From the NCBI RefSeq assembly GCF_914271545.1, contig NZ_CAJZAH010000001.1:620001-684000 (forward strand): DNA of 64,000 nucleotides, written 5' to 3'. The notes below the pieces were generated by a model. That model was not told where the DNA came from. It ran no database searches and worked only from the letters and a program-made list of their open reading frames with translations. Positions 1-64,000 of the stretch are shown here, piece after piece (within the stretch, counting starts at the first letter, position 1; each line of letters opens with the position of its first letter). The position numbers and the translations under genes are program-made. This DNA comes from Cupriavidus respiraculi. GTDB lineage: Bacteria; Pseudomonadota; Gammaproteobacteria; Burkholderiales; Burkholderiaceae.

Positions 1-1157
1 AACTGCGCCGCCACGAGGACCAGCATCGGCAGCGCCGCCGGCACGATGGTGGCGACCAGCGCGCTCTTGTTGACCAGGGCGACGCGCGTCCTTTCCACCG
101 CCTCGTAGAGCGCGTGGGTGTCTGCCACCGGCCCCAGTTCGGGCGCATTCAGCAGGGGATCGTCTTCGAGGCCGGCCCTGCCATGCATCCAGCGATCGTC
201 CACCTTGCGGCCGTGCTCGGACAGCAGCACCCCATAGTCGAGCACGCCGCGTTTGCGGGTGCGCATCAGCAGCGGCGTGAAGCACAGCAACGGTGCCAGC
301 ACCAGCAGCGCCAGCACGGTGACCAGCGTGCCCATCGGCACGTACAGCGTGGACACCGGGACGCCGTGATAGACCACCTCGTGCGCCCACGCCGCCGCCA
401 CCACCGCCGACACCGCCAGCGAGAACGGCGCGAAGGCGAGCGGCAGGCGGGCCAGGAAGCCCAGCCCGCCGAAGCGGTCCGGATGGTTGGGAACCAGGCG
501 CAGCGGCAGCCGCGCGATCCGGAACATGACGATGCACAGCAGCGCCAGCCGCCACAGCCACGCGAGCAGCAGCACATTGAAGATGGGCCGCGATACCAGC
601 AGGAACCACCACACGGCGAAGCCGCTCGCGCCGCCCGCATCGCCCCAGCGGATGGAGTCGGGATGCGGCGCCACGGACATCGCGGCCGTCCAGGCGAGCG
701 CCACGCCCGCGATGACGACCCAGGGATAGGTGCGGTCGCGCAGCCGCGCCCCCGCCTCGAGGATCTGGCGGAAGCGGGCTTCGAGCGGGCCATCGACCAT
801 GCCGTTGCGGACGAACTCGGACAGGCATAGCGGTATCACGGTGTGCGCGAGCGCCTCGGCCGCGATCAGCAGCGGCACGCCGACCAGCGCACGCACATGC
901 ACGGCGTAGTGGCCGAGCAGCGGCTCGGCCACCGCCGTGCCGGCCAGCAAGTGCCCGTGCACGGCGGCGATCAGCACCAGTGGCAGCCAGCCGAGCATGC
1001 CGAAGAACAGCGCGCGGCGCACGATGCCCAGGCCATGCGCCGGCACGAGTCCGATCCGTCGTTGCAGGCGGATCAGCGCATCGTCGCGTACGAGGGAGAA
1101 CGATGCCGCGCAGGATCCGGCCGAGCCTTCGGCAAATGCGCTGTGAGCCGCGACCAT
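1..1157 (-). CDS. Multi-pass membrane protein, C-terminus outside the window
   Basis: The frame stays open on the minus strand from an ATG at 1157 to the window edge, giving at least 385 residues. A GGAAG Shine-Dalgarno-like stretch lies just before the ATG. The product is very hydrophobic, with about seven probable membrane segments (roughly residues 47-70, 90-112, 143-160, 180-215, 235-257, 268-297 and 365 onward). Between the last two lies a polar loop rich in Arg, Asp and Glu. I recognise no catalytic motif, so function is unknown. Shadow frames on both strands here look like low-complexity Arg/His-rich peptides and are not genes. Confidence 0.75.
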   Translation of the reverse strand, partial: MVAAHSAFAEGSAGSCAASFSLVRDDALIRLQRRIGLVPAHGLGIVRRALFFGMLGWLPLVLIAAVHGHLLAGTAVAEPLLGHYAVHVRALVGVPLLIAAEALAHTVIPLCLSEFVRNGMVDGPLEARFRQILEAGARLRDRTYPWVVIAGVALAWTAAMSVAPHPDSIRWGDAGGASGFAVWWFLLVSRPIFNVLLLAWLWRLALLCIVMFRIARLPLRLVPNHPDRFGGLGFLARLPLAFAPFSLAVSAVVAAAWAHEVVYHGVPVSTLYVPMGTLVTVLALLVLAPLLCFTPLLMRTRKRGVLDYGVLLSEHGRKVDDRWMHGRAGLEDDPLLNAPELGPVADTHALYEAVERTRVALVNKSALVATIVPAALPMLVLVAAQ

Positions 1158-1263
1158 GGTTCTTCCCGAGGCGATACCGGCTGAAGTATCGGAGGCGGCC
1201 GGCCGCCACGCAATCCGGGAAAGGGGCAACGCGGCGGCGGAGGACCGGCTCGCCGCTACGGCG

Positions 1264-2226
1264 TCATTCCGCCTTGGCTCCCGCCCGTTTCACCACGCCG
1301 GACCATTTGCGGATCTCGCTGTCCACGAAGCGCGCCGTGGCATCCGGGCTCATGGGCATGGGCTCCGAGCCGCGGTCGACGATGAACTTCTGCAGCTCCG
1401 GCGATTGCAGCGCCTTCACCGTTTCCGCGTTGAGCTGGCTGACGATGGGGTCGGGCGTGCCGGCCGGGGCCATCAGCACCGCCCAGCCCAGCGCCTCGAA
1501 GCCGGGCACGCCCTGCTCCTGCACCGTAGGCACGGACGGCAGCTGCCGCACGCGCGTGGCGGTGGTCACCGCGAGCGGCACGGCGCGTTTGGACTGGATC
1601 ATCGGCATCGCCGCGGTGACCGAGTCCACCATGACCGGGATCTGGTTGCCCAGAAAGTCCGCCTGCGCCGGGCCGCTGCCCTTGTAGGGGATATGGACCA
1701 TGAAGATGCCCGCCTGCGCCTTGAGCATCTCGGCTGACAGGTGCTGCGTGCCGCCGATGCCGGCGCTGGCGTAGCTGTACTTGCCGGGCGCGGCCTTGGC
1801 CTTGGCGATCAGGTCCTGCAGCGAGCCGATGCCGGATTGCGGCGTCGACAGGAAGATCAGCGGCACGGAGAACACGCCGGAAATGGACCGGAAGTCCTTC
1901 CGGGGGTCATAGCCGATGTTCGCGTACAGCGTCTGGTTGATCGCCATGGCGCTGCCCCCCATTACCAGCGTGTAGCCGTCCGGCGCGGCGCGCGCCACGA
2001 ACTCCATGCCGATATTGCCGCCGGCGCCCGCGCGATTCTCGACCACCACGGATTGGCCGAGCTGCTTGCCCAGCCGCTCGGCCAGCGCCCGCGCGAAGAT
2101 ATCGGTGGCCTGTCCGGGAGGGAACGGCACGATCAGCTTGATGGGTCGCTCGGGATACGCGGCGTGGGCCGCGGGGATGGCGGCGAAAAGCAAAGCGGCG
2201 GCAATGGCAGTGCGTGGGAAGGTCAA
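1264..2226 (-). CDS. Bug/TctC-family periplasmic solute receptor
   Basis: The 320-residue product starts with a signal peptide ending near AAHA and then reads [15 protein letters not shown], the signature opening of the tripartite tricarboxylate transporter receptor family (Bug proteins). Further family marks are [19 protein letters not shown] and [16 protein letters not shown]. The usual PGG is PGQ here. The start is TTG at 2226: a CCGGAG ribosome site lies about eight bases upstream and no ATG fits the signal peptide. Longer upstream readings are antisense to the next gene. No TctA/TctB membrane partners are adjacent, so it is an orphan receptor. These proteins usually bind carboxylates; the ligand cannot be read from sequence. 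Confidence 0.9.
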
Positions 2227-2457
2227 AGCGGGTCTCCGGAGATGTTGTCGTGGCCTGCGCCGGGGTACGCGTTCGCGTCCCGGCGTGACACATTCTACGG
2301 CGCGCGGCCCGCCGTTCCTCCCGCGCAAGGCGCCGCCGCACTGTCGCGCAGCGGTGAAACTGCGGTACAGTCGGCGCGGAAGCCGTCCGCGGCACCTGCG
2401 TGCCAGGGCCGGGGCGGCCTGCCCTTCGTTCCTGCCGTCGCCGGCCTTCACGCGTCC

Positions 2458-3468
2458 ATGAACCGATCTTCCGCCACCGGCCTCACAGCGCTGCTCTGCC
2501 TCGCGGCAGTGCTGCACGGCTGCGCGCGTGCGCCGGTCAGGAGCGATGCGGCGCCGCCCGCGGCCAGCGCCGCCGCCGAGGGCACCTGCGTCCGCGCGCA
2601 GCATGCCACCACGCTGCGCGGCACGCTCGTGCCGGCTGCGCGCGATGCACAGTTGCCCGCCATGCCGGCATCCCATCCGTTCTCCAGGACGGCCGTCGAC
2701 ACCAGCCGGGCCATCGGCGTGCTGCCCGAACTGGCGGTGATCGTCACCGGCCGCGAACGCGGCCTGTCCGCCGAGCAGATGCTGCTGGCACGACAGGTGC
2801 TGATGGAGCGGATCATGCTCACGATGCTGGACGTGGCGAGCGTGACGGGCGAGATCGACTGCGAGAACGAGCGCAGCGCGCAATTGCGCGACCAGCTCAG
2901 GAAGGCGGAGGAGCAGCGCCTGCGCAGCCTGACGGTGGCGGGCCTGGTGCTCGGGGCCGCCACCGCCATCCTGTCCGGCGGCATCGCGCTGGCCAACCCC
3001 GACGCCGCGGCGGCGAACGTGGTCAATGTGGTGGGCGGTACCGCGCAGGCCGGCACAGGCTTCGCCACGCTGTCGCACGCCCCGCGCGGCGCATTGCGGC
3101 ACGACCGCAACCTGATGGCGGACCTGTGGGCCGGCAAGCCTTCTTCGGAAATGTTCCCGCCCTCGGTCTGGCGCTTTCTCAACGAGGTCGAGGATCACCA
3201 GAGCGGTACGCTGCTGCGGCAGCGCCTGATCGAGCAGTGGAAAGCGGGCGAGCGCCTGGGGCCCAGCGGCTCCGACGAGGAGCAGCAGCGGGCGGCGCTG
3301 ATCTTCGGCAGCGGCGGCGAGTACACCATCGACGATCTGGAGGCGCGCGACGCCATGCTCGACCAGCTGGAGGCCACGGTAAAGCTGCTCTATCAGGACC
3401 TGGCGCTGCTGCTGCGCGAACTGTCCGACTGGACCGCGGCCAACTTCTACCAGCCGGTGCCGCGCTGA
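2458..3468 (+). CDS. Predicted lipoprotein of unknown function
   Basis: The 336-residue product begins with a lipoprotein signal peptide: hydrophobic core, then LHGC as lipobox, so Cys near residue 21 would be lipidated. After a Pro/Ala-rich linker comes a mostly helical body with one hydrophobic stretch around residues 158-190, rich in Gly and Ala, that could insert in a membrane. The C-terminal third is acidic and probably coiled (long runs of Leu/Glu/Gln). I recognise no family. It is divergent from the Bug receptor at 1264-2226 and shares with it a 231-bp intergenic region. Confidence 0.8.
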
Positions 3469-3499
3469 AGACAACGGGCGGCACCGGCGCCCGCGCGGC

Positions 3500-3853
3500 C
3501 TACGCTTCCACCAGCGCCTCGAAGCCGCCGAAGATCATGCGCTTGGCGTCGAACGGCATGTTCTCCATATCCATGTTCAGGCGCGGATCGGCCATCGACG
3601 CCTTCATGCCCGCGTCGCGCGCCTCCCGCGACGGCCACTGGATCCACGAGAACACCACCGCCTCGTCGTCCTTGCGCTGCACGGCCATCGTGAACGACGT
3701 GACCTTGCCTTCTGGAACGTCGTCGCCCCAGGCCTCGACGACCTGCTGGGCACCGTGCGCCTTGAACACTTCGGCGGCGGTCCGGGCGACCTCGCGGTAT
3801 TTGTCGCGGTTGGCAACGGGCACGGCGAGAACGAATCCATCGATATAGGACAT
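3500..3853 (-). CDS. DUF1428 family protein
   Basis: This is a 117-residue cytoplasmic protein opening [12 protein letters not shown] and containing [15 protein letters not shown] and a [13 protein letters not shown] segment followed by DPRLN, the pattern of the DUF1428 (YciI-like, ferredoxin-like alpha/beta dimer) family. The biochemical role of the family is unknown. A GAGGAGA ribosome site precedes the ATG at 3853. An in-frame extension to 4087 has no ribosome site. It is a single gene, convergent with the lipoprotein gene. Confidence 0.85.
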
Positions 3854-4098
3854 GGCATGTCTCCTCTGCGAACGAATGTGTCTGCGGGGCGCGATGGACG
3901 GCACGGGTGCCCCGTTTCCCGTAGGCGTCTGGATACCACATGCGCGTGAATGGGCGCTATTCCACGCTGCGGACGGGGTCATGGGGACCGCAGCCGTTGG
4001 CGCACCGCAGCAGCGCCGGTGCGCCGGGCGGATAGAATGGGCGCCCCGCCGGAACATGCGAACGACGCCCGCAGGCCACGCTCCCACGACCCATCACC

Positions 4099-4431
4099 AT
4101 GCGTTTTCCCCGTTTCGCGCGCCGCTGCCTCGTCGCGGCAACGCTCGTGCAGCTCGGCACGGCCCATGCTTCGGACATCGACTGCGACCCGTCGGCGACC
4201 GCCGCTTCCTCCACGCCGGCGCACCGACTGATCTGCGAATCGGCGCTGTTCTCCATGGGCCATCGGCGCATCGAGGCCGACCAGCAGCGCCTGCTGAAGG
4301 CCGGCGCGATCGGCGAGGCCGACATCGCGGCGTTCCGCAGGAACCGGGACCGCTGCGATTCCGCCGCGTGCCTCGATGCCGTGTTCCGCGAATGGCGGGC
4401 GTTCGCGGCGGGGGCGCGCGGCACCCGGTGA
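4099..4431 (+). CDS. Small exported Cys-containing protein
   Basis: The 110-residue product has a signal peptide (hydrophobic core ending at AHA, about residue 24). The mature part has four Cys (IDCDPS, RLICES, RDRCDS, AACLDA), suggesting two disulfides in the periplasm. The layout, with a first Cys near the new N-terminus and a helical body, resembles the LprI/DUF1311 lysozyme-inhibitor-like group, but the match is weak and I treat function as unknown. It is followed after about 50 bp by the promoter of the next operon. Confidence 0.65.
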   Translation: MRFPRFARRCLVAATLVQLGTAHASDIDCDPSATAASSTPAHRLICESALFSMGHRRIEADQQRLLKAGAIGEADIAAFRRNRDRCDSAACLDAVFREWRAFAAGARGTR

Positions 4432-4478
4432 GGCATGCGCCGGCTTGACCGGCGCGCTACGGATGCTGCCCGCGCGGT

Positions 4479-4522
4479 TTGACGCGCTCCGGTGCCATCC
4501 GCATAATTGCAACTTTGTTGCA
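4479..4522 (+). promoter_or_regulatory. Sigma-70 promoter with overlapping palindromic operator
   Basis: TTGACG at 4479-4484 and CATAAT at 4502-4507 are separated by 17 bp. Directly downstream, covering the expected start point, is the perfect inverted repeat TGCAAC-TTT-GTTGCA (4508-4522), ending 12 bp before the ATG of the DUF2796 gene. This is the typical place for a repressor. The genes behind it suggest a zinc-responsive repressor of the Zur type, but the sequence is not the enterobacterial Zur box, so the regulator is an inference. Confidence 0.7.
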
Positions 4523-4534
4523 TCAAAGACGGAT

Positions 4535-5074
4535 ATGGCGAAGATCCAACCACATGGCCCGGCGCGCGCGACGCGCGCCGTTGCCACGCTTGCATGGCTG
4601 CTCGCCACCGGCGGCGCGGCGGCGCAACATGCGCACCGGCACGGCGCCGGCTCGCTCGACCTGTCCGTGGAGGGCGGTGGCATGACCGTGCAACTGGTGC
4701 TGCCGCTTGAGGATGTGGTCGGTTTCGAGCGCACCCCCAGGACCGCGCAGGAACGGGGCAGAGTCGAGGCGGCGCGCGCCCGCCTCGGGGAGCCGGAAGC
4801 CCTGTTCTCCGTGCCGTCGGAGGCAAAGTGCCGGCTGCGCTCGGCTCGCGTCGATCTCGATGCCGCCCGGACCATGGGCGGCAAGTCCGCCCATCATGGC
4901 GATGTCCGCGCCGACTATGTGTTCGACTGCGCCAAGCCGGAGGGCGTGCGGTGGCTGGACGTTCGACTGTTCGATGCCTTTGGCTCGGTGCGTTCCGTGC
5001 AGGTACAGGTGGCGACCCCGCAGGCCCAGCGTGGCGCCCGCCTGTCGGCGGACAAGCGACGGATCTCCTGGTAG
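4535..5074 (+). CDS. DUF2796 (ZrgA-like) periplasmic metal-related protein
   Basis: The 179-residue product has an N-terminal signal sequence ending around AAAQ. The mature protein then begins HAHRHGAGSLDLSVEG, a His-rich start typical of DUF2796 proteins, with a second small His pair (SAHHGD) and the terminal region RRISW. In Vibrio a DUF2796 protein is the first member of the zinc-regulated ZrgABCDE set. The following ATPase, FtsX-type permease and DUF3299 protein match that arrangement. The start is the only ATG downstream of the promoter; the ribosome site is weak. Likely role: zinc binding for uptake or trafficking in the envelope. Confidence 0.85.
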   Translation: MAKIQPHGPARATRAVATLAWLLATGGAAAQHAHRHGAGSLDLSVEGGGMTVQLVLPLEDVVGFERTPRTAQERGRVEAARARLGEPEALFSVPSEAKCRLRSARVDLDAARTMGGKSAHHGDVRADYVFDCAKPEGVRWLDVRLFDAFGSVRSVQVQVATPQAQRGARLSADKRRISW

Positions 5075-5091
5075 TGCGGCGGCCCGTTCCG

Positions 5092-5814
5092 ATGCAGATG
5101 CCGTCCGCCGCCGTGATCGCGCTGTCCGACGTGGTGTTCTCCTGGCACAAGGATTCTCCCCTGCTCGCCATTCCCCGGCTGCGGCTGGTAGCCGGCGAGC
5201 AACTGTTCGTGGCGGGGCCGAGCGGCAGCGGCAAGAGCACGCTGCTGTCGCTGCTGGCCGGCGTCGTCACGCCGCGCAGCGGGCGCGTCGATGTCCTGGG
5301 CACGGCGCTGTCTTCGCTGGGCGGCAGCGCACGCGACCGCTTCCGCGCGGACCATATCGGCGTGATCTTCCAGCAGTTCAATCTGCTGCCCTATCTGTCC
5401 ATCGTCGACAACGTGCTGCTGCCCTGCCGCTTCTCGCGGTACCGGCGGGAGCGGCTGCGCGAGCTTGGCCGCACGCCCGGGCAGGCCGCGCATGTCTTGC
5501 TGGAACGGCTGGAACTGCCCCGCGCGCTGTGGAACCGGCCCGTGCCGCGGCTGTCCGTCGGCCAGCAGCAGCGCGTCGCCGCGGCGCGGGCGCTGATCGG
5601 CCGTCCGGCGGTCGTGCTCGCGGACGAGCCGACGTCCGCGCTGGACGCCCGCCTGCGGACCGTGTTCATGAGCCTGTTGCAGGAAGAATGCCGCGCGGCC
5701 GGCGCGGCGCTCGTGTTCGTCAGCCATGACGAGGCGCTGGCACAGCGCTTCGACCGCCGCCTGGACCTCGCGCCCGCGGGCGCGGCCGACGTACCGGAGA
5801 CGCCCGCATGGTGA
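5092..5814 (+). CDS. ABC transporter ATP-binding subunit (MacB/LolD type)
   Basis: The product has 240 residues with all ABC motifs: Walker A GPSGSGKST (residues 42-50), Q-loop in VIFQQFNLLPYLS, signature LSVGQQQRVAAARA, Walker B VVLADEPTSALD and a switch His in FVSHDEA. The family is that of MacB/LolD, which power FtsX-type permeases rather than solute channels. It follows the DUF2796 gene by 17 bp and overlaps the permease gene by 7 bp, so the subunits are co-translated. A GTG at 5074, overlapping the previous stop, is an alternative start. Confidence 0.93.
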   Translation: MQMPSAAVIALSDVVFSWHKDSPLLAIPRLRLVAGEQLFVAGPSGSGKSTLLSLLAGVVTPRSGRVDVLGTALSSLGGSARDRFRADHIGVIFQQFNLLPYLSIVDNVLLPCRFSRYRRERLRELGRTPGQAAHVLLERLELPRALWNRPVPRLSVGQQQRVAAARALIGRPAVVLADEPTSALDARLRTVFMSLLQEECRAAGAALVFVSHDEALAQRFDRRLDLAPAGAADVPETPAW

Positions 5815-7064
5815 TCCCGATGCTCGCCGCCCGCAGCGCATGGAACCGGCGCTCGTCGCTCGTGCTCATGCTGATCGCCATCGCGTTGTCCACCGCGCTG
5901 CTGCTGGGCATCGAGCGCGTGCGCCAGCAGGTCAGGGTGGGCTTCGCACAGTCCATTGCCGGCACGGACCTCGTGGTGGGCGCGCGTTCCAGTCCCGTGC
6001 AGCTCGTGCTCTCCGCCATCTTCCGGCTCGGCGTACCGACGCACAACGTCAGCTGGTCCAGCGTGCAGCGCCTGGCCGCCCATCCCTCGGTGGCGTGGAC
6101 GGTGCCGCTGTCGCTCGGCGATTCCCACCGCGGCTTCCCGGTGCTGGCGACCAGCGCAGCCTATTTCGACCACTATCGCTACGGCAGCGGCAAGCCGCTC
6201 GCGCTGGCCACCGGCCGGCGCTTCGACGCCCTGTTCGACGCCGTGCTGGGCGCCGAGGTGGCGCGGGCGCTGGACTACCGCGTGGGCGACCGCATCGTGC
6301 TCAGTCATGGCGGCGGGCAGACGACATCGCCGGCGCATGCCGACAAGCCCTTCACCGTGGTGGGCGTGCTCGCGCCCACCGGCACGCCGGTGGACCGCAC
6401 CGTCCATATCGGCCTGCCGGCGATGCAGGCGATCCATCTGGACTGGGAGGGCGGCGCGCCGATGCCGGGTCTGGCCATTCCGCCGGAACTGGTACGCAAG
6501 TTCGACCTGACGCCGACCAGCGTGAGCGCGGTGCTGGTCGGCCTGAAGCTGCGCTCGCATGTGTTTTCCGTGCAGCGCGAGATCGCGTCCGACCGGGACG
6601 AGGCGCTGACCGCGGTGCTGCCCGGCGTCGCGCTGGACGAACTGTGGAGCGTGATCGGCCATGCCGAACGCGCCATGCTGCTGATGTCGGGGCTGGTCGT
6701 GTTCGTCGGTCTCGCAGGACTGGTATCGACGGTGCTGGGCGCGCTCGACGCGCGCCGCCGCGAACTCGCGCTGCTGCGCGCGGCCGGTGCCAGCCCCCGC
6801 CACCTGATGGCCATGCTGGCGCTGGAAGGCTTCGTGGTGGTGTGTGCGGGCGCCGCACTCGGCGTCGCGCTGCTGTCCGTGCTTTCCGTGCTGATGCGGC
6901 CGTGGCTCGAAGCCGAGCTGGGCGTCGCCCTGCCCCTGGCATGGCCCACGCTGCGCGAATGGGCGCTGCTGGGCGCCGTGGTTCTCACCGGCTTCTGCGC
7001 GGGCCTGCTGCCGGGCTGGCGCGCGTACCGGATGAGCGTGTCGGACGGGCTGTTCCCGAACTAG
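5808..7064 (+). CDS. FtsX-type ABC permease
   Basis: This 418-residue permease has the MacB/FtsX topology: one N-terminal membrane helix (about residues 19-37), a long periplasmic domain (about 40-280), then three C-terminal helices (about 285-309, 330-360, 385-405). The cytoplasmic loop LGALDARRRELALLRAAGA between them is the family hallmark that couples to the ATPase. It overlaps the ATPase gene and is followed after 15 bp by the DUF3299 gene. The complex probably moves or releases a protein or metal ligand across the envelope; the substrate is not evident. Confidence 0.92.
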   Translation: MVIPMLAARSAWNRRSSLVLMLIAIALSTALLLGIERVRQQVRVGFAQSIAGTDLVVGARSSPVQLVLSAIFRLGVPTHNVSWSSVQRLAAHPSVAWTVPLSLGDSHRGFPVLATSAAYFDHYRYGSGKPLALATGRRFDALFDAVLGAEVARALDYRVGDRIVLSHGGGQTTSPAHADKPFTVVGVLAPTGTPVDRTVHIGLPAMQAIHLDWEGGAPMPGLAIPPELVRKFDLTPTSVSAVLVGLKLRSHVFSVQREIASDRDEALTAVLPGVALDELWSVIGHAERAMLLMSGLVVFVGLAGLVSTVLGALDARRRELALLRAAGASPRHLMAMLALEGFVVVCAGAALGVALLSVLSVLMRPWLEAELGVALPLAWPTLREWALLGAVVLTGFCAGLLPGWRAYRMSVSDGLFPN

Positions 7065-7079
7065 CGAAAGGATGGGCCA

Positions 7080-7718
7080 ATGAAGCTGAAGCTGTTGTAC
7101 CTGCTCGCCGCGGTACCCGCCATCGGAGCCTACCTCGCGTATGTGCAGTGGGCCGGCAGGCAGGACGGTGGCGACGGGAAGCCCGCCGCCTACCAGGTGG
7201 GCGAGCGCATTGCACCGGCCTCCGCACCGGCCGCGCCGGCGACGGCCGCCTTCCGCGAGATCACGTGGGAGGCGCTGATCCCGCCGGGCTGGGACCCGCT
7301 CGCGCCTCTCAAGGGCCTGAAGCTCGACCAGCTCGCGGACGAGGACCCGCGGGCGCAGTCCGCGCTGCACAAGGCGCGCGAATACTGGAAGGAGGCCCCG
7401 CTGCGCACGGAGATGGACGGCCAGCAGGTCCGCCTGCCCGGCTTCGTCGTGTCGCTGGCGGGCGAAGGCGAGCGCATCCAGGAATTCCTGCTGGTGCCGT
7501 ACTTCGGCGCCTGCATCCACGTGCCGCCGCCCCCGCTGAACCAGGTGGTGCACGTCGTCGCGAAGGCGCCGCATGACAGCATCCGGACGATGGACACCGT
7601 GTGGATCGCCGGCACGCTGCGCGTGGAGCGCGCGGAAACGATGATGGGGGACGCCGGCTATGCGATGCGCGACGCCGAAGTGCTGCCCTATTCGCCGCCG
7701 GCGCCCGAGCGGCGCTGA
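7080..7718 (+). CDS. DUF3299 envelope protein
   Basis: The 212-residue product has one N-terminal hydrophobic anchor or signal segment (residues 3-23). The following domain holds LPGFVVSL and the Cys/Pro-rich stretch YFGACIHVPPPPLNQ near residue 140, both typical of DUF3299. Such proteins occur beside DUF2796 and FtsX-type transporters in zinc-regulated sets. It is last in the four-gene operon started by the promoter at 4479-4507. The GAAAGGA ribosome site is good. Confidence 0.88.
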   Translation: MKLKLLYLLAAVPAIGAYLAYVQWAGRQDGGDGKPAAYQVGERIAPASAPAAPATAAFREITWEALIPPGWDPLAPLKGLKLDQLADEDPRAQSALHKAREYWKEAPLRTEMDGQQVRLPGFVVSLAGEGERIQEFLLVPYFGACIHVPPPPLNQVVHVVAKAPHDSIRTMDTVWIAGTLRVERAETMMGDAGYAMRDAEVLPYSPPAPERR

Positions 7719-7862
7719 GCCGGGCCGCCGCCGCGCATTGCCAATCCCGACCGGCGGCCCTACCCTACACCGCTGAGGGGCCCTGCATCCGGCGCGTGCC
7801 GGCCGCATGCCCGCAGCGCGCGCCCTGCGCTTCCCTTCCCCGCCGCCCCACCGACGGACGCC

Positions 7863-8549
7863 ATGCTCCACGAAAGCACGAAGACGACCCTGCTCATTGT
7901 TGCCGCGCTGTTCCCCCTCCTGAATCCGCCCGCCGTGGGCCTGATCGTGCTGGGCATGATGCCGAACCTGAGCACGGCGGAGCGCGCCGCGCTCGCCTCG
8001 CGCATCGCCATCAACAGCCTCGTGCTGCTGCTGGCCGCGCTGTCGGTAGGCGCCTATGTGCTGGCGTTCTTCGGCATCTCGATCCCGGTGCTGCGAGTCG
8101 CGGGCGGCATCATCATCGCCGCCGCCGGCTGGCGCCTGCTGGAGTCGCCCGGCGACACCAACGCGCAGCGCGAAGCCGAGCCGATGGACCGGGCGGTACG
8201 CGCCGCGGCGCTGGCAAGCCGCGCGTTCTATCCGCTGACTCTGCCGCTGACCGTGGGCCCCGGTGCCATCGCAGTGGCCATCGCCATCGGCTCCGGCACG
8301 CCGCGCGGCGGTCCGGCCGTGACGCACCTGATCGGTGTGGCGGTCGCACTGGTCCTGCTGGCGGCCAGCCTCTACGTCTGCGTGCGCTTCGCCGGCACGC
8401 TGCAGCGCCTGCTCGGCGTGGTCGGCACGCAGGTCGCGATGCGCCTGTTCGCCTTCATCATCTTCTGCATCGGCATCCAGCTGCTCTGGCTCGGCGCCTC
8501 GGAACTGCTCGGCATCGGCAAGGCAACGCCGCTGGTGGGCGGGTCGTAG
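7863..8549 (+). CDS. MarC family integral membrane protein
   Basis: The 228-residue protein has six probable membrane helices. Its family marks are FPLLNPPAVGLIVLGMMPN near the N-terminus, VAGGIIIAAAGWRLL in the middle and YPLTLPLTVGPGAIAV in the second half, the inverted-repeat NPxG/GPG pattern of the MarC (UPF0056) family. No transport function is established for this family. It appears to be a single gene, convergent with the GlxA-like regulator. Confidence 0.92.
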   Translation: MLHESTKTTLLIVAALFPLLNPPAVGLIVLGMMPNLSTAERAALASRIAINSLVLLLAALSVGAYVLAFFGISIPVLRVAGGIIIAAAGWRLLESPGDTNAQREAEPMDRAVRAAALASRAFYPLTLPLTVGPGAIAVAIAIGSGTPRGGPAVTHLIGVAVALVLLAASLYVCVRFAGTLQRLLGVVGTQVAMRLFAFIIFCIGIQLLWLGASELLGIGKATPLVGGS

Positions 8550-8560
8550 CGCTTGGTCCG

Positions 8561-9574
8561 CTACGCCGTGCGCTGCGCGCGATAGCGCGACGGCGACACG
8601 CCCACCTGCCGCTGGAAGGACTGCCGCATGCGGTCCTCGGTGCCGAAGCCGCAATCGCGGGCGATCTGGTCGATGGTCCGGTCGCTCGTCTCCAGCAGCC
8701 GTCGCGCCGCTTCCACGCGAAACGCCTCCACCGCCTTGGCCGGCGTGCGGCCCTGCCGCTGCCTGTAGACGCGGGCGAAATTGCGCGGACTCATGCCGAC
8801 CTGCGCGGCGAGGTCTTCCACCGCCAGCCTCTCCCGGCCGATATTGTCCGCAATCCACAGATGCAGCGCATCGAACGCGGGCCTGGCACCTTCCTGCGCC
8901 AGCAGCATCGTGCTGATCTGCGGCTGGCCGCCCGGGCGCCGCAAGAACACCGCGAGCTCGCGGGCAACGAGGCGCGCGATGTCGGCGCCGCAGTCCGCCT
9001 CCACCAGCGCCAGTGCCAGGTCGATGCCGGTCGTCACGCCCGCCGAGGTCCAGATGCTGCCCTGCCGCACGTAGACCGCCTGCTCGTCCAGCGTGACGGC
9101 GCCGAAGCGCGACCGGAACGCGTCCTGCATGGCCCAGTGCGTCGCGGCCCGTTTTCCTTCGAGCAATCCCGCTTCGGCCAGCAGGAATGCGCCCGTGCAG
9201 ACGGAGGCCATGCGCCGCGCGCGCGGGGCGGCGAGACGCAGCCACCGCACCAGCGCGGGCGACGCGGCGACGGCATCGACGATCTCCGGGCCGCCCGGCA
9301 CGATCACCGTATGCAACGGCACCGGCTCGAACTCGCGCAGCGCGGCGGTATGTATCGCCACGCCCTCGGCCGTCGCCACCGGTCCTCCGCCGATACTGGC
9401 CGCATGGCAGGCGTACCCCGGCTGGCCGCGCTCGCGGGCGTAGCGCGATGCGGCCCAGAACACCGACAGCGGACCGCTGTAGTCGAGCAGCCCCATGCCG
9501 GGATAGGCGACGAACACCACGACGGACGCGTCGGGGGGCAAGGGGCAAGCCGGGGGAGGCAGTACGGAGGACAT
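8561..9574 (-). CDS. GlxA-type AraC family regulator with DJ-1/PfpI domain
   Basis: The 337-residue protein has two domains. The N-terminal DJ-1/PfpI-like domain (about residues 15-185) includes VFVAYPGMGLLDYSGPLSVF and SVCTGAFLLAEAGLL, the nucleophile-elbow region with Cys. The C-terminal AraC domain (about 230-335) includes TIDQIARDCGFGTEDRMRQ and ends RYRAQ. GlxA-like regulators sense small metabolites. The ATG at 9574 is preferred; a GTG three codons upstream is possible and neither has a clear ribosome site. The neighbouring CBS protein gene lies 23 bp upstream on the same strand and may be co-transcribed. Confidence 0.9.
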   Translation of the reverse strand: MSSVLPPPACPLPPDASVVVFVAYPGMGLLDYSGPLSVFWAASRYARERGQPGYACHAASIGGGPVATAEGVAIHTAALREFEPVPLHTVIVPGGPEIVDAVAASPALVRWLRLAAPRARRMASVCTGAFLLAEAGLLEGKRAATHWAMQDAFRSRFGAVTLDEQAVYVRQGSIWTSAGVTTGIDLALALVEADCGADIARLVARELAVFLRRPGGQPQISTMLLAQEGARPAFDALHLWIADNIGRERLAVEDLAAQVGMSPRNFARVYRQRQGRTPAKAVEAFRVEAARRLLETSDRTIDQIARDCGFGTEDRMRQSFQRQVGVSPSRYRAQRTA

Positions 9575-9597
9575 GGGGGTCACGAAAACGGCTTGCG

Positions 9598-10185
9598 TCA
9601 GCCCGGGTCACGATCCGGATGCTGGCAACCGCCCTGCACCGGGGCCACGCCGAGTGCCCGCGCGAGCCAGCCGCAGGGACAGTGCCCGGGATCCGCCGCC
9701 CGCTCCCTGCCTTCTCGCGGCGCCGGATGCCACAGCCGGGCAACCCGGCGCGCCAGGGCCTGCCGCTCGACCACGCCGACGTAGCGGTCGCCATATGTGA
9801 CCACCAGCGGGTCGTGCGGCTCGTGCGCGGGGCGCGACGCCAGCAGGCTCGCCAGCTCGGGCAGCTCCGCGTCGTGGGCCACGGTAAGGGGCGCCACGGA
9901 GACGAAGCAGGCGCACAGCTCCCGCCGTATCGACTCGCGGTAGCACGGCAGCATCACCACGTCGGCGATCATGCGCCGGCAGATCAGGCCGGTGGGCCTG
10001 CCGGCCGACAGTACCGCGATGGCCGAGGCCGCCTCGTGACGCGCGAAGATCTGCAGGGCATCGGCCAGACGCTGCGATTCGGCGACCGGGGGCAGCGCGT
10101 GCAGCAGCGCACGGAGCACCGGCGAGGTATCGGGGGGAAGGGGCGCGGCGACTACCGGCGCCGTGCCGTGTGAAAGGTCTGTCAT
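9598..10185 (-). CDS. CBS-domain protein with Cys-rich tail
   Basis: The 195-residue product contains a CBS pair: repeat one around residues 30-90 (PVAESQRLADALQIFARHE, then AIAVLSAGRPTGLICRR) and repeat two around 95-150 (VSVAPLTVAHDAELPELAS, then DPLVVTYGDRYVGVVERQA). CBS pairs usually bind adenine nucleotides. The last 35 residues hold HCPCG and GGCQH, Cys and His that could bind a metal; I do not know this tail. It precedes the GlxA-like regulator gene on the same strand. Confidence 0.8.
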   Translation of the reverse strand: MTDLSHGTAPVVAAPLPPDTSPVLRALLHALPPVAESQRLADALQIFARHEAASAIAVLSAGRPTGLICRRMIADVVMLPCYRESIRRELCACFVSVAPLTVAHDAELPELASLLASRPAHEPHDPLVVTYGDRYVGVVERQALARRVARLWHPAPREGRERAADPGHCPCGWLARALGVAPVQGGCQHPDRDPG

Positions 10186-10502
10186 GGTTCGATGGCTTGC
10201 CGCTTCGGGAACCCGAAAGCGACTCTCACCCTACACAGCGCCCGCTGTGCTGTCAGCCCTCCACCGGCACGAGGGCATCCTCCCCGAGCATGATTGCCCG
10301 CGCCGCAGCGCCGCGCGCCGCGTGGCTCCCGTTCCCCGCCATCGCCGGCCCGGCAACGGCTCGCGCGCTTGCATGCCGGCCCTGATACCCAGGTCCGATG
10401 GCCGGCTGCGGCCGGCGCTTCCACAATGCGGCGCATCGCCTCGGCCGGCGCGCCTCCTGCGCCGAAGGCCGGGCTTCCGTGCTCTGGAGGACCGCAAACA
10501 CC
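10186..10502. other. Intergenic region between divergent CBS gene and adc
   Basis: This 317-bp stretch separates the divergent CBS-protein and acetoacetate decarboxylase genes. I see no convincing open frame, no perfect palindrome of note and no clear consensus promoter. The only firm element is the GGAGG ribosome site of adc at its right end. It presumably holds both promoters. Confidence 0.6.
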
Positions 10503-11243
10503 ATGGACATTTCCACCATCCGCGACCGCGCTTTCGCCAACCCGATGTGCAGTCCCGCCTATCCGATGGGACCGTACCGCTTCATCGATCGGGAGTTCTT
10601 CGTGATCACCTACCGTACCGATCCCGCGCTGCTGCGTGCCGTCGTGCCTGAGCCGCTGGAGATCGAGGAACCGCTGGTGCACTACGAGTTCATCCGCATG
10701 CCCGACTCCACCGGCTTCGGCGACTACACCGAGTCCGGGCAGGTCATTCCCGTGATGTTCGACGGCGAGCCGGGCAACTACACCCACGCCATGTTCCTCG
10801 ACGACCATCCCCCGCTCGCCGCGGGGCGCGAACTGTGGGGCTTTCCGAAGAAGCTGGCGACCCCGCGTCTCGCGGTCAATACCGACACGTTGCTGGGCAC
10901 GCTGGACTACGGCCCCGTCCGCGTCGCGACCGGCACCATGGGCTACAAGCATCGCGAGCTCGACAAGGAGGCGCTCGGCCACGTGCTCGCGACCACGCCG
11001 AACTACCTGCTCAAGATCCTGCCGCACGTCGACGGCTCGCCGCGCGTGTGCGAGCTGGTGCGCTACTACCTCAGGGAAGTGCGGATGAAAGGCGCATGGT
11101 CCGGCCCCGCCGCGCTGTCGCTGTTCCCGCACGCGCTCGCACCGGTGGCCTCGCTGCCCGTGCTGGAGGTGACCGGCGCGCGCCACTACATCGCCGACCT
11201 CACGCTGGGCCTGGGCGAGGTCGTCCACGACTACCTGGCGTAA
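10503..11243 (+). CDS. adc: Acetoacetate decarboxylase
   Basis: The 246-residue product has the family signature [13 protein letters not shown] near residue 113; the first Lys of this PKK pair is the one that forms the Schiff base with acetoacetate in characterised enzymes. [16 protein letters not shown] and the Glu-containing [11 protein letters not shown] also fit. It converts acetoacetate to acetone and CO2 in the cytoplasm. It is followed by a 3-hydroxybutyrate dehydrogenase and a patatin, a grouping that points to turnover of poly-3-hydroxybutyrate or ketone bodies. GGAGG ribosome site upstream. Confidence 0.93.
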
Positions 11244-11255
11244 GGCCGCGCCTTC

Positions 11256-11291
11256 GCCATCCTCATTGCCAACCTCATTGCCACCCTCATC
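11256..11291. repeat. Three tandem 12-bp repeats
   Basis: GCCATCCTCATT, GCCAACCTCATT and GCCACCCTCATC follow one another directly in the 66-bp spacer between adc and the dehydrogenase gene, and a fourth partial copy (GCCATTC) follows. The repeat ends just before the CAGGAG ribosome site of the dehydrogenase. Confidence 0.85.
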
Positions 11292-11309
11292 GCCATTCAG
11301 GAGACCAAC

Positions 11310-12092
11310 ATGAAGCTTCAGGGAAAAACCGCCATCGTGACCGGCGCCGCCAGCGGCATCGGCCGGGCCATCGCAGAACAACTGGCGCGCGAGGGCGCGG
11401 CGGTAGCGATTGCCGACCTCAACCTGGACGCGGCGCGGGCCGTGGCCGACGCGATCGAATCGGGCGGAGGCCGCGCCATGGCGCTCGCGATGGACGTCAC
11501 CGACGAGCGCGCCGTCGACGAGGGCACCGACGAAGTCGCCCGCACGCTGGGCGGCGTGGACATCCTGGTGTCCAACGCGGGCATCCAGATCATCAACCCG
11601 ATCGAGGCCTACAGCTACGCCGACTGGAAGCGCATGCAGGCCATCCATCTGGACGGCGCCTTCCTGACGACCCGCGCCGCGCTGCGCCACATGTACCGCG
11701 ACAACCGCGGCGGCACGGTCATCTACATGGGCTCGGTGCATTCGCACGAGGCCTCGCCGCTCAAGTGCGCCTATGTCGCCGCCAAGCACGCGCTGCTCGG
11801 ACTGGCGCGCGTGGTGGCCAAGGAAGGCGGCCCGCGCAACGTGCGCTCGCACGTGATCTGCCCGGGCTTCGTGCGCACCCCGCTGGTGGACAGGCAGATT
11901 CCCGAGCAGGCCCGGGAACTGGGCATCAGCGAGGAAGAGGTCGTGCGCCGCGTGATGCTGGGCGGCACGGTCGACGGCGTCTTCACCACCATGGACGATG
12001 TCGCCCAGACCGCGCTGTTCCTGTGCGCCTATCCCTCGGCCGCGCTGACGGGACAGTCGTTCGTGGTCAGCCACGGCTGGTACATGCAATGA
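11310..12092 (+). CDS. bdhA: 3-hydroxybutyrate dehydrogenase (SDR)
   Basis: The 260-residue classical short-chain dehydrogenase has [16 protein letters not shown] for NAD binding, NAG at about residue 90, the catalytic Ser in [10 protein letters not shown] and YVAAK as catalytic Tyr and Lys. Length and motifs fit D-3-hydroxybutyrate dehydrogenase, which interconverts 3-hydroxybutyrate and acetoacetate with NAD. The context supports this, since acetoacetate decarboxylase precedes and a patatin-like enzyme follows. Ribosome site CAGGAG, seven bases before the ATG. Confidence 0.88.
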
Positions 12093-12155
12093 GCGAAGGC
12101 GCGCGCCGCCGGCCTGTACACCGCAGCCGGCGCGCGCCCAGAGACAGGAGTCAAG

Positions 12156-13421
12156 ATGGCGAAAGCAGGAGAACGAATCCCGGTCCCGTCCCCGTCGCTG
12201 GCGGAATGCACCGGCCAGCCACCGGGCGGCGACGGCGTTGGCCGCCGCACCGCGACCGCCCGCCACGTCCACGAGCACTACGCCGTGCGCGCGCTGGTGC
12301 TGCAGGGCGGCGGCGCGCTGGGCGCCTACCAGGCCGGCGTCTACGAAGGCCTGGCGGCGGCCGATATCGCGCCGAACTGGGTGGCCGGCATTTCCATCGG
12401 CGCGTTGAACGCCGCCGTGATCGCCGGCAATCCCCCCGAGCGGCGCGTCGAACAGTTGCGCGCGTTCTGGCAGTTCATCTGCCGGCAGCCGTGGGCGCCG
12501 GCGCTGCTGCCCTACGACATGCTCGCCGACAGCGCGCGCCACTGGCCCGATCCGATGCGCGTCTGGTTCGACGGCATCGAGGCCAGCCGCGCGCTGCTCG
12601 AAGGCCAGCGCGGCTTCTTCCATCCGCGCCCGTGGCCCGCGCCCTATGCGCGCAGCACCGGCGCGGCCGCGGCCAGCTACTACGACACCAGTCCGCTGAA
12701 ATCGACGCTGGAGCGCTTCGTCGATTTCGACCGGGTCAACCATCACGAGCACATGCGCGTCTCGGTGGGGGCCGTCAATGTGCGCACGGGCAACTTCGTG
12801 TATTTCGACAATACCGAGCAGACGCTGCGGGCCGAGCACTTCATGGCCTCGGGCGCGCTGCCGCCGGGCTTTCCGGCGGTCGAGATCGACGGCGAGTTCT
12901 ACTGGGATGGCGGCCTGGTCTCGAACACCCCGCTGGCGGCCGTGCTCGCGGCCAGGCCGCGGCGCGACGCGCTGATCTTCCAGGTGGATCTGTGGAGCGC
13001 CGAGGGAACCCTGCCGGACAACCTGCTGGACGTGGCGAACCGCACCAAGGACGTCCAGTATTCGAGCCGCACGCGCGCCATCACCGACTACATGCGGGAG
13101 CAGCAGAACCTGCGGCGCATGCTCGGCAAAGTGCTGGGCCTGGTGCCCCCCGCCCGCCGCGGCGACGAGGCGTTCCGGCAGGCGGCCGCGCACGCCTGCG
13201 ACGCGCGCCGCAATGTCATCCAGTTGATCTACCGCGACAAGTCCTTCGAGGGACACGCAAAGGACTACCTGTTCGGACCGCTGACGATGCGCGAGCACTG
13301 GGCCAGCGGGCTGGAGGATATCGGCGAAACGCTGCGGCATCCCGAATGGCTCTCGTTGCCGTCGCCGGACGCGCCGTTCGTCACCCACGACATCCATCGC
13401 AAGGCGCGGGCCCGGGCGTAA
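12156..13421 (+). CDS. Patatin-like phospholipase with DUF3734 tail
   Basis: The 421-residue product has a patatin domain with all parts of the Ser-Asp dyad: oxyanion loop LVLQGGGALGAYQAG (about residue 50), nucleophile elbow VAGISIGALNAAV (GxSxG, about residue 80) and YWDGGLVSN with the catalytic Asp (about residue 250). The C-terminal region (about 290-410) matches DUF3734, which accompanies patatins in Burkholderiales beside 3-hydroxybutyrate dehydrogenases. There is no signal peptide, so the protein is cytoplasmic. It may act on storage-granule or membrane lipids; the substrate is inferred only from context. CAGGAG ribosome site. Confidence 0.92.
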   Translation: MAKAGERIPVPSPSLAECTGQPPGGDGVGRRTATARHVHEHYAVRALVLQGGGALGAYQAGVYEGLAAADIAPNWVAGISIGALNAAVIAGNPPERRVEQLRAFWQFICRQPWAPALLPYDMLADSARHWPDPMRVWFDGIEASRALLEGQRGFFHPRPWPAPYARSTGAAAASYYDTSPLKSTLERFVDFDRVNHHEHMRVSVGAVNVRTGNFVYFDNTEQTLRAEHFMASGALPPGFPAVEIDGEFYWDGGLVSNTPLAAVLAARPRRDALIFQVDLWSAEGTLPDNLLDVANRTKDVQYSSRTRAITDYMREQQNLRRMLGKVLGLVPPARRGDEAFRQAAAHACDARRNVIQLIYRDKSFEGHAKDYLFGPLTMREHWASGLEDIGETLRHPEWLSLPSPDAPFVTHDIHRKARARA

Positions 13422-13430
13422 CGGCCGGAC

Positions 13431-13456
13431 GCGGCGCGGGACGCCGGCCGCGCCGC
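13431..13456 (+). terminator. Possible terminator hairpin after the patatin gene
   Basis: GCGGCGCGG at 13431-13439 pairs perfectly with CCGCGCCGC at 13448-13456 across an 8-base loop, 10 bp after the patatin stop codon. The tract that follows is pyrimidine-rich but poor in T. It lies between convergent genes. Confidence 0.4.
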
Positions 13457-13496
13457 CCTTCCCCTTGTTGCCGCACCCCGCTCCCACACCGCCACC

Positions 13497-14210
13497 TCAG
13501 TACGCCGTCGCCGCCAGCGGCGCCGGCGCGCTTCGCAACGGGGCGCGCATTCCGCCCGCGTGTGCGCCGCCCTCCAGCTCGTGCGCCATCCGCACCAGGT
13601 CCGCGAACGTGCGCGCCGCCATCTTGCGCATGGCGTTGCTGCGATGGATCTTGACCGTGACGATGCTCAGGCCCAGGCGGTCGGCGATCTGCTTGTTCAT
13701 CAGGCCCTGGACCGCGAACAGCATGACCTCGCGCTCGCGGACGCTCAACGTCGCGAAGCGGGCGTGCAAGGCAGCGGCAAGGCGGCGCCTCTCGCGCTGG
13801 CGGCGGTCGGCCTCCAGCGCCTCGCCGACCGCATCGAGGAAATCCTGCTCGCGCACCGGCTTGGCGAGAAAGTCGCGGGCACCGGCCTTCATGGCGCGCA
13901 CGGTCATCCCGACATCGCCGTGCGCGGTCATGACGACCACCGGCAGATCGGGCCGCAACCGCGCGAGCTGCGCCTGCAGCTCGAGCCCGCTGGTACCGCG
14001 CAGCCGCACATCGAGCACCAGGCAGCTCGGGGCGTCAACCGGCTCCTGGCGCAGGAAATCGCGCGCGCACAGGAAGCCGCGCGAGGCGATGCCGACGGAT
14101 TGCAGCAGTTCCCGCAATGCGTCGTTCAGGCTGGGATCGTCGTCGACGATGTAGACAAGCGAGTCCGAGGGCCCCTGCTCTTGGGGCCCGGGAGTGGGCA
14201 ATGCATTCAC
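13497..14210 (-). CDS. FixJ/NarL-type response regulator
   Basis: The 237-residue protein begins at GTG 14210, with GGAG six bases upstream. The receiver domain (about residues 18-130) has the acidic pair in VYIVDDDPSLND, phospho-acceptor Asp in CLVLDVRLRGTSG, Thr in VVMTAHGD and Lys in DFLAKPV. The LuxR-type output domain (about 150-215) contains LSVREREVMLFAVQGLMNKQIADRLG and VKIHRSNAMRKM. An Ala-rich tail follows. It is divergent from a sensorless kinase gene, its probable partner. Confidence 0.92.
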   Translation of the reverse strand: MNALPTPGPQEQGPSDSLVYIVDDDPSLNDALRELLQSVGIASRGFLCARDFLRQEPVDAPSCLVLDVRLRGTSGLELQAQLARLRPDLPVVVMTAHGDVGMTVRAMKAGARDFLAKPVREQDFLDAVGEALEADRRQRERRRLAAALHARFATLSVREREVMLFAVQGLMNKQIADRLGLSIVTVKIHRSNAMRKMAARTFADLVRMAHELEGGAHAGGMRAPLRSAPAPLAATAY

Positions 14211-14498
14211 GACAGGCTCCGTTCATCGGGTCGTCTCCTCGCCGCAAGGGAACAGCGACGGCGTCGCGTGGCGGGCCGCACCGCCTGTCCGCGGGCTTCG
14301 AGGCCGTTGGATCGATCAGGCCCAGTCTAGGGACCGGGCCGGCCGCGATCAATAACGCACCGGTGACAGCACCGTTTCCCCTCGCGCACCAATGGCGGCG
14401 GGCCCCGCGGATCGTTGCGCGGCATGCCCTGGCCTGGCAGGAATCCCGGGTTCTCTGTCATTTACGGCTGGCATGCCGGCTGACTAAGATCGCGGCCC

Positions 14499-15269
14499 AT
14501 GTCCTCCTCCGCACCATCGAACAACGCCAGCGCCGCCAGCGGCGCGCCTCCGGCCGACTCGCCCACCTACGCCAGGGCCGGCATGCCCGAGCTCGCCGCG
14601 GGCGCCATGCACGACATCGTGCAGCCCATCATGGCCATCATGACGCGCGGCAACACCGCGCTGCGCCTGCTGCAGCGAGAGCCGCCGGATACGGAAGGCG
14701 CCATCCACGCCATCGGCAGGATGGTGGCGGACGGCCAGCGCGCGGCCGATATCGTGGCGTGGTTCCGCGCGGCCGCGGCCGGCATCCCGCTTCCGCGCGA
14801 GCGCCTGTGCCTGGGCCAGGTGGTGCGCGACACGCTGGCGGACGTGGAGCACGAATTGCGCGAGCGGGCCATCCGTACCGAGCTGCGGATGCGCGAGGCC
14901 GTTACGCCTGTGACCGGCGGCTGTCTGCCGCTACGGCAAGTGGTGGCCAACCTGGTCAGCAACGCGATGCAGGCCATGGAAGGCACGTCGGGGCCGCGCA
15001 TCCTCTCGATCGCGCTGGACATCGCCGACGGCAAGGCCGTACTCGCCGTGGAAGACACCGGCTGCGGCCTGGCGCAGGCCGATATCGAGCGCCTCTTCGA
15101 CGAGTTCTATTCCACGCGGGAGGACGGCATGGGCGTGGGACTGTCGATCTGCCGGACGATCGTCGCCGCGCACGGCGGAGAGATCGTCGCCCAGCAGCGC
15201 AGCGGCGGCGGCGCCCGCTTCGTGGTCCGGCTGCCGCTGGCCGAAGAGGCGCCCGCCGCGCACGACTGA
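14499..15269 (+). CDS. Sensorless histidine kinase, FixL/DctB-like
   Basis: The 256-residue kinase has no transmembrane helix and no PAS or GAF domain. The H-box AMHDIVQPIMAIM (His38) is a variant of the HELNQPLAAI pattern. N-box LRQVVANLVSNAMQAM, G1 box VEDTGCGLAQAD and the final GMGVGLSICRTIVAAHGG are intact. The FYSTREDG stretch is typical of FixL/DctB-type kinases that pair with FixJ-like regulators, and such a regulator gene (13497-14210) is divergent with 288 bp between. The input signal must come from another protein or from the short Ala/Ser-rich N-terminus. Confidence 0.88.
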   Translation: MSSSAPSNNASAASGAPPADSPTYARAGMPELAAGAMHDIVQPIMAIMTRGNTALRLLQREPPDTEGAIHAIGRMVADGQRAADIVAWFRAAAAGIPLPRERLCLGQVVRDTLADVEHELRERAIRTELRMREAVTPVTGGCLPLRQVVANLVSNAMQAMEGTSGPRILSIALDIADGKAVLAVEDTGCGLAQADIERLFDEFYSTREDGMGVGLSICRTIVAAHGGEIVAQQRSGGGARFVVRLPLAEEAPAAHD

Positions 15270-15278
15270 TCTCCGGTA

Positions 15279-15299
15279 CTCAGGCCGGCGCGGCCTGAG
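15279..15299. terminator. Hairpin between convergent genes
   Basis: CTCAGGCCG-GCG-CGGCCTGAG is a perfect 9-bp stem with a 3-base loop. It overlaps the last codons of the oxidoreductase gene and sits 10 bp after the kinase gene stop. No T-run follows on either strand, so termination is uncertain. Confidence 0.35.
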
Positions 15300-17016
15300 C
15301 GGCCTGCGCCAGATAGGCATGGATCTGCGCGACCACGGCCGCGCCCTCGCCTACCGCCGTGGCGACGCGCTTGGTCGAGCCCGCACGCACGTCGCCCACC
15401 GCGAAGACCCCCGCCACATTGGTTTCGAGCGACCCGGCGGCGCCGGCGCTCGACGGCTCCGCAGTTCCCGTCAGCACGAAGCCCTTGCCGTCCATCGCGA
15501 TGCCGCAGGGCTTGAGCCAGCCGGTATTCGGTTCCGCCCCGGTGAACAGGAACAGATGGCGCACCGGCATGCGCATGGCCGCACCGGTATGCCGATGGCG
15601 CAGTTCCACCGCGTCGAGACAGGGCTCGCCCGACAGTCCCACCAGTTCGTGGTGCGTGCGCAGCGCGACGTTGGGCTGCGACGCCAGCCGATCGATCAGA
15701 TAGCGCGACATGCTGTGCTCCAGCCCCGCCCCGCGGACCACCACATGGACGCGGGCGGCATGACCGGCCAGGTAGACGGCGGCCTGCCCCGCCGAATTGC
15801 CGCCGCCCACCAGGATGACCTCTTCGCCCGCGCATAGCCGGGCCTCGAAGGGCGAGGCCCAGTAGTACACGCCCTGGCCCTCGTAGGCGTCCAGCCGCGG
15901 CACCGGCGGGCGGCGATAGGCGGCGCCGCTGGCGATGACCACCGAGCGGGCGCGGATGCGCCTGCCATCGGCGAGCGCCACCAGTTGCAGTCCGTCGCGC
16001 CGGCCGCATTGCAGACCGGCAACCTGCAGCGGAATGGCGATGTGCGCGCCGAATTTCTGCGCCTGCGCGAACGCCCGCGATGCCAGCTCCTGTCCCGCCA
16101 CGCCGGTGGGAAAGCCGAGATAGTTTTCGATGCGGGCGCTGGCGCCCGCCTGGCCGCCCGGCGAATGCGCGTCGATGACGATGACGCTCAGGCCCTCGGA
16201 CGCCGCGTACACCGCCGCGGCCAGTCCGGCGGGGCCCGCACCGACGATGGCCACGTCGTAGGTCCGCGCCTGCGGCAGGTCCGGGATCAGGCCCAGGCAG
16301 GCGGCGAGCTGGCTGGCGTCGGGCCGCCGCAGGATCGCGCCGTCGGGACAGATCACCAGCGGCAGATCGTCGGCGCCGCAGGCGTTGGCCGCCAGCAGCG
16401 CGCGCGCATCGGGGTCCTCGTCCATGTCGAGCACGGCGTGCGGATGGTTGTTCCGCCGCAGAAAGCCCTGCAGCAGATGGGTACGGGCATCGCTGGACCG
16501 GCCGATCAGCATGGGCCCCTTGCCGCGCTCGATCAGCATGAGCCGCCGCAGCATCAGCGCCCGCATGATGCGTTCGCCCAGTTCGGCTTCGGCCACCAGC
16601 AGCGCGCGCAGCCGTTCCGGCGCGACGACGGTAGCCTCCACGTCATCGATCGCGATGGCGTCGATCAGTTGCGGCCTGCCGGCGAGCTGCCCCAGTTCGC
16701 CGATGAAGTTGCCCGGGCCGTGCTCGATCACCACCGCGGTCTGGCCCAGGCCGTCGCGCTGCACGATCCGCACGTGGCCCGCCTCCACCACGATGATGCC
16801 GTTGGCGGGATCGCCCGTGCGGACCAAGAATTCGCCGGCCCGCCAGCTGCAGCGCGTGCCGAACGCGCGCACGCGATCGCGCTCGGCCGGCGTCAGCTGC
16901 GGATACATCTGCAGGCGGGACGGCGGGTTCGCGGCCGACGGGTCGCCATGAGGCGCCGCGTCGGCCGGGTCGGCGGAAGGGCGGCGATCGTGCGTGTCTG
17001 GTTTCATGTCTGGCAT
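15280..17016 (-). CDS. Cyclic-nucleotide-binding/thioredoxin-reductase-like flavoprotein
   Basis: The 578-residue product has three parts: a cNMP-binding fold (about residues 35-155, with GEFLVRTGDPANGIIVVEAG and NFIGELGQLAG), a glutaredoxin-like middle (about 185-260), and an FAD/NAD(P) reductase (about 270-575) with GAGPAGLAAAVYAASEG, RIENYLGFPTG, VGGGNSAGQAAVYLA and a final AVGDVRAG. The CxxC that is redox-active in thioredoxin reductases is missing: the region reads YYWASPFEARLC. The gene starts at 17016, downstream of a strong terminator of the OsmC gene, and has its own promoter by inference. Confidence 0.88.
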   Translation of the reverse strand: MPDMKPDTHDRRPSADPADAAPHGDPSAANPPSRLQMYPQLTPAERDRVRAFGTRCSWRAGEFLVRTGDPANGIIVVEAGHVRIVQRDGLGQTAVVIEHGPGNFIGELGQLAGRPQLIDAIAIDDVEATVVAPERLRALLVAEAELGERIMRALMLRRLMLIERGKGPMLIGRSSDARTHLLQGFLRRNNHPHAVLDMDEDPDARALLAANACGADDLPLVICPDGAILRRPDASQLAACLGLIPDLPQARTYDVAIVGAGPAGLAAAVYAASEGLSVIVIDAHSPGGQAGASARIENYLGFPTGVAGQELASRAFAQAQKFGAHIAIPLQVAGLQCGRRDGLQLVALADGRRIRARSVVIASGAAYRRPPVPRLDAYEGQGVYYWASPFEARLCAGEEVILVGGGNSAGQAAVYLAGHAARVHVVVRGAGLEHSMSRYLIDRLASQPNVALRTHHELVGLSGEPCLDAVELRHRHTGAAMRMPVRHLFLFTGAEPNTGWLKPCGIAMDGKGFVLTGTAEPSSAGAAGSLETNVAGVFAVGDVRAGSTKRVATAVGEGAAVVAQIHAYLAQAAQAAPA

Positions 17017-17055
17017 ATAGCGTTCGTTGCGAAGGGCAGCGGATGCCGCCGGGAG

Positions 17056-17102
17056 AAAAAAAGGCCGCCGCAGGCCGGGCAAGCCCGGCGGGAACGGCGG
17101 CC
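17056..17102 (-). terminator. Intrinsic terminator of the OsmC/NmrA operon
   Basis: On the minus strand GGCCGCCG (17095-17102) pairs with CGGCGGCC (17063-17070), with an inner GCCGGGC/GCCCGGC stem, and is followed by seven T (17056-17062). It lies about 50 bp after the stop codon of the minus-strand OsmC gene and before the ATG of the flavoprotein gene. Confidence 0.85.
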
Positions 17103-17155
17103 AAGCACCATCGGGGGGAACGATAGTGAGGACGGGAAACAGCAATCGACGGCGG

Positions 17156-17650
17156 CTAGCGGACCAGCGTGATGGTGCCGGCGAGGCCGTTGCGGACCAT
17201 CTTCGCGTAGGGACAGAGCCGTTCGGCATCGCGCACCAGCGCTTCGGCGGCCGCGCGTTCGAGGCCGGGCAGCCGCACCTGCAGCCGCGCCGTCAGCGCG
17301 TAGGCGCCATCCACCGGATCGCGCCCGAAGGCCACCGTGGCTTGCACGGTGGCGCCCGCGGCGCGGATTCGCGCGCGCTGCGCCAGCAGGCGCAGCGCCC
17401 CGTGGAAGCAGGCGGCATAGCCGGCGGCGAAGAGCTGCTCGGGATTGGTGCCGCCGCCCGCGCCGCCCAGCGCCCGCGGCAGCCGCAACTCCAGCGCGAG
17501 GCAGCCGTCGTCCGACCGCGCCACGCCCGAGGCGCGGCCATGTCCGCTCACGCCGCCGCGCACGGTGACCGCGGTGGTGTAGAGGGGCTGGAAGTCCGTG
17601 CCGCGATACGGATGGAGCAGCGACAGCGCGGGCAGCTCGGGCGCCGCCAT
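17156..17650 (-). CDS. OsmC/Ohr family peroxide reductase
   Basis: The 164-residue product has the Ohr signature GGGTNPEQLFAAGYAACFHGA with the first redox Cys, and the second Cys in ERLCPYAK near residue 147. Ohr-type enzymes reduce organic hydroperoxides. It is a close paralogue of the protein encoded at 20833-21336: both begin with a Y-RG-DF-PLYTT segment. The ATG at 17650 lies 3 bp after the stop of the NmrA-like gene, so the two form an operon. An intrinsic terminator follows. Confidence 0.92.
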   Translation of the reverse strand: MAAPELPALSLLHPYRGTDFQPLYTTAVTVRGGVSGHGRASGVARSDDGCLALELRLPRALGGAGGGTNPEQLFAAGYAACFHGALRLLAQRARIRAAGATVQATVAFGRDPVDGAYALTARLQVRLPGLERAAAEALVRDAERLCPYAKMVRNGLAGTITLVR

Positions 17651-17653
17651 GGG

Positions 17654-18406
17654 TTACGCGGTCCGGCTCTGGCGCAGCCAGGTGTCGAAATCGACCGCGC
17701 CCAGGCGCGGCTTGCCGCTGGGCACCAGCGTGTCGTCGTCGAGCGCGGCGCCGAAGTAGCGCGCGCTCGCATCGATGACGACCTGGCGCGGATCGCCCGT
17801 CGCCACCAGATAGCGCTGCACGATATCGGTCATGCGGAATCGCTCGGGCCCGGCGATCTCGACGATGCCGTTGACCGGCGCCGCCAGCGCGTGGTCGGCG
17901 ACCGCTTCGGCCACGTCGTCCGACGCGATGGGCTGGATAAAGGCGGGAGACAGCCGCACGGCGCCATCCGCGCCGCCGGATTGCGCAATGCCGCCGAGAA
18001 ATTCGAGGAACTGCGTCGACTGCACGATGGTGTACGGAACGCCCGCTTCGCGGATCAGCTTTTCCTGGGCGATCTTGGCGCGGAAATATCCGCTCTGCGA
18101 GAGCTTCTGCGTGCCGACCACCGACAGCGCGACGTGGTGCTCCACGCCGGCGGCCCTCTCCACCGCGGCCAGGTTGCGCCCGGAGGTCTCGAAGAAGTCC
18201 AGCACCGCCTTGTCCTCGAACGACGGCGAGTTGGCCACGTCCACCACCACCTGGGCGCCGCGCACCGCATCGGCCAGCCCGTCGCCGGTCAGCGTGTTGA
18301 CGCCCGATTTCGGCGAGGCCGCCACCACGTCATGGCCCTTGGCGCGCAGTCGCGCCACGACCTTGCTGCCGATCAGGCCGGTACCGCCGATCACGACTAT
18401 CTTCAT
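17654..18406 (-). CDS. NmrA/atypical SDR NAD(P)-binding protein
   Basis: The 250-residue protein starts MKIVVIGGTGLIGSKVVARL, the Rossmann GxxGxxG of atypical SDRs, and continues VVAASPKSGVNTLTGDGLADAV, as in NmrA-like NAD(P)H sensors and quinone reductases. There is no YxxxK in the classical place. It is first in an operon with an OsmC gene. A near-palindrome shared with two other promoters of this cluster lies upstream (18517-18539), so it is probably controlled by the LysR regulator encoded at 19730-20734. Ribosome site GAGAGGA. Confidence 0.88.
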   Translation of the reverse strand: MKIVVIGGTGLIGSKVVARLRAKGHDVVAASPKSGVNTLTGDGLADAVRGAQVVVDVANSPSFEDKAVLDFFETSGRNLAAVERAAGVEHHVALSVVGTQKLSQSGYFRAKIAQEKLIREAGVPYTIVQSTQFLEFLGGIAQSGGADGAVRLSPAFIQPIASDDVAEAVADHALAAPVNGIVEIAGPERFRMTDIVQRYLVATGDPRQVVIDASARYFGAALDDDTLVPSGKPRLGAVDFDTWLRQSRTA

Positions 18407-18468
18407 GATGTTCCTCTCTGTCTGGTCAGGGTGCGATGACCCGGGTCAGGTGCGATCACCTTGGCCTC

Positions 18469-18539
18469 ATGCTAGGAGCAAGCCCGGGTGGCCGGAAGGC
18501 ATGCGGGCGGGCGCAGCGTGTTTCCCGGCTGACACCAAT
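18469..18539 (-). promoter_or_regulatory. Shared near-palindrome and -10 box of the NmrA/OsmC operon
   Basis: On the minus strand ATTGGTGTC at 18531-18539, then five bases, then GGGAAACACG form a degenerate copy of the element found at 18595 and 20734. TAGCAT at 18469-18474 is the proposed -10 box; its centre is 56.5 bp from the centre of the element. That places the element at about -66, the usual recognition position of LysR regulators. Confidence 0.6.
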
Positions 18540-18594
18540 CCGCGGCCAGCGCCATCCCCGCCCCGCACGGGCGGCGCGCTGTGAGCCACCGGCG

Positions 18595-18665
18595 ATTGGT
18601 GCCTGGCAGGCAACAATGTGGCGCCCGTCGCGGCCCTACCGCATGAGCGCGCCGGTATCTAGCAT
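18595..18665 (+). promoter_or_regulatory. Shared near-palindrome and -10 box of the AhpD-like operon
   Basis: ATTGGTGCC-TGGCA-GGCAACAAT (18595-18617) is a 23-bp element that equals its own reverse complement except at one symmetric pair and the centre. TAGCAT at 18660-18665 is the proposed -10 box, 56.5 bp from centre to centre. The rest of the 331-bp gap (18407-18737) holds only the divergent NmrA promoter. Confidence 0.65.
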
Positions 18666-18737
18666 TCCTCCTGTCCGGCGCCTCCGCCCGGATACCCGAA
18701 CGCTTCGGGTCCACCATCACGATCGGCAGGAGCCACG

Positions 18738-19217
18738 ATGACGCAACGCCTGAACTACACCCAGCATGCCCCCGAGCTGTTCAAGAAATACGCGGACGTG
18801 AGCGCCCAGCTTCTCAAGTCGACGGTCGACGCCAACATCCGCAGCCTGGTCGAAGTCCGCGCATCGCAGATGAATGGCTGCGCCTTCTGCCTGGACATGC
18901 ACGTCAAGCAGGCGCGCATCCACGGCGAGGGCGAGCTGCGGCTGCACCATGTGGCCATCTGGCGCGAATCGCCCCATTTCGAGCCCCGCGAACGCGCGGC
19001 GCTGGCATGGACGGAGGTGCTGACCAGGATTCCGGAGCACGGCGTGCCGGACGAGATCTACGAGCGCGTGCGCGCCCATTTCTCGGAGAAGGAACTGACC
19101 GACCTGACCTTCCTGATCATGACGATCAATGCGTGGAACCGCGTCAACGTTGCGTTCCAGACCGTCCCCGGCTCGATGGACAAGGCTTTCGGCCTGGACA
19201 AGGCCAACCTGGAGTGA
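18738..19217 (+). CDS. AhpD-like carboxymuconolactone decarboxylase family protein
   Basis: The 159-residue protein has the family motif EVRASQMNGCAFCLDMHVKQA, broken as E, CxxC and His, seen around residues 38-58. This is the proton-relay and redox pair of AhpD peroxidases. The middle LAWTEVLTRIPEHGVPDEIYE is also typical. It fits an antioxidant role beside two OsmC proteins. The gene is followed after 4 bp by a cupin gene, and its promoter bears the LysR-type element. AGGAG ribosome site. Confidence 0.9.
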   Translation: MTQRLNYTQHAPELFKKYADVSAQLLKSTVDANIRSLVEVRASQMNGCAFCLDMHVKQARIHGEGELRLHHVAIWRESPHFEPRERAALAWTEVLTRIPEHGVPDEIYERVRAHFSEKELTDLTFLIMTINAWNRVNVAFQTVPGSMDKAFGLDKANLE

Positions 19218-19221
19218 TGCC

Positions 19222-19653
19222 ATGACACTCGCGAAACCGCTCAGCGCGGCGCTGCTCGCCCTGGCCTGCCTCGCCGCGGGCCAGCCCGCCCGGGCCGCCG
19301 GGGACATCAAGGTCGACTCGCTGATGACCAGGCCGCTGCCGGAGGCCCCCGGCAAGGAGGCACAGATGATCACGGTCGAATATCCGCCGGGCGGCGCCGA
19401 TCCCGTGCACCGCCACAATGCGCACGGCTTCATCTACGTACTGGAAGGCTCCATCGTGATGGGGGTCAAGGGCGGGAAGGAAGTGACGCTGGGCCCGGGC
19501 CAGACCTTCTACGAAGGACCGGGCGACCTGCACACGGTGGGCCGGAACGCCAGCACGACCAAACCCGCGAAATTCCTGGTGATGCTGATCAAGGACCAGG
19601 GCGCGCCGATCCTGATTCCGGAGCCGGCCCCGCACGCGGGACACCCCCGGTAG
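19222..19653 (+). CDS. Exported cupin-domain protein
   Basis: The 143-residue product has a signal peptide ending ARAAG near residue 22. The cupin motif follows: PVHRHNAHGFIYVLEG, with two His and one Glu for a metal, then GQTFYEGPGDLHTVGRN with the last His. It is a single-domain periplasmic cupin; the reaction is unknown. It is co-transcribed with the AhpD-like gene, so a role in the same stress response is likely. Confidence 0.88.
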   Translation: MTLAKPLSAALLALACLAAGQPARAAGDIKVDSLMTRPLPEAPGKEAQMITVEYPPGGADPVHRHNAHGFIYVLEGSIVMGVKGGKEVTLGPGQTFYEGPGDLHTVGRNASTTKPAKFLVMLIKDQGAPILIPEPAPHAGHPR

Positions 19654-19729
19654 CGGCCGCGGGAGGCGGCCCGCAGGCGCCGTTGCGCGCCCGCTGTCAC
19701 AAACCCGGGGCGGCAAACGTCTGGGGGGT

Positions 19730-20734
19730 ATGGATAACGCTACTCTTTCTCCCGCCCCTGCCCTCCCGTCCCTTGCCCACCTCGGCGCCGCGCCGGGCGA
19801 CGCCCTCGCGTCCAGCTTCGCGACCAGCTACGCGGGCGTGGTCGCCTTCCTGGCCGTGGTCAGCGAAGGCAGCTTCGCACGCGCCGCCGACCGCCTGGGC
19901 ATCGGCCGTTCCGCCGTCAGCCGCAGCGTCCAGAAGCTCGAAGCCCAGCTGGACGCCCGGCTGTTCATGCGCACGACGCGCTCCACCACCCTGACCCGGG
20001 AAGGGGAATTGTTCTACGAGAACTGCCGGCCCGGCATCGACCGCATCGCCCAGGCGCTGGACGACCTGCGCGAGCTGCGCCATGGTCCCCCGCGCGGACA
20101 CCTGCGGGTGCGCGCCACCACCGGCTTCGGCCGCAAGGTGGTGGCGCCGCTGCTGTTCGGCTTCCAGGACGCCTACCCGGAGATCTCGCTGGATTTCCAG
20201 CTGGACGACCGGCCCGCCGACTTCACCACAGACCGGGTGGACGTCGCCTTCCGCGACGGCAGGATGGAGGACAGCCAGGTGATCGCCCGGCAGGTGGTGC
20301 CCATGCAGGCGCTGGTCTGCGCGTCGCCCGACTATGCCCGGCAGCACGGCATGCCGCAGTGCGTCGAGGACATCGCGCGCCACCGCTGCATCAATCTGCG
20401 CGCGGCCAGCGGCCGCGTGCAGGCGTGGGAATTCAAGACGGGCGGGCGCGCCGTCGCGCTGATGCCCGCCTCGCGCCAGACGTTCAACGACCCCGACCTG
20501 GTCTTGCAGGCGGTGCTGGCGGGCCAGGGCATCGCCCAGCTGGCCGCGTACCAGATCAGCGACCTGCTGCGCGCGGGCAGGCTGGCGCAGTGCCTGGCCG
20601 GCCAGGCGCCGGACGACCGCGGGCACTACATCTGCTATCTGGGCCGCAAGCACCTGCCGGCGCGGATCCGCGCGTTCGTCGACCATATGACCGAGCAGAT
20701 CCGGCGGCTGGACCTGCAGATTCCGTTTGCCTGA
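19730..20734 (+). CDS. LysR family regulator of the peroxide-type cluster
   Basis: The 334-residue regulator has a 35-residue N-terminal extension, then the LysR helix-turn-helix: VAFLAVVSEGSFARAADRLG, then SAVSRSVQKLEAQLDARLF. The effector domain runs from about residue 125 (RGHLRVRATTGFGRKVVAPL) to the end. It lies between its likely targets: the NmrA/OsmC operon, the AhpD/cupin operon and the second OsmC gene. I see no clear copy of the shared element before its own ATG. The element for the downstream OsmC gene starts at the last base of its stop codon. Confidence 0.92.
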   Translation: MDNATLSPAPALPSLAHLGAAPGDALASSFATSYAGVVAFLAVVSEGSFARAADRLGIGRSAVSRSVQKLEAQLDARLFMRTTRSTTLTREGELFYENCRPGIDRIAQALDDLRELRHGPPRGHLRVRATTGFGRKVVAPLLFGFQDAYPEISLDFQLDDRPADFTTDRVDVAFRDGRMEDSQVIARQVVPMQALVCASPDYARQHGMPQCVEDIARHRCINLRAASGRVQAWEFKTGGRAVALMPASRQTFNDPDLVLQAVLAGQGIAQLAAYQISDLLRAGRLAQCLAGQAPDDRGHYICYLGRKHLPARIRAFVDHMTEQIRRLDLQIPFA

Positions 20735-20805
20735 TTGGTGCCGGGCGGGCAACATGGTGTATCCCGTCCCGGGCCTGTACCGGACGGGAACAATACGCCT
20801 AGGCT
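20734..20805 (+). promoter_or_regulatory. Shared near-palindrome and -10 box of the second OsmC gene
   Basis: ATTGGTGCC-GGGCG-GGCAACATG (20734-20756) differs from the element at 18595 by only a few bases. TAGGCT at 20800-20805 is the proposed -10 box, 57.5 bp from centre to centre, which is the same geometry as at the other two sites. Confidence 0.65.
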
Positions 20806-20832
20806 GCGGAGAAGCCCACTTCGAGATGGACC

Positions 20833-21336
20833 ATGGACGAAGAACTGACCCCGCCCCCCGTCACCCTGCTCGACCGCTACCAGGGCCGGGATTTCAAGCC
20901 GCTCTATACCACCACGGTCACCGTCACGGGCGGCCAGACCGGACACGGCCGCGCCTCCGGCGTCGTGCGGTCCGATGACGGCGAGCTCGCGGTGGAACTG
21001 CGCATGCCCGAAGCCCTCGGCGGCCCGGGCGGCGGCACCAATCCGGAGCAGCTGTTCGCGGCGGGCTACGCCGCCTGCTTCCATGGCGCGCTGTTCCTGC
21101 TGGCGTCCAAGGCCGGCGTGGAGATCCCGGATGCCGCCGTCGAAGTCCGCGTAGCGTTCGGCCGCGACCCGATGGACGGGCTCTACATGCTCAAGGCGGA
21201 CGTGCGCATCCACCTTCCCGGCGTGGAGCTGTCCGTGGCGGAGGAACTGGTGCGCAATACCGAGCGTATCTGCCCCTACGCCAAGATGGCGCGCCAGGGC
21301 ATCGCCAGCGTCACGCTGGCCGTACCAGCGGACTGA
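20833..21336 (+). CDS. OsmC/Ohr family peroxide reductase, second copy
   Basis: The 167-residue product shares with the protein of 17156-17650 the segments FKPLYTTTVTV, GHGRASGV and GGGTNPEQLFAAGYAACFHG. The two redox Cys lie in AACFHG and ERICPYAK. It probably reduces organic hydroperoxides. It is transcribed alone from the promoter that carries the LysR-type element, directly behind the LysR gene. Confidence 0.92.
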   Translation: MDEELTPPPVTLLDRYQGRDFKPLYTTTVTVTGGQTGHGRASGVVRSDDGELAVELRMPEALGGPGGGTNPEQLFAAGYAACFHGALFLLASKAGVEIPDAAVEVRVAFGRDPMDGLYMLKADVRIHLPGVELSVAEELVRNTERICPYAKMARQGIASVTLAVPAD

Positions 21337-21374
21337 CCGCGCGCGGCGGCCGGCCCGAACGTTTGGCACCCTCG

Positions 21375-22961
21375 CTACATGGCGAGGGCGGGCACGATAT
21401 CGACGAACAATATTTTCACGATCGTCATGCCGGGAAAGATCATGGCATAGCCCAGGTCGGGGTTTTCCGTGGGAGAGAGCCGGTTGGAGTACGACAGGAT
21501 GGCCGGGTTGCCGCAGGCCCCGGCCACGATGCCGGACACCTCGTCGAACGGCATGCGGAACGCCAGCAAGCCCAGGATCATGATCGGCAGCACCAGCGCC
21601 ACGAGAACCACCGATGCCAGCCCCAGCATCAGCAAGCCGTTCTGGGACACGGTGGCGGCGAATTTGGGCCCCGAGCTCATGCCCACCTGCGCCAGGAACA
21701 AGGTCAGTCCCAGGTTGCGCAGGACCAGGTTGGCCGACAGCGGCATCATCCAGTGCATGTTTCCGGTGCGGCGCATCTTGCCAAGGATCAGCGCCACGAT
21801 CAGCACGCCCGACAAGCCAAGCGCCAGCTTGCCGATGCCCGGCAGCGGAAAGCTGATGGCGCCCAGCAGAAAACCCAGCGCCATGCCGACCCCGATGGAG
21901 ATGTAGCTGAACTCGGCGGTGGACTTGATCGAGTCGCCGAAGAATCTGCGCAGCGCCGAGAAATCGTCGCGATGCGCGAGCAGGCCCACGCGGTCGCCAT
22001 ACTCCAGCACGAGGCCCGGCTGCGACAGCAGATCGGCATCGCCGCGGCGCACGTGCACGACCACGGACGGGTTGGCTCCGGGAATGGCCAGCTCGCCAAG
22101 CGCGCGGCCCACGATATTGGCTTTGGACGCGAACAGCCGGATATAGTCCAGATCGCTGCGGTCCTTGGCGATGCGGCCCGCCTCCACCTCGCCGAACGTC
22201 TTGCTCGCCTCGACCAGCCGTTCGCGCGAAGGGCCGACGAACAGCAGCACGTCTCCCCATGTGACCACCTGGTCCGGCGCCGCAGGCTCGTTGTGATGCG
22301 CGCGGCGGCGGGCTACGATGCGCACGTCGTCCGGCAGCTTCATGGCGAGGTCGGCAAAGGTCTTGCCGACCAGCGCCGCGTTCTGCACCACGACTTCCAG
22401 TACTTCCATGCCCGTGCCTTTGACGTCGAAGCGCGGCTTGAGCACCATGAAGGCGATATAGAGGAACAGGATGGGACCGGCCACGCCGATCGGATAGGCC
22501 ACGGAGTAGCCGACGGCCGGGTCGTCGTTGCCCAGGTTGACCAGCGCCGCCTGCAACGTTGGCGTGCTGGTTCCCGCGCCGGCGAACAGGCCGAGCCCGT
22601 GTCCGATGGTCAGGCCGCTGGCCCGCGACAGCAGCAGCGCTACGATACCGGCGACGAGCACGCCGGTCAGCGCGATCAGATTGGCTCGCACCCCCGCCGG
22701 ACTGGTCAGGCCGACAAAGAACTGCTTGCCATACTGCAGGCCCACCGCGTACAGGAACAGCGCCAGGCCCAGCGTGCCCACCATCGGCGCGGGCGCGGCC
22801 TTGGGCGCGAACCAGCCCACGGCGAGCGCGACGAACAGCACGGCGCCCACGCCCAGCGTGAAGCCCTTGATATTGATCTCCCCCACCAGATAGCCGATGC
22901 CGATCGTCAGGAACAGGGCGATCATCGGTTGCTGCTCCAGCAGCGTTCTCAGGGCGTCCAT
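21375..22961 (-). CDS. AspT-type anion exchanger with RCK_C domains
   Basis: The 528-residue membrane protein has a block of N-terminal helices (to about residue 165), two cytoplasmic TrkA_C/RCK_C-like domains (about 200-370, with VVVQNAALVGKTFADL and PGANPSVVVHVRRGDADLL), and a second helix block to the C-terminus (GGALG-type helices near FAGAGTSTP and FDEVSGIVAGACGNPA). The inverted-topology GAGTSTPTLQ and ACGNPAILSYSN repeats are typical of the aspartate:alanine exchanger (AspT/YidE) family. The ATG at 22961 follows GGGAGG. It ends the pflB-pflA-aspT operon, so it may export a fermentation product. Confidence 0.88.
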   Translation of the reverse strand: MDALRTLLEQQPMIALFLTIGIGYLVGEINIKGFTLGVGAVLFVALAVGWFAPKAAPAPMVGTLGLALFLYAVGLQYGKQFFVGLTSPAGVRANLIALTGVLVAGIVALLLSRASGLTIGHGLGLFAGAGTSTPTLQAALVNLGNDDPAVGYSVAYPIGVAGPILFLYIAFMVLKPRFDVKGTGMEVLEVVVQNAALVGKTFADLAMKLPDDVRIVARRRAHHNEPAAPDQVVTWGDVLLFVGPSRERLVEASKTFGEVEAGRIAKDRSDLDYIRLFASKANIVGRALGELAIPGANPSVVVHVRRGDADLLSQPGLVLEYGDRVGLLAHRDDFSALRRFFGDSIKSTAEFSYISIGVGMALGFLLGAISFPLPGIGKLALGLSGVLIVALILGKMRRTGNMHWMMPLSANLVLRNLGLTLFLAQVGMSSGPKFAATVSQNGLLMLGLASVVLVALVLPIMILGLLAFRMPFDEVSGIVAGACGNPAILSYSNRLSPTENPDLGYAMIFPGMTIVKILFVDIVPALAM

Positions 22962-22978
22962 GGCCGAGCCTCCCGCGT

Positions 22979-23833
22979 TCAGTAGACCATCAGGCCGCGC
23001 GCGCGGAACTGGTTGCGCACGCGGTCGGAAACCTCGGGGCTGGGCGGCTCGATCTGCTCCAGCGGATACGCCAGTCCAAGGCGGTGCCACTTGTCCCGTC
23101 CCATCTGGTGAAAGCGCAGCACCTCCACGCGCTCCACCGTCTCGAGCGTTGCGCAGAAGTCCGCGAGCTTGTCGACGTTGTCGACCGCGTCGGTCAGCCC
23201 CGGCACCAGCACGAAGCGGATCCACATTGGGCGACCCATATCGGAGAGTCGCCGCGCATAGTCCAGCGTGGGCTGCAGCGGATGGTGGGTGACGCGCTCA
23301 TAGACCTGCGGATCGCCGGACTTGATGTCCAGCAGGTGCAGATCGATCTGGCTCAGATCGTCGTCGGTCATCCGCGCGCCCAGCCGTCCCGCGGTATCCA
23401 GGCAGGTGTGCAGCCCCAGTTCCTTGCACTGGCGCAGGATCGCCATGGCGAACGGGCGCTGCACCATCGGCTCGCCGCCCGACAGCGTGATGCCGCCGCG
23501 GCTGATCTTCAGCACCTGCGCATACTTGGCGATCTCGCGCATCGCCCGCGATACCGTCACGGGCCGGCCGTTGAGCTTGTGCCAGGTATCGGGGTTATGG
23601 CAGTACTGGCATCGCAGCAGGCAGCCGGTCAGGAAGGCGACGAAGCGGATGCCCGGCCCGTCGACCGTGCTGCCGACTTCCCACGAATGCACATAGCCGA
23701 CGAGCTCGTCGCTGCGCGGCTCGTCCTCGACGTCGCCACGATGGATCGCGAAGTAGTCCTGCCCCTTCGCCTGCGCCGATCCTTCGTGGCTGACATGCAG
23801 TTCGTAGCGGCTGCCGGTAAGTGAATGGCTCAC
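22979..23833 (-). CDS. pflA: Pyruvate formate-lyase activating enzyme
   Basis: The 284-residue radical-SAM protein has the [4Fe-4S] motif CLLRCQYC (Cys71, 75, 78), GGITLSGGEP for SAM contact and VDGPGIRFVAFLTG. It installs the glycyl radical on PflB with SAM and reduced flavodoxin or ferredoxin. About 40 residues precede the part that aligns with the usual start of the family. The start is GTG at 23833, behind GGAGG, and lies 8 bp after pflB. The enzyme works only under low oxygen. Confidence 0.95.
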   Translation of the reverse strand: MSHSLTGSRYELHVSHEGSAQAKGQDYFAIHRGDVEDEPRSDELVGYVHSWEVGSTVDGPGIRFVAFLTGCLLRCQYCHNPDTWHKLNGRPVTVSRAMREIAKYAQVLKISRGGITLSGGEPMVQRPFAMAILRQCKELGLHTCLDTAGRLGARMTDDDLSQIDLHLLDIKSGDPQVYERVTHHPLQPTLDYARRLSDMGRPMWIRFVLVPGLTDAVDNVDKLADFCATLETVERVEVLRFHQMGRDKWHRLGLAYPLEQIEPPSPEVSDRVRNQFRARGLMVY

Positions 23834-23841
23834 GCCCCCTC

Positions 23842-26103
23842 CTACATCGCACCGTGAAACGTCCGGTTGATGACGTCCAGCTGCTGCTCCCGGGTCAGCT
23901 TGATGAAGTTGACCGCGTAGCCGGAGACCCGGATCGTCAGCTGGGGATACTTCTCGGGATGCTCCATCGCGTCCTGCAGCGTCTCCCTGTTCAGCACGTT
24001 GATGTTGACGTGGAAACCACCGCTGCCGAAGTACGCATCGAGACCGTCCGTGCCGCGCGTGATCCGCTCCTCCTCGCTGCCGAGCGCGGACGGCACCACG
24101 GACAGCGTCAGCGAGATGCCATCTTCGGCATCGTCGTAGGGAATCTTCGCAACGGACAGCATCGCCGCCAGCGCGCCGTGGGTGTCGCGGCCGTTGGACG
24201 GGTTGGCGCCGGGCGCGAACGGATCGCCGCGCTTGCGGCCGTCCGGGGTACTGCCAGTACCCTTGCCATACACCACGTTCGAAGTGATGGTCAGCACCGA
24301 TTGGGTATGCACGGCGTTGCGATAGCTCGGATACATGCGGATCTTGTTCATCATCATCGAGACCAGCAGTCGCGCGAGTTCATCGGCACGGTCGTCGTTG
24401 TTGCCGAAGTAGGGAAATTCCCCTTCGGTCTCGAACTCGACGATCAGGCCGCGCTCGTCGCGCACGGGCCTGACCTTTGCGTAGCGGATGGCGGAGAGGC
24501 TGTCGGCGCCATGCGACAGCCCGGCGATGCCACAGGCCAGCGTGCGCAGTACGTCCCGGTCATGCAACGCCATCTCCATGGACTCGTAGCAGTATTTGTC
24601 GTGCATGTAGTGGATGACGTTCAGCGCATTGACGTAGGTCTTGGCGAGCCAGTCCATCATCGGGTCCAGCCGCCGCATGACGTCGTCGAACTCCAGCACG
24701 TCGCCGGTGACCGGTGCGAACGGCGGCCCGACCTGCTCCCCCGTCACCTCGTCGCGGCCGCCGTTGAGCGCGTAGAGCAGCGTCTTGGGCAGGTTCACGC
24801 GCGCGCCGAAGAACTGCATCTGCTTGCCCAGGCGCATCGCGGACACGCAGCACGCAATGGCGCAGTCGTCCCCCCACTTGGGCCGCATCAGGTCGTCGGA
24901 TTCGTACTGGATCGAGCTGGTATCGATCGACGTCTTCACGGCGAAGCGCTTGAAGCCATCGGGCAGGCGCGGGGACCAGAAGACGGTCAGATTGGGTTCC
25001 GGCGCGGGCCCGAGGTTGTACAGCGTATGCAGCATGCGGAAGGCGGACTTGCTGACCAGCGTGCGGCCGTCCTCGCCCATGCCGCCCTCGACCTCGGTCA
25101 CCCACACCGGATCGCCGGAAAACAGCTGGTTGTACTCCGGCGCGCGCAGGAACCGTACCAGCCGCCATTTGATGACGAGGTCGTCGATGATCTCCTGGGC
25201 CTGCACCTCGGTGAGCACCCCTTCGCGCAGGTCGCGCTCGAAGTAGATGTCCCAGAACGTCGACAGCCGTCCCGCCGACATCGCCGCGCCGTTCTGCTGC
25301 TTGATGGCGGCCAGGTAGGCGAAGTACGTCCATTGCACGGCTTCGCGGGCATTGCTCGCCGGCTTCGAGATATCGCTGCCGTAGTTCGCCGCCATCGTCT
25401 TGAGTTCCTGCAGCGCCCGCATCTGCTCGGACAGTTCCTCGCGCAGGCGGATGACATCCTCGGTGGAATGCCGGTCGTCCAGTTCTTCCTTCTCGCGCCG
25501 CTTGTGGGCGATCAGCATATCGACACCGTACAGCGCCACGCGGCGATAGTCGCCGATGATCCGGCCCCGCCCGTAGGCGTCCGGCAGCCCCGTTACCACG
25601 GACGACGAGCGCGCCTTGCGGATATCCGGCGTGTAGGCATCGAACACGCCGTCGTTATGCGTCTTGCGGTACTTCGTGAAGACTTCGCCCACGGCGGGGT
25701 CCGGCTCGTAGCCATAGGAGCGCAGGCTCGCTTCCACGACCCGCCAGCCGCCGAACGGCATGATGGCACGCTTGAGCGGCGCGTCGGTCTGCAGGCCGAC
25801 GATGATCTCGTTGTCCTTGTCGATATAGCCCGGCGCATGGGCAAGGATGCCAGAGGGTACCTGCGAGACGTCCAGCACGCCCTTCTCCCGTTCCTGCGCA
25901 AGCAGCGGCGTGATTTTTTTCCAGAGCGCCTTCGTGCGCTCGGTGGGGCCTTCGAGGAAGGCGCCATCGCCTTCGTACGGCGTGTAATTGCGCTGGATGA
26001 AATCGCGCAGGTCGACCCGGGTCTGCCAGGCGCCCGGGGCGAACTTGCGCCAGGCGCCCTCGGTAATCGGGCTCGACAGCCCGAAAGAGAAATCGATGTC
26101 CAT
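23842..26103 (-). CDS. pflB: Pyruvate formate-lyase
   Basis: The 753-residue glycyl-radical enzyme cleaves pyruvate plus CoA to acetyl-CoA and formate. The Cys pair in AIACCVSAM falls at residues 418-419, the same numbers as in the E. coli enzyme. The glycyl-radical motif RVSGYAVNF places the radical Gly at 728, near the C-terminus. The start at 26103 has an AAGGGA ribosome site and aligns with the family; an extension to 26166 crosses the proposed promoter. It heads the pflB-pflA-aspT operon. A conserved element and -10 box lie 72-117 bp upstream of the ATG. Confidence 0.97.
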
Positions 26104-26174
26104 GTTCAATCCCTTCAGCGGCGTACAAGCGAAAATCCGGCTTGCCAAGGCAGCCCGGTCCGGCATGCATCGGT

Positions 26175-26219
26175 ACTCTAGTCAAGCCCCGGGCCGGTTT
26201 CATTGGACGAAAGGGCACA
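26175..26219 (-). promoter_or_regulatory. Low-oxygen-locus element A and -10 box, pflB promoter
   Basis: ATTGGACGAAAGGGCACA (26202-26219, plus strand) matches the element found in six places of this locus: ATTGG, then an ACCAAAGG-like core, then a variable CCAAT half. On the minus strand TAGAGT (26175-26180) lies 33 bp away centre to centre and would be the -10 box for pflB. No FNR-type TTGAT-N4-ATCAA box is present in this intergenic region. Confidence 0.6.
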
Positions 26220-26284
26220 TGGCACAGCAGCAAGTGCGGGCGCCACGCGCGAGGTGGAGGATGGCCCGCGCTACGGCCTGCCCC

Positions 26285-26329
26285 ATTGGTTCAAAGTCCA
26301 TTGCGGACGACTCATGCGGCGGCCACACT
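26285..26329 (+). promoter_or_regulatory. Low-oxygen-locus element B, GNAT promoter
   Basis: ATTGGTTCAAAGTCCATT (26285-26302) is another copy of the element, with both halves nearly intact. CACACT at 26324-26329, 33 bp centre to centre, is a weak -10 candidate for the plus-strand acetyltransferase gene. Confidence 0.5.
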
Positions 26330-26372
26330 GTTCGTGTACCAGACGCTATCCCGCCAGACCACCGCCCGCGCC

Positions 26373-26978
26373 ATGACCGATACGACTCCTTCCCCCGCGA
26401 CCGCCAATCCCGGCCCCTGCTTTCCCGAATGCACGGCCACGCTCGCCAACGGTGCGGCGATCTCGATCCGCGAGGTCGGTGCCGACGACAAGGCAGCGCT
26501 GCTCGCCGCCTTCGACGCGCTGTCGCCCGAGTCCCGCTACACGCGCTTCTTCGCGCCGATGCCGCAGCTGCCGGATGGCGCGCTCGAGCACGCGACGCAT
26601 CCGGACCCCCGGGCCGAGGGCGCACTGGTGGCGGTGGTGCTCGGCGAAGGCACCATCGTGGGCGGCGCGCGCTATGGCGCGGCGCCGGGCGGCGATACGT
26701 GCGAGTTCGCGGTGACGGTGGCCGACGACTGGCACCGGCTCGGGCTGGCCAGCCGCCTGATGACGATGCTGGTCGACATGGCGAGGGCGCGCGGCTATCG
26801 CACGATGGAGGGCTATGTGCTCTCGACCAATGCCGGCATGCGGCGGCTGGCGCGGCGGCTGGGATTCGTCGACCAGGCGTGCCCGGACGATGCGACCACG
26901 CGGATCGTGACGCTGGCGCTGCGCCCCGATGCGCCAGGCCGCCAGGTCGATGGCGCGGACAAGGACCGCGACGGCTGA
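26373..26978 (+). CDS. GNAT family acetyltransferase
   Basis: The 201-residue protein has one GNAT fold (about residues 25-185). The acetyl-CoA loop is in VADDWHRLGLASRLMTML, the C-terminal strand in EGYVLSTNAGMRRLARRLGF, and SPESRYTRFFAPMPQL is typical of GNAT domains that modify acyl-CoA synthetases and other metabolic enzymes. It is divergent from pflB, and its promoter region bears element B. Acetylation of acetate enzymes is a plausible but unproven role. Confidence 0.87.
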   Translation: MTDTTPSPATANPGPCFPECTATLANGAAISIREVGADDKAALLAAFDALSPESRYTRFFAPMPQLPDGALEHATHPDPRAEGALVAVVLGEGTIVGGARYGAAPGGDTCEFAVTVADDWHRLGLASRLMTMLVDMARARGYRTMEGYVLSTNAGMRRLARRLGFVDQACPDDATTRIVTLALRPDAPGRQVDGADKDRDG

Positions 26979-26991
26979 GCCTCCGCCTGCG

Positions 26992-27246
26992 CTACTGGAA
27001 GCGTTCGTGCAGTACGACGACGCTGAGCTTGTGTCCCTTCCAGAACATCCCGTGGATGCGGTCGCGCAGCTTGTGGAGCGCGGCGTCGTCCACGGCGTTG
27101 TACGTCAGTTGCACCGACGGCCGCGAGCCGTCGCCGTCGATATGTTCGAGCCGGTCGTGCGGCGGAAACCCGTAGCGCGTGAGGAACTGGCCGATCTCTT
27201 CGTCCGTCGCGCCGGCGTCCACATTGGTAAGCATCATCAGCGGCAT
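26992..27246 (-). CDS. 84-residue protein of unknown function
   Basis: This small protein starts MPLMMLTNVDAGATDEEI and ends SVVVLHERFQ. It looks like a compact alpha/beta fold: a short helix, strand VQLTYNA, helix AALHKLRDRIHG and a final strand. The ATG at 27246 has an excellent GGAAGGAGA ribosome site and the gene follows ackA by 23 bp, so it is real and part of the pta-ackA operon. I do not recognise a family. Confidence 0.8.
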   Translation of the reverse strand: MPLMMLTNVDAGATDEEIGQFLTRYGFPPHDRLEHIDGDGSRPSVQLTYNAVDDAALHKLRDRIHGMFWKGHKLSVVVLHERFQ

Positions 27247-27269
27247 TGCCGTCTCCTTCCGTTGCGCGC

Positions 27270-28460
27270 CTACGCCGCGCTCGCGCGCGCTTCGAGCAAC
27301 GCGCGGGTATGGCGGGCGATCATCAGTTCCTCGTTGGTCGGGATGGCCCATACCGCCACGGCGCTGTCGGTCGCGCCGATGCGCGGCCCGCCGCCATCGT
27401 TGGCCCGCGCGTCCAGCCGGATGCCGAGCCATGCGCCGTGCCGGCACACGCGGTCGCGGATCGCGGGCGCGTGCTCGCCGATGCCTGCCGTGAAGACCAG
27501 CGCGTCGATGCCCTGCAGGGCGGCGGCGAGCGAGCCCAGTTCGCGCGCGATCCGGTAGCAATACAGGTCGACGGCCAGACGCGCGCCCGGTGCGTCGCTG
27601 TCGAGCAGCGCCCGCATGTCGCCCGTCATGCCCGATACGCCGAGCAGGCCCGAGCGCTTGTAGATCAGGTCCTGCACGGCGCGCGTGTCCATGCCAAGCT
27701 GGTCGATCAGGTACAGGATGACGCCAGGGTCGAGGCTGCCGCAGCGGGTGCCCATCGGTAGTCCGTCGACCGCGGTAAAGCCCATGGTGCTCGCCACGCT
27801 CTTGCCGGCCAGCATCGCGCACATGCTGCTGCCGTTGCCCAGGTGAGCGACCACGGTCCTGCCCCTGGCCGCGATCGGGTCCAGAGCCGGCAGCGCGCTG
27901 GCGATGTATTCGTACGAGAGCCCATGGAAGCCATAGCGGCGCACGCCGCGCTCGACGATATCGGCCGGCAGCGCGAATGCCTGCGCCAGCTCGGGTTGGG
28001 TACGGTGATATGCCGTGTCGAAGCAGGCGACCTGCGGCAGCTCCGGGCGCTGCTCCAGCAGAGCGCGGATGGGCTTGAGGTTGTGCGGCTGGTGCAGCGG
28101 CGCCAGCGGACACAGCGCCTCCAGCGCCGTGAGCACCGCGCCATCGACGCGCACCGGGCCGCTGAACTCCATGCCGCCGTGCACGACGCGGTGCCCGACC
28201 GCCGCCAGCCGGTGGCCGCTGCCGTGGCTGCGCAGGAAGTCGGCGATGAAGCCGATGGCTGCTTCGTGCGCCAGCGCATTGCCGGCGCCCCAATCCCGTG
28301 TCTCCAGCACCTCGCCGCTGCCCGACTTCGCCTGAAACACCGGCGCATTGGACATGGCGTCCATGCTGCCGCGCAGCACCAGCGTCTCGGACGCCATCTC
28401 GAACGCACTGAACTTGATGCTGGACGAGCCGGTATTGATGACCAGAACGACATCCGCCAT
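27270..28460 (-). CDS. ackA: Acetate kinase
   Basis: The 396-residue product has the ASKHA fold signatures VINTGSSSIKFSAFEM at the start, VGHRVVHGGMEFS, FDTAYHRTQP, GFHGLSYEYIAS and AHLGNGSSMCAM. It makes ATP and acetate from acetyl phosphate. The gene lies 4 bp after pta and before the 84-residue gene. With PflB and Pta it forms a complete route from pyruvate to formate and acetate with one ATP. Confidence 0.96.
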   Translation of the reverse strand: MADVVLVINTGSSSIKFSAFEMASETLVLRGSMDAMSNAPVFQAKSGSGEVLETRDWGAGNALAHEAAIGFIADFLRSHGSGHRLAAVGHRVVHGGMEFSGPVRVDGAVLTALEALCPLAPLHQPHNLKPIRALLEQRPELPQVACFDTAYHRTQPELAQAFALPADIVERGVRRYGFHGLSYEYIASALPALDPIAARGRTVVAHLGNGSSMCAMLAGKSVASTMGFTAVDGLPMGTRCGSLDPGVILYLIDQLGMDTRAVQDLIYKRSGLLGVSGMTGDMRALLDSDAPGARLAVDLYCYRIARELGSLAAALQGIDALVFTAGIGEHAPAIRDRVCRHGAWLGIRLDARANDGGGPRIGATDSAVAVWAIPTNEELMIARHTRALLEARASAA

Positions 28461-28464
28461 GGTG

Positions 28465-29403
28465 TTACCCCACTACGTTTCCGGCTTCGCGCCGCGCGCG
28501 GGCCACCAGCGCCGCCACCGCGGCCGAGGCCAGGCGCGTCATCACGGAATCAGCCCGGCTGGTCAGGATGATGGGCACGCGCGCGCCAAGCACGATCCCG
28601 GCGGCGTCGGCGCCGGCCAGGAACGACAGGCTCTTGGCCAGCATGTTTCCCGCTTCGAGATCGGGCACGATCAGCACGTTGGCGCTGCCGGCAACCGGCG
28701 AGTCGATGTGCTTGACGCGGGCCGCCTCCAGATTGATGGCGTTGTCCAGCGCGAGCGGCCCGTCGACCACGGCGCCGGTGATCTGGCGCCGGTCGACCAT
28801 CTTGCACAGTGCCGCGGCCTCGATGGTCGAAGGCACCTTGGGGTTGACGGTCTCCATGGCGGACAGGATCGCTACCTTGACGTCCTTCACGCCCAGCGCG
28901 TGCGCCAGGTCGATGGCGTTCTGCAGGATGTCGGCCTTCTCTTCCAGGGTCGGCGCGATATTGATCGCCGCGTCGCTGATGATCAGCGCCTCCGGGTAGC
29001 CGGGCACGTCCATGACGAAACAGTGGCTGACCCGCCGCGCGGTTCTCATCCCCGCGTCGCGCTTGACCACCGCAGCCATCAGTTCGTCGGTATGCAGGCT
29101 TCCCTTCATCAGCGCCTGGGCGCGGCCCTCGCGGACCAGTTGCACCGCGTTCGCGGCCGACTCCTGGCTGAAGGCGCTGTCGACGATCTCCATGGCGCCG
29201 ATGTCGATGCTCCACTCCTTGGCGGTTGCGCGGATGCGCGCCTCGGGGCCCACCAGCAGTGGCTGGATCAGGCCGAGCGATGCGGCCTCCGCGGCGCTCT
29301 CCAGGGCATAGCGGTCGACGGGATGCACCACCGCGGTCGGTGTGGGCGGCAGCGTCTTGCAGACATCGATCAGGCGCTGGTACTTCTCGTGGGTCTGTGC
29401 CAT
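28465..29403 (-). CDS. pta: Phosphate acetyltransferase
   Basis: The 312-residue single-domain enzyme of the PTA/PTB family has LIQPLLVGPEARIRA near the start, ALMKGSLHTDELMAAV and, toward the end, VPDLEAGNMLAKSL. It converts acetyl-CoA (or a related acyl-CoA) to the acyl phosphate used by AckA. It is short, like phosphotransacetylases without the N-terminal regulatory part. GAGGA precedes the ATG at 29403; longer readings lack a ribosome site. Element C lies about 125 bp upstream. Confidence 0.93.
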   Translation of the reverse strand: MAQTHEKYQRLIDVCKTLPPTPTAVVHPVDRYALESAAEAASLGLIQPLLVGPEARIRATAKEWSIDIGAMEIVDSAFSQESAANAVQLVREGRAQALMKGSLHTDELMAAVVKRDAGMRTARRVSHCFVMDVPGYPEALIISDAAINIAPTLEEKADILQNAIDLAHALGVKDVKVAILSAMETVNPKVPSTIEAAALCKMVDRRQITGAVVDGPLALDNAINLEAARVKHIDSPVAGSANVLIVPDLEAGNMLAKSLSFLAGADAAGIVLGARVPIILTSRADSVMTRLASAAVAALVARARREAGNVVG

Positions 29404-29498
29404 ATGCGGTCCTCGCCAACGGTGGATGACGGTGCCGGCCCGGTGCCCTGCGCTGGACGGCCCGCGTGCCGGACCGCAGCCGTGCCGCACCCTGACCA

Positions 29499-29544
29499 AG
29501 GGTGTGTCGCGGGCAAGGGGAAAACAATTGGGCCATGGTCCAAT
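29499..29544 (-). promoter_or_regulatory. Low-oxygen-locus element C, pta promoter
   Basis: On the minus strand ATTGGACCATGGCCCAAT (29527-29544) has both ATTGG and CCAAT halves. CACCCT at 29499-29504 is a weak -10 candidate at 34 bp centre to centre. The element lies in the gap between the end of the 336-residue gene and pta, so pta has its own promoter. A CACCCT/AGGGTG hairpin near 29490-29504 overlaps the -10 candidate. Confidence 0.55.
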
Positions 29545-29569
29545 AGCCCGTGGCCGCGCGTCGCCGGCC

Positions 29570-30580
29570 TCAAAGGAACTGTTCCGCGCGGTCCAGCAGA
29601 TAGCCGGACGGCAGCATGTCTGCACGCTGGACCTGTACCAGCGCGAACAGGCGCTCGAACGGCGGATCGCCCGGCACGCGCGCGTACTGCAGTTCCAGTT
29701 CGGCGGCAGCGCAGCGATCGGTGGGCTGCACCACGACGTTCATTGCATCGAGCCTCAGGCGCCGCTGCGTGACATGGAAGTACGCGTCGGCATGGGAAAG
29801 CACGTCCACCAGCATGTCCAGTTGCCAGTCCAGCCGCTCGCCTGGCAGCGGGGCGGCCGCCAGCGCGCGCTCGTTTTCCGCGAACTCCGCCTCCAGTTCC
29901 CGCCGGGCCGTCTCATCCGGCCCGGCGGCCTCGCCCAGCAGGCCTTCGGCGCCAACCGCGGCCAGTTTCAGCATGCGCAGGCGCCCAGCCAGCAACGCCG
30001 TCTCGGGGCCGGTACGGTCGCCGCGATGCCGATCGTGCGCCTGATGGCCCAGCGCCTGCATTGCAAGCTGGTCAAGCAGCCGCGCCTCGATCTCCTCGCG
30101 CAGCTCCGGCAGGGTCGGGGCGCAGAGGCGGAAGCGATGATCCTGGAACGACACCGTGGTGCGCGGCACGTCGCTGCGCATCACGTCGCCCTCTAGCGCC
30201 ACGCCTAGCGTGCGGCGCTCGCTCATCAGCAGGCCCATGACGGCCACTACGCTGCGCGCGGCGGGCACCGCATCGAAACAGGCACGCAGCTCCGGCGAAC
30301 GCGTCACCGTCAGCGTGACGTCGTGCGGCGTGGCGAAGAAGGCGTGGATATAGGGGTCGTCTGCCCACGTACCGGCGGCCAGTCCGCGCGGCGCCGGCAG
30401 GGCCGCCGCCATGTCGCGCAGGTATGCTCGCGCCTGCCGCGTGGCCGGCGCGAGCCGCGCCCGTGCCCGCGTGGCCAGGCGCAGATGCGGATGTAGCGCG
30501 AACATGCGCGCCATGCTGTCGTTCAGCGCCTGGTCCGGATCGTCGTCCCCGGCACGGCGCCAGCGGCCGAAAATGCCCAT
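29570..30580 (-). CDS. 336-residue protein of unknown function in the fermentation locus
   Basis: The product starts MGIFGRWRRAGDDDPDQALN and is soluble and mainly helical, rich in Arg, Ala and Leu. The segment DPYIHAFFATPHDVTLTVTR is distinctive. The GAGGG ribosome site before ATG 30580 is good. It is third in the operon DUF3141 gene - fabI - this gene, with a 50-bp gap. I do not recognise a domain. The position suggests a role linked to the acyl metabolism of the operon. Confidence 0.75.
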   Translation of the reverse strand: MGIFGRWRRAGDDDPDQALNDSMARMFALHPHLRLATRARARLAPATRQARAYLRDMAAALPAPRGLAAGTWADDPYIHAFFATPHDVTLTVTRSPELRACFDAVPAARSVVAVMGLLMSERRTLGVALEGDVMRSDVPRTTVSFQDHRFRLCAPTLPELREEIEARLLDQLAMQALGHQAHDRHRGDRTGPETALLAGRLRMLKLAAVGAEGLLGEAAGPDETARRELEAEFAENERALAAAPLPGERLDWQLDMLVDVLSHADAYFHVTQRRLRLDAMNVVVQPTDRCAAAELELQYARVPGDPPFERLFALVQVQRADMLPSGYLLDRAEQFL

Positions 30581-30630
30581 GCGGATGCCCTCGCCTGTGG
30601 GTTGCCACGCCGGGTCAGCTGCGTGGCGTG

Positions 30631-31413
30631 CTACGCCATGATGTTGACGCCCCCATCCACGTAGAGGGTCTCGCCGGACAGCCGCCTGGCGTACGGCGTC
30701 GCCAGGAAGGCGCAGGTGTAGCCCACGTCCATGATGTCCACCAGCTCGCCCAGCGGCGCGCGCGCGGCAGCCTCGTTCAGCAGCAGGTCGAAGTCCTTCA
30801 GGCCCGAAGCCGCGCGGGTCCGAAGCGGCCCGGGAGACAGCGCATGCACGCGGATGCCGCTCGGGCCAAGCTCGTAGGCCAGGTAGCGTGCGCAGGCTTC
30901 CAGCGCCGCCTTGACGGGCCCCATCACGTTGTAGTTCGGCACCACCTTGTTGGCGCCGTAATAGCTCATCGTGAACATGGCACCGCCATGGTCCATCAGC
31001 GGCGCCACCCGCCGCGCGAGGCGGACGAAGGAATGGCACGAGACGTCCATCGCGCGCAGGAAGCCATCGAGCGGGCAGTCGATGAGCCCGCCCTGCAGGG
31101 ACTCCTTGGGCGCCCATGCCATGGAGTGCACGAAGATGTCCAGCCGGCCCCAGGTGGACCGGATCGCATCGAAAAGCGCGTCGCTTTCCGCCTCCTCCGA
31201 CACGTCCAGCCGCATGAAGACTGGCGCCTGCATCTCGCGCGCCAGCGGCTCGACATAGGGCCGCGATTTCTCGTTCAGATAGGTGATGGCGAGCTCGGCG
31301 CCAAGCTCGTGGAACGCCTTGGCGCAGCCGTAGGCAATGGAGTGCTCGTTGGCGATGCCGCACACCAGCGCCTTCATGCCGGTAAGGATGGGACGGTGAC
31401 CAGCGTCGTTCAT
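30631..31413 (-). CDS. fabI: Enoyl-ACP reductase, FabI type
   Basis: The 260-residue enzyme has the FabI cofactor motif GIANEHSIAYGCAKAFHE, the SMAWAPKESLQGG loop and the active site YNVMGPVK with Tyr161 and Lys168 spaced Y-x6-K. The last lines GETLYVDGGVNIMA are also typical. It reduces trans-2-enoyl-ACP with NADH. Its place between a DUF3141 gene (12 bp upstream) and an unknown gene suggests a specialised, condition-specific copy rather than the housekeeping enzyme, but the rest of the genome is not visible. GGAG ribosome site. Confidence 0.93.
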   Translation of the reverse strand: MNDAGHRPILTGMKALVCGIANEHSIAYGCAKAFHELGAELAITYLNEKSRPYVEPLAREMQAPVFMRLDVSEEAESDALFDAIRSTWGRLDIFVHSMAWAPKESLQGGLIDCPLDGFLRAMDVSCHSFVRLARRVAPLMDHGGAMFTMSYYGANKVVPNYNVMGPVKAALEACARYLAYELGPSGIRVHALSPGPLRTRAASGLKDFDLLLNEAAARAPLGELVDIMDVGYTCAFLATPYARRLSGETLYVDGGVNIMA

Positions 31414-31425
31414 GGCATGCTCCGT

Positions 31426-33798
31426 TCAGTGTTGTTGCGGGCGGGAGGCCGAGCGGCGCGGCGCGGCGCGGCGGGGTGCGGGCCGGGCATCGCCGTCTCC
31501 GCGCAGCGGCGCCGGCGGCTTGCCCAGCAGCGTGCGGATGCGCGCCACCATCGCCTTGCGCTCCGCGCTCGGCATGCCGCCCATCGCGCGCGGATCGCCT
31601 TCCAGCTTGTCAATCAGCAACAGCATCCGCTCGCGGTCCGCGCCGTCCGCCAGCAGCCGAGGCAGCGACTCCAGTGCCCGTTTCGGATCGGTGCGCACGA
31701 TGACTTCCTGCAGGCCGCGGATCGGGCGCCAGTTCTCGATCGCCACTTCGGGCAGGAATTGGGTGTAGTCCTGGGCCATGTCCTTGCGCAGTTCCAGCCG
31801 GGCCAGCGGCAACGGCTTGCCGCGCTCGGAAAGCAGCGCCGCGACGCGGGCGAATGCTTCCGGATAGCCGCCGGCATCCATGGCCGCCAACGCGTCTTTC
31901 ACGGTGCCGTCGGCATCGGCAGCGCTGGCGGCGGGCCCAGGAGCCGTGGCCGCGTGCGGCTCCCAGAGCGCGAACAGATTGGCGTAGAGGTTGAAGAAGA
32001 CGGCCTCGGTGGTGGCATCGCGCAGGGCGCGGTAGTAGTCCCACCAGGCGCTCGCGGACTCAGCCATGCCCTTTTCGGCCCGGCGCAACGGATGCTCGTG
32101 CTCCATGGCCAGCCGGTTGGCGGCCACTGCCTCGGCCGCCGGCGCAAGCCAGCGCAGCCAGGGGTTCAGGTCCGAAAACGCCCAGTTCTGGACCCGCAGC
32201 GGATGGAACTCGCGCAGCAGCCGGGCGCTGTACTCGCTGGACATGGCCTGCACGGCCGGCTGCGCGAACAGCTCATAGGCGCGCTGCGTAAACTCGGACA
32301 GGGCCGCCACCGCCTGAAACGGCCGCTCGTCCTCGCGATGGAAGCGATTGAGGCGGCCTGCCACCTCCTCCAGTTCGATCTCGTGGAAGGTCACTTCGTA
32401 CTGCGGCCCGGCGCCCGCTTCCTCCTGCGGCCCGCCGTCCTCGATGCGCATGCCATAGAGCCCCGGCGGCAACAGCTCGATCGATTGCAGCACGGAGACG
32501 ATCTGCGCATGCTCCTTCTTCGCGACCTTGCCCGAGACGAAAATCCCCAGATGGCCCACGCTCTCGTGCATCAGCGCCACGATGACCTGGCCGCGCGCCT
32601 TGATCTCCGCGGTGCTCGAATAGGTATCCGCCACCCAGTTGAAAGCCTGCTGGGGCGGCGTCACGTTGTCTCCCATCGAGGCGAACAGCACGATGGGCAC
32701 CTTCACGTCGCGCAGGTCGAACGTCTGCCCCTGGGCACCCTTCACGTCGCCCGACCACAGGCGGTTGCCGACGAACAGATTTTGCGTGATCCACTCGATC
32801 TCCTCGCGGTTCATCAGGTAGTAGCCGCCCCACCAGCGCTCGAAGTCGAGGAAGCGCGGCGGCTCGGTGTCGGCCATGTCGAACACGTGGTAGTACTTGT
32901 CGACCAGTGTATTGGCCGGATCCAGGTTCTCGAAGTTCTGGACAAGATAAGCGCCGTCGAACTTGCCGTTGCCCAGGTCGGCCGCCAGCGAGGCAAGCCA
33001 GGTACCGCCGAGCAGCCCGCCTGAGTAGCGCATGGGGTTGTCGCCCTCGCCCGGCTGCCATGCGCCGCTCCAGTACGCCATGGGCGCGCCGTTGATGACC
33101 ACCGGCCCGGTCTGGTCCGGGTCCGCGGCGGCCACCATCATCGCGGCCCAGCCGCCCTGGCAATTGCCGATGATCGCTGGCTTGCGGGAATGTGGGTGCA
33201 GCGCGCGCACCTGCCTGACGAACTGCTGCTCCGCCACGCAAACGTCCAGCAGCGTTTGGCCCGGCTCCGGCTCCTGGAAGAACACCACGAAGTACACGGG
33301 ATGGCCGGCGCGCAGCGCCACGCCCACCTGCGAGTCGTCCTTGAAGCCGCCGATGCCCGGGCCGTGGCCCGCGCGCGGGTCGATGATGATGTAGGGGCGC
33401 CGCTTGTCGTCGACCGAGACGCCTTCCGGCGGCACGATGCGCACGAGCGCGTAGTTCACCGGGCGCGCGAAGCCGCGTCCATCCAGCACCATCTCGTAGT
33501 CGAAATGCAGCACTGGAACCGGTCCGGCGACGGCCCGCTCGACAAAGCCGGTGCCGCGCCGGCGCATCGTGTCCCAGAACAGCACACCGCGCTGCACGGC
33601 GTCGATCGCGTAGGCGGCGCAGGCGGCGGGGTCCATGCTGGCCGCGGCGAACGCCTGGGCGCCGCCGGCGTCCGTCCCGAACGCCTTCGACAGGCGCTCC
33701 TGCAGGGCGGCCTGCGCCCGCTTCGTGCGCCGGTTCAGCACTACCGCTGTCTTTTGCCCGACGTCTCTCGCGTGGGCCAGTCGTGCTCCGGGGTCCAT
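31426..33798 (-). CDS. DUF3141 family, PHA-synthase-like alpha/beta hydrolase
   Basis: The 790-residue protein contains an alpha/beta-hydrolase core with the nucleophile elbow IIGNCQGGWAAMM, the GxCxGG pattern of polyhydroxyalkanoate synthases in which Cys replaces Ser (Cys213). VLFASMGDNVTPP supplies the Asp (377) and HESVGHLGIF the His (416), giving a complete PhaC-like triad. A long helical C-terminal part (about 430-790) is specific to DUF3141. No signal peptide. Function is unproven: acyl-CoA or polymer chemistry is likely. GAGGA ribosome site at 33798. It heads an operon with fabI behind element D. Confidence 0.88.
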   Translation of the reverse strand: MDPGARLAHARDVGQKTAVVLNRRTKRAQAALQERLSKAFGTDAGGAQAFAAASMDPAACAAYAIDAVQRGVLFWDTMRRRGTGFVERAVAGPVPVLHFDYEMVLDGRGFARPVNYALVRIVPPEGVSVDDKRRPYIIIDPRAGHGPGIGGFKDDSQVGVALRAGHPVYFVVFFQEPEPGQTLLDVCVAEQQFVRQVRALHPHSRKPAIIGNCQGGWAAMMVAAADPDQTGPVVINGAPMAYWSGAWQPGEGDNPMRYSGGLLGGTWLASLAADLGNGKFDGAYLVQNFENLDPANTLVDKYYHVFDMADTEPPRFLDFERWWGGYYLMNREEIEWITQNLFVGNRLWSGDVKGAQGQTFDLRDVKVPIVLFASMGDNVTPPQQAFNWVADTYSSTAEIKARGQVIVALMHESVGHLGIFVSGKVAKKEHAQIVSVLQSIELLPPGLYGMRIEDGGPQEEAGAGPQYEVTFHEIELEEVAGRLNRFHREDERPFQAVAALSEFTQRAYELFAQPAVQAMSSEYSARLLREFHPLRVQNWAFSDLNPWLRWLAPAAEAVAANRLAMEHEHPLRRAEKGMAESASAWWDYYRALRDATTEAVFFNLYANLFALWEPHAATAPGPAASAADADGTVKDALAAMDAGGYPEAFARVAALLSERGKPLPLARLELRKDMAQDYTQFLPEVAIENWRPIRGLQEVIVRTDPKRALESLPRLLADGADRERMLLLIDKLEGDPRAMGGMPSAERKAMVARIRTLLGKPPAPLRGDGDARPAPRRAAPRRSASRPQQH

Positions 33799-33876
33799 AG
33801 GTCGATCCTCGTCGTTGCCGCCGCAGGCGCCGGCCCCTGCCGCCACCGCGGACCGCCGGCGTCGCTTATCCCGACC

Positions 33877-33950
33877 AGAATGCGCGGTGGCAGGACTCGC
33901 CACAAGGCACCTTTGGTCCAATACCGATGCCACGCGTGCGCGCATAGGCT
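33877..33950. promoter_or_regulatory. Low-oxygen-locus element D, divergent promoters
   Basis: On the minus strand ATTGGACCAAAGGTGCCT (33905-33922) is a strong copy of the locus element. On the plus strand TAGGCT (33945-33950) is the proposed -10 box for the patatin/Omp85 gene. On the minus strand CATTCT (33877-33882) is the candidate for the DUF3141 operon. Both lie 34 bp from the element centre, on opposite sides, so one site could serve both genes. Confidence 0.6.
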
Positions 33951-34059
33951 GGGAGGATCGTGCCCGTCGTCAATGGCACATGCGCGGCGCGTCCTGGCAG
34001 GCAACGCAGTGGAACCCAGCACGGTCGGACAGCATGGGCCCCGCTTGTAAGGATCCGGC

Positions 34060-36321
34060 ATGCGAGCCTCTCTGCTCTCGACCTTGGGTGCGGCCGCCCT
34101 TCTCTGCGGGACGGCGATGGCGCAATCGGACGCGCCATCCTTGTCCGATGCCGGTGCGGCAACGGTGGGCGGCACGCTGTCCCGGCCGGCTCCGCTTGAG
34201 CGGCCCCGCATCTGCCTGGTGCTCTCGGGCGGCGGCGCGCGCGGGGCCGCCCACATCGGTGTGCTGCGCGTGCTGGAAATGCTGCGGGTTCCCGTCGACT
34301 GCATCGCCGGCACCAGCATGGGGTCGCTGGTCGGCGCCGCCTATGCGTCCGGCATGACGCCCGACGAAATGGCGGAGGTCGTGTCGGGGCTGACCACGCG
34401 CGACCTCTTCAGCGAGCGCCCGCCGCGCAGGAATCTGTCGATGCGCCGCAAGATGGACGACCGCACGAACCTGTTCACGCCCGAGGTCGGCGTCCGCGAC
34501 GGCCGGCTTCAGCTGCCCAAGGGCGCCGTGACGGGCGTTCAGGTCGAACGCGTGCTGCGGGCGCTGGTGCGCGTGCCGGGCGACGTCGATTTCGACAAGC
34601 TGCCCATTCCCTACCGCGCGGTGGCGACCGACCTGGTGGCGGGCACGCCCGTGGTGTTCTCGCGCGGCGAACTCGTGCGCGCCATGCGCGCCAGCATGTC
34701 GGTGCCGGGCGTGGTCTCGCCGGTGGAATATAACGGCACGCTGCTGGTCGACGGCGGGCTCACCGACAACCTCCCCGTCGACGTCGCGCGCAGGATGGGC
34801 GCGGACATCATCATCGCCGTCAATCTCGGCACGCCGCTGATGCCCCGCGACGAACTGGGCTCGATCATCGGCGTGACCGGGCAGATGGTGAACATCCTGA
34901 CCGAGCAGAACGTGCGGGCCTCGCTCGCGAGCCTGCGGCCCGGCGACATCCTGATCGAGCCCGCGCTGGGCGACTTCTCGGCGGGCAACTTCGACCGCCT
35001 GTCGGTGACCATTCCGATCGGCGAGACGGCCGCGCTGGAGGAGACCGACCGCCTGGCGGCACTGTCGATCCCGCCGGAGCAATACGCGGCGCTGCGGGAG
35101 CGCCAGCGCACCGTGCCCGCACCGGACGTGAGACCGGTCGACGAGATCCGGCTGGCCCCGCTGCAGCGGGTCAATCCGGAATTCGCGCTCAGCACGCTGC
35201 GGACACGCCCGAACGAACCGCTGGATGCGCAGACGCTCGACTCGGACATGGAGCGCCTGTTCGGGACCGGCGACTTCGAGCATGTCAATTACCGCATTCT
35301 GGAGGAGCCCGGCCGGCGCATCCTGGGGGTGGATGCCATCGAGAAATCCTGGGGCCCGGACTACGTGCGCTTCGGCCTCGGCCTTGCCACCGACTTCCGC
35401 GGCGAGGCCTACTTCAACCTGCTGGCGAGCCATCGGCGCACGTGGATCAACGCGCTGGGCGCCGAATGGCGCAACGATCTGCAGGCCGGCCAGACCAGCA
35501 GCTTCACCAGCGAGTTCTACCAGCCTATCGACGTGCGCCAGCGCTTTTTCGTGGCGCCCCGCGTGCAACTGGAGCGGCGACCCGTGTACGTGTACAGCGG
35601 CAAGGACCGCATCGCCACGTACGACCTGCGCCGCCTGGATCTGGCGGTCGACGTGGGGGCGCGCATCGGCACGCATGGCGAGGCGCGGCTGGGCGTGCTT
35701 ACCGGGCAGCAAAGCGCCTCGCTGCGCACCGGTCCCGCGAGCCTCTCGCCCACCAACGATGGCGCCGACCGCGGCGCCATCACCACGCGACTGCTGCTGG
35801 ATCAGCTCGACAGCACGACGTTCCCGCGCGCGGGCTATGCCGGCACCGTCAATGTGTATGCCTCGATGCCGGGCCTCGGCGCGGACCAATCCTACGTCAG
35901 GGCGGACGCCGACGGCACCTACGTCGTCTCCTACGGCAGGCATACGCTGAACCTGGGCTTCAAGGCCGGCAGCCATGTGGGCGGCAATCCGCTGCCCCGC
36001 TACGACTACTTCCAGTGGGGCGGCTTCCTGCATCAGTCGGGCTTCACCACGGGGGAATTGCTGGGAGGCGACCTGCAGTTCGGCCGCGCCGTCTACTACA
36101 ACCGGCTCGCCAAGCAATCGCTGCTGGAGGGAATCTACGCGGGCGCCTCGCTCGAAGTGGGGCGCATGGGAAGACAACTGGTGCCGGGCGGCCCGACCGG
36201 CGTGCTGGTATCCGGCTCGCTCTTTCTCGGTCTGGATACGCCGGTGGGTCCGCTGTACCTGGCCTACGGCAAGGGCAGCGGCGGCCGCCACGCGTTCTAT
36301 CTGTTCCTCGGCAGGCCGTAG
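34060..36321 (+). CDS. Patatin phospholipase with outer-membrane barrel (PlpD-like)
   Basis: The 753-residue exported protein has a signal peptide (about residues 1-22) and a patatin domain with LVLSGGGARGAAHIGVL (about 55), GTSMGSLVGAAYASG (nucleophile Ser) and VDGGLTDNLP (Asp). A POTRA-like linker and a C-terminal Omp85/surface-antigen barrel follow (about 430-753), with many short alternating strands. This is the type V-d layout of PlpD, in which the lipase is placed outside or at the outer membrane. It is divergent from the DUF3141 operon and shares element D. AAGGA ribosome site. Confidence 0.9.
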   Translation: MRASLLSTLGAAALLCGTAMAQSDAPSLSDAGAATVGGTLSRPAPLERPRICLVLSGGGARGAAHIGVLRVLEMLRVPVDCIAGTSMGSLVGAAYASGMTPDEMAEVVSGLTTRDLFSERPPRRNLSMRRKMDDRTNLFTPEVGVRDGRLQLPKGAVTGVQVERVLRALVRVPGDVDFDKLPIPYRAVATDLVAGTPVVFSRGELVRAMRASMSVPGVVSPVEYNGTLLVDGGLTDNLPVDVARRMGADIIIAVNLGTPLMPRDELGSIIGVTGQMVNILTEQNVRASLASLRPGDILIEPALGDFSAGNFDRLSVTIPIGETAALEETDRLAALSIPPEQYAALRERQRTVPAPDVRPVDEIRLAPLQRVNPEFALSTLRTRPNEPLDAQTLDSDMERLFGTGDFEHVNYRILEEPGRRILGVDAIEKSWGPDYVRFGLGLATDFRGEAYFNLLASHRRTWINALGAEWRNDLQAGQTSSFTSEFYQPIDVRQRFFVAPRVQLERRPVYVYSGKDRIATYDLRRLDLAVDVGARIGTHGEARLGVLTGQQSASLRTGPASLSPTNDGADRGAITTRLLLDQLDSTTFPRAGYAGTVNVYASMPGLGADQSYVRADADGTYVVSYGRHTLNLGFKAGSHVGGNPLPRYDYFQWGGFLHQSGFTTGELLGGDLQFGRAVYYNRLAKQSLLEGIYAGASLEVGRMGRQLVPGGPTGVLVSGSLFLGLDTPVGPLYLAYGKGSGGRHAFYLFLGRP

Positions 36322-36361
36322 TGTCGCGACCGTGGCCGGCGGCGCACCGCCCCGCGCGCCG

Positions 36362-36838
36362 CTAGCGCACGGTATAGCCGCGCCCTTCCATGCATGCGGC
36401 GAAGGCGCGGTAGAAACCGTCCTGCGCGCTCTGGGCCTGCGCCTGGGCCGCGGACTCCGCCTCACGGCGGTTCTGACGCGCCCTCGCCCCGCCCGCCATG
36501 GTGCCTGCGGCGGCGCCGATGCCGGCACCGGTGCCCGCGTCGCCGGCGATGCCGCCGATCACCGCGCCACCCACGGCGCCACGGGCGGCGCCCCGCAACC
36601 TCTCGCCCCCGCCGGACCCGCCCGACGGTGGCGGAGCAGCCGCCTGCGACTGGGCGCCACTGGTGCTGTTGTGCGCCCACGTCTGGCATTCGCCTTCGTC
36701 GCGCTGCTGCTGTTGCGGATCCTGTCCCTGCGCGGGATACGCGACGGGCGGGCTTTGCGCCGGCACGCCCAGCGATACCGCCAGCAGCGCCGACGCGACG
36801 CCCGCCCGTGCCGCACTGCTCCTTGTCACGTTCGCCAT
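36362..36838 (-). CDS. Exported glycine-zipper protein
   Basis: The 158-residue product starts at ATG 36838, since longer readings cross the proposed promoter. A signal peptide ends near VPAQ. A Gln/Pro-rich linker with Cys and a Gly/Ala repeat follow: GAVGGAVIGGIAGDAGTGAG, a glycine-zipper helix that can insert in or pack against a membrane. The C-terminal part (DGFYRAFAACMEGRGYTVR) is a motif seen in other exported glycine-zipper proteins. Element E and TAGACT lie just upstream. Confidence 0.8.
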   Translation of the reverse strand: MANVTRSSAARAGVASALLAVSLGVPAQSPPVAYPAQGQDPQQQQRDEGECQTWAHNSTSGAQSQAAAPPPSGGSGGGERLRGAARGAVGGAVIGGIAGDAGTGAGIGAAAGTMAGGARARQNRREAESAAQAQAQSAQDGFYRAFAACMEGRGYTVR

Positions 36839-36870
36839 GCCGTCGCCCCCGTTGCATGCGTCATTCAGAA

Positions 36871-36915
36871 AGTCTATGAGCACGGAGGCGGCGCACAATT
36901 GGACCAAGGTCGCCC
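36871..36915 (-). promoter_or_regulatory. Low-oxygen-locus element E and -10 box, glycine-zipper gene
   Basis: ATTGGACCAAGGTCGCCC (36898-36915, plus strand) has a perfect ATTGGACC half. On the minus strand TAGACT (36871-36876) lies 33 bp away centre to centre. The resulting start point would be near 36864, giving a 26-base leader before the ATG at 36838. Confidence 0.6.
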
Positions 36916-36960
36916 ATGCCGCGATCGGCGCGGGGCGCGCCCCTGCACGGCCGCGTGGCT

Positions 36961-37599
36961 TCAGTCGGCAGCCGGCACGCCGCGCCGCTGCGGATGCATG
37001 CCGACCCGATCCGCCATGCGCACGAGATCGGGAAGCGAGCCGACCTCGAGCTTCTGCATGACGCGCGCGCGGTGCGCCTTGATGGTCTTTTCCACGGTGC
37101 CCAGTTCGCTGGCGACCTGCTTGTTAAGGCGCCCCGTCACCACCCATGCCATCACCTCGCGCTCGCGCGGCGTGAGGCGGCCCACCAGGTCGCGCAAGTG
37201 CTGCAGCTCCTGCCTGCGCGCGTAGGCTTCCAGCGCCGCGCAGCACGCCTTGGCGAGCGCGGGCAACAGCGTGGTCGTGGTAACGGGCTTCTGCAGGAAA
37301 TCGACGGCACCGGCCAGCATGGCCTGTACGACGGCCGGCACATCGGCGTAGCCGGAAAGCATCACGACCGGCACATCGGGGCCGAGGCGGCGCTGCAGTT
37401 CGATGCCGCTCAGGTCGGGCATCCTGACATCCAGCACCAGGCAGGCCGGTCCGGTCTCCTGCGACCACGCCTCCAGGAATGCCCCGGTGGAACTGAACGA
37501 GCGGGTGCGATAACCGTGCGACTGGACCAGTCTGGCCAGGCCGCGCGCCACCGTCTCCTCATCGTCGACGACGTACACGGCCACATCGGGATCGCTCAT
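36961..37599 (-). CDS. FixJ/NarL-type response regulator of the low-oxygen locus
   Basis: The 212-residue protein has a receiver domain (about residues 5-118) with VYVVDDEETVARGLA, phospho-acceptor in CLVLDVRMPDLSG, VVMLSGYAD and DFLQKPV. The LuxR-type output domain has LTPREREVMAWVVTGRLNKQ and VEKTIKAHRARVMQK. The second of two adjacent ATGs (37599) has the better distance to GGAAGGAG; the first (37602) is possible. No kinase gene is adjacent. Its own upstream region carries element F, so it is the obvious candidate for the factor that binds all six elements. Confidence 0.92.
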   Translation of the reverse strand: MSDPDVAVYVVDDEETVARGLARLVQSHGYRTRSFSSTGAFLEAWSQETGPACLVLDVRMPDLSGIELQRRLGPDVPVVMLSGYADVPAVVQAMLAGAVDFLQKPVTTTTLLPALAKACCAALEAYARRQELQHLRDLVGRLTPREREVMAWVVTGRLNKQVASELGTVEKTIKAHRARVMQKLEVGSLPDLVRMADRVGMHPQRRGVPAAD

Positions 37600-37782
37600 C
37601 ATCGTGCTCCTTCCGTGCTGCTGTCGCGGCGCGCCGGGGAAGGAAGAAACCGAATGCATCCGCGACGCCGTCGGGACCGATCCCTGCTGCAAGGGTCCGG
37701 TACCGCAATGCCGCCAGTCGGACCCGCGATCCAGCCGGGGCGAGCCGAGGGGCGCGGACGCTGCCTGCCCCGTCGTTCTCAC

Positions 37783-37880
37783 GTTATAGGATCACCACAA
37801 AAGGGGTGTCAATCCCTTTGTCGCATACAAGTCTCAGCGCGCGGAAGCGGCCGTCCGTATTGGACCAAAGGCCAATACGG
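37783..37880 (-). promoter_or_regulatory. Promoter region of the response regulator with element F
   Basis: The gap 37600-37918 holds this region. Element F is a perfect palindrome with 9-bp arms (37855-37863 and 37872-37880, arms CCGTATTGG and CCAATACGG, core ACCAAAGG). On the minus strand GAGACT (37830-37835) lies 35 bp away and resembles the -10 boxes of the other sites. A second, near-consensus promoter, TTGACA (37807-37812) and TATAAC (37783-37788) with 18 bp between, lies closer to the gene. A loose ACAAA/TTTGT inverted repeat overlaps its -35 box. Confidence 0.65.
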
Positions 37881-37918
37881 ACATGGCATGACATTCGCCC
37901 GCCGGCGGCATGACGCGG

Positions 37919-38902
37919 TCACTCCACCCGGATCTTCGCGGTCTTGACCACCTCGCTGTACTTCTTCAGGTCGGCCTGGATCTGCTTGCCGAACGCCTCG
38001 GAGCTGTTGCCCACGGGCACGATGCCCAGCGTCGCCAGCCGCTCCCGCGTGTCGGGCAGGTTGACCACGGCGTTCAGTTCGCCGGACAGCTTGTCGACGA
38101 TCTCCTTCGGCGTGTTGGCCGGGGCCAGCAGCCCAACCCACGATTCGCTGACCAGGCCCGGTACGCCCGACTCGGCGATCGTCGGCACATCGGGCAGTGC
38201 CGGCACGCGGCTCGCGCCCGATACGGCGATGGCCGTGGCCTTGCCGCCCTTCACATACTGCTGGGCGCCCGCCACCGCCGTGTACAGCAGCGGCAGCGTG
38301 CCGCCGACGAGGTCGCCCATCGCCTGCCCGCCGCCCTTGTATGGCACGTGGACCATGTTCAGCCCCGTGCGCGCCTTGAGCAGTTCGCCAGCCAGATGCG
38401 GCGTGCTGCCGGTGCCCGCGCTGCCGTACGACAGTCCGCCTTCGCGCGATTTGGAGTAGGCCACCAGCTCCTGCAGGTTCTTCGCGGGCACCGACGGGTG
38501 GGCGATCAGGATCAGCGCGGCATCGCCGATCTTGCCGATGGGCACGAAGTCCTTGACGGGATCGAACGGCACCTTGGCGTAGACATGGGGATTGATGACC
38601 ATCGTGCCGTCGAAGCCGAGCACCAGCGTGTAGCCGTCGGGCGCGGCCTGCGCCACCATCGCGGTGCCGATGTTGCCGGAGGCGCCGGGCTTGTTCTCGA
38701 CCACGACCTGCTGGCCCAGCCGCTGCCCTAGCTTGTCGGCAACGACGCGGGCGCTGGTGTCCGACACCCCGCCGGGGGCGAACGGCACGATCAGCCGGAT
38801 GGGCTTGCTGGGATAGGCCTGCGCCATGGCGCTACCCGCGAAGACGGCGTTGCCGGCGAGCGCGAGCGCGCCCAGTGCCTGGACGATGTGGCGGCGTTTC
38901 AT
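37919..38902 (-). CDS. Bug/TctC-family periplasmic solute receptor
   Basis: The 327-residue protein has a signal peptide ending AMAQ and then [41 protein letters not shown] and HVPYKGGGQAM, all family marks. It is the last gene of the operon behind the sigma-54 promoter at 42957-42971, so its ligand is probably the acid degraded by the CoA-transferase and lyase of that operon. GGAGGAG ribosome site. Confidence 0.93.
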   Translation of the reverse strand: MKRRHIVQALGALALAGNAVFAGSAMAQAYPSKPIRLIVPFAPGGVSDTSARVVADKLGQRLGQQVVVENKPGASGNIGTAMVAQAAPDGYTLVLGFDGTMVINPHVYAKVPFDPVKDFVPIGKIGDAALILIAHPSVPAKNLQELVAYSKSREGGLSYGSAGTGSTPHLAGELLKARTGLNMVHVPYKGGGQAMGDLVGGTLPLLYTAVAGAQQYVKGGKATAIAVSGASRVPALPDVPTIAESGVPGLVSESWVGLLAPANTPKEIVDKLSGELNAVVNLPDTRERLATLGIVPVGNSSEAFGKQIQADLKKYSEVVKTAKIRVE

Positions 38903-38965
38903 TGAGTCTCCTCCTGTTCGTTGACAGTCGTTGTTGTGTCGTACCGCGGGTGATGCGAAATCGCT

Positions 38966-39754
38966 TCAGACGACCATGGGCGTCGTGGCGCCGTCCATCG
39001 AGAGGACCGCGCCGGAGATATAGCTCGCGCGCGCCGACGCGAGGAACAGCACGGCGTCGGCGATTTCCTCGGGCGTGGCCAGGCGCCCCAGCGGCACGCG
39101 CGCATTGGCGCGGGCGAGCATCTGCTCGACCGTGACGCCGTTCAGCGCCGCCTCGGCTTCCAGGCCCTGCTGCAGCCGCTCGGTATGCGTGGCCGCCGGG
39201 TTGACGGCGTTCACGCGCACGCCCTGCCCGCCATAGGCATGGGCAAGCCCGGCGGTGGCGAGCATCAGCGCCGCGTTGGCCGCGCCGCCCGGAAGATGCG
39301 TCGGGCTCGCGACCTTGCCGCCCATGCCGACGACATTGACGATAGCGCCGGCGCCCTGCGCCGCCATCCGCTTGATGACGGGGTCGATGACGTTGAGGTA
39401 GCTGAAGTACTTCGCGTCCATCGCCTTGCGCCATGCCTGCGGCGTCAGCTCCGCGGGCGGCGTACGCCGGGCCGCCCCGGCGGAATTGACGAGGATGTCG
39501 ATGCCACCGAGTGCCGCCACCGCGGCCTGCGCCGCGCGCGCGGCATCGTCGGCATCGGTGAGGTCCGCGGCGAATGTCGCGGGCGTGGGGCCCAGCCCTT
39601 GCAGGGCCGTCCGGGCCGCCACCAGGTTCGCCTCGCTGCGCGACACGATGGCCACGAGCGCGCCCTCGCGCAGGAACGCCGCGGCGCAAGCGCGCCCGAT
39701 GCCGCGGCTGCCGCCGGTGACGAGCACCCGCTTGCCCTTCAGTTGCAGATCCAT
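38966..39754 (-). CDS. SDR-fold protein lacking the catalytic triad
   Basis: The 262-residue protein has a good Rossmann start (VLVTGGSRGIGRACAAAF), NSAG at about residue 90-93 and the usual SDR C-terminal part (GAVLSMDGA). The active-site Ser is Gly143 in VNVVGMGGK, and where YxxxK is expected it reads GGAAN, so Tyr is Gly156 and Lys is Asn160. It may bind nucleotide without classical reduction, or use other residues. It lies between two Bug receptors in the sigma-54 operon. GAGGAG ribosome site at 39754. Confidence 0.88.
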   Translation of the reverse strand: MDLQLKGKRVLVTGGSRGIGRACAAAFLREGALVAIVSRSEANLVAARTALQGLGPTPATFAADLTDADDAARAAQAAVAALGGIDILVNSAGAARRTPPAELTPQAWRKAMDAKYFSYLNVIDPVIKRMAAQGAGAIVNVVGMGGKVASPTHLPGGAANAALMLATAGLAHAYGGQGVRVNAVNPAATHTERLQQGLEAEAALNGVTVEQMLARANARVPLGRLATPEEIADAVLFLASARASYISGAVLSMDGATTPMVV

Positions 39755-39776
39755 GCTGCGCTCCTCGTCTTGCAGT

Positions 39777-40745
39777 TCATTCCGGCTGGATGCCGCCACG
39801 CTGCGCCACCTGCGTCCACTTCTGCGTTTCGCCGTTCAGGAAAGCGCGGAACGCATCCGGCGGGGTGAGCACCACCGTCGCGCCCTGGTCCTGCAACTGC
39901 CTGGCCAGCGCGGGATCGGCGGTGACCGTGCGCAGGTCGCGGTGGATCTGCTCGACGACGGCCGTGGACAGGCCCGCCGGCCCGAACAGGCCATACCAGT
40001 TCAGCGACTCCACGCCCTGCAGCCCCGCCTCCCTGAACGTCATGGCATTGGGGAAGATCGCCATCCGCTCGTCGGCGGCCACGCCGATCACCCGCAGGTT
40101 GCCCGCGTTCACGTGCGGCAGCGCGGTGAGCACGCTGGTGAAGCCGGAGGCCACGTGACCGCCGATGATGTCCACCATGATCTGCGCGCCGCCCTTGTAC
40201 GGTACCGGGGTGGTCTTGAGCTTGCCGACCTGCCGCAGCAGTTCGCCGGTCAGGCGGGTCTGGCCTTCCGAATAGCCCACGCCCAGCGGCTCCTTGCGCG
40301 CCGCCTCGACCAGATCGTTCAGCGTCTTGTACGGACTGGCGTTGGCCACCACCAGCACCATCGGCGAGATCGCCAGCCGCGTGATCGGCGTGAAGCCGCG
40401 CGTGGTGTCGTAGGGCAGGCTCTTCATCAACACCGGGTTGATGGCGTGCGAGCCCACCACCATCAGCAGCGTATAGCCATCGGGGGCGGACTTGGCGACA
40501 TGGCTGGAGCCGATCACGCCGTTGGCGCCCGGGCGGTTCTCCACCACGACCGGTTGCCCCCAGCGCTCGGAAAGCTTCTGCGCCACGAGCCGGCTGACGA
40601 TGTCGGTGCCGCCGCCCGGCGCGTACGGCACGATCAGCGTGACCGGCTTGTCGGGCCATTTGGCCAGCGCATGGCCCCACGGCGCCATGGCCATCGCCAG
40701 GGCAAGTCCCATCGCTAGCGCGCGCAGCGTGCGGATCATCGGCAT
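39777..40745 (-). CDS. Bug/TctC-family periplasmic solute receptor
   Basis: The 322-residue protein has a signal peptide ending GHALA, then KWPDKPVTLIVPYAPGGGTD, VENRPGANGVIGS, APDGYTLLM and PVPYKGGAQIM. The ATG at 40745 has GGAGA eight bases upstream; a second ATG two codons on is possible. It is the third gene of the sigma-54 operon, directly after the HMG-CoA-lyase-type gene. Two receptors in one operon suggest related ligands or redundancy. Confidence 0.92.
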   Translation of the reverse strand: MPMIRTLRALAMGLALAMAMAPWGHALAKWPDKPVTLIVPYAPGGGTDIVSRLVAQKLSERWGQPVVVENRPGANGVIGSSHVAKSAPDGYTLLMVVGSHAINPVLMKSLPYDTTRGFTPITRLAISPMVLVVANASPYKTLNDLVEAARKEPLGVGYSEGQTRLTGELLRQVGKLKTTPVPYKGGAQIMVDIIGGHVASGFTSVLTALPHVNAGNLRVIGVAADERMAIFPNAMTFREAGLQGVESLNWYGLFGPAGLSTAVVEQIHRDLRTVTADPALARQLQDQGATVVLTPPDAFRAFLNGETQKWTQVAQRGGIQPE

Positions 40746-40797
40746 CGGTTGTCTCCTGTCTTGTGGTCTTTTGAGGTGCTGGCGTGCGTGGCGGTCG

Positions 40798-41712
40798 CTA
40801 TGCCGCCACGCGCTTGTCTCGCTGGCGCCGCAGCCATGCGCTGGAGCGGCCGCCGAGCGGGCGCCCGAGCAGCGACTCCGCGAACTCGACGGCATCGAGC
40901 AGGCCATCGAGCGAGATGCCGGTGCGCAAGCCGCTGCCTTCGGCCATCAGCACCAGGTCCTCGGTGGCGAGGTTGCCGGCCGCGCCGGGCGCGAACGGGC
41001 AGCCGCCGATACCGCCCACGCTGGCGTCGAAGCGGCGCACGCCCGCCTCCAGCGCGGCCCACGCGTTGGCCGCGCCCAGTCCGCGCGTGTCGTGCAGATG
41101 GACCGCCAGCGCGGCGATATCCATTTCCTCGCGCAGCGCCGCGAAGCGCGCCTTGACGGCTGCCGGCGACGCCGCGCCGATCGTGTCCGCGATCACGATC
41201 TCCTCCGCGCCGGCATCGCGCATGCGGCGTGCGAGTCGGACGACCGTGGCCAGCGGCACCTCGCCCTCGAACGGACAGGTGAAGGCCACGGCGACGTAGG
41301 CGCGCGTGCGCAGGCCGAGCCGGCGTGCCTGCGCCACGGTCTCCTCGCTCACCGTGGTGGCCTGGTCCAGGCCCATGTTGATGTTGCGCTGGTTCATGGT
41401 CTCGGTGGCTGACAGCACCACCGCGATCTCGCGCGAGCCGGCGGCGTGGGCCCGCTCCAGCCCCTTCAGATTGGGCACGAGCGTGGACATGCGCAGCGCC
41501 GGCAGCGCGGCGTTGACGCCGGCCACGACCTCGGCGGCATCCGCCATCTGCGGTACGGCCTTCGGCGACACGAAGCTGGTCGCCTCGACGCTGCGCACGC
41601 CGGCCGCGGCCAGCCGGCGGATCAGTTCGAGCTTGTCCGCCGTGCGGATCGCCACGGCCTGGTTCTGCAACCCGTCGCGCGGGGCGACATCGGTGATCGC
41701 GATGGTGTCCAT
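40798..41712 (-). CDS. Hydroxymethylglutaryl-CoA lyase family enzyme
   Basis: The 304-residue TIM-barrel enzyme of the HMGL-like family has ITDVAPRDGLQNQ with the metal Asp and catalytic Arg near the start, HLHDTRGLGAANAWAALEAG with the metal His pair, and GGIGGCPFAPGAAGNLATED with the active-site Cys. It cleaves 3-hydroxy-3-methylglutaryl-CoA or a similar 3-hydroxy acyl-CoA to a keto acid and acetyl-CoA. The gene follows the CoA-transferase by 11 bp. GGGAGG ribosome site. Pairing with a type III CoA-transferase argues for catabolism of a free hydroxy-diacid. Confidence 0.93.
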   Translation of the reverse strand: MDTIAITDVAPRDGLQNQAVAIRTADKLELIRRLAAAGVRSVEATSFVSPKAVPQMADAAEVVAGVNAALPALRMSTLVPNLKGLERAHAAGSREIAVVLSATETMNQRNINMGLDQATTVSEETVAQARRLGLRTRAYVAVAFTCPFEGEVPLATVVRLARRMRDAGAEEIVIADTIGAASPAAVKARFAALREEMDIAALAVHLHDTRGLGAANAWAALEAGVRRFDASVGGIGGCPFAPGAAGNLATEDLVLMAEGSGLRTGISLDGLLDAVEFAESLLGRPLGGRSSAWLRRQRDKRVAA

Positions 41713-41723
41713 GCCGTCCTCCC

Positions 41724-42923
41724 TCACGCCACCGCGCCCGCGGCGCGCAGCGCTTCGAGCCGGGCGGCGTCGTAGCCGAGCCAGTCGCGCAGCACCGCCT
41801 CGGTGTGTTCGCCGACCGTCGGCGGCGGCGTGTACCCCGACGTGCCCGTCTCGGACAGCTTCACGGGGTTGCCCGGCATGCGGACGGTTTCGCCGGTGCG
41901 CAGCGGCACCTCCACCACCATCTCGCGCGCCAGCACCTGCGGTTCCTGCAGCGCGTGGGCAAAGTCGTTCACGGGGCCGCACGGAATGCGCGCCTGGCGC
42001 AGCCGGTCCAGCCAGTAGGCCGACGACTCGCGGCGCAGTTCGTCGCCGATGATGGCGTCGATGCGCGCCTTGTCGGCATAGCGCCCGGGCTGGCGCAGGT
42101 ATTCGGGGCGGCGCAGTTCGGGATGATCCAGCACGCTGAGGAAGCGCTCGAAGAAGGCGTCGCCGATGCAGGCGATGATGATGTGGCCGTCGCGCGTGGG
42201 GTAGGTGTTGTACGGCACGTGCACGAAGTGGCTGTTGCCGATGCGCTCGGGAACGATGCCCGACATCAGGTGCATCGTCGCCATGTAGTTCAGCAGCGAG
42301 ATCTGCGCGTCCAGCATCGAGATATCGACGTGCTGGCCGCGCCCGGTCTGCTCGCGCGCGGCCAGGGCCGCCAGCACGCCGATCGCGCCGAACAGCCCGC
42401 CGCCGAGGTCGCCGACCGGAATGCCGCTGCGCACCGGCGGGCCGTCGCTCATGCCGGTGATCGACATGCCGCCGCCCATCGCCTGCACCACCTGGTCGAA
42501 CGCCGGCTGCTGGCGGTCCGGGCCGGTCTGGCCGAAGCCGGTCACCGAGCAGGTGATGATGCGCGGATTGACCTGCGACAGGGCCGCGTAGTCGATGCCC
42601 AGCCGTTCGGTCACCCCGGCGCTGAAGTTGTCGAACACCACGTCGGCCTTGCGCACGAGGTCCAGGAACACCGCGCGTCCCGCCTCGCTCTTCAGGTCGA
42701 CGCAGACGCTTTGCTTGTTGCGGTTCAGCGTGAGGAAATAGGCGCCCATGCCGTCGCGGGAGTATTCCTCGCTCTCCGCCAGCAGCCGCCGCGTGCCCTC
42801 ACCCGTCCCGGGCGGCTCGACCTTGATCGTGCGCGCCCCCAGGTCGGCCAGCAGCATGGTGCCGTAGGGGCCCGACAGCATATGGGTCAAATCCAGCACG
42901 GTGATGTGTCCGAGCGCCTGCAT
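41724..42923 (-). CDS. CaiB/BaiF family (type III) CoA-transferase
   Basis: The 399-residue protein starts at 42923 behind GGAGGAAGG. Family marks are LDLTHMLSGPYGTMLLADLG, VDLKSEAGR, VFDNFSAGVTERLGI, SVTGFGQTGPD and GIPVGDLGGGLFGA, where the Asp of VGDLGG is the catalytic residue in known members. It moves CoA from a donor (often succinyl-CoA) to a carboxylic acid. It is first in the five-gene operon behind the sigma-54 promoter, and the next gene is an HMG-CoA-lyase-type enzyme. Confidence 0.94.
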   Translation of the reverse strand: MQALGHITVLDLTHMLSGPYGTMLLADLGARTIKVEPPGTGEGTRRLLAESEEYSRDGMGAYFLTLNRNKQSVCVDLKSEAGRAVFLDLVRKADVVFDNFSAGVTERLGIDYAALSQVNPRIITCSVTGFGQTGPDRQQPAFDQVVQAMGGGMSITGMSDGPPVRSGIPVGDLGGGLFGAIGVLAALAAREQTGRGQHVDISMLDAQISLLNYMATMHLMSGIVPERIGNSHFVHVPYNTYPTRDGHIIIACIGDAFFERFLSVLDHPELRRPEYLRQPGRYADKARIDAIIGDELRRESSAYWLDRLRQARIPCGPVNDFAHALQEPQVLAREMVVEVPLRTGETVRMPGNPVKLSETGTSGYTPPPTVGEHTEAVLRDWLGYDAARLEALRAAGAVA

Positions 42924-42956
42924 GCCTTCCTCCTTCAGTGTCATGGCCTTGCAGGC

Positions 42957-43050
42957 GCAAGTGCCATGCCACACGAGCGGTGCGCGGCAAGTCCTTGATT
43001 TGGCTCGAATCGTCATCCGGCTTGGCGTTCGTCGGTGTTTCATGAAACAC
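42957..43050 (-). promoter_or_regulatory. Sigma-54 promoter and upstream activator palindrome
   Basis: On the minus strand TGGCATGGCACTTGC (42957-42971) matches the -24/-12 consensus of sigma-54 promoters, with GG and GC in the invariant places and correct spacing. The start point would be near 42946, with a leader of about 23 bases before the CoA-transferase ATG. GTGTTTCATGAAACAC (43035-43050) is a perfect 16-bp palindrome centred about 97 bp upstream, where enhancer-binding activators sit. A half-site (TGAAAC) recurs at about 43064-43071. The divergent gene encodes such an activator. Confidence 0.75.
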
Positions 43051-43130
43051 TGCGCGAAACATCGATGAAACGGGCCGCCGCCCGCCGCCGCAAACGCGGC
43101 ACGCGCAGGACGGCCCGGCAAGGAGACACC

Positions 43131-45065
43131 ATGCGCACGACCCTGGCCGAGCGCGGCACGCGCCCGCGGCTTTGCTTTCTCAGCTACAAGCACCTGAGCC
43201 GGTTCGCGATGACGGTGCTGGACGAGTACGCCGACCGCGCGGACATCGAGGTGGTCAACGCCTCCTTCGACGGGGCGCTGGATGCCGCCCGCGAGCGCAT
43301 CCGCGACGAATCGGCCGACGCGTTCATCAGCGCCGGCGCCAATGCCACGATCCTGCGCAACGCGGTGCAGGCGCCGGTGGCCACCATCAAGCTCAGCGGC
43401 TTCGACATCCTGCTGGCGCTGCTCAGCGCGCGGCGAATCTCCACGCGGGTCGGCGTGGTGATGTACGGGCAGAGCATTCCGGAACTGGAGGCCATCCGCG
43501 ACCTGCTGAGGATCGAGGTGGCCCAGTACGCCTACCGCACCCCGGACGAGGCGCGCCGCTGCTTCGAGCTGCTGGTGCGCGACGGCTACGAAGTGGTGGT
43601 GGGCTCCAGCCTCGTGGTGGAGTTCGCCGAGCAATACGGCTTGCAGGGGCGGCTGGCCTATTCGCTCGGCGCGGTGCGCCAGGGCATCGAGGATGCGATC
43701 GAGCTCGCGCGCGTGGCGCGTCTGGAGGCCGGCCGCTACGAGCAGCTCAACGGCGTGCTGCACAACCTGCAGGAAGCGGTGCTGGCGGTGGACCGGGACA
43801 ATCGCGTGATCGCCGTCAACCCGCCCATGGAAAAGCTGCTCGGCCGCGTGCGTGCGCGGCTGCTGGGCCAGCATCTGGAGGACATCGAGCCCGCCCTGTC
43901 GCTGCAGGCCACGCTGGAGAGCGGGCAGCAGGAGCGCGGCGGCGTCATGCGCCATGCGCAGCGCGACTGGATCGTCAATCGCACGCCGATCCGCGAGCAT
44001 GGCGAAACGGTCGGTGCCGCCATCACGCTGTACGACGCGCGCAGCATCCAGGATGCCGACGCGAGCCTGCGCAGCCAGCAGCGCCGCTACCAGCCCACGG
44101 CGCGCTACCGCTTCGGCAACCTGATCGGCCACAGCCCGGCCTTCGTGCGGGCTTGCGAGAGCGCAAAGCGCTTTGCCCGCACCGACCTGACGGTGCTGCT
44201 GTCCGGCGAAAGCGGCGTGGGCAAGGAACTGTTCGCGCAGGCCATCCACAACGACAGCAAGCGCGCGGGCAAGCCGTTCGTGGCCGTCAACTGCGCCGCC
44301 TTTCCGGAAGCGCTCCTCGAGAGCGAACTGTTCGGCTACGAGGAAGGCGCCTTCACCGGCTCGCGCCGCGGCGGCAAGCGCGGGCTGTTCGAGGCGGCCC
44401 ACACCGGCACGCTGTTTCTGGACGAGATCGGCGACATGCCGGTCTCGCTCCAGACGCGGCTGCTGCGGGTGCTGCAGGAGCGCGAGATCGTGCGGCTCGG
44501 CGGCGCCGTGCCGATCCCTGTCGACGTGCGGATCATCGCCGCCACCCACCAGCCCCTGCCGCAGCTGATCGCGGCGAGGCAGTTCCGGCAGGACCTCTAC
44601 TACCGCATCAACACGCTGCAACTTGCGCTGCCGCCGCTGCGCGAACGCCAGCCGGACATCGAGGCGCTGGCCGTCGTGCTGCTACGGCGCAGCCTGGACC
44701 GGGTCGACTGCGCGCTCGATGCGGCGGCGCTGGTGGCGCGGGTGCGCGACAGGCTGGTGGCCTATCCGTGGCCAGGCAACGTGCGCGAGCTGGAAAACCT
44801 GTGCGAGCGGATGGCGGTGTTCTTCTCGCAGTGGGAGCACATCGGCGAGATCGCCTTCGACGCGCTGCGCCACGATTGCCCCGAACTGTACGCGGGCGTG
44901 GGCACGCCGCCGGGCCATCCGTCCGATGACCGCGCGCGCGTGCTCGATGTACTGGCCGCGTGCGGGGGCAACCGGCAACAGGCGGCGCAGCGCCTGGGCA
45001 TCAGCCGCGCCACGCTGTGGCGGTGGATCAAGGAGGCGCGTGAAGCCCCTGCGCCGGAGCGCTGA
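43131..45065 (+). CDS. PrpR-like sigma-54 enhancer-binding activator
   Basis: The 644-residue protein has a PrpR_N-type sensor domain (about residues 12-200), a PAS domain (about 205-310, with LQEAVLAVDRDNRVIAVNPP), an AAA+ domain (about 325-560, with LLSGESGVGKELFAQAIH, GAFTGS and LFLDEIGDMP) and a Fis-type helix-turn-helix at the end (NRQQAAQRLGISRATLWRW). The PrpR_N domain binds small acids or their CoA-linked products in relatives. The ATG at 43131 has AAGGAG. It is divergent from the CoA-transferase operon, whose promoter has sigma-54 features. Confidence 0.94.
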   Translation: MRTTLAERGTRPRLCFLSYKHLSRFAMTVLDEYADRADIEVVNASFDGALDAARERIRDESADAFISAGANATILRNAVQAPVATIKLSGFDILLALLSARRISTRVGVVMYGQSIPELEAIRDLLRIEVAQYAYRTPDEARRCFELLVRDGYEVVVGSSLVVEFAEQYGLQGRLAYSLGAVRQGIEDAIELARVARLEAGRYEQLNGVLHNLQEAVLAVDRDNRVIAVNPPMEKLLGRVRARLLGQHLEDIEPALSLQATLESGQQERGGVMRHAQRDWIVNRTPIREHGETVGAAITLYDARSIQDADASLRSQQRRYQPTARYRFGNLIGHSPAFVRACESAKRFARTDLTVLLSGESGVGKELFAQAIHNDSKRAGKPFVAVNCAAFPEALLESELFGYEEGAFTGSRRGGKRGLFEAAHTGTLFLDEIGDMPVSLQTRLLRVLQEREIVRLGGAVPIPVDVRIIAATHQPLPQLIAARQFRQDLYYRINTLQLALPPLRERQPDIEALAVVLLRRSLDRVDCALDAAALVARVRDRLVAYPWPGNVRELENLCERMAVFFSQWEHIGEIAFDALRHDCPELYAGVGTPPGHPSDDRARVLDVLAACGGNRQQAAQRLGISRATLWRWIKEAREAPAPER

Positions 45066-45070
45066 GCCGT

Positions 45071-46024
45071 TTAGCTCAGCCGTGTGCCGGTCAACGCCAC
45101 CACCTTGGCCCAGCGCGCGATCTCGCTTTGCAGGAAGCGGGTGAACTCGGCCGCGCCCTGCCCCGCCGGCGCCAGTCCTTCGCTTTCCAGCCGTTTGCGC
45201 ATGGCCGGCGATGCCACCGCGGTGCGCACCGCCTTTTCCAGCGGCTGCACCACGCTGGCCGGCATGCCGGCAGGCCCGAGCAGGCCGTACCACGAGCTGT
45301 AGTCGAAGTTCGGCACCACGTCGGCGATCGGCGCCAGATCGGGGAAGGTAGCGAGCCGCTGCGTGGTGCTCACGCCCAGGCCCTTGATCTTGCCCGCCTG
45401 CAGCAGCGGCTGCACCGTGGCGACGTTGCCGAGCAGCAGATCGGCCTGGCTGGCCACCACGTCGGCCACCGCGGGCGCGGCGCCCTTGTACGGCACGCTG
45501 ACCAGATCGATGCCGGCCTCGCGCTTGAGCATCTCGCCGGCCAGATGGTTGGCGCTGCCCACGCCCGCCACGGCCAGGCTCAGCTTGCCGGGCTTGGACT
45601 TGGCCAGCGCGATCAGCTCGCGCACGTTGGCCACGCCCAGGTCCGGCCGCGACACCAGGATCAGCGGCGAACTGGCGATCAGCGAAATCGGCGTGAAGTC
45701 CTTCAGCGGATCGAAGGGCTTCTTGTCGAACAGCGCCGGGTTGATGGCATGGCTGGTATAGCTGAGCAGCAGCGTGCCGCCATCGGGCTCGGCCTTGGCC
45801 ACGGCCATCGCGGCAATATTGCCCGCGGCGCCGCCGCGGTTCTCGACGATGAACGAGTGTTTGAGCCGCTGTTCCAGTTCGGCGCTCAGTGCGCGCGCCA
45901 CGAGGTCGGTGCCGCCGCCCGGCGTCGCGCCGACCAGCATCTTGGTGACCGAGGGCGCGGCGTATAGCGCGCGGGGCAGCATGGCGGTAGCGGCCGCCAG
46001 GCCCAGGAAGTCGCGTCGTTGCAT
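45071..46024 (-). CDS. Bug/TctC-family periplasmic solute receptor
   Basis: The 317-residue protein begins MQRRDFLGLAAATAMLP. The RRDF pattern resembles a Tat-type start, though many Bug proteins with it use other routes. Then come MLVGATPGGGTDLVARALS, VENRGGAAGNIA, EPDGGTLLLSY and SVPYKGAAPAVADV. It is the last gene of the operon read from 50240 to 45071. Its 3' end lies only 5 bp from the stop of the sigma-54 activator gene. Confidence 0.92.
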   Translation of the reverse strand: MQRRDFLGLAAATAMLPRALYAAPSVTKMLVGATPGGGTDLVARALSAELEQRLKHSFIVENRGGAAGNIAAMAVAKAEPDGGTLLLSYTSHAINPALFDKKPFDPLKDFTPISLIASSPLILVSRPDLGVANVRELIALAKSKPGKLSLAVAGVGSANHLAGEMLKREAGIDLVSVPYKGAAPAVADVVASQADLLLGNVATVQPLLQAGKIKGLGVSTTQRLATFPDLAPIADVVPNFDYSSWYGLLGPAGMPASVVQPLEKAVRTAVASPAMRKRLESEGLAPAGQGAAEFTRFLQSEIARWAKVVALTGTRLS

Positions 46025-46114
46025 ATGTCTCTCCGTGTTCTGTTGTGTTTGCCAGGATTCTTGTCAGTCGCGGGCCGCTGCATCGGCGGCCCGTCGCGGT
46101 TGGGGTTCGCGCCC

Positions 46115-47017
46115 TCAGCGCGGAAAGCCGTAAAGCTGCGCGGGGTTTTCCACGAGGATGCGCTGCCGGATGCCGGGGTCGGGCACCCAGCTGGCGAAGG
46201 TGTCGATCAGCTCGCCGTCGTCCGGCACGGTCTGCGGCGCGTTCAGTGCCGGGTGCGGCCAGTTGGTGCCGAACACGAGCCGGTCCGGCCGCGCGTCCAC
46301 CAGCGCCGCGACGATGGGGGCCATGTCGGCATGGCCGGGGCCCGCATCGGAGCGCCGATACCAGCTGGAAATCTTCGCCCAGCAGTCTTCGCGCCGGCGC
46401 AGCAGCCGCAGCAACGCCTGGAAGCCGCGGTTGCCGGGGCCTTCCGCGCCGCGCACGCAGCCCAGGTGGTCGAACACCAGCGGCACCGGCACGCGCATCA
46501 GCTCGTCCTCGAGATCGGCGATCTCGTCGGCGTGGGCCACATGCACCTGCACGTGCCAGCCCAGCGGACGAATGCGCGCGGCGTACTCCCCGATGGCCTG
46601 CGTGCCGCCGTAGCCCTTCACGTGCGTCGAAACGCGAACACCCCGCATGCCGCCGGCATGCAGGGTGTCGAGCTCGTCGCGGGTTACGCCCCGGTGCAGC
46701 CCGGCCACGCCGCGCGCGCGGTCCTGGCCGAGCGCGGCGATGGTATCGAGCGTCAGGCGGTTGTCCGCGCCGTAGACGCTGGCGCTGACCTGCACCGTGC
46801 GCGTGATGCCGACCTGCCGGCACATCGCGAGGTACTGGTCCAGCGTGGCGCGCGCCGGCGTGTACGACCGCCCGGGCACCAGCGGGTAGCGCCCGGGGTC
46901 GTCATACACATGGCAGTGGCAGTCGGTGGCGCCGTCGGGCAGCCGCGTGCGGGGCGGCGACGCCGGTTCGCGCGGCGGCAGGCATACCGGCGCCGCCGCG
47001 GCGGGCTGATGCGTCAT
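46115..47017 (-). CDS. Amidohydrolase-2 family lactonase-like hydrolase
   Basis: The 300-residue TIM-barrel protein has GATDCHCHVYDD, the HxH metal pair at the end of strand one; VQVHVAHADEIADL and VFDHLGCV supply further His; RLVFGTNWPHP supplies the Asp region. This is the layout of amidohydrolase family 2 enzymes such as 2-pyrone-4,6-dicarboxylate lactonase (LigI). It probably opens a lactone or removes a carboxyl group from a diacid. GGAGA ribosome site. Two Bug receptor genes flank it in the same operon. Confidence 0.88.
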   Translation of the reverse strand: MTHQPAAAAPVCLPPREPASPPRTRLPDGATDCHCHVYDDPGRYPLVPGRSYTPARATLDQYLAMCRQVGITRTVQVSASVYGADNRLTLDTIAALGQDRARGVAGLHRGVTRDELDTLHAGGMRGVRVSTHVKGYGGTQAIGEYAARIRPLGWHVQVHVAHADEIADLEDELMRVPVPLVFDHLGCVRGAEGPGNRGFQALLRLLRRREDCWAKISSWYRRSDAGPGHADMAPIVAALVDARPDRLVFGTNWPHPALNAPQTVPDDGELIDTFASWVPDPGIRQRILVENPAQLYGFPR

Positions 47018-47038
47018 GGGGTCTCCTGTTCTCGCGAT

Positions 47039-48031
47039 CTACCTGGGCGCGGTGACGCCGGCGTCCCGGATCACCTGCTCCCACTTCGTGGTCTCGGCCC
47101 TCAGCGTCTTGTCGAAGTCGCCGGCCGCTCCGGTCTGCACGTCGGCGCCGAGCTCGCGCAGCTGCTTCGCGGTGCTCTCGCGCGCCAGCGTCTTTTGCAG
47201 CGCCGCGTTGATGTGCGTGAGCACCTCGGGCGGCGTGCCCTTCGGGAACATCAGGCCGGTGGTGGTGGCGGCCTCGAAGCCCGGCAGGCCCCCTTCGGCC
47301 AGCGTGGGCAGATCGGGCATCACGGAGGTGCGCTGCGCCGTGGTGACGCCCAGCGCCTTGAGCTTGCCGGCGCGGATCTGCGGCAGCGTCGAGGCCAGCT
47401 GGTCGAACGTGAGGTCGACGTGGCCGCCGAGCAGGTCGGCCACGGCCAGGCTGCTGCCCTTGTAGGGCACGTGCAGCAGCTTCGTGCCGCTCTGCTTCTG
47501 GAAGTATTCGCCGGTCAGATGGGCCGCAGTGCCGACGCCCGCCGTGCCGAAGGTCAGCTTGCCGGGCTGGGAGCGCGCATAGGCGATGAACTCGGCCAGC
47601 GACCTGGCCGGGACTTTCGGGCTGACGACCAGCACCAGCGGCGCCCGGGAGATGGGGCCGGCCGATACCAGGTCGCGTTCGGGCGACAGGGTCGCTTCCG
47701 GGTTCAGCGCCTTGAGCGTGGCGAGCGCGCCCGTCGAGGCGAGCAGCATCGTGTAGCCGTCCGGCGCGGCGCGCGCCACGGACTCGGAGCCGACGAGGCC
47801 GCCCGCGCCCGCACGGTTCTCGACCACCACGGTCTGGCCCAGCGCGTCGCTCAGCCCGCTCGCGACGATGCGCGCGGTAGCGTCGATATTGCCGCCCGGC
47901 GGGAACGGCACGACGAGCTTGACCGGCTTGTCGGGATAGGCAGCCATCGCCGCGGGAGTGGTCGCGGCCGCAGCCGCGAGGATCGCGGTACCCAGCAGTT
48001 TGCCGAGTACCTTGTGGAGGCGCTTTGTCAT
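47039..48031 (-). CDS. Bug/TctC-family periplasmic solute receptor
   Basis: The 330-residue protein has a signal peptide ending PAAMA. It continues [45 protein letters not shown] and HVPYKGSSLAVADLL. The start at 48031 has GGGGGAGA and fits the signal peptide. It lies in the dioxygenase/lyase operon with a 134-bp gap upstream that could hold a further promoter. Confidence 0.93.
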   Translation of the reverse strand: MTKRLHKVLGKLLGTAILAAAAATTPAAMAAYPDKPVKLVVPFPPGGNIDATARIVASGLSDALGQTVVVENRAGAGGLVGSESVARAAPDGYTMLLASTGALATLKALNPEATLSPERDLVSAGPISRAPLVLVVSPKVPARSLAEFIAYARSQPGKLTFGTAGVGTAAHLTGEYFQKQSGTKLLHVPYKGSSLAVADLLGGHVDLTFDQLASTLPQIRAGKLKALGVTTAQRTSVMPDLPTLAEGGLPGFEAATTTGLMFPKGTPPEVLTHINAALQKTLARESTAKQLRELGADVQTGAAGDFDKTLRAETTKWEQVIRDAGVTAPR

Positions 48032-48165
48032 CGTTGTCTCCCCCGGGGTTGGGGTCATGTGGTCATGATGCGCCGGCCGGTCTTTGCCAGCCTGTCGGCA
48101 TGGGCCGGTCTGCCGCCGGCTTGCTGCTGTCGCGCTCTTGCGCGACGCGTGGTGCACCGCCGCGC

Positions 48166-49053
48166 TCAGCCGTCCTCGGCGTAGCGCCGGGCGGTATCGA
48201 GCAGTTCAGGCGTGCCGATCACCTCGTTGAGCGCGTCGAAGTCGTTCATCTCGTCCTTGAAGGCGCGCGTGGTGCCCGCCTCCTTCAGGCCGGCGAAATA
48301 ACGCTGCAGCTGGCGCGAGGCAAAGCGCACCGTGCCGCCCGGATAGATCACGATGCGGTAGCCGCGCTGGCCCAGCTCGTCCGCGCTCTGGATCGGCGTC
48401 TTGCCGCCCTCCACCATATTGGCCAGCAGCGGCACGCGGGAGGCGAACTGCGCGCAGACGCGGTCCATGTCCGCGGCCGATACCACCGCCTCGATGAACA
48501 GCGCGTCCACGCCGCAGGCGAGATAGGCCTCGGCGCGCTCGATGGCGGCGTCCAGCCCTTCCACCGCCACCGCGTCGGTGCGCGCGAGGATCAGCGTATC
48601 GGCATGGTGGCGCGCGTCCAGCGCCGCCCGCAGCTTGCCGCACATCTCGGTCACCGATACCAGCGACTTGCCGGCCAGGTGGCCGCAGCGCTTCGGAAAG
48701 CCCTGGTCCTCCAGTTGGATCATCGCCGCGCCCGCGCGCTCGAAAGCGCGCACCGTGCGCTGCGTGTTCAGCGCGTTGCCATAGCCGGTATCGCCGTCGA
48801 CGATGATGGGCAGCGCGACGCGGTCGGCGATGCGCGCCAGTACGTCGGCGGTCTCCGTCGCCGTGGTCAGCCCCACGTCGGAGCGGCCCAGCAGCGTGTA
48901 GGCCACGGCCCCGCCCGACAGGTAGAGCGCCTCGAAGCCCGCCTGTTCGGCCAGCAGCGCGGTCAGCGCATCGTAGACGCCCGGCGCGAGCACCGGACGG
49001 CCTTCCTGCAGCCGCGCCTTGAGCAGGGTCGATTGCACGCCGGCGCCACTCAT
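48166..49053 (-). CDS. Isocitrate lyase/PEP mutase superfamily enzyme
   Basis: The 295-residue TIM-barrel enzyme has ALYLSGGAVAYTLLG, IIVDGDTGYGN with the metal Asp residues, and LEDQGFPKRCGHLAGKSL with the catalytic Cys of the K(K/R)CGH motif. The motif indicates lyase activity on a 2-hydroxy or 2-methyl diacid (methylisocitrate lyase, dimethylmalate lyase and oxaloacetate decarboxylase are relatives). The ATG overlaps the stop of the dioxygenase gene by 4 bp (ATGA), so the two are translationally coupled and probably catalyse consecutive steps. Confidence 0.9.
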   Translation of the reverse strand: MSGAGVQSTLLKARLQEGRPVLAPGVYDALTALLAEQAGFEALYLSGGAVAYTLLGRSDVGLTTATETADVLARIADRVALPIIVDGDTGYGNALNTQRTVRAFERAGAAMIQLEDQGFPKRCGHLAGKSLVSVTEMCGKLRAALDARHHADTLILARTDAVAVEGLDAAIERAEAYLACGVDALFIEAVVSAADMDRVCAQFASRVPLLANMVEGGKTPIQSADELGQRGYRIVIYPGGTVRFASRQLQRYFAGLKEAGTTRAFKDEMNDFDALNEVIGTPELLDTARRYAEDG

Positions 49054-50240
49054 GCCGCCTCCTGGGCCGTGCCGTTACGCTCGTACTCGGCCAGGATCCG
49101 CGTCATGTCCTCCTGGCGGACCTGCGGGCGCCACGCCTCGCGTGCCATGCCGAGCGCATCCGCCTGGCGCTTCTCGTAGTCGAGGAACGCCTGCGTGATG
49201 GCGCTGCCGCGCACGCCGCCGCGCACCGACCCGGCGCGCACGTCGCCGTAGTACTCCTTCCAGTCGTCGGGCAGCGGCTGCGAGCCCGGCACCGCCAGCC
49301 ACAGGCGGAACAGGTGGCGCTTGCGGTCCGGCTCCTCGTGGTCTTCGAACGGGGTGCGCGAGTGCAGCGTGACGTAGTTGTTCAGCAGCTGCATGTCGCC
49401 CTGCTCCAGCTCCATCGTGTAGCACAGCAGTTCGCTGGGCATCAGCTCGTCCAGCAGGTCCAGCGCCTCGTTCTGCGCGGGCGTCAAACGCGGGATCTCG
49501 GGGAAGTCGCGCTGCGCCGCGACGGTGTTCTTGCGGTTGGTGCGCGCGGCGAAGAACTCGGGATGGCTGCCGAAGATCGGGCAGCGGTAGTACTGCGGCT
49601 GCACCGGGTCCTGCGTGCCCTGGTAGCTGTGGAACCAGGTGCCCTTGAGCACCGGGATCAGGTCGGGACGGCGGCGCTCGAGTTCCTCGTACAGCGCGAT
49701 GGAGCTGATCACCTTGCTGGTGCCGCCCGCCTTGGCGGTGCGCCGGCACAGCAGGCCGACCACGTCGCACGAGTCCTGGTGGAAGTCCAGCCCCGCATTG
49801 GTGTTGTAGCCGCGGCCGCCCTTGACCTTGTACTCGCCGCCTTCGTTGCGCACGTCGTTCATGAACTCGCTGGCGCGGTTCTGCGTGCGGCCCACGCCCA
49901 TGTACAGGCTCATGCCCCAGTAGGCCAGGCGGGCCTCTTCCTCGGTCCATTCGTCCACCGGGAAGCCCTTGACCAGGCACATGCCCCAACGGCCCTGCGT
50001 GGTGTCGATGGCGCGCTGCAGCACCTCGCGGGCGGCGTCGTTCAGCGGGAAGTCCGCCTGCTCCATCTCCAGCAGCGGCTTGTTCAGCGAGCGGGCATGG
50101 ACGAGCGCGTCGCGCATGCCCTGCACCTGTTCCTCTGTCAGGCGCAGCACCCAGGAGGTGTCCTGGCGTGCCTGTTCGGCGGTCCACGCCCGCGGGCGCT
50201 GGCCCGGCTGCGTCGATCTGGTAGGGGCTGAGGCGGACAT
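49050..50240 (-). CDS. TauD-like Fe(II)/2-oxoglutarate dioxygenase
   Basis: The 396-residue protein contains the metal facial triad: HxD in LDFHQDSCD, and the distal His in YVTLHSRTPFED. The 2-oxoglutarate-binding Arg is in RHLFRLWLAVPG. This is the TfdA/TauD superfamily, in a long form with a helical N-terminal part (about 1-90). The start at 50240 is preferred because GGAGAAG precedes it; ATG 50255 has no ribosome site. It is first in a five-gene operon divergent from a LysR gene. Such enzymes hydroxylate and often break C-N, C-S or C-O bonds. Confidence 0.9.
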   Translation of the reverse strand: MSASAPTRSTQPGQRPRAWTAEQARQDTSWVLRLTEEQVQGMRDALVHARSLNKPLLEMEQADFPLNDAAREVLQRAIDTTQGRWGMCLVKGFPVDEWTEEEARLAYWGMSLYMGVGRTQNRASEFMNDVRNEGGEYKVKGGRGYNTNAGLDFHQDSCDVVGLLCRRTAKAGGTSKVISSIALYEELERRRPDLIPVLKGTWFHSYQGTQDPVQPQYYRCPIFGSHPEFFAARTNRKNTVAAQRDFPEIPRLTPAQNEALDLLDELMPSELLCYTMELEQGDMQLLNNYVTLHSRTPFEDHEEPDRKRHLFRLWLAVPGSQPLPDDWKEYYGDVRAGSVRGGVRGSAITQAFLDYEKRQADALGMAREAWRPQVRQEDMTRILAEYERNGTAQEAA

Positions 50241-50257
50241 CGGGGGCTTCTCCATGT

Positions 50258-50291
50258 ATCGGTACGTGACGTTGAGGAGAAGTGTACCGAT
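50258..50291. promoter_or_regulatory. Inverted repeat between the dioxygenase operon and its LysR gene
   Basis: ATCGGTAC (50258-50265) and GTACCGAT (50284-50291) are perfect 8-bp arms around an 18-bp spacer. The repeat lies in the short divergent region, a typical place for a LysR binding site that controls both directions. Confidence 0.5.
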
Positions 50292-50344
50292 GGGAGTACC
50301 ATGAGAAAAGCGAACTTATTTGCGATTCTTCATAAGGAATTTTG

Positions 50345-51244
50345 ATGAAGATTGAGACTTTCCATACCCTGGAAGCCGTCTTGCAGACCGGCACTTTCGC
50401 CGGCGCGGCGCGCCAGGCCAACGTCACCCCCAGCGCGGTGAGCATGCAGATGAAGCAGCTGGAGCTCTACCTGGGGCGGCCGCTGTTCGACCGCTCGGGC
50501 CTGCAGGCGCGCCCCAGCGCCCTCGCCCACGAGGTCTCGGCCACCATGCGGCAGGCGCTGCAGAATCTGGAGGCGCTGCGCGCCGGCAGCAGCATCGCGG
50601 TGGAGGGCGTGGTGCGCCTGGGCGTGATCGAGTCGCTGCAACCGGTGGTGCTGCCGGGCATCGTGCGCTTCGTGCGCGAGCGCCATCCGCGGCTGGAGCT
50701 GCGGCTGATCCGCGGCCGCAGCAGTTCGCTGACCGCCGCCGTCAAGGCCGGCGAGATCGACGCGGCCCTGGTCGCGCAGCCGCCCACCGGCGGCTCGGCC
50801 CGACTGCGGTGGACGCCGATGCTGCGGCGCGAACTGGTCCTGATCGCCCCGCCCACCTCGACCGAGGCCAACGTGGCGTCCCTGTTCCGTCTCTACGACT
50901 GGATCCGCTACGACCGCAATACCGTGTCGGGCGCGATGGCAGCGCAGTACGTCGGCACCCACGTACCCGAGATCCGCGGCACGCTGGAATTCGACAGCGC
51001 ACCGGCCATCGTCGCGATGGTGAGCGGCGGCCTGGGGGTGTCGGTGGTGCAGACCCCGGACCCGATGGTGCTGCAGGGCTACCCGGTGCGCATCGTACGG
51101 CTGGGCCGGGCTGCCCCCGTGCTGACCATGGCGCTGGTCACGCGCAAGGCCGACGACGACAACCGCTCGGTGGCCGCGGTGCGCGACGCGATGCGCCATA
51201 CGCTGGCCGGCGTGCAGCGGCACGCGGTGGCGACCGCGCATTGA
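50345..51244 (+). CDS. LysR family regulator of the dioxygenase operon
   Basis: The 299-residue protein has the LysR helix-turn-helix (FHTLEAVLQTGTFAGAARQA, then TPSAVSMQMKQLELYLGRPLF) and an effector domain from about residue 88 (GVVRLGVIESLQPVVLPGIV). AAGGAA precedes the ATG at 50345. The divergent neighbour is the TauD-like gene, so the regulator probably controls that operon and senses its substrate or a breakdown product. Confidence 0.93.
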   Translation: MKIETFHTLEAVLQTGTFAGAARQANVTPSAVSMQMKQLELYLGRPLFDRSGLQARPSALAHEVSATMRQALQNLEALRAGSSIAVEGVVRLGVIESLQPVVLPGIVRFVRERHPRLELRLIRGRSSSLTAAVKAGEIDAALVAQPPTGGSARLRWTPMLRRELVLIAPPTSTEANVASLFRLYDWIRYDRNTVSGAMAAQYVGTHVPEIRGTLEFDSAPAIVAMVSGGLGVSVVQTPDPMVLQGYPVRIVRLGRAAPVLTMALVTRKADDDNRSVAAVRDAMRHTLAGVQRHAVATAH

Positions 51245-51268
51245 CGCGGTCGCCGGGGCCGAGGCGGC

Positions 51269-51790
51269 TCAGGCTTCCGGCTCGTCTGCGCACAGCAGCC
51301 GCACCGCCGTCTCCTGGTCCAGGCCGAGCCGGTACTGCGTCGCCAGATAGTGGGCCAGCCGCGCGATGCGCTCGGGCGTGCTGCCCGCGGCTTGCAGCTG
51401 CGCGCGGTAGGCCTCGACCTCGCAGGCGAGCCGATAGGCCTTCGACAACAGGTAGCGCGGGCCGTGGGTGAGCGGCCGGCGCCAGAATTGCCGCACGTGC
51501 GCGAGTTCGTGGGCAATCAGGCCCACCGAGGTGCCGGGGCGCAGCAGCACGATCGGACCGAGGCTGAGGCCGTCGAAGCGCCGGGGCACGAAACGCCGGG
51601 TTTCGATCAGTACACAGCGGGGGTCGCGCAACGCTTTCATGGAGCGGAAATGGTCGGTGTTTGCTTGCTGGCCGCACGCGTACGCAAGCGCGGCCGCGAC
51701 GCGCGCCGGCCTGCCGGGGATAGGCCAGTCTATCGTATGCGGCCGCCGTGGCAACACGACAAAAGGGGGTTTCGCGCGCGCCACGGGCAT
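51269..51790 (-). CDS. Orphan HExxH-like putative peptidase
   Basis: The 173-residue protein has VGLIAHELAHVRQFWRRP at its centre. HELAH is a zinc HExxH motif, and the HVRQF follow-up resembles DUF4157-type putative metallopeptidases. A second metal ligand may lie in LACEVEAYRAQ (Glu). No signal peptide is obvious. The ATG at 51790 with GGAAG is chosen; the ATG at 51814 would add eight residues. Function is unknown. It is divergent from the LacI-type regulator gene. Confidence 0.7.
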   Translation of the reverse strand: MPVARAKPPFVVLPRRPHTIDWPIPGRPARVAAALAYACGQQANTDHFRSMKALRDPRCVLIETRRFVPRRFDGLSLGPIVLLRPGTSVGLIAHELAHVRQFWRRPLTHGPRYLLSKAYRLACEVEAYRAQLQAAGSTPERIARLAHYLATQYRLGLDQETAVRLLCADEPEA

Positions 51791-51864
51791 GTACACTTCC
51801 GCTCCAGACGCCATGCCCCTCGGCGCGTCGCTTCTCCAACCTCCCTCTTCCGCCCAGCCTCCGC

Positions 51865-52914
51865 ATGACCGACACCAGGCCGCGCGCCTCCGGACCGCAG
51901 CAACGCATCACCATCCATGACGTAGCCCGCGCCGCCGGCGTCTCGCTGACGACGGTGTCGCACTCGCTGAACGATCGCGGCGTGGTGGACCCGCTCACGC
52001 GCGAGCGCGTCAAGCGCGTCGCGCAGGAGCTGGGCTATCGCGCCAGCGTACGCGCGCGGCGCCTGCAGTCCGGGCGCGCCAACTGCATCGCCCTGGTGTC
52101 CTCGATGCCCTTTGCGGTGGCCGGCGGCACGTCGCGGCTGGGCTTCATGATGGAAGTGGCCGCCATCGCCGCGGAGGCGGCCATGGCGCGCGGGCTCGGC
52201 GTGGTGCTGGTGCCCCCGCTGGATGGCGCCAACGGCCTGCTCGATTCCCTCGATATCGACGGCGCGGTGGTGATCGAACCCGTCGCCGGCGACACGCACC
52301 TGGCGGCGCTGCGCCAGCGTGGCGTGGATGTGGTGTCGATCGGCCGCGAGCCCGGCACGGACCAGCCGCTGCCCTTCGTCGACCTGCAATCGGCCTACAC
52401 CGCCCACCTGCTGCTGGACCATCTCTACGCGCAGGGGCGCCGCGAAATCGGCCTGCTGATCGGCGCGTCGCGGCGGCAGTCCTATGTGGAAACGGAGCAG
52501 GCGTATCGCGAGTTCACCGGTGGGAGGGGCCTGCCGTGCCATATCGCGACGGCGCAGGAGCACGAGGGCGAAGCGGGCGGCGCGGCGGCCTGCGCCGCGC
52601 TGCTAGGGGCGCATCCGGGCATCGATGCGCTGTGCGTACCGGTGGACGCCTTCGCGGTGGGGGCCGTGGCTCACGCCCGCGCGATCGGCAGGCGTGTGCC
52701 GGAGGATCTGATGGTGGCGACCCGCTACGACGGCATCCGCGCCCGCACCGCGCAGCCGCCGCTCACCGCGGTCAACCTGCATCTCGAACGTGTCGCATCG
52801 CTCGCCGTGGAACTGCTGTTCGAACATGTTTCCGGCAACCGCGAACGCGGTTCGGTGGCGGGCCCGCTGCCCGAGCTGATCGTTCGGGCGTCCTCCTCTG
52901 CGTCAGCCGCGTAG
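51865..52914 (+). CDS. LacI family regulator
   Basis: The 349-residue regulator has the DNA-binding start ITIHDVARAAGVSLTTVSHS, the hinge helix LGYRASVRARRLQSGRAN and a periplasmic-binding-like sensor domain (about residues 75-345). It ends 12 bp inside the convergent TauE gene, at the far end of the NCS2-deaminase-TauE operon. The promoter of that operon has an 18-bp perfect palindrome of the LacI-operator type, so this protein is the likely repressor. Confidence 0.93.
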   Translation: MTDTRPRASGPQQRITIHDVARAAGVSLTTVSHSLNDRGVVDPLTRERVKRVAQELGYRASVRARRLQSGRANCIALVSSMPFAVAGGTSRLGFMMEVAAIAAEAAMARGLGVVLVPPLDGANGLLDSLDIDGAVVIEPVAGDTHLAALRQRGVDVVSIGREPGTDQPLPFVDLQSAYTAHLLLDHLYAQGRREIGLLIGASRRQSYVETEQAYREFTGGRGLPCHIATAQEHEGEAGGAAACAALLGAHPGIDALCVPVDAFAVGAVAHARAIGRRVPEDLMVATRYDGIRARTAQPPLTAVNLHLERVASLAVELLFEHVSGNRERGSVAGPLPELIVRASSSASAA

Positions 52915-53610
52915 CAGCACCACCAGTCCCGACACCAGCGCGAACACCAGCACGCCGATGCGCAGCGCGCGCTGGTTGATGCGCCGGTGCACCAGGTGGC
53001 TGGCGAACATGCCTAGCGCCAGCACCGGCAGCAACCCGGCGGCATACGCGAGGTGCGCGGCCTCCACCCGCCCGCCGACGGCCAGCACCACCAGCGAGAT
53101 GATCTCCCCGACGAGGAAGCACAGCGCCACGGTGGCGCGCAGCGTTGCCACCGGCGCGTGCTGGTAGGCCAGCGCGAGCGGCGGGCCGCCCACCCCAGTC
53201 GCGGTCTCGGTGACGCCGGTGATCAGGCCGGTGGACGCGAAAGTCAGCCTGCCGGGGGTGAAGGCCGGCGCGGCGAGCGAGACCAGCGCCGCGAGAATGG
53301 TGCTGCCGCCGACGAGCGCGTTGAGCCAGGCCATCGGCACCGCGACCAGCACCCACAGTCCGCCGAAGGTGCCCGCCAGCCTGCCCGCGCTGATCCAGCC
53401 GGCGCCGCGCAGATCGATGGCGTGGCGCTCGCGCCAGGCCACGTAGGCGTTCAGCGGCAGCATGGCCAGCAGCAGCGCTGCCGGCAGCATGGCCGGCGCC
53501 GCCAGCGCGAGCACCGGCACCACGATCAGCGCGAAGCCCATGCCGGTGGTGCCCTGCACCAGCGCCCCGGTGAAGACGGCCGCCAGCACACTGAACAGCA
53601 TGATGTCCAT
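52903..53610 (-). CDS. TauE/SafE family anion exporter
   Basis: The 235-residue protein has about seven membrane helices. VLAAVFTGALVQGTTGMGFAL near the start and TGLITGVTETATGVGGPPLA in the second half are the two repeated TauE/SafE (DUF81) motifs. Members export sulfite, sulfonates or other small anions. It is last in the operon after the amidohydrolase gene (2 bp between) and overlaps the end of the LacI gene by 12 bp. Confidence 0.9.
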   Translation of the reverse strand: MDIMLFSVLAAVFTGALVQGTTGMGFALIVVPVLALAAPAMLPAALLLAMLPLNAYVAWRERHAIDLRGAGWISAGRLAGTFGGLWVLVAVPMAWLNALVGGSTILAALVSLAAPAFTPGRLTFASTGLITGVTETATGVGGPPLALAYQHAPVATLRATVALCFLVGEIISLVVLAVGGRVEAAHLAYAAGLLPVLALGMFASHLVHRRINQRALRIGVLVFALVSGLVVLLRG

Positions 53611-53612
53611 CG

Positions 53613-55079
53613 TCACGCCCTCTCGCCGGTGGCGGGACGCGCCGCGCGTAGGTTGTCGCGATGCCGGTCCGCGGGCTCGTGCAGCTTGCGGATGGGCGCG
53701 CCCGCGATGGTGCTGTCCGCCATCTGGCGGATGTCGCGCATCAGCGCGCGGGCGTCCCAGTCCAGCGGCCAGCCGTTCCACAGGCGCGGCCGGCCGTCCA
53801 CGAACACGGCCCGGATCTGGTCGCGGTTGGCCAGCCGAACCAGTTCCCACGTCAGGTCCCATGAGGGCGTCATCTCTGGCACGTCGAGGTCCACCAGCAG
53901 GAAATCCGCCTGCTTGCCCGGCGCGATCTCGCCGGTCACTTCGCCCAGCCCCGCGGCCGCGGCCGCGTCGTGGGTCGCCATGTCGACCCAGCGCCAGCCG
54001 GCCCCGCACGACGAGTCCCCTACGCCGATGCCGAAGGCGAAGCGCTGCGCCGCCTCCGCATAGTCCAGCAGCCGGAAGCCATCGCTGCGTGTGCCGTCGG
54101 TACCCAGCCCCAGGCGCACGCCGAAGGTGGCCATCAGCTCGGCCGGCGCCACGGCATTGCCCTTCCAGGCGCTGGCGACCGGGTTGTAGGCCACCGCCGC
54201 GCCGCTATCGGCGAGCAGCCGGATTTCGCCGGGCGTGACCAGCGTAGCGTGAGCCAGCAGCGCGGCCGGACCCAGCGCGCCGGCCGCGGCCAGATGTTCG
54301 ATCGGGCGCTGCCGCCTGCTGTCCAGCGAACGCTCCACCGCCACGAGATGTTCGTTGGCATGCGTCTGGAAGATGCGGCCGGCCTCGGCGCACAGGTGGT
54401 AGACCTGGCGCAGCATCGAATCGCTGGCCACCTCCGGAATCGAGATGGCCAGCGAAGGCACCACCAGCGGCTGGCCGGCCCAGCCTGCCAGGTGCTGCTC
54501 CGCCCGGCGCAGGATCGGCGCGGGGTCGAGGGTATCGGTGCCGGGCCTGTCGTTGCAGATCAGTCCGAGCACGCAGCGCACGCCCGCATGGCCCACCGCC
54601 CTGCCGATCGCATCGAGCCCGGCCTCCGAGCGCGTGCCGGCGTCGCACACGGTGGTGAAGCCGCCGCGCAGGGCTTCCAGCGCGGCGAGCTTCGAGGACA
54701 GATACAGATGCTCGCCGGTCAGGCTGCCCTCGAGCGGCACCCATACGCGGCGGAAGATCTCCGAAGGCTCGCCGAACACCAGCGACTTGCCGAACGCCTG
54801 CGTGAGATGGTGATGGGTGTCGACAAAGCCCGGCATCAGCAGCGTGCGCGGCAGCGGCAGCGCCTCCAGATGCGGGTACTCGGACGCGAGCCGGGCCGCA
54901 GGCCCGACGGCGGCGAAGCGACCGCCCTGCACCACCGCCGCGTGATCGCGCACGGCGCCCTCCCGCAGCAGCATCCATTCCGGCTGGAGGATGCGAGGTT
55001 GATCGAAGTGGGCAGGCAGCAGGGCTGCGCCGGTGTCACGCAGCGGCGCGGACGCCGCTGCATTGGAAGCGATAGGCAT
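53613..55079 (-). CDS. TRZ/ATZ-type amidohydrolase, 8-oxoguanine-deaminase-like
   Basis: The 488-residue enzyme has PGFVDTHHHLTQAFG (metal HxH, of the HHHL-Q form seen in 8-oxoguanine deaminases), QTHANEH (third His), LLAHATLV (fourth His) and LGTDGTRSD (Asp). FLLVDLDVPEM and the late VFVDGRPRLWNG are typical of cytosine/guanine-deaminase-like proteins. It probably hydrolyses an amino group of a purine or triazine-like ring. The ribosome site is weak. The NCS2 permease upstream would bring in the substrate. Confidence 0.88.
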   Translation of the reverse strand: MPIASNAAASAPLRDTGAALLPAHFDQPRILQPEWMLLREGAVRDHAAVVQGGRFAAVGPAARLASEYPHLEALPLPRTLLMPGFVDTHHHLTQAFGKSLVFGEPSEIFRRVWVPLEGSLTGEHLYLSSKLAALEALRGGFTTVCDAGTRSEAGLDAIGRAVGHAGVRCVLGLICNDRPGTDTLDPAPILRRAEQHLAGWAGQPLVVPSLAISIPEVASDSMLRQVYHLCAEAGRIFQTHANEHLVAVERSLDSRRQRPIEHLAAAGALGPAALLAHATLVTPGEIRLLADSGAAVAYNPVASAWKGNAVAPAELMATFGVRLGLGTDGTRSDGFRLLDYAEAAQRFAFGIGVGDSSCGAGWRWVDMATHDAAAAAGLGEVTGEIAPGKQADFLLVDLDVPEMTPSWDLTWELVRLANRDQIRAVFVDGRPRLWNGWPLDWDARALMRDIRQMADSTIAGAPIRKLHEPADRHRDNLRAARPATGERA

Positions 55080-55123
55080 ACAGGCAGGACTCGATGGTGC
55101 GCCCGCCGCGAGGGCGGGCCGTG

Positions 55124-55155
55124 GATCAATGGGTCAATGAATCAATGGATCAATG
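55124..55155. repeat. Four tandem octamers at the end of the permease gene
   Basis: GATCAATG, GGTCAATG, AATCAATG and GATCAATG lie in direct succession. The last copy covers the stop codon of the NCS2 permease gene (55150-55152 on the minus strand). Each copy contains TCA, which is TGA on the minus strand, so the gene has stops in several frames here. Confidence 0.85.
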
Positions 55156-56481
55156 GACGGCGGGCAGCTTGCCGGCGGCGCGGCGCAGCCCGGTATGGAA
55201 GAACAGGAAGTTCATCAGCGCAGCGGCGATGGCGCCCATGGCGACGCCGTTGCCGACCAGGATGCGCACGTTGGCCGGCACGCTGCCGTAGATGCCGGGC
55301 ACCAGGATGGGCAGCAGGCCCACGGCCAGCGCCACGGCCACGATGTACATGTTGGCGTGGTCGCGCAGGTCGACCTTGCGCAGCATGTCGATGCCCATGG
55401 TGCCGACGATGCAGAACACGATCAGACCGGTGCCGCCGACCACCGCTTCCGGTATGGCGCTGAGCAGCGACGACACCGGCGCCAGCAGGCCGAACAGCAC
55501 CAGGATGCCGCCCGACATCGCCGTGACGAAGCGCGAGCGCACGCCGGTGGCGCGGATGATGCCGATGTTCTCGCCGCTGGTGATGATCAGCGACGTGCCG
55601 AACACTCCGCCCAGCAGCGACGTGATGGCGTCGCCGCGGATGGTGCGCGGCACGTCGCGCTGCTCGTCGACGGGCTTGCCGACCGCCTCGCCGATGGCCA
55701 CGGTCTGGCCAGTGGCCTCCACCATCGACACGATGGAAAACACCATCAGCGGAATGGCGGCGATCAGGTCGAAGCGCGGCCAGCCGAACGGCAGCGGCGA
55801 CGGTACCGCGAGCAGCGGCCACATCGAGACCTGCCCGACGTGGAAGGCGCCCATCAGCGCGGCCAGCACGCCACCGCACAGCAGCCCCAGCAGGATGGCG
55901 AGCTGGCCCAGCATGCCGGTCAGCAGTCGCGAGAACAGGACGGTAAACCCGATGGTCGCCGCCGCCAGCATCAGGTTCGCCGGCGCGGCGAAGCCGGGCG
56001 TGCCGGGATGCCCCGCCACCAGCTTGCCGGACACCTGCGCCAGATTGATCGCCACCAGCAGCAGCATGGTGCCAACAACGACCGGCGGAAAGTAGCGCAG
56101 GCAGCGCCGGAACACCGGCAGCACCAGGAAATAGAACACCGCGGTGAGGATCACCGCTCCAGCCGCGGTCTGCACGTCGGTCTGCTGCGCGATCAGGATA
56201 AAGAGCACGATGGGCGCCCCGCCCGGCAACATCACGAAGGGCAGGCGAGCGCCGAAGCCGCGGGGGCCGAAGGACTGCAGCAGCGTGCCGATGCCGCAGA
56301 TCACGAATGTGGCGGCCAGCAGGTTCATCGACAGCGATGGCGAAAAACCGAGCGCCTTGCTCATCAGGAACACCGAGGCGATGGGCGAGGCGGCCATCAC
56401 CAGGACATGTTGCAGGCCGAAGGCAAACAGCCGCCGCCATGGCAGCAGTTCGTCCACGGCCGCCGGGGCGGGTCGTTGCAT
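55150..56481 (-). CDS. NCS2 family nucleobase permease
   Basis: The 443-residue permease has 12-14 membrane helices and the family segments FGLQHVLVMAASPIASVF near the N-terminus, FVMLPGGAPIVLF and VFSIVSMVEATGQTVAIGEA, where the Glu corresponds to the substrate-binding Glu of UraA/UapA. VFGTSLIITSGENIGIIRAT is the second binding segment. It is a proton-coupled importer of uracil, xanthine or related bases. AAGGAGA ribosome site. It heads the permease-deaminase-TauE operon. Confidence 0.93.
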   Translation of the reverse strand: MQRPAPAAVDELLPWRRLFAFGLQHVLVMAASPIASVFLMSKALGFSPSLSMNLLAATFVICGIGTLLQSFGPRGFGARLPFVMLPGGAPIVLFILIAQQTDVQTAAGAVILTAVFYFLVLPVFRRCLRYFPPVVVGTMLLLVAINLAQVSGKLVAGHPGTPGFAAPANLMLAAATIGFTVLFSRLLTGMLGQLAILLGLLCGGVLAALMGAFHVGQVSMWPLLAVPSPLPFGWPRFDLIAAIPLMVFSIVSMVEATGQTVAIGEAVGKPVDEQRDVPRTIRGDAITSLLGGVFGTSLIITSGENIGIIRATGVRSRFVTAMSGGILVLFGLLAPVSSLLSAIPEAVVGGTGLIVFCIVGTMGIDMLRKVDLRDHANMYIVAVALAVGLLPILVPGIYGSVPANVRILVGNGVAMGAIAAALMNFLFFHTGLRRAAGKLPAVH

Positions 56482-56565
56482 GAAGTCTCTCCTTTGGGTG
56501 GGACCGACCGGTGAGCTTGGCTTCAGGAGTGCGCCCGGTCTTGTGATGTATGGCTGAAACGGCTC

Positions 56566-56612
56566 AACCAAAACGTTTTGGTTAGTCTATGGGATCGCGT
56601 TTCGACATGCAA
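56566..56612 (-). promoter_or_regulatory. Promoter and LacI-type operator of the nucleobase operon
   Basis: On the minus strand TTGCAT (56607-56612) and TAGACT (56584-56589) are separated by 17 bp. Directly downstream of the -10 box lies the perfect 18-bp palindrome AACCAAAACGTTTTGGTT (56566-56583), with a central CG as in LacI/GalR operators. A repressor bound here would cover the start point. The leader to the NCS2 ATG is about 95 bases. The neighbouring stretch to 56749 shows nothing else. Confidence 0.75.
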
Positions 56613-56749
56613 GGCCGGATTCGAAACGGCGGGTATGGAGAGTGTTGACGGCGGGGAACGCCCGGCGGGGAGAAGACCGTCGCCCCGTTGCGGAGCGCGG
56701 CACGGCGCCAGCGATCGCGGGAGGCGCGAACGCTGGCGCCGCCGGAAGG

Positions 56750-59044
56750 TCAGCGGGCCATGACCTTGTCCGGCGTCATCGGCGTGGAGCGCAGGCGCCG
56801 GCCGGTAGCGTGGTAGATCGCATTGCTGACCGCCGCCGCGACGCCCACGATGCCGATCTCGCCGACGCCCTTGGCGCCCATGCGGCTGACCACGCGATCG
56901 TCCTCGTCGACGAAGATCACATCGATATCGTGGATGTCGGCGTTGGCCGCCACGTGGTACTCGGCGATGTTGTGGTTCATGAAGCGGCCCAGTGCGTGGT
57001 CGGCATGGGTTTCCTCGTGCAGCGCCTGGCTGATGCCCCACACCACGCCGCCCATGACCTGGCTGCGCGCCGTGCGCGCGTTGATGATGCGGCCCGCGGC
57101 CACCGCGCTCACCACGCGTGTCACGCGCACGGTGCCCAGCGCCTCGTCCACCCTCACCTCGCAGAACACCGCCGAATGCACGGCGCGCACGAACTTCTTC
57201 TGCTTGAGCACGTTGGGCAGCAGCAGATAGCGCACTTCGAGGCTGCCCTTGCCGTGGGCGAGCAGCACCGCGGTCAGCGGCATGGCGATGGCCGGATTGG
57301 CCCGCAGGCGGATGGTGCCGTCGCGGAATTCCACCTCGTCGAAGCCGCAGCCCGCGAGCTGGCCGCCGCGCGCCTTGCGCGCGAGCCGCCATAGTTGCCG
57401 CTGCAGGCGCTCGCACGCGCCGTCCACCGCCGAGCCGACGGTGGCGACATGCGAGGAGCCGCCCTCGATCGGGGCCACCGGCAGGTCCGAGTCGCCCAGG
57501 CGGAACACCACCTGCTCCAGCGGCAGGCCCATCGCCGCGGCGGCGATCTGCGCCATGGCGGTATAGGTGCCGGTGCCGATATCCGTGGCGGCGCTGGTGA
57601 CTTCCAGCCGCCCGTCCGCATGCAGCGTGGCGCTGGCGCGCGCGAACATCTGCATCGCGTCCCAGGTGCCGGTGGCCATGCCCCAGCCGATCAGCTCGTG
57701 ACCCTCGCGCATCGAGCGCGGCTCCTGCGGCCGGCCGTGCCAGCCGAAGCGCTCGGCGCCCTGCGCATAGCAGGCGCGCAGCTCCTTCGTGGAGAACGGC
57801 AGGTCCTTGTTGCCGTCGCGCTCGGCGTAGTTCTTCAGGCGCAGCGCCAGCGGGTCCATGCCGAGCGCATACGACAGCTCGTCCATGGCGATTTCCAGGG
57901 CATGCACGCCATGCGCGGCGCCCGGCGCGCGCATGTCCAGCGGCGTGTAGTGGTCCAGGTCCACCAGCCGGTACTCGAGCCGCACGTTGTCGCTGGCATA
58001 GAGCTGGCCGGACCAGTTGACCACCACCTCGACGTAGTCCTCGCCGCGCGAGGTTTCCGCCACGGCCTCGTGGATCACCGACACCAGCTTGCCGTCCGGC
58101 TCGGCGGCGAGCCGCACGCGCTGCCAGGTCTCGGGCCGGTGGCCGAAGGTAAACATCTGCTGGCGCGTCAGCACCACGCGCACCGAACGCTCCAGCTTCA
58201 GCGCCGCCATCACGGCGAGCAGCAGCTGGTACTGCGGCCGCAGACCGGAACCGAAGGCGCCGCCGACGAACTGGTTGCGCACGGTGACCTTGCGCTGCGG
58301 CAGCCCGAACACGCGCGACACCATCCAGCGCGAGTTCTGCGAGCCCTGGGTCTTGTCGTGGATCAGCAAATGGCCGCGCGCATCGCGGATGACCGTGCTC
58401 GCGTGCATCTCCATCGGGTTGTGGTGCTCGACGCCGGCGTAGAACTCGGCGTCGATCTTGACGGGCGCCGCGGCGAAGGCCGCGTCGGCATCGCCCTTGG
58501 GCTTGGGCGGCGGCGAGAAGCCGGCCTTCATCGGCTTGGGCTCGTGGCTGCGCGCGCGCTGCGCCAGCAGATTCGTCTCGTGCAGCGCGGCCTCGTAGCG
58601 CACGCGCACCAGCGAGGCCGCATAACGGGCGGCCTCGAACGTCTCGGCCACCACCAGCGCGACGGGCTGCCCGCTGTAGCGGACCTGATCGTCGTACAGC
58701 GGCTTGAAGGGCGAGCCGGCGGGCGCGGTCATGTCCTTGTAGAACAGGTCCATCGAACGCAGCTTGGGCCGGTTCTCGTGCGTCAGCACATCGACCACGC
58801 CCGGCACGGCGCGCGCCGCCGACGTATCGATGCCCGTGATGCGGCCCTTGGCGATCGTGCTGCTGACCACCACGCCATAGGCGAGATCCGCCACGGGATG
58901 CTCGGCCGCGTAGCGCGCCCCGCCCGTCACCTTGGCCCAGCCGTCCACCCGCGGGACCGGCGTGCCCAGCGCCACCGTGCCGGTGCCCGCCGGCGCCATC
59001 GGCTGCTGGTCTTCGTCGAATGCTTCGAGCGTGGTCTTGGTCAT
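56750..59044 (-). CDS. Molybdopterin-binding subunit, xanthine-dehydrogenase family (PaoC-like)
   Basis: The 764-residue large subunit has VDGWAKVTGGARYAAEHPVA at the start, HHNPMEMHASTV, VRNQFVGGAFGSGLRPQYQL, MRAPGAAHGVHALEIAMDEL for the cofactor, GGSSHVATVGSAVDGA and MGAKGVGEIGIVGVAAAVSN with the catalytic Glu. It hydroxylates an aldehyde or heterocycle with water. The ATG overlaps the stop of the FAD subunit by 4 bp. Order 2Fe-2S, FAD, Mo subunit equals PaoABC (YagTSR). Confidence 0.93.
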   Translation of the reverse strand: MTKTTLEAFDEDQQPMAPAGTGTVALGTPVPRVDGWAKVTGGARYAAEHPVADLAYGVVVSSTIAKGRITGIDTSAARAVPGVVDVLTHENRPKLRSMDLFYKDMTAPAGSPFKPLYDDQVRYSGQPVALVVAETFEAARYAASLVRVRYEAALHETNLLAQRARSHEPKPMKAGFSPPPKPKGDADAAFAAAPVKIDAEFYAGVEHHNPMEMHASTVIRDARGHLLIHDKTQGSQNSRWMVSRVFGLPQRKVTVRNQFVGGAFGSGLRPQYQLLLAVMAALKLERSVRVVLTRQQMFTFGHRPETWQRVRLAAEPDGKLVSVIHEAVAETSRGEDYVEVVVNWSGQLYASDNVRLEYRLVDLDHYTPLDMRAPGAAHGVHALEIAMDELSYALGMDPLALRLKNYAERDGNKDLPFSTKELRACYAQGAERFGWHGRPQEPRSMREGHELIGWGMATGTWDAMQMFARASATLHADGRLEVTSAATDIGTGTYTAMAQIAAAAMGLPLEQVVFRLGDSDLPVAPIEGGSSHVATVGSAVDGACERLQRQLWRLARKARGGQLAGCGFDEVEFRDGTIRLRANPAIAMPLTAVLLAHGKGSLEVRYLLLPNVLKQKKFVRAVHSAVFCEVRVDEALGTVRVTRVVSAVAAGRIINARTARSQVMGGVVWGISQALHEETHADHALGRFMNHNIAEYHVAANADIHDIDVIFVDEDDRVVSRMGAKGVGEIGIVGVAAAVSNAIYHATGRRLRSTPMTPDKVMAR

Positions 59045-60123
59045 GCTGTGGTCTCCCCGCGCATCGCATCCTGGCCGGTATTGGTGTGCACGCCCGCCGC
59101 CGCCATTTCCAGCGCGCGGACGATGGCGCGCTCCGCCAGCGGAATCTTGAAGGCATTGCCGGGCAGGCTCTCCGGCAGTGCCGGGCCGCCCCATGCGCGC
59201 GCCTCGCGCAGCACCGCGGCCGCCGCGCGCGCATACGCCTCGGAGCCGGCGCGCTGCCCGGTCAGCAGCGCCTCGGCCTCGCGGTCGCGCCACGGCTTGT
59301 GCGCCACGCCGCCCAGCGCCAGGCGCGCGGCGCGGATGGTGCCGTCGTCGTCCAGGTCCAGCGCGGCCGCCACCGAGACCAGCGCGAAGGCATAGGAGGC
59401 GCGTTCGCGCAGCTTCAGGTAGCAGCTATGCCGTGCGAACGGGCCCGCCGGCAGGCTGATATGCGTGATCAGTTCGTCGGGCTCCAGCGTCGTGTCCACA
59501 TCGGGCCGGTCGCCGGGCAGGCGGTGGAACTCCCCGAATGGAATCTCGCGGGTGCCGCGCACGGACTCGACATGCACCGTGGCCTCCAGCGCGGCCAGCG
59601 CCACGCACATGTCCGACGGATGCGTGGCGATGCAGTGTTCGCTGGCGCCGAGGATCGCATGCTGGCGGGCGAGGCCGGTGGCGGCGGGACAGCCGCTGCC
59701 CGGCTTGCGCTTGTTGCAGGGCACGCCGGCATCGTAGAAGTAGTAGCAGCGCGTGCGCTGCAGCAGGTTGCCGCCATTGGTGGCCATGTTGCGGATCTGC
59801 GGCGAGGCGCCCGCCAGGATGGCCGCGCGCAGCAGCGGATAGCGCTCGCGCACCAGCGGATGTTCGGCCGTGTCGGCATTGCGCGCCATCGCGCCAAGAT
59901 GCAGGCTGCCGTCGGCCTGTTCCTCGATGACCGCGAGCGGCAAGCGGCCCAGGTCCACCAGCGCCGCCGGGCGCATCACGTTTTCCTTCATCAGGTCCAG
60001 CACATTGGTGCCGCCCGCGAGAAAGCGCGCGGTGTCGTGCGGCCCGGTATCGGCCACCGCCGCGCCGATGGCGGCGATCGCTTCCGGTACGGTGTCCACA
60101 CGGTCGTAGCGGAACGGGTTCAT
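59041..60123 (-). CDS. FAD-binding subunit of the molybdenum hydroxylase (PaoB-like)
   Basis: The 360-residue protein starts MNPFRYDRVDTVPEAIAAIG. FAD marks are FLAGGTNVLDLM and GASPQIRNMATNGGNLLQRT. After that four Cys occur in RCYYFYDAGVPCNK and RKPGSGCPA, the extra [4Fe-4S] site known from PaoB that ordinary xanthine dehydrogenase FAD subunits lack. The C-terminal domain (about 240-360) is CO-dehydrogenase-like. It is overlapped by 4 bp on both sides by the partner genes, so all three are co-translated. Confidence 0.93.
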   Translation of the reverse strand: MNPFRYDRVDTVPEAIAAIGAAVADTGPHDTARFLAGGTNVLDLMKENVMRPAALVDLGRLPLAVIEEQADGSLHLGAMARNADTAEHPLVRERYPLLRAAILAGASPQIRNMATNGGNLLQRTRCYYFYDAGVPCNKRKPGSGCPAATGLARQHAILGASEHCIATHPSDMCVALAALEATVHVESVRGTREIPFGEFHRLPGDRPDVDTTLEPDELITHISLPAGPFARHSCYLKLRERASYAFALVSVAAALDLDDDGTIRAARLALGGVAHKPWRDREAEALLTGQRAGSEAYARAAAAVLREARAWGGPALPESLPGNAFKIPLAERAIVRALEMAAAGVHTNTGQDAMRGETTA

Positions 60124-60677
60124 GGCGTCTCCTTGCGATGCAGTACCACGCGCGCGACCGCCTCGACGATCTGCGGGTAGGCGCCGCAGCGGCACAGGTT
60201 GCCGCTCATGCGCTCGCGGATCTCGTTCTCGTTGGCGGGCGGGGCCTCGTTGAGCAGCCCCGCCGCGGAGCACAGCTGGCCCGGGGTGCAATAGCCGCAC
60301 TGGAACGCATCGCAGTCGATGAACGCCTGCTGCAGCGGATGCAGGCCCGATTCGGCCTGCTGCAGCTGCGGGAGTCCTTCGACGGTGGTGATGTCGGCGC
60401 AGTCGTAGGCGACCGCCAGCGCGAGGCACGCGTTGATGCGGCGGCCGTCGGCGATGATGGTGCACGCGCCGCACTGGCCGTGGTCGCAGCCCTTCTTGGT
60501 GCCGGTCAGGTCCAGCCGGTCGCGCAGCAGGTCGAGCAGCGTGACCCAGGGCTCGAGCTTGAGCGCATAGTCGACGCCGTTGATGCGCAGCTTGACGGGG
60601 ATGGCCGCGGGGGGAGCGGCGGCCGTTGGCGGCTCGTTGGCCACGTTGCCGGTGGCTTCGGCGCGGAAAGCCTGCAT
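60120..60677 (-). CDS. 2Fe-2S subunit of the molybdenum hydroxylase (PaoA-like)
   Basis: The 185-residue protein has the plant-type [2Fe-2S] motif KKGCDHGQCGACTII and a later Cys in NACLAL, plus the all-helical [2Fe-2S] motif FQCGYCTPGQLC and LCRCGAYPQIVEA. E. coli PaoA carries a Tat signal; here the N-terminus is MQAFRAEATGNVANEP, with no twin Arg, so the complex is probably cytoplasmic. Start at 60677 with GGAGGACG. It is first of three genes. The 273-bp gap upstream shows no clear promoter consensus. Confidence 0.92.
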   Translation of the reverse strand: MQAFRAEATGNVANEPPTAAAPPAAIPVKLRINGVDYALKLEPWVTLLDLLRDRLDLTGTKKGCDHGQCGACTIIADGRRINACLALAVAYDCADITTVEGLPQLQQAESGLHPLQQAFIDCDAFQCGYCTPGQLCSAAGLLNEAPPANENEIRERMSGNLCRCGAYPQIVEAVARVVLHRKETP

Positions 60678-60950
60678 GGTCGTCCTCCAGGAGGCGCGAT
60701 CCGCCAGACCGGATCGCCGATGCCCTCCCCGAAGCAAACCCTGCGCCACACCATGGACGAGGCGCTCCCGCGCCATGCGTGCGCGGCCTTCCTGGCCGGA
60801 CAGCCACCAGCCGCATGCCCGCGAGACGCCACGGGCGCACGCAAGGCATGCTCCTTTTGATAAATCTGCCGAACAGGATCTACAACGCGCGCCGACAACG
60901 GGGATCGACACGGGAGTGGACCCGGGGCCGCGCAAGACGGCCGCGTCCGC

Positions 60951-63290
60951 TCACCGGTGAACGGACTCCAGGTATTCCAGTATCGCCTGGGGATCGGTCG
61001 GCTTGACGAAGTGCCGGTCGAAGCCGGCGGCGGCCGTGCGTGCCTTGTCGGCCTGCGAACCGTATCCGCTGACCGCCGCGATGCGGATGGACTGGCCCCA
61101 ATCGCGCGTGCGGATCGCCTCGCACACCGCGTAGCCGGTCATGGTCGGCATGCCCAGATCCAGCAGTATCACGTGGGGCCGATGGCGCTCCGCCAGCGCC
61201 AGCGCATCTGCGCCATCATGCGCGAGCAACACGTGATGGCTGTCCAGGCGCAACAACGCCGCCATCGATTCCGCCGCGTCGATATTGTCGTCGGCGAGCA
61301 GAATGCGCAGCGGCACCACGGTCTGATATTGATCGCCGGGCGGCGGGAGCGCGGCATCCGCGCCGGCCGCGTCATCCAGCGGCGTGCTTTCGGCCTGGCC
61401 AGCGGCCGGCAGCACCACGGTGAACTCGCTGCCCTTGCCGGGGCCGGCGCTGACCACTCCGATGGTGCCGTGGTGCAGCTCGACCAGGCGGCGCGCCAGC
61501 GCGAGCCCGATGCCAAGCCCGCCGCGCGCGTTGTCCGGCGAGCTGTCGGCCTGGTAGTACAGCTCGAACACGCGACCGATATGCTCGGCGGCGATGCCTT
61601 CGCCGGTATCGCTCACGGACACGGCAATGCGGCGATCGGGGCGCTGCCGCAGCTCCATGCGGATGTCGCCACCCGGGTACGAATATCTGGCCGCGTTCGC
61701 GAGCAGATTGGAGAAGACTTGCGACAGCCGCACGCCGTCGCCAATCACGTCCACGCGCGTGGCGGGCATCGACACGTGCAGGTCGACCCGGCGGGCCTCC
61801 ATCGCCGGCCGGGTCGTCTCCACCGCGTGCTGCAGGATCGGCACGAGGTCTACGCGGCGCAGTTCCAGTTCGAGCCGGTCGCGGCTGATCCGGCTCACAT
61901 CCATCAGGTCGTCGATCAGCCGCGAGAAATGCCCGAGGTTGCGCGCGATGACGCCGCCCGCCTGCCGCACCGCCTGCGCGTCGCCCGACTGCTGCTCCAG
62001 GATGCGCGTGGCGTTGCGGATGGGCGCCAGCGGATTGCGCAGTTCGTGCGAGAGCTGCGCAATGAAATGATCCTTGCGCCGGTCCGCATCGCGCAGGGCC
62101 TGCTCGTTGATGCGCTGGGTCACCAGGTCGGCCGCCTGGCGCACCAGGATGTCGAAGAGCCGCAGCTCGCGCTCGGTGGGCGCATGCACGGCGGACCAAT
62201 GGGTGGAGATCATGCCGATGATGCCGCCGTCGCGCGATTGCAGCGGCGTGGTCTGCACGGCGTGGATGCCCAGGTGCAGATAGGTCTGCAGGTCTTCCGT
62301 GCCCGCCATGTCGGGGCAGGCTTCGACATCGGGCACGCAGACCCGCACGCCATCGCGCAGTGCGGCACCGCAGGTGCTCTGGGAATCGATGTCGACCCAT
62401 TTCCAGAATGCGCTCGCGGTCTCGTCGAAACCGTGGCTGGCGAGCAGCTCCAGCGAGCCGGGACCTTCGTCCCTCGGATGCAGCAACTGGATGCTGGCGA
62501 ACTGCGACCGCATGATGGTGACCGCGGCATGGAGGATTTCCGCGAACAGGTCCTCGGCGCGTTCGGTATGGGCCAGCCGCATGCTGATGTCGTGCAGCAG
62601 CCGGGTGTCGGCAAGCTCCTCCGCCATTTCCTGGCGCGCCGCGCGCAGTTCCGCGGTGGAACGCTCCCGCTCGATGAGGATGCTGATCAGGTGGGCGCCG
62701 TAGTCGGCCATCTGCAGCGCCGCGCCGTCGGGCTCGCGCGGCGCGGCGAACGCCACGAACAGCGCGCCGATGGGACGGGCCTGGCGGTCGAATACCGGCG
62801 TGGAGAACCAGGCGAGCACGCCGGCCTCCAGGCAGCCCAGGCGCCACGGATCGGGCCAGCGGCCATCGGCGGAGACATCGGCGCAGATGACGCGCTGGCT
62901 GGCGCACGCGGCGAACGACGATGCCGAGTGTTCATCGGTCTGCGCCCATGCGTGCGTCAGTGACGCGACGAAAGGCAGCGCAACGGCGCGTTCTTCCGCA
63001 TGGTCGAGCAGCCCGGCCCACTGCGGGGCGAAAGCCACCGCGGCCCGCGCATCGAGCGCCATGCCGAAACTTGCCTTGAGGGCGTCGAGGCAGACCGACA
63101 GCGGCTGCCCGGTGGCGATCACCTCGAGCACGCCGGCCGGCATGCCGAAGCCGGCGGTTCCCGTCCGGGCCGCCTGCTCCCCTGCACTGTCGGCGGCGAG
63201 CGTCGAAGCGCTCGTCTCGATATTAATTTGTACCGATTGCGTCACATTGTCGCTTGGAAATACCGTGGCCCAACGGCGTCTCGCGATCAT
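60951..63290 (-). CDS. GAF-GAF histidine kinase with C-terminal receiver
   Basis: The 779-residue soluble hybrid kinase has two GAF-like domains (about residues 65-210 and 225-385), a HisKA domain with FIAQLSHELRNPLAPIRNA (phospho-His), an ATPase domain with VFSNLLANAARYSYPGG, VSDTGEGIAAEHI and GGLGIGLALARRLVEL, and a receiver (about 655-775) with ILLADDNIDAAESM, VILLDLGMPTMTGY and HFVKPTD. No transmembrane helices. The start is uncertain: ATG 63290 is given, a GTG at 63317 and internal starts are possible, and no ribosome site is clear. It is an orphan kinase with no output regulator gene adjacent. Confidence 0.9.
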   Translation of the reverse strand: MIARRRWATVFPSDNVTQSVQINIETSASTLAADSAGEQAARTGTAGFGMPAGVLEVIATGQPLSVCLDALKASFGMALDARAAVAFAPQWAGLLDHAEERAVALPFVASLTHAWAQTDEHSASSFAACASQRVICADVSADGRWPDPWRLGCLEAGVLAWFSTPVFDRQARPIGALFVAFAAPREPDGAALQMADYGAHLISILIERERSTAELRAARQEMAEELADTRLLHDISMRLAHTERAEDLFAEILHAAVTIMRSQFASIQLLHPRDEGPGSLELLASHGFDETASAFWKWVDIDSQSTCGAALRDGVRVCVPDVEACPDMAGTEDLQTYLHLGIHAVQTTPLQSRDGGIIGMISTHWSAVHAPTERELRLFDILVRQAADLVTQRINEQALRDADRRKDHFIAQLSHELRNPLAPIRNATRILEQQSGDAQAVRQAGGVIARNLGHFSRLIDDLMDVSRISRDRLELELRRVDLVPILQHAVETTRPAMEARRVDLHVSMPATRVDVIGDGVRLSQVFSNLLANAARYSYPGGDIRMELRQRPDRRIAVSVSDTGEGIAAEHIGRVFELYYQADSSPDNARGGLGIGLALARRLVELHHGTIGVVSAGPGKGSEFTVVLPAAGQAESTPLDDAAGADAALPPPGDQYQTVVPLRILLADDNIDAAESMAALLRLDSHHVLLAHDGADALALAERHRPHVILLDLGMPTMTGYAVCEAIRTRDWGQSIRIAAVSGYGSQADKARTAAAGFDRHFVKPTDPQAILEYLESVHR

Positions 63291-63368
63291 AAACCAAGCG
63301 CGTCCGGTCCCCGGCACATTGGTGCATGCGCCGCCGCGGCTTTGTGGCCTTAAAGATCACATGGCATG

Positions 63369-64000
63369 TCAGAGCGACCCGGCCGGCCTGGACCCACCGG
63401 AGGCGGACCGGGCGCGTGCCGTCACCAGCCAGCAAGCCCCGGTGAAGCGCACTTCGGAGCCGTGCACATAGGGCGCGAACGCGGTGTGCAAGGTCCGCAC
63501 GATCCGCGCGCGTGTGGGCGCGTCCGCGTTGTCCAATACCAGCCCCACGGGACCGAGCCGCGTGAAATACCCCTCCAGCTCCGCCGCCGGCATCGTGCAG
63601 TCCGCATTCACCGGCTCGATGCCGATGGCGCTCCACCCGCTCGCGGCGAGCACGGACGAGACGCGGTGCGGATCGGCGAAGGCGAACTGCCCCGGGCCGC
63701 CCGGCTGGCGCGCGGGGAGCTGCGGCAGCAGCGGCGCGGCGGCGCGCTCGGCCGTGGTCATGAAGGGGTTCTCGCCGGCATCGCGCCAGACGATCATCCG
63801 CAGTTGCCCGCCGTCGCGGGCGGCGCGCCGCAGATTGGCGAAGGCGGACACCGGGTCGTCGAAGAACATCACGCCGAAGCGCGACACGATCAGGTCGAAA
63901 CTGGCGGCCGCGAAGGCGTGGCGCTGTGCGTCCGCGCAAGCGAACGCCGCGCGTGCCGCGGCCGCTTCGGCGCGCGCGCGGGCCGCCGCAATCATGGGCG
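63369..64000 (-). CDS. SAM-dependent methyltransferase, N-terminus outside the window
   Basis: The frame is open to the window edge, at least 210 residues. SFDLIVSRFGVMFFDDPVSAFANLRRAARDGGQLRMIVWR is the post-motif region of class I (ubiE/COQ5-like) methyltransferases. The first visible codons (PMIAAARARAEA) correspond to the end of motif II, so the GxGxG SAM loop must lie beyond 64000. The C-terminal part is of the type that follows in ArsR-linked or small-molecule methyltransferases. The substrate is unknown. Confidence 0.85.
   Translation of the reverse strand, partial: PMIAAARARAEAAAARAAFACADAQRHAFAAASFDLIVSRFGVMFFDDPVSAFANLRRAARDGGQLRMIVWRDAGENPFMTTAERAAAPLLPQLPARQPGGPGQFAFADPHRVSSVLAASGWSAIGIEPVNADCTMPAAELEGYFTRLGPVGLVLDNADAPTRARIVRTLHTAFAPYVHGSEVRFTGACWLVTARARSASGGSRPAGSL

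Follow-up and report, generated by a model that had tools for sequence, protein, structure and literature searches.

A palindromic promoter element and its proposed response regulator in a fermentation locus of Cupriavidus respiraculi

A locus of Cupriavidus respiraculi that includes pflB and pta-ackA carries a recurrent ATTGG-CCAAT element upstream of its genes, which raises the question of which protein reads this element and what it does to the adjoining promoters. The locus lies in the window, i.e. the whole stretch of 64,000 nucleotides that was analysed, and comprises the following genes:

23842..26166, minus strand: pyruvate formate-lyase (pflB), possible target
26370..26978, plus strand: GNAT acetyltransferase, proposed target
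26992..27246, minus strand: 84-aa protein, no Pfam family
27270..28460, minus strand: acetate kinase (ackA)
28465..29553, minus strand: phosphate acetyltransferase (pta), proposed target
30631..31413, minus strand: FabI-type enoyl-ACP reductase (PF13561; the name FabI comes from the initial annotation)
31426..33843, minus strand: DUF3141 protein, first gene of the DUF3141-fabI unit, proposed target
34060..36321, plus strand: patatin-like phospholipase with Omp85 domain, proposed target
36362..36862, minus strand: glycine-zipper protein, proposed target
36961..37599, minus strand: response regulator, proposed binder of the element (receiver plus GerE/LuxR domain, recognition helix EKTIKAH)

All six 18-mers listed in the initial annotation were read from the sequence at their coordinates:

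26202..26219, minus strand: element before pflB, TGTGCCCTTTCGTCCAAT towards the gene, the weakest copy
26285..26302, plus strand: element before the GNAT acetyltransferase gene, ATTGGTTCAAAGTCCATT
29527..29544, minus strand: element before pta-ackA, ATTGGACCATGGCCCAAT
33905..33922, no strand assigned: element in the divergent region between DUF3141-fabI (minus) and patatin/Omp85 (plus), read from the sequence
36898..36915, minus strand: element before the glycine-zipper gene, GGGCGACCTTGGTCCAAT
37859..37876, minus strand: element upstream of the response regulator, ATTGGCCTTTGGTCCAAT

The element itself is confirmed as real, and its consensus is amended from ATTGG-CCAAT to ATTGGAC-N4-GTCCAAT on the basis of sites in relatives, in which strong conservation is confined to the inner 18 bp. 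The regulator copy sits inside a palindrome at 37853-37882 with arms of 11 bp (GTCCGTATTGG/CCAATACGGAC), not the perfect 9-bp arms first ascribed to it. Before pflB, the promoter-proximal half is intact and the distal half degraded, and at 33905..33922 the intact half is the one nearer the patatin gene. By eye, the proximal half is the better one at the pflB, patatin, glycine-zipper and regulator copies of the window; as a general rule this was rejected, the proximal half being better in 25, worse in 19 and equal in 15 of 59 sites.

Could such copies be chance palindromes, or a family of dispersed repeats, in a G+C-rich genome? The pattern as first described, with up to 3 mismatches, has 4 matches compared with a mean of 0.76 in shuffled sequence, a number reached in 2 of 100 shuffles. 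With a scoring matrix trained on genomes other than the window genome, five of the six copies occupy ranks 1-5 in the 64 kb and the pflB copy rank 7; the two best window sites score 30.0 and 28.4, whereas the maximum in 40 surrogate windows is 16.2. The GNAT copy scores 13.7. The pflB copy (26202), scoring 5.2 on one strand and 3.4 on the other, is by itself within chance, surrogate windows averaging 1.15 hits of 5 or more. In 5.59 Mb, there are two exact occurrences of TTGGACCAAAGG, and both lie within the window. A whole-genome matrix search, suggested in the initial annotation as a check, left the strong matches unscattered: all 8 match lines (150 of 664 first-look candidates scored) fall either into the window or into one second locus, each of which has 3 sites, and the pta-ackA copy at 29527..29544 is the top match (E 0.0012). 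Loose matches with 3 mismatches do scatter over the genome (14 vs 9 in the control) and are mostly noise. In 100 genomes, the full palindrome yielded 43 sites compared with 3 matches of the reversed pattern; it superseded an earlier cross-genome search with the half-site ATTGGACCAAAGG, which gave 12 places, some near the regulator, and 1 in the control. The flanks vary among the relatives' sites while the 18 bp and the distance to the -10 hexamer persist. For the strong copies, chance and dispersed repetition were rejected on the matrix scores, the count of 43 to 3, the differing flanks and the two-locus search; even with the pflB copy and the loose matches in its favour, this explanation of the element is highly improbable.

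The element had been reported to lie 33-35 bp, centre to centre, from a -10-like hexamer at every copy, and all seven hexamers were found, at +33, +34 or +35 from the site centre:

26175..26180, minus strand: pflB, TAGAGT, +33
26324..26329, plus strand: GNAT gene, CACACT, +33
29499..29504, minus strand: pta-ackA, CACCCT, +34
33877..33882, minus strand: DUF3141, CATTCT, +34
33945..33950, plus strand: patatin, TAGGCT, +34
36871..36876, minus strand: glycine-zipper gene, TAGACT, +33
37830..37835, minus strand: regulator, GAGACT, +35, outside the YANNNT pattern of the relatives
37783..37812, minus strand: sigma-70-like promoter TTGACA-18 bp-TATAAC between the element and the regulator gene, read from the sequence

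The ranking of these hexamers changes: CACACT, CACCCT and CATTCT, previously called weak, all match YANNNT, and GAGACT, previously counted among the strongest, is the sole one to fail it. This misfit at +35 and the TTGACA-18-TATAAC promoter below it count against an operator model at the regulator's own gene, where the latter suggests element-independent transcription.

Spacing was assessed in relatives on 102 distinct sites. Of these, 22 lay more than 60 bp inside called genes or lacked a suitable gene start within 400 bp and were left out; the 42 entries of 21 divergent regions were tallied apart, and 59 one-directional sites were thinned by flank identity to 53, none of them from the window genome. 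Genes in the relatives were called by a codon-position heuristic, with some frames wrong. YANNNT is found exactly at +34 in 39 of the 53 sites; at the other tested offsets the mean is 0.94 and the maximum 4 of 53. The divergent regions have it at +34 in 17 of 42 entries and at +33 in 7, and in loci L068-L142 it occurs at +34 in 6 of 23 sites, where about 0.8 would be expected. In the relatives' consensus, the site occupies the place of the -35 box, and no further conserved block follows up to the -10. The phasing of 34 bp supports the earlier placement of an activator site near -43. If the regulator were instead a repressor, its site, which overlaps the -35 region, would block sigma-70 promoters, and the sigma-70-like promoter close below the regulator gene's site would suit this role; however, the site stands in the -35 place with no other conserved block before the -10, and a repressor would not require the single distance kept in 39 of 53 promoters. 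A fixed distance between site and promoter is needed for an activator to contact the polymerase. Repression is thus quite unlikely, and activation from about -43 is the reading followed here.

Which protein would do so? The neighbouring response regulator, named as the natural candidate in the initial annotation, has the domain pair of the NarL/FixJ type (PF00072, 7.2e-23; PF00196, 1.1e-19), and linkage, genome co-occurrence and recognition-helix association all support it as the likely binder. Around its homologues (97 loci, a few of which were fetched for the motif rather than the regulator and contribute to the far bin only), site density is 0.38/kb less than 300 bp downstream (11 sites, control 1), 0.081/kb at 300-1500 bp (9 sites, control 0) and 0.0116/kb farther away (16 sites, control 2). 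Within the genus, genomes that carry a close regulator (E below 3e-58) have a site at 1 mismatch or fewer in 15 of 23 cases, against 5 of 37 for the others (Fisher 6e-5), leaving 8 of the 23 without a site at 1 mismatch; within the family, the figures are 6 of 11 and 2 of 49 (Fisher 2e-4). The co-occurrence thresholds were picked after viewing the lists, kinship is ignored in the statistics, and some genomes are possibly counted twice. The helix EKT[IV]K is found in 15 of 80 regulator homologues, 7 of which have a site within 1.5 kb downstream, compared with 2 of 64 homologues without it (1 homologue unresolved; Fisher 6.5e-5); this sample is not neutral, as the peptide patterns used for sampling include the EKTIK helix.

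Since the sites lie near the regulator gene and not inside it, they indicate that the cluster is controlled, but not by which protein. The element could thus be a real operator of another transcription factor controlling the cluster of kinase, regulator and receiver-only protein, and in G137, a congener with a strong site before DUF3141, no match to the regulator was obtained at E 1e-45. This is unlikely, however: the enrichment beside the regulator is seen in loci of several phyla, the presence of the site tracks the regulator's recognition helix, and the element and the DosR box have the same core, two of three DosR contact residues being shared by the regulator. Judged from these patterns, the element is very probably bound by the neighbouring response regulator.

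The second locus, on contig C3, holds 3 sites, a FixL-related kinase, a receiver-only protein encoded behind one site, and an RND-type pump. Regulator and kinase of the window genome lie on separate contigs, which counts against the model; gene order in relatives points to the C3 kinase as the regulator's presumable partner. It is 48% identical over 241 aa to the kinase of L051, whose best match is the FixL chimaera 4gcz (1.4e-55). Among nine kinases neighbouring the regulator clade that were scanned, five contain a PAS domain (L051, L283, L065:8550, L043 and L286) and those of L292, L296, L299 and C3 do not; within the genus, it is present in 2 of 6 (L283, L286) and absent from 4 (C3, L292, L296, L299). 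No sensor is evident in the C3 kinase, because it has no PAS domain. Two PAS domains were aligned: in that of L051 a histidine stands where FixL has its haem histidine, and that of L283 lacks it. For haem sensing by the kinase the evidence is accordingly mixed (PAS in 5 of 9 kinases, the histidine in 1 of 2 aligned domains).

Building on the computed sites, their phasing, their linkage and co-occurrence with the regulator and the second locus, we propose, with a probability of roughly 0.85, that the regulator encoded at 36961-37599 and its homologues use the element as their operator, from which a phosphorylated dimer activates at about -43. The dimer would bind the two GGAC/GTCC half-sites, the operator would substitute for the -35 box, and the bound regulator would activate a promoter whose -10 (YANNNT) is 33-35 bp off, centre to centre. 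The predicted regulon would comprise, in the window, pta-ackA, DUF3141-fabI, the patatin gene, the glycine-zipper gene and the regulator, probably the GNAT gene and possibly pflB, and at C3 the FixL-related kinase, the receiver-only protein, possibly a FixT-like feedback arm, and the RND-type pump. The signal may be low oxygen or energy shortage. As stated earlier for pflB, no FNR box is seen: TTGATNNNNATCAA, the FNR/Anr box, is absent at up to 1 mismatch from 22801-39000. Since its -10 lies at 26175-26180, the true start of pflB is probably near 26103.

Comparison of orthologous promoters, also suggested earlier, gave a divided answer: regulator and site are found together in other bacteria as well, but conservation at single promoters is patchy. 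A strong site precedes DUF3141 in 2 of 29 congener loci (26 with homologues of 65-69% identity, 3 of 45-47%), one of the two being G137, and neither of the two congeners found to have pflB, G134 and G148, has a strong site upstream of it. The patatin homologue of G122 (68%) is also preceded by a site (L314:17713), glycine-zipper homologues lie within the regulator cluster in several relatives, and homologues of the 84-aa protein (44-54%) occur in congeners' clusters, and in L312 and L315 they immediately follow a site.

Known systems offer partial parallels. Like DosR/DevR of Mycobacterium tuberculosis, whose box is TTSGGGACTWWAGTCCCSAA (PMC2275270), the system combines a LuxR-type response regulator with the palindrome core GGAC-N4-GTCC. 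DosR contacts DNA through K179, K182 and N183 (PMC5999986); both lysines are kept in 10 of 10 aligned homologues of the window regulator, whereas the N183 position is A, V or I. Further differences are TGGAC in place of GGGAC (where the DosR half-sites GGGAC...GTCCC have their third G or C, the 53 sites show T in 75% and A in 81%), a whole protein nearer to StyR and FixJ, and genes from other families than those of the DosR regulon. The closest solved sequence is StyR (1yio; E 4e-41 over receiver and DNA-binding domain), with EVTVK instead of EKTIK in its recognition helix. The alphaproteobacterial FixL-FixJ-FixT system, in which fixT is induced by FixLJ (PMC7078487), shares a FixJ-like regulator, a FixL-like kinase in clusters and a single-receiver gene adjoining the site; it differs in that FixJ has RTIE where the window regulator clade has KTIK, and, in the window genome, the kinase lacks PAS and the receiver-only protein has three cysteines, unlike the four-cysteine motif reported for Caulobacter FixT (PMC7078487). 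The low-oxygen-activated (lxa) locus of Burkholderia cenocepacia likewise groups genes of a member of the Burkholderiales that serve life at low oxygen and survival of anoxia, and it shares gene types with the DosR regulon, but its candidate oxygen-sensing regulator is the Anr-like BCAM0049 (PMC6127331). Among the papers covered, literature searches by site sequence found no bacterial paper (sequence logos are invisible to text search), and searches by words found no description of the regulon in titles and the first parts of abstracts.

The model provides a complete, testable promoter, with operator, spacing, -10 and a candidate binder, and it covers genes of unknown function (DUF3141, DUF3300, DUF2950, patatin/Omp85 and the 84-aa protein) that are grouped in several genomes of the genus. 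It also offers a test of specificity, in that a box-contact lysine of DosR goes with the site in an otherwise FixJ-like clade. Tentatively, and at somewhat less than even odds, there may be a widespread two-component regulon, without a description in the papers searched, in which a FixJ-type regulator reads a DosR-type code. The clade, the GGAC-N4-GTCC operator and the 34-bp geometry would then be common to Burkholderiales and to MAGs labelled Verrucomicrobia, Desulfobacterales and Gemmatimonadetes, and the regulon would support dormancy or the saving of energy, through acetate-forming fermentation, polyphosphate kinase 2, patatin and efflux, much like the DosR regulon of mycobacteria.

A palindromic element occurs at six places in the window (70% G+C), and all six 18-mers, together with the seven -10-like hexamers assigned to them in the initial annotation, were found where it had placed them. 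The 5.59-Mb genome contains two exact matches to TTGGACCAAAGG, both of them within the window locus, and a fuller palindrome recurs in other genomes around homologues of the FixJ-like response regulator encoded in the window (36961-37599, minus strand). The consensus of 53 non-redundant sites is ATTGGACCAAGGTCCAAT (ATTGGAC-N4-GTCCAAT); all 53 share the C at position 7, the G at position 12 and the T at position 18. The matrix built from these sites, none of which comes from the window genome and many of which come from the same genus, ranks the six copies first to fifth and seventh within the window:

Copies of the element in the window and their matrix scores
37859, response regulator, 30.0
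29527, pta-ackA, 28.4
36898, glycine zipper, 15.9
26285, GNAT, 13.7
33905, DUF3141 and patatin, 11.4
26202, pflB, 5.2

Across 40 surrogate windows, matches scoring at least 5 averaged 1.15 per window and those scoring at least 10 averaged 0.3, with a top score of 16.2. The copies at 37859 and 29527 lie far beyond chance singly; those at 36898, 26285 and 33905 are each possible by chance, and the trio within 11 kb is not expected by chance. The pflB copy, singly within chance, is regarded as a site because of its place and its hexamer, not its score. The sole extra place scoring above 5, 10382 (CTGATACCCAGGTCCGAT), outranks the pflB copy and has CACAAT at exactly +34 (bp from site centre to hexamer centre); its score is within chance.

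The proposed spacing of 33-35 bp, which puts the element near -43, is borne out in relatives. Among the 53 sites, picked by their 18 bp only with the hexamer ignored, TANNNT stands at +34 in 23 and YANNNT in 39, the latter against a mean of 0.94 and a maximum of 4 at the other 141 offsets. The peak survives harder thinning (TANNNT at +34 in 19 of 42; flank-identity limit 45%), and in divergent regions, where one side alone need be such a promoter, +34 is found in 17 of 42 entries. Minor offsets are +33 (4 sites) and +35 (3 sites); the window promoters themselves divide into three at +34, three at +33 and one at +35. This geometry would most likely reflect an activator bound at -43 that replaces the -35 box. 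Position 5 of the hexamer is C in 47% of the 53 sites, unlike the TAnAAT form reported for B. cenocepacia in PMC4603805; the promoters may possibly use another sigma factor.

The neighbouring response regulator, initially named as the candidate binder, is now supported by downstream site density, genome co-occurrence, its recognition helix and a parallel with DosR. In 97 loci, site density is 0.38/kb within 300 bp downstream of regulator homologues (11 sites vs 1 in the control), 0.081/kb at 300-1500 bp (9 vs 0) and 0.0116/kb beyond 1500 bp (16 vs 2). Among 60 genomes of the family, the 11 with a homologue at E <1e-50 hold 20 of 22 sites, with at least one site in 6 of these 11 vs 2 of the 49 others, and in the genus a site is present in 15 of 23 regulator-bearing genomes vs 5 of 37 others, the thresholds for these counts having been fixed after the lists were seen and kinship being ignored. 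In the remaining 8 regulator-bearing genomes of the genus, the site was not found at up to one mismatch; in four of these (G100, G069, G121, G122), sites that have decayed further lie next to the receiver-only gene. The helix EKT[IV]K is present in 15 of 80 homologues, a sample fetched partly by the peptide [VA]EKTIK[IAV]H, which favours it; a site lies within 1.5 kb downstream in 7 of 15 with EKT[IV]K vs 2 of 64 without (one homologue unresolved). The element shares the identical core GGAC-N4-GTCC with the DosR box, as given in PMC2275270. DosR contacts this core through K179, K182 and N183 (PMC5999986), of which the two lysines correspond to those of EKT[IV]K, whereas N183 is not conserved in the clade. 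No bacterial paper containing the element string was found in the literature searched by string, and no description of the regulon was recognised in that searched by words.

Control of the regulator's own gene through 37859 is uncertain, because its hexamer is atypical and a strong-looking sigma-70 promoter (TTGACA-18 bp-TATAAC, 37783-37812, minus strand), with a long leader up to the start codon, lies between element and gene. Conservation of single promoters in relatives, which the initial annotation had proposed to compare, is patchy: DUF3141 loci of congeners have a strong site in just 2 of 29, and pflB, present in 3 of 60 genomes, lacks a strong site in the other two. One relative (G137) has a strong DUF3141 site, yet no regulator match at E 1e-45.

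The 84-aa protein (26992-27246), encoded behind ackA and by impression RNA-binding, belongs to no Pfam family; in two loci (L312, L315) a homologue comes immediately after a site, and a similar small gene follows the L290 site. The 342-aa protein (29570-30598), between pta and fabI, has no Pfam domain above cut-off and a 46% identical homologue in the G100 cluster (L313).

For the whole genome, a sequence-only model trained on the 39 promoters with YANNNT at +34 was used; 150 of 664 first-look candidates were scored, giving at least 8 match lines at E <=10. The matches listed are all confined to two loci. The plain palindrome with up to 3 mismatches occurs at 14 places vs 9 in the reversed control.

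Matches listed in the window genome
C1:649499, C1:649527, C1:656873, C1:657859: window locus (29527 on both strands, 36898, 37859)
C3:565131, C3:565148, C3:568966, C3:569438: second locus (three sites)

The weaker sites 33905, 26285 and 26202 are absent from the matches listed, so weak sites elsewhere may escape the search too. The C3 locus encodes PPK2, a small membrane-like protein, DUF3300, DUF2950, a histidine kinase (HisKA and HATPase), a receiver-only protein and then genes interpreted as encoding an RND-type pump; the leading pump gene is 73-84% identical to counterparts in five congener loci, and in Cupriavidus sp. EM10 (L173) an RND pump gene is annotated at the equivalent place. Kinase, regulator and receiver-only gene adjoin in C. 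campinensis (L063; G069 as L296); in the window genome the regulator lies in the window and the other two on C3. A single contig of a relative (G100) carries homologues from both loci:

Gene homologues on the G100 contig
First part: small membrane protein, PPK2, patatin, glycine zipper, pump first-gene fragment, 84-aa protein
First part, continued: receiver-only protein, regulator, kinase, DUF2950, DUF3300
Farther on: GNAT, fabI, ackA, pta, DUF3141

Its first 20 kb contains four sites; the second part, which holds DUF3141, has none. Since this contig joins them, the window and C3 loci look like pieces of one cluster.

More widely, loci L068-L142 hold 23 sites, 2 of them in Burkholderiales. YANNNT stands at exactly +34 in 6 of the 23, vs about 0.8 expected from a 1.66% background per orientation; by record titles, these six belong to Bradyrhizobium, an unassigned MAG, a Verrucomicrobia MAG (twice), a Gemmatimonadetes MAG and a Desulfobacterales MAG, and two (L114, L076:5768) are weaker or possibly coding places. 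The symbiosis plasmid pSYMBR3459 of Paraburkholderia phenoliruptrix (L174), which also encodes a regulator homologue, has sites at 22266, 26930, 32052 and 37624, all between annotated genes; they precede TerC-family and TrkA-domain genes as well as small hypothetical genes beside glgX and glycogen phosphorylase, which suggests a wider regulon there. Site pairs exactly 19 bp apart (L046:10297/10316, L314:17694/17713, L173:29842/29861), as if two dimers sat side by side, are seen repeatedly close to genes for small membrane proteins, PPK2-like proteins or patatins. The G148 site L283:7582, which has TAGGCT at +34, lies beside a DUF3734 patatin and an acetoacetate decarboxylase-like gene and is oriented away from the latter; it may mark a further metabolic branch.

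As to the signal, nine kinases, encoded next to regulators of the clade or on C3, were scanned: 5 contain a PAS domain and 4, including the C3 kinase, have none. The L051 kinase is FixL-like. At the FixL haem place, one of two aligned PAS domains has the histidine and the other lacks it. From gene order and site, the receiver-only protein could act as a feedback arm like FixT (PMC7078487). The fermentation genes make low oxygen a plausible signal, and a shortage of energy or a redox cue would fit equally well.
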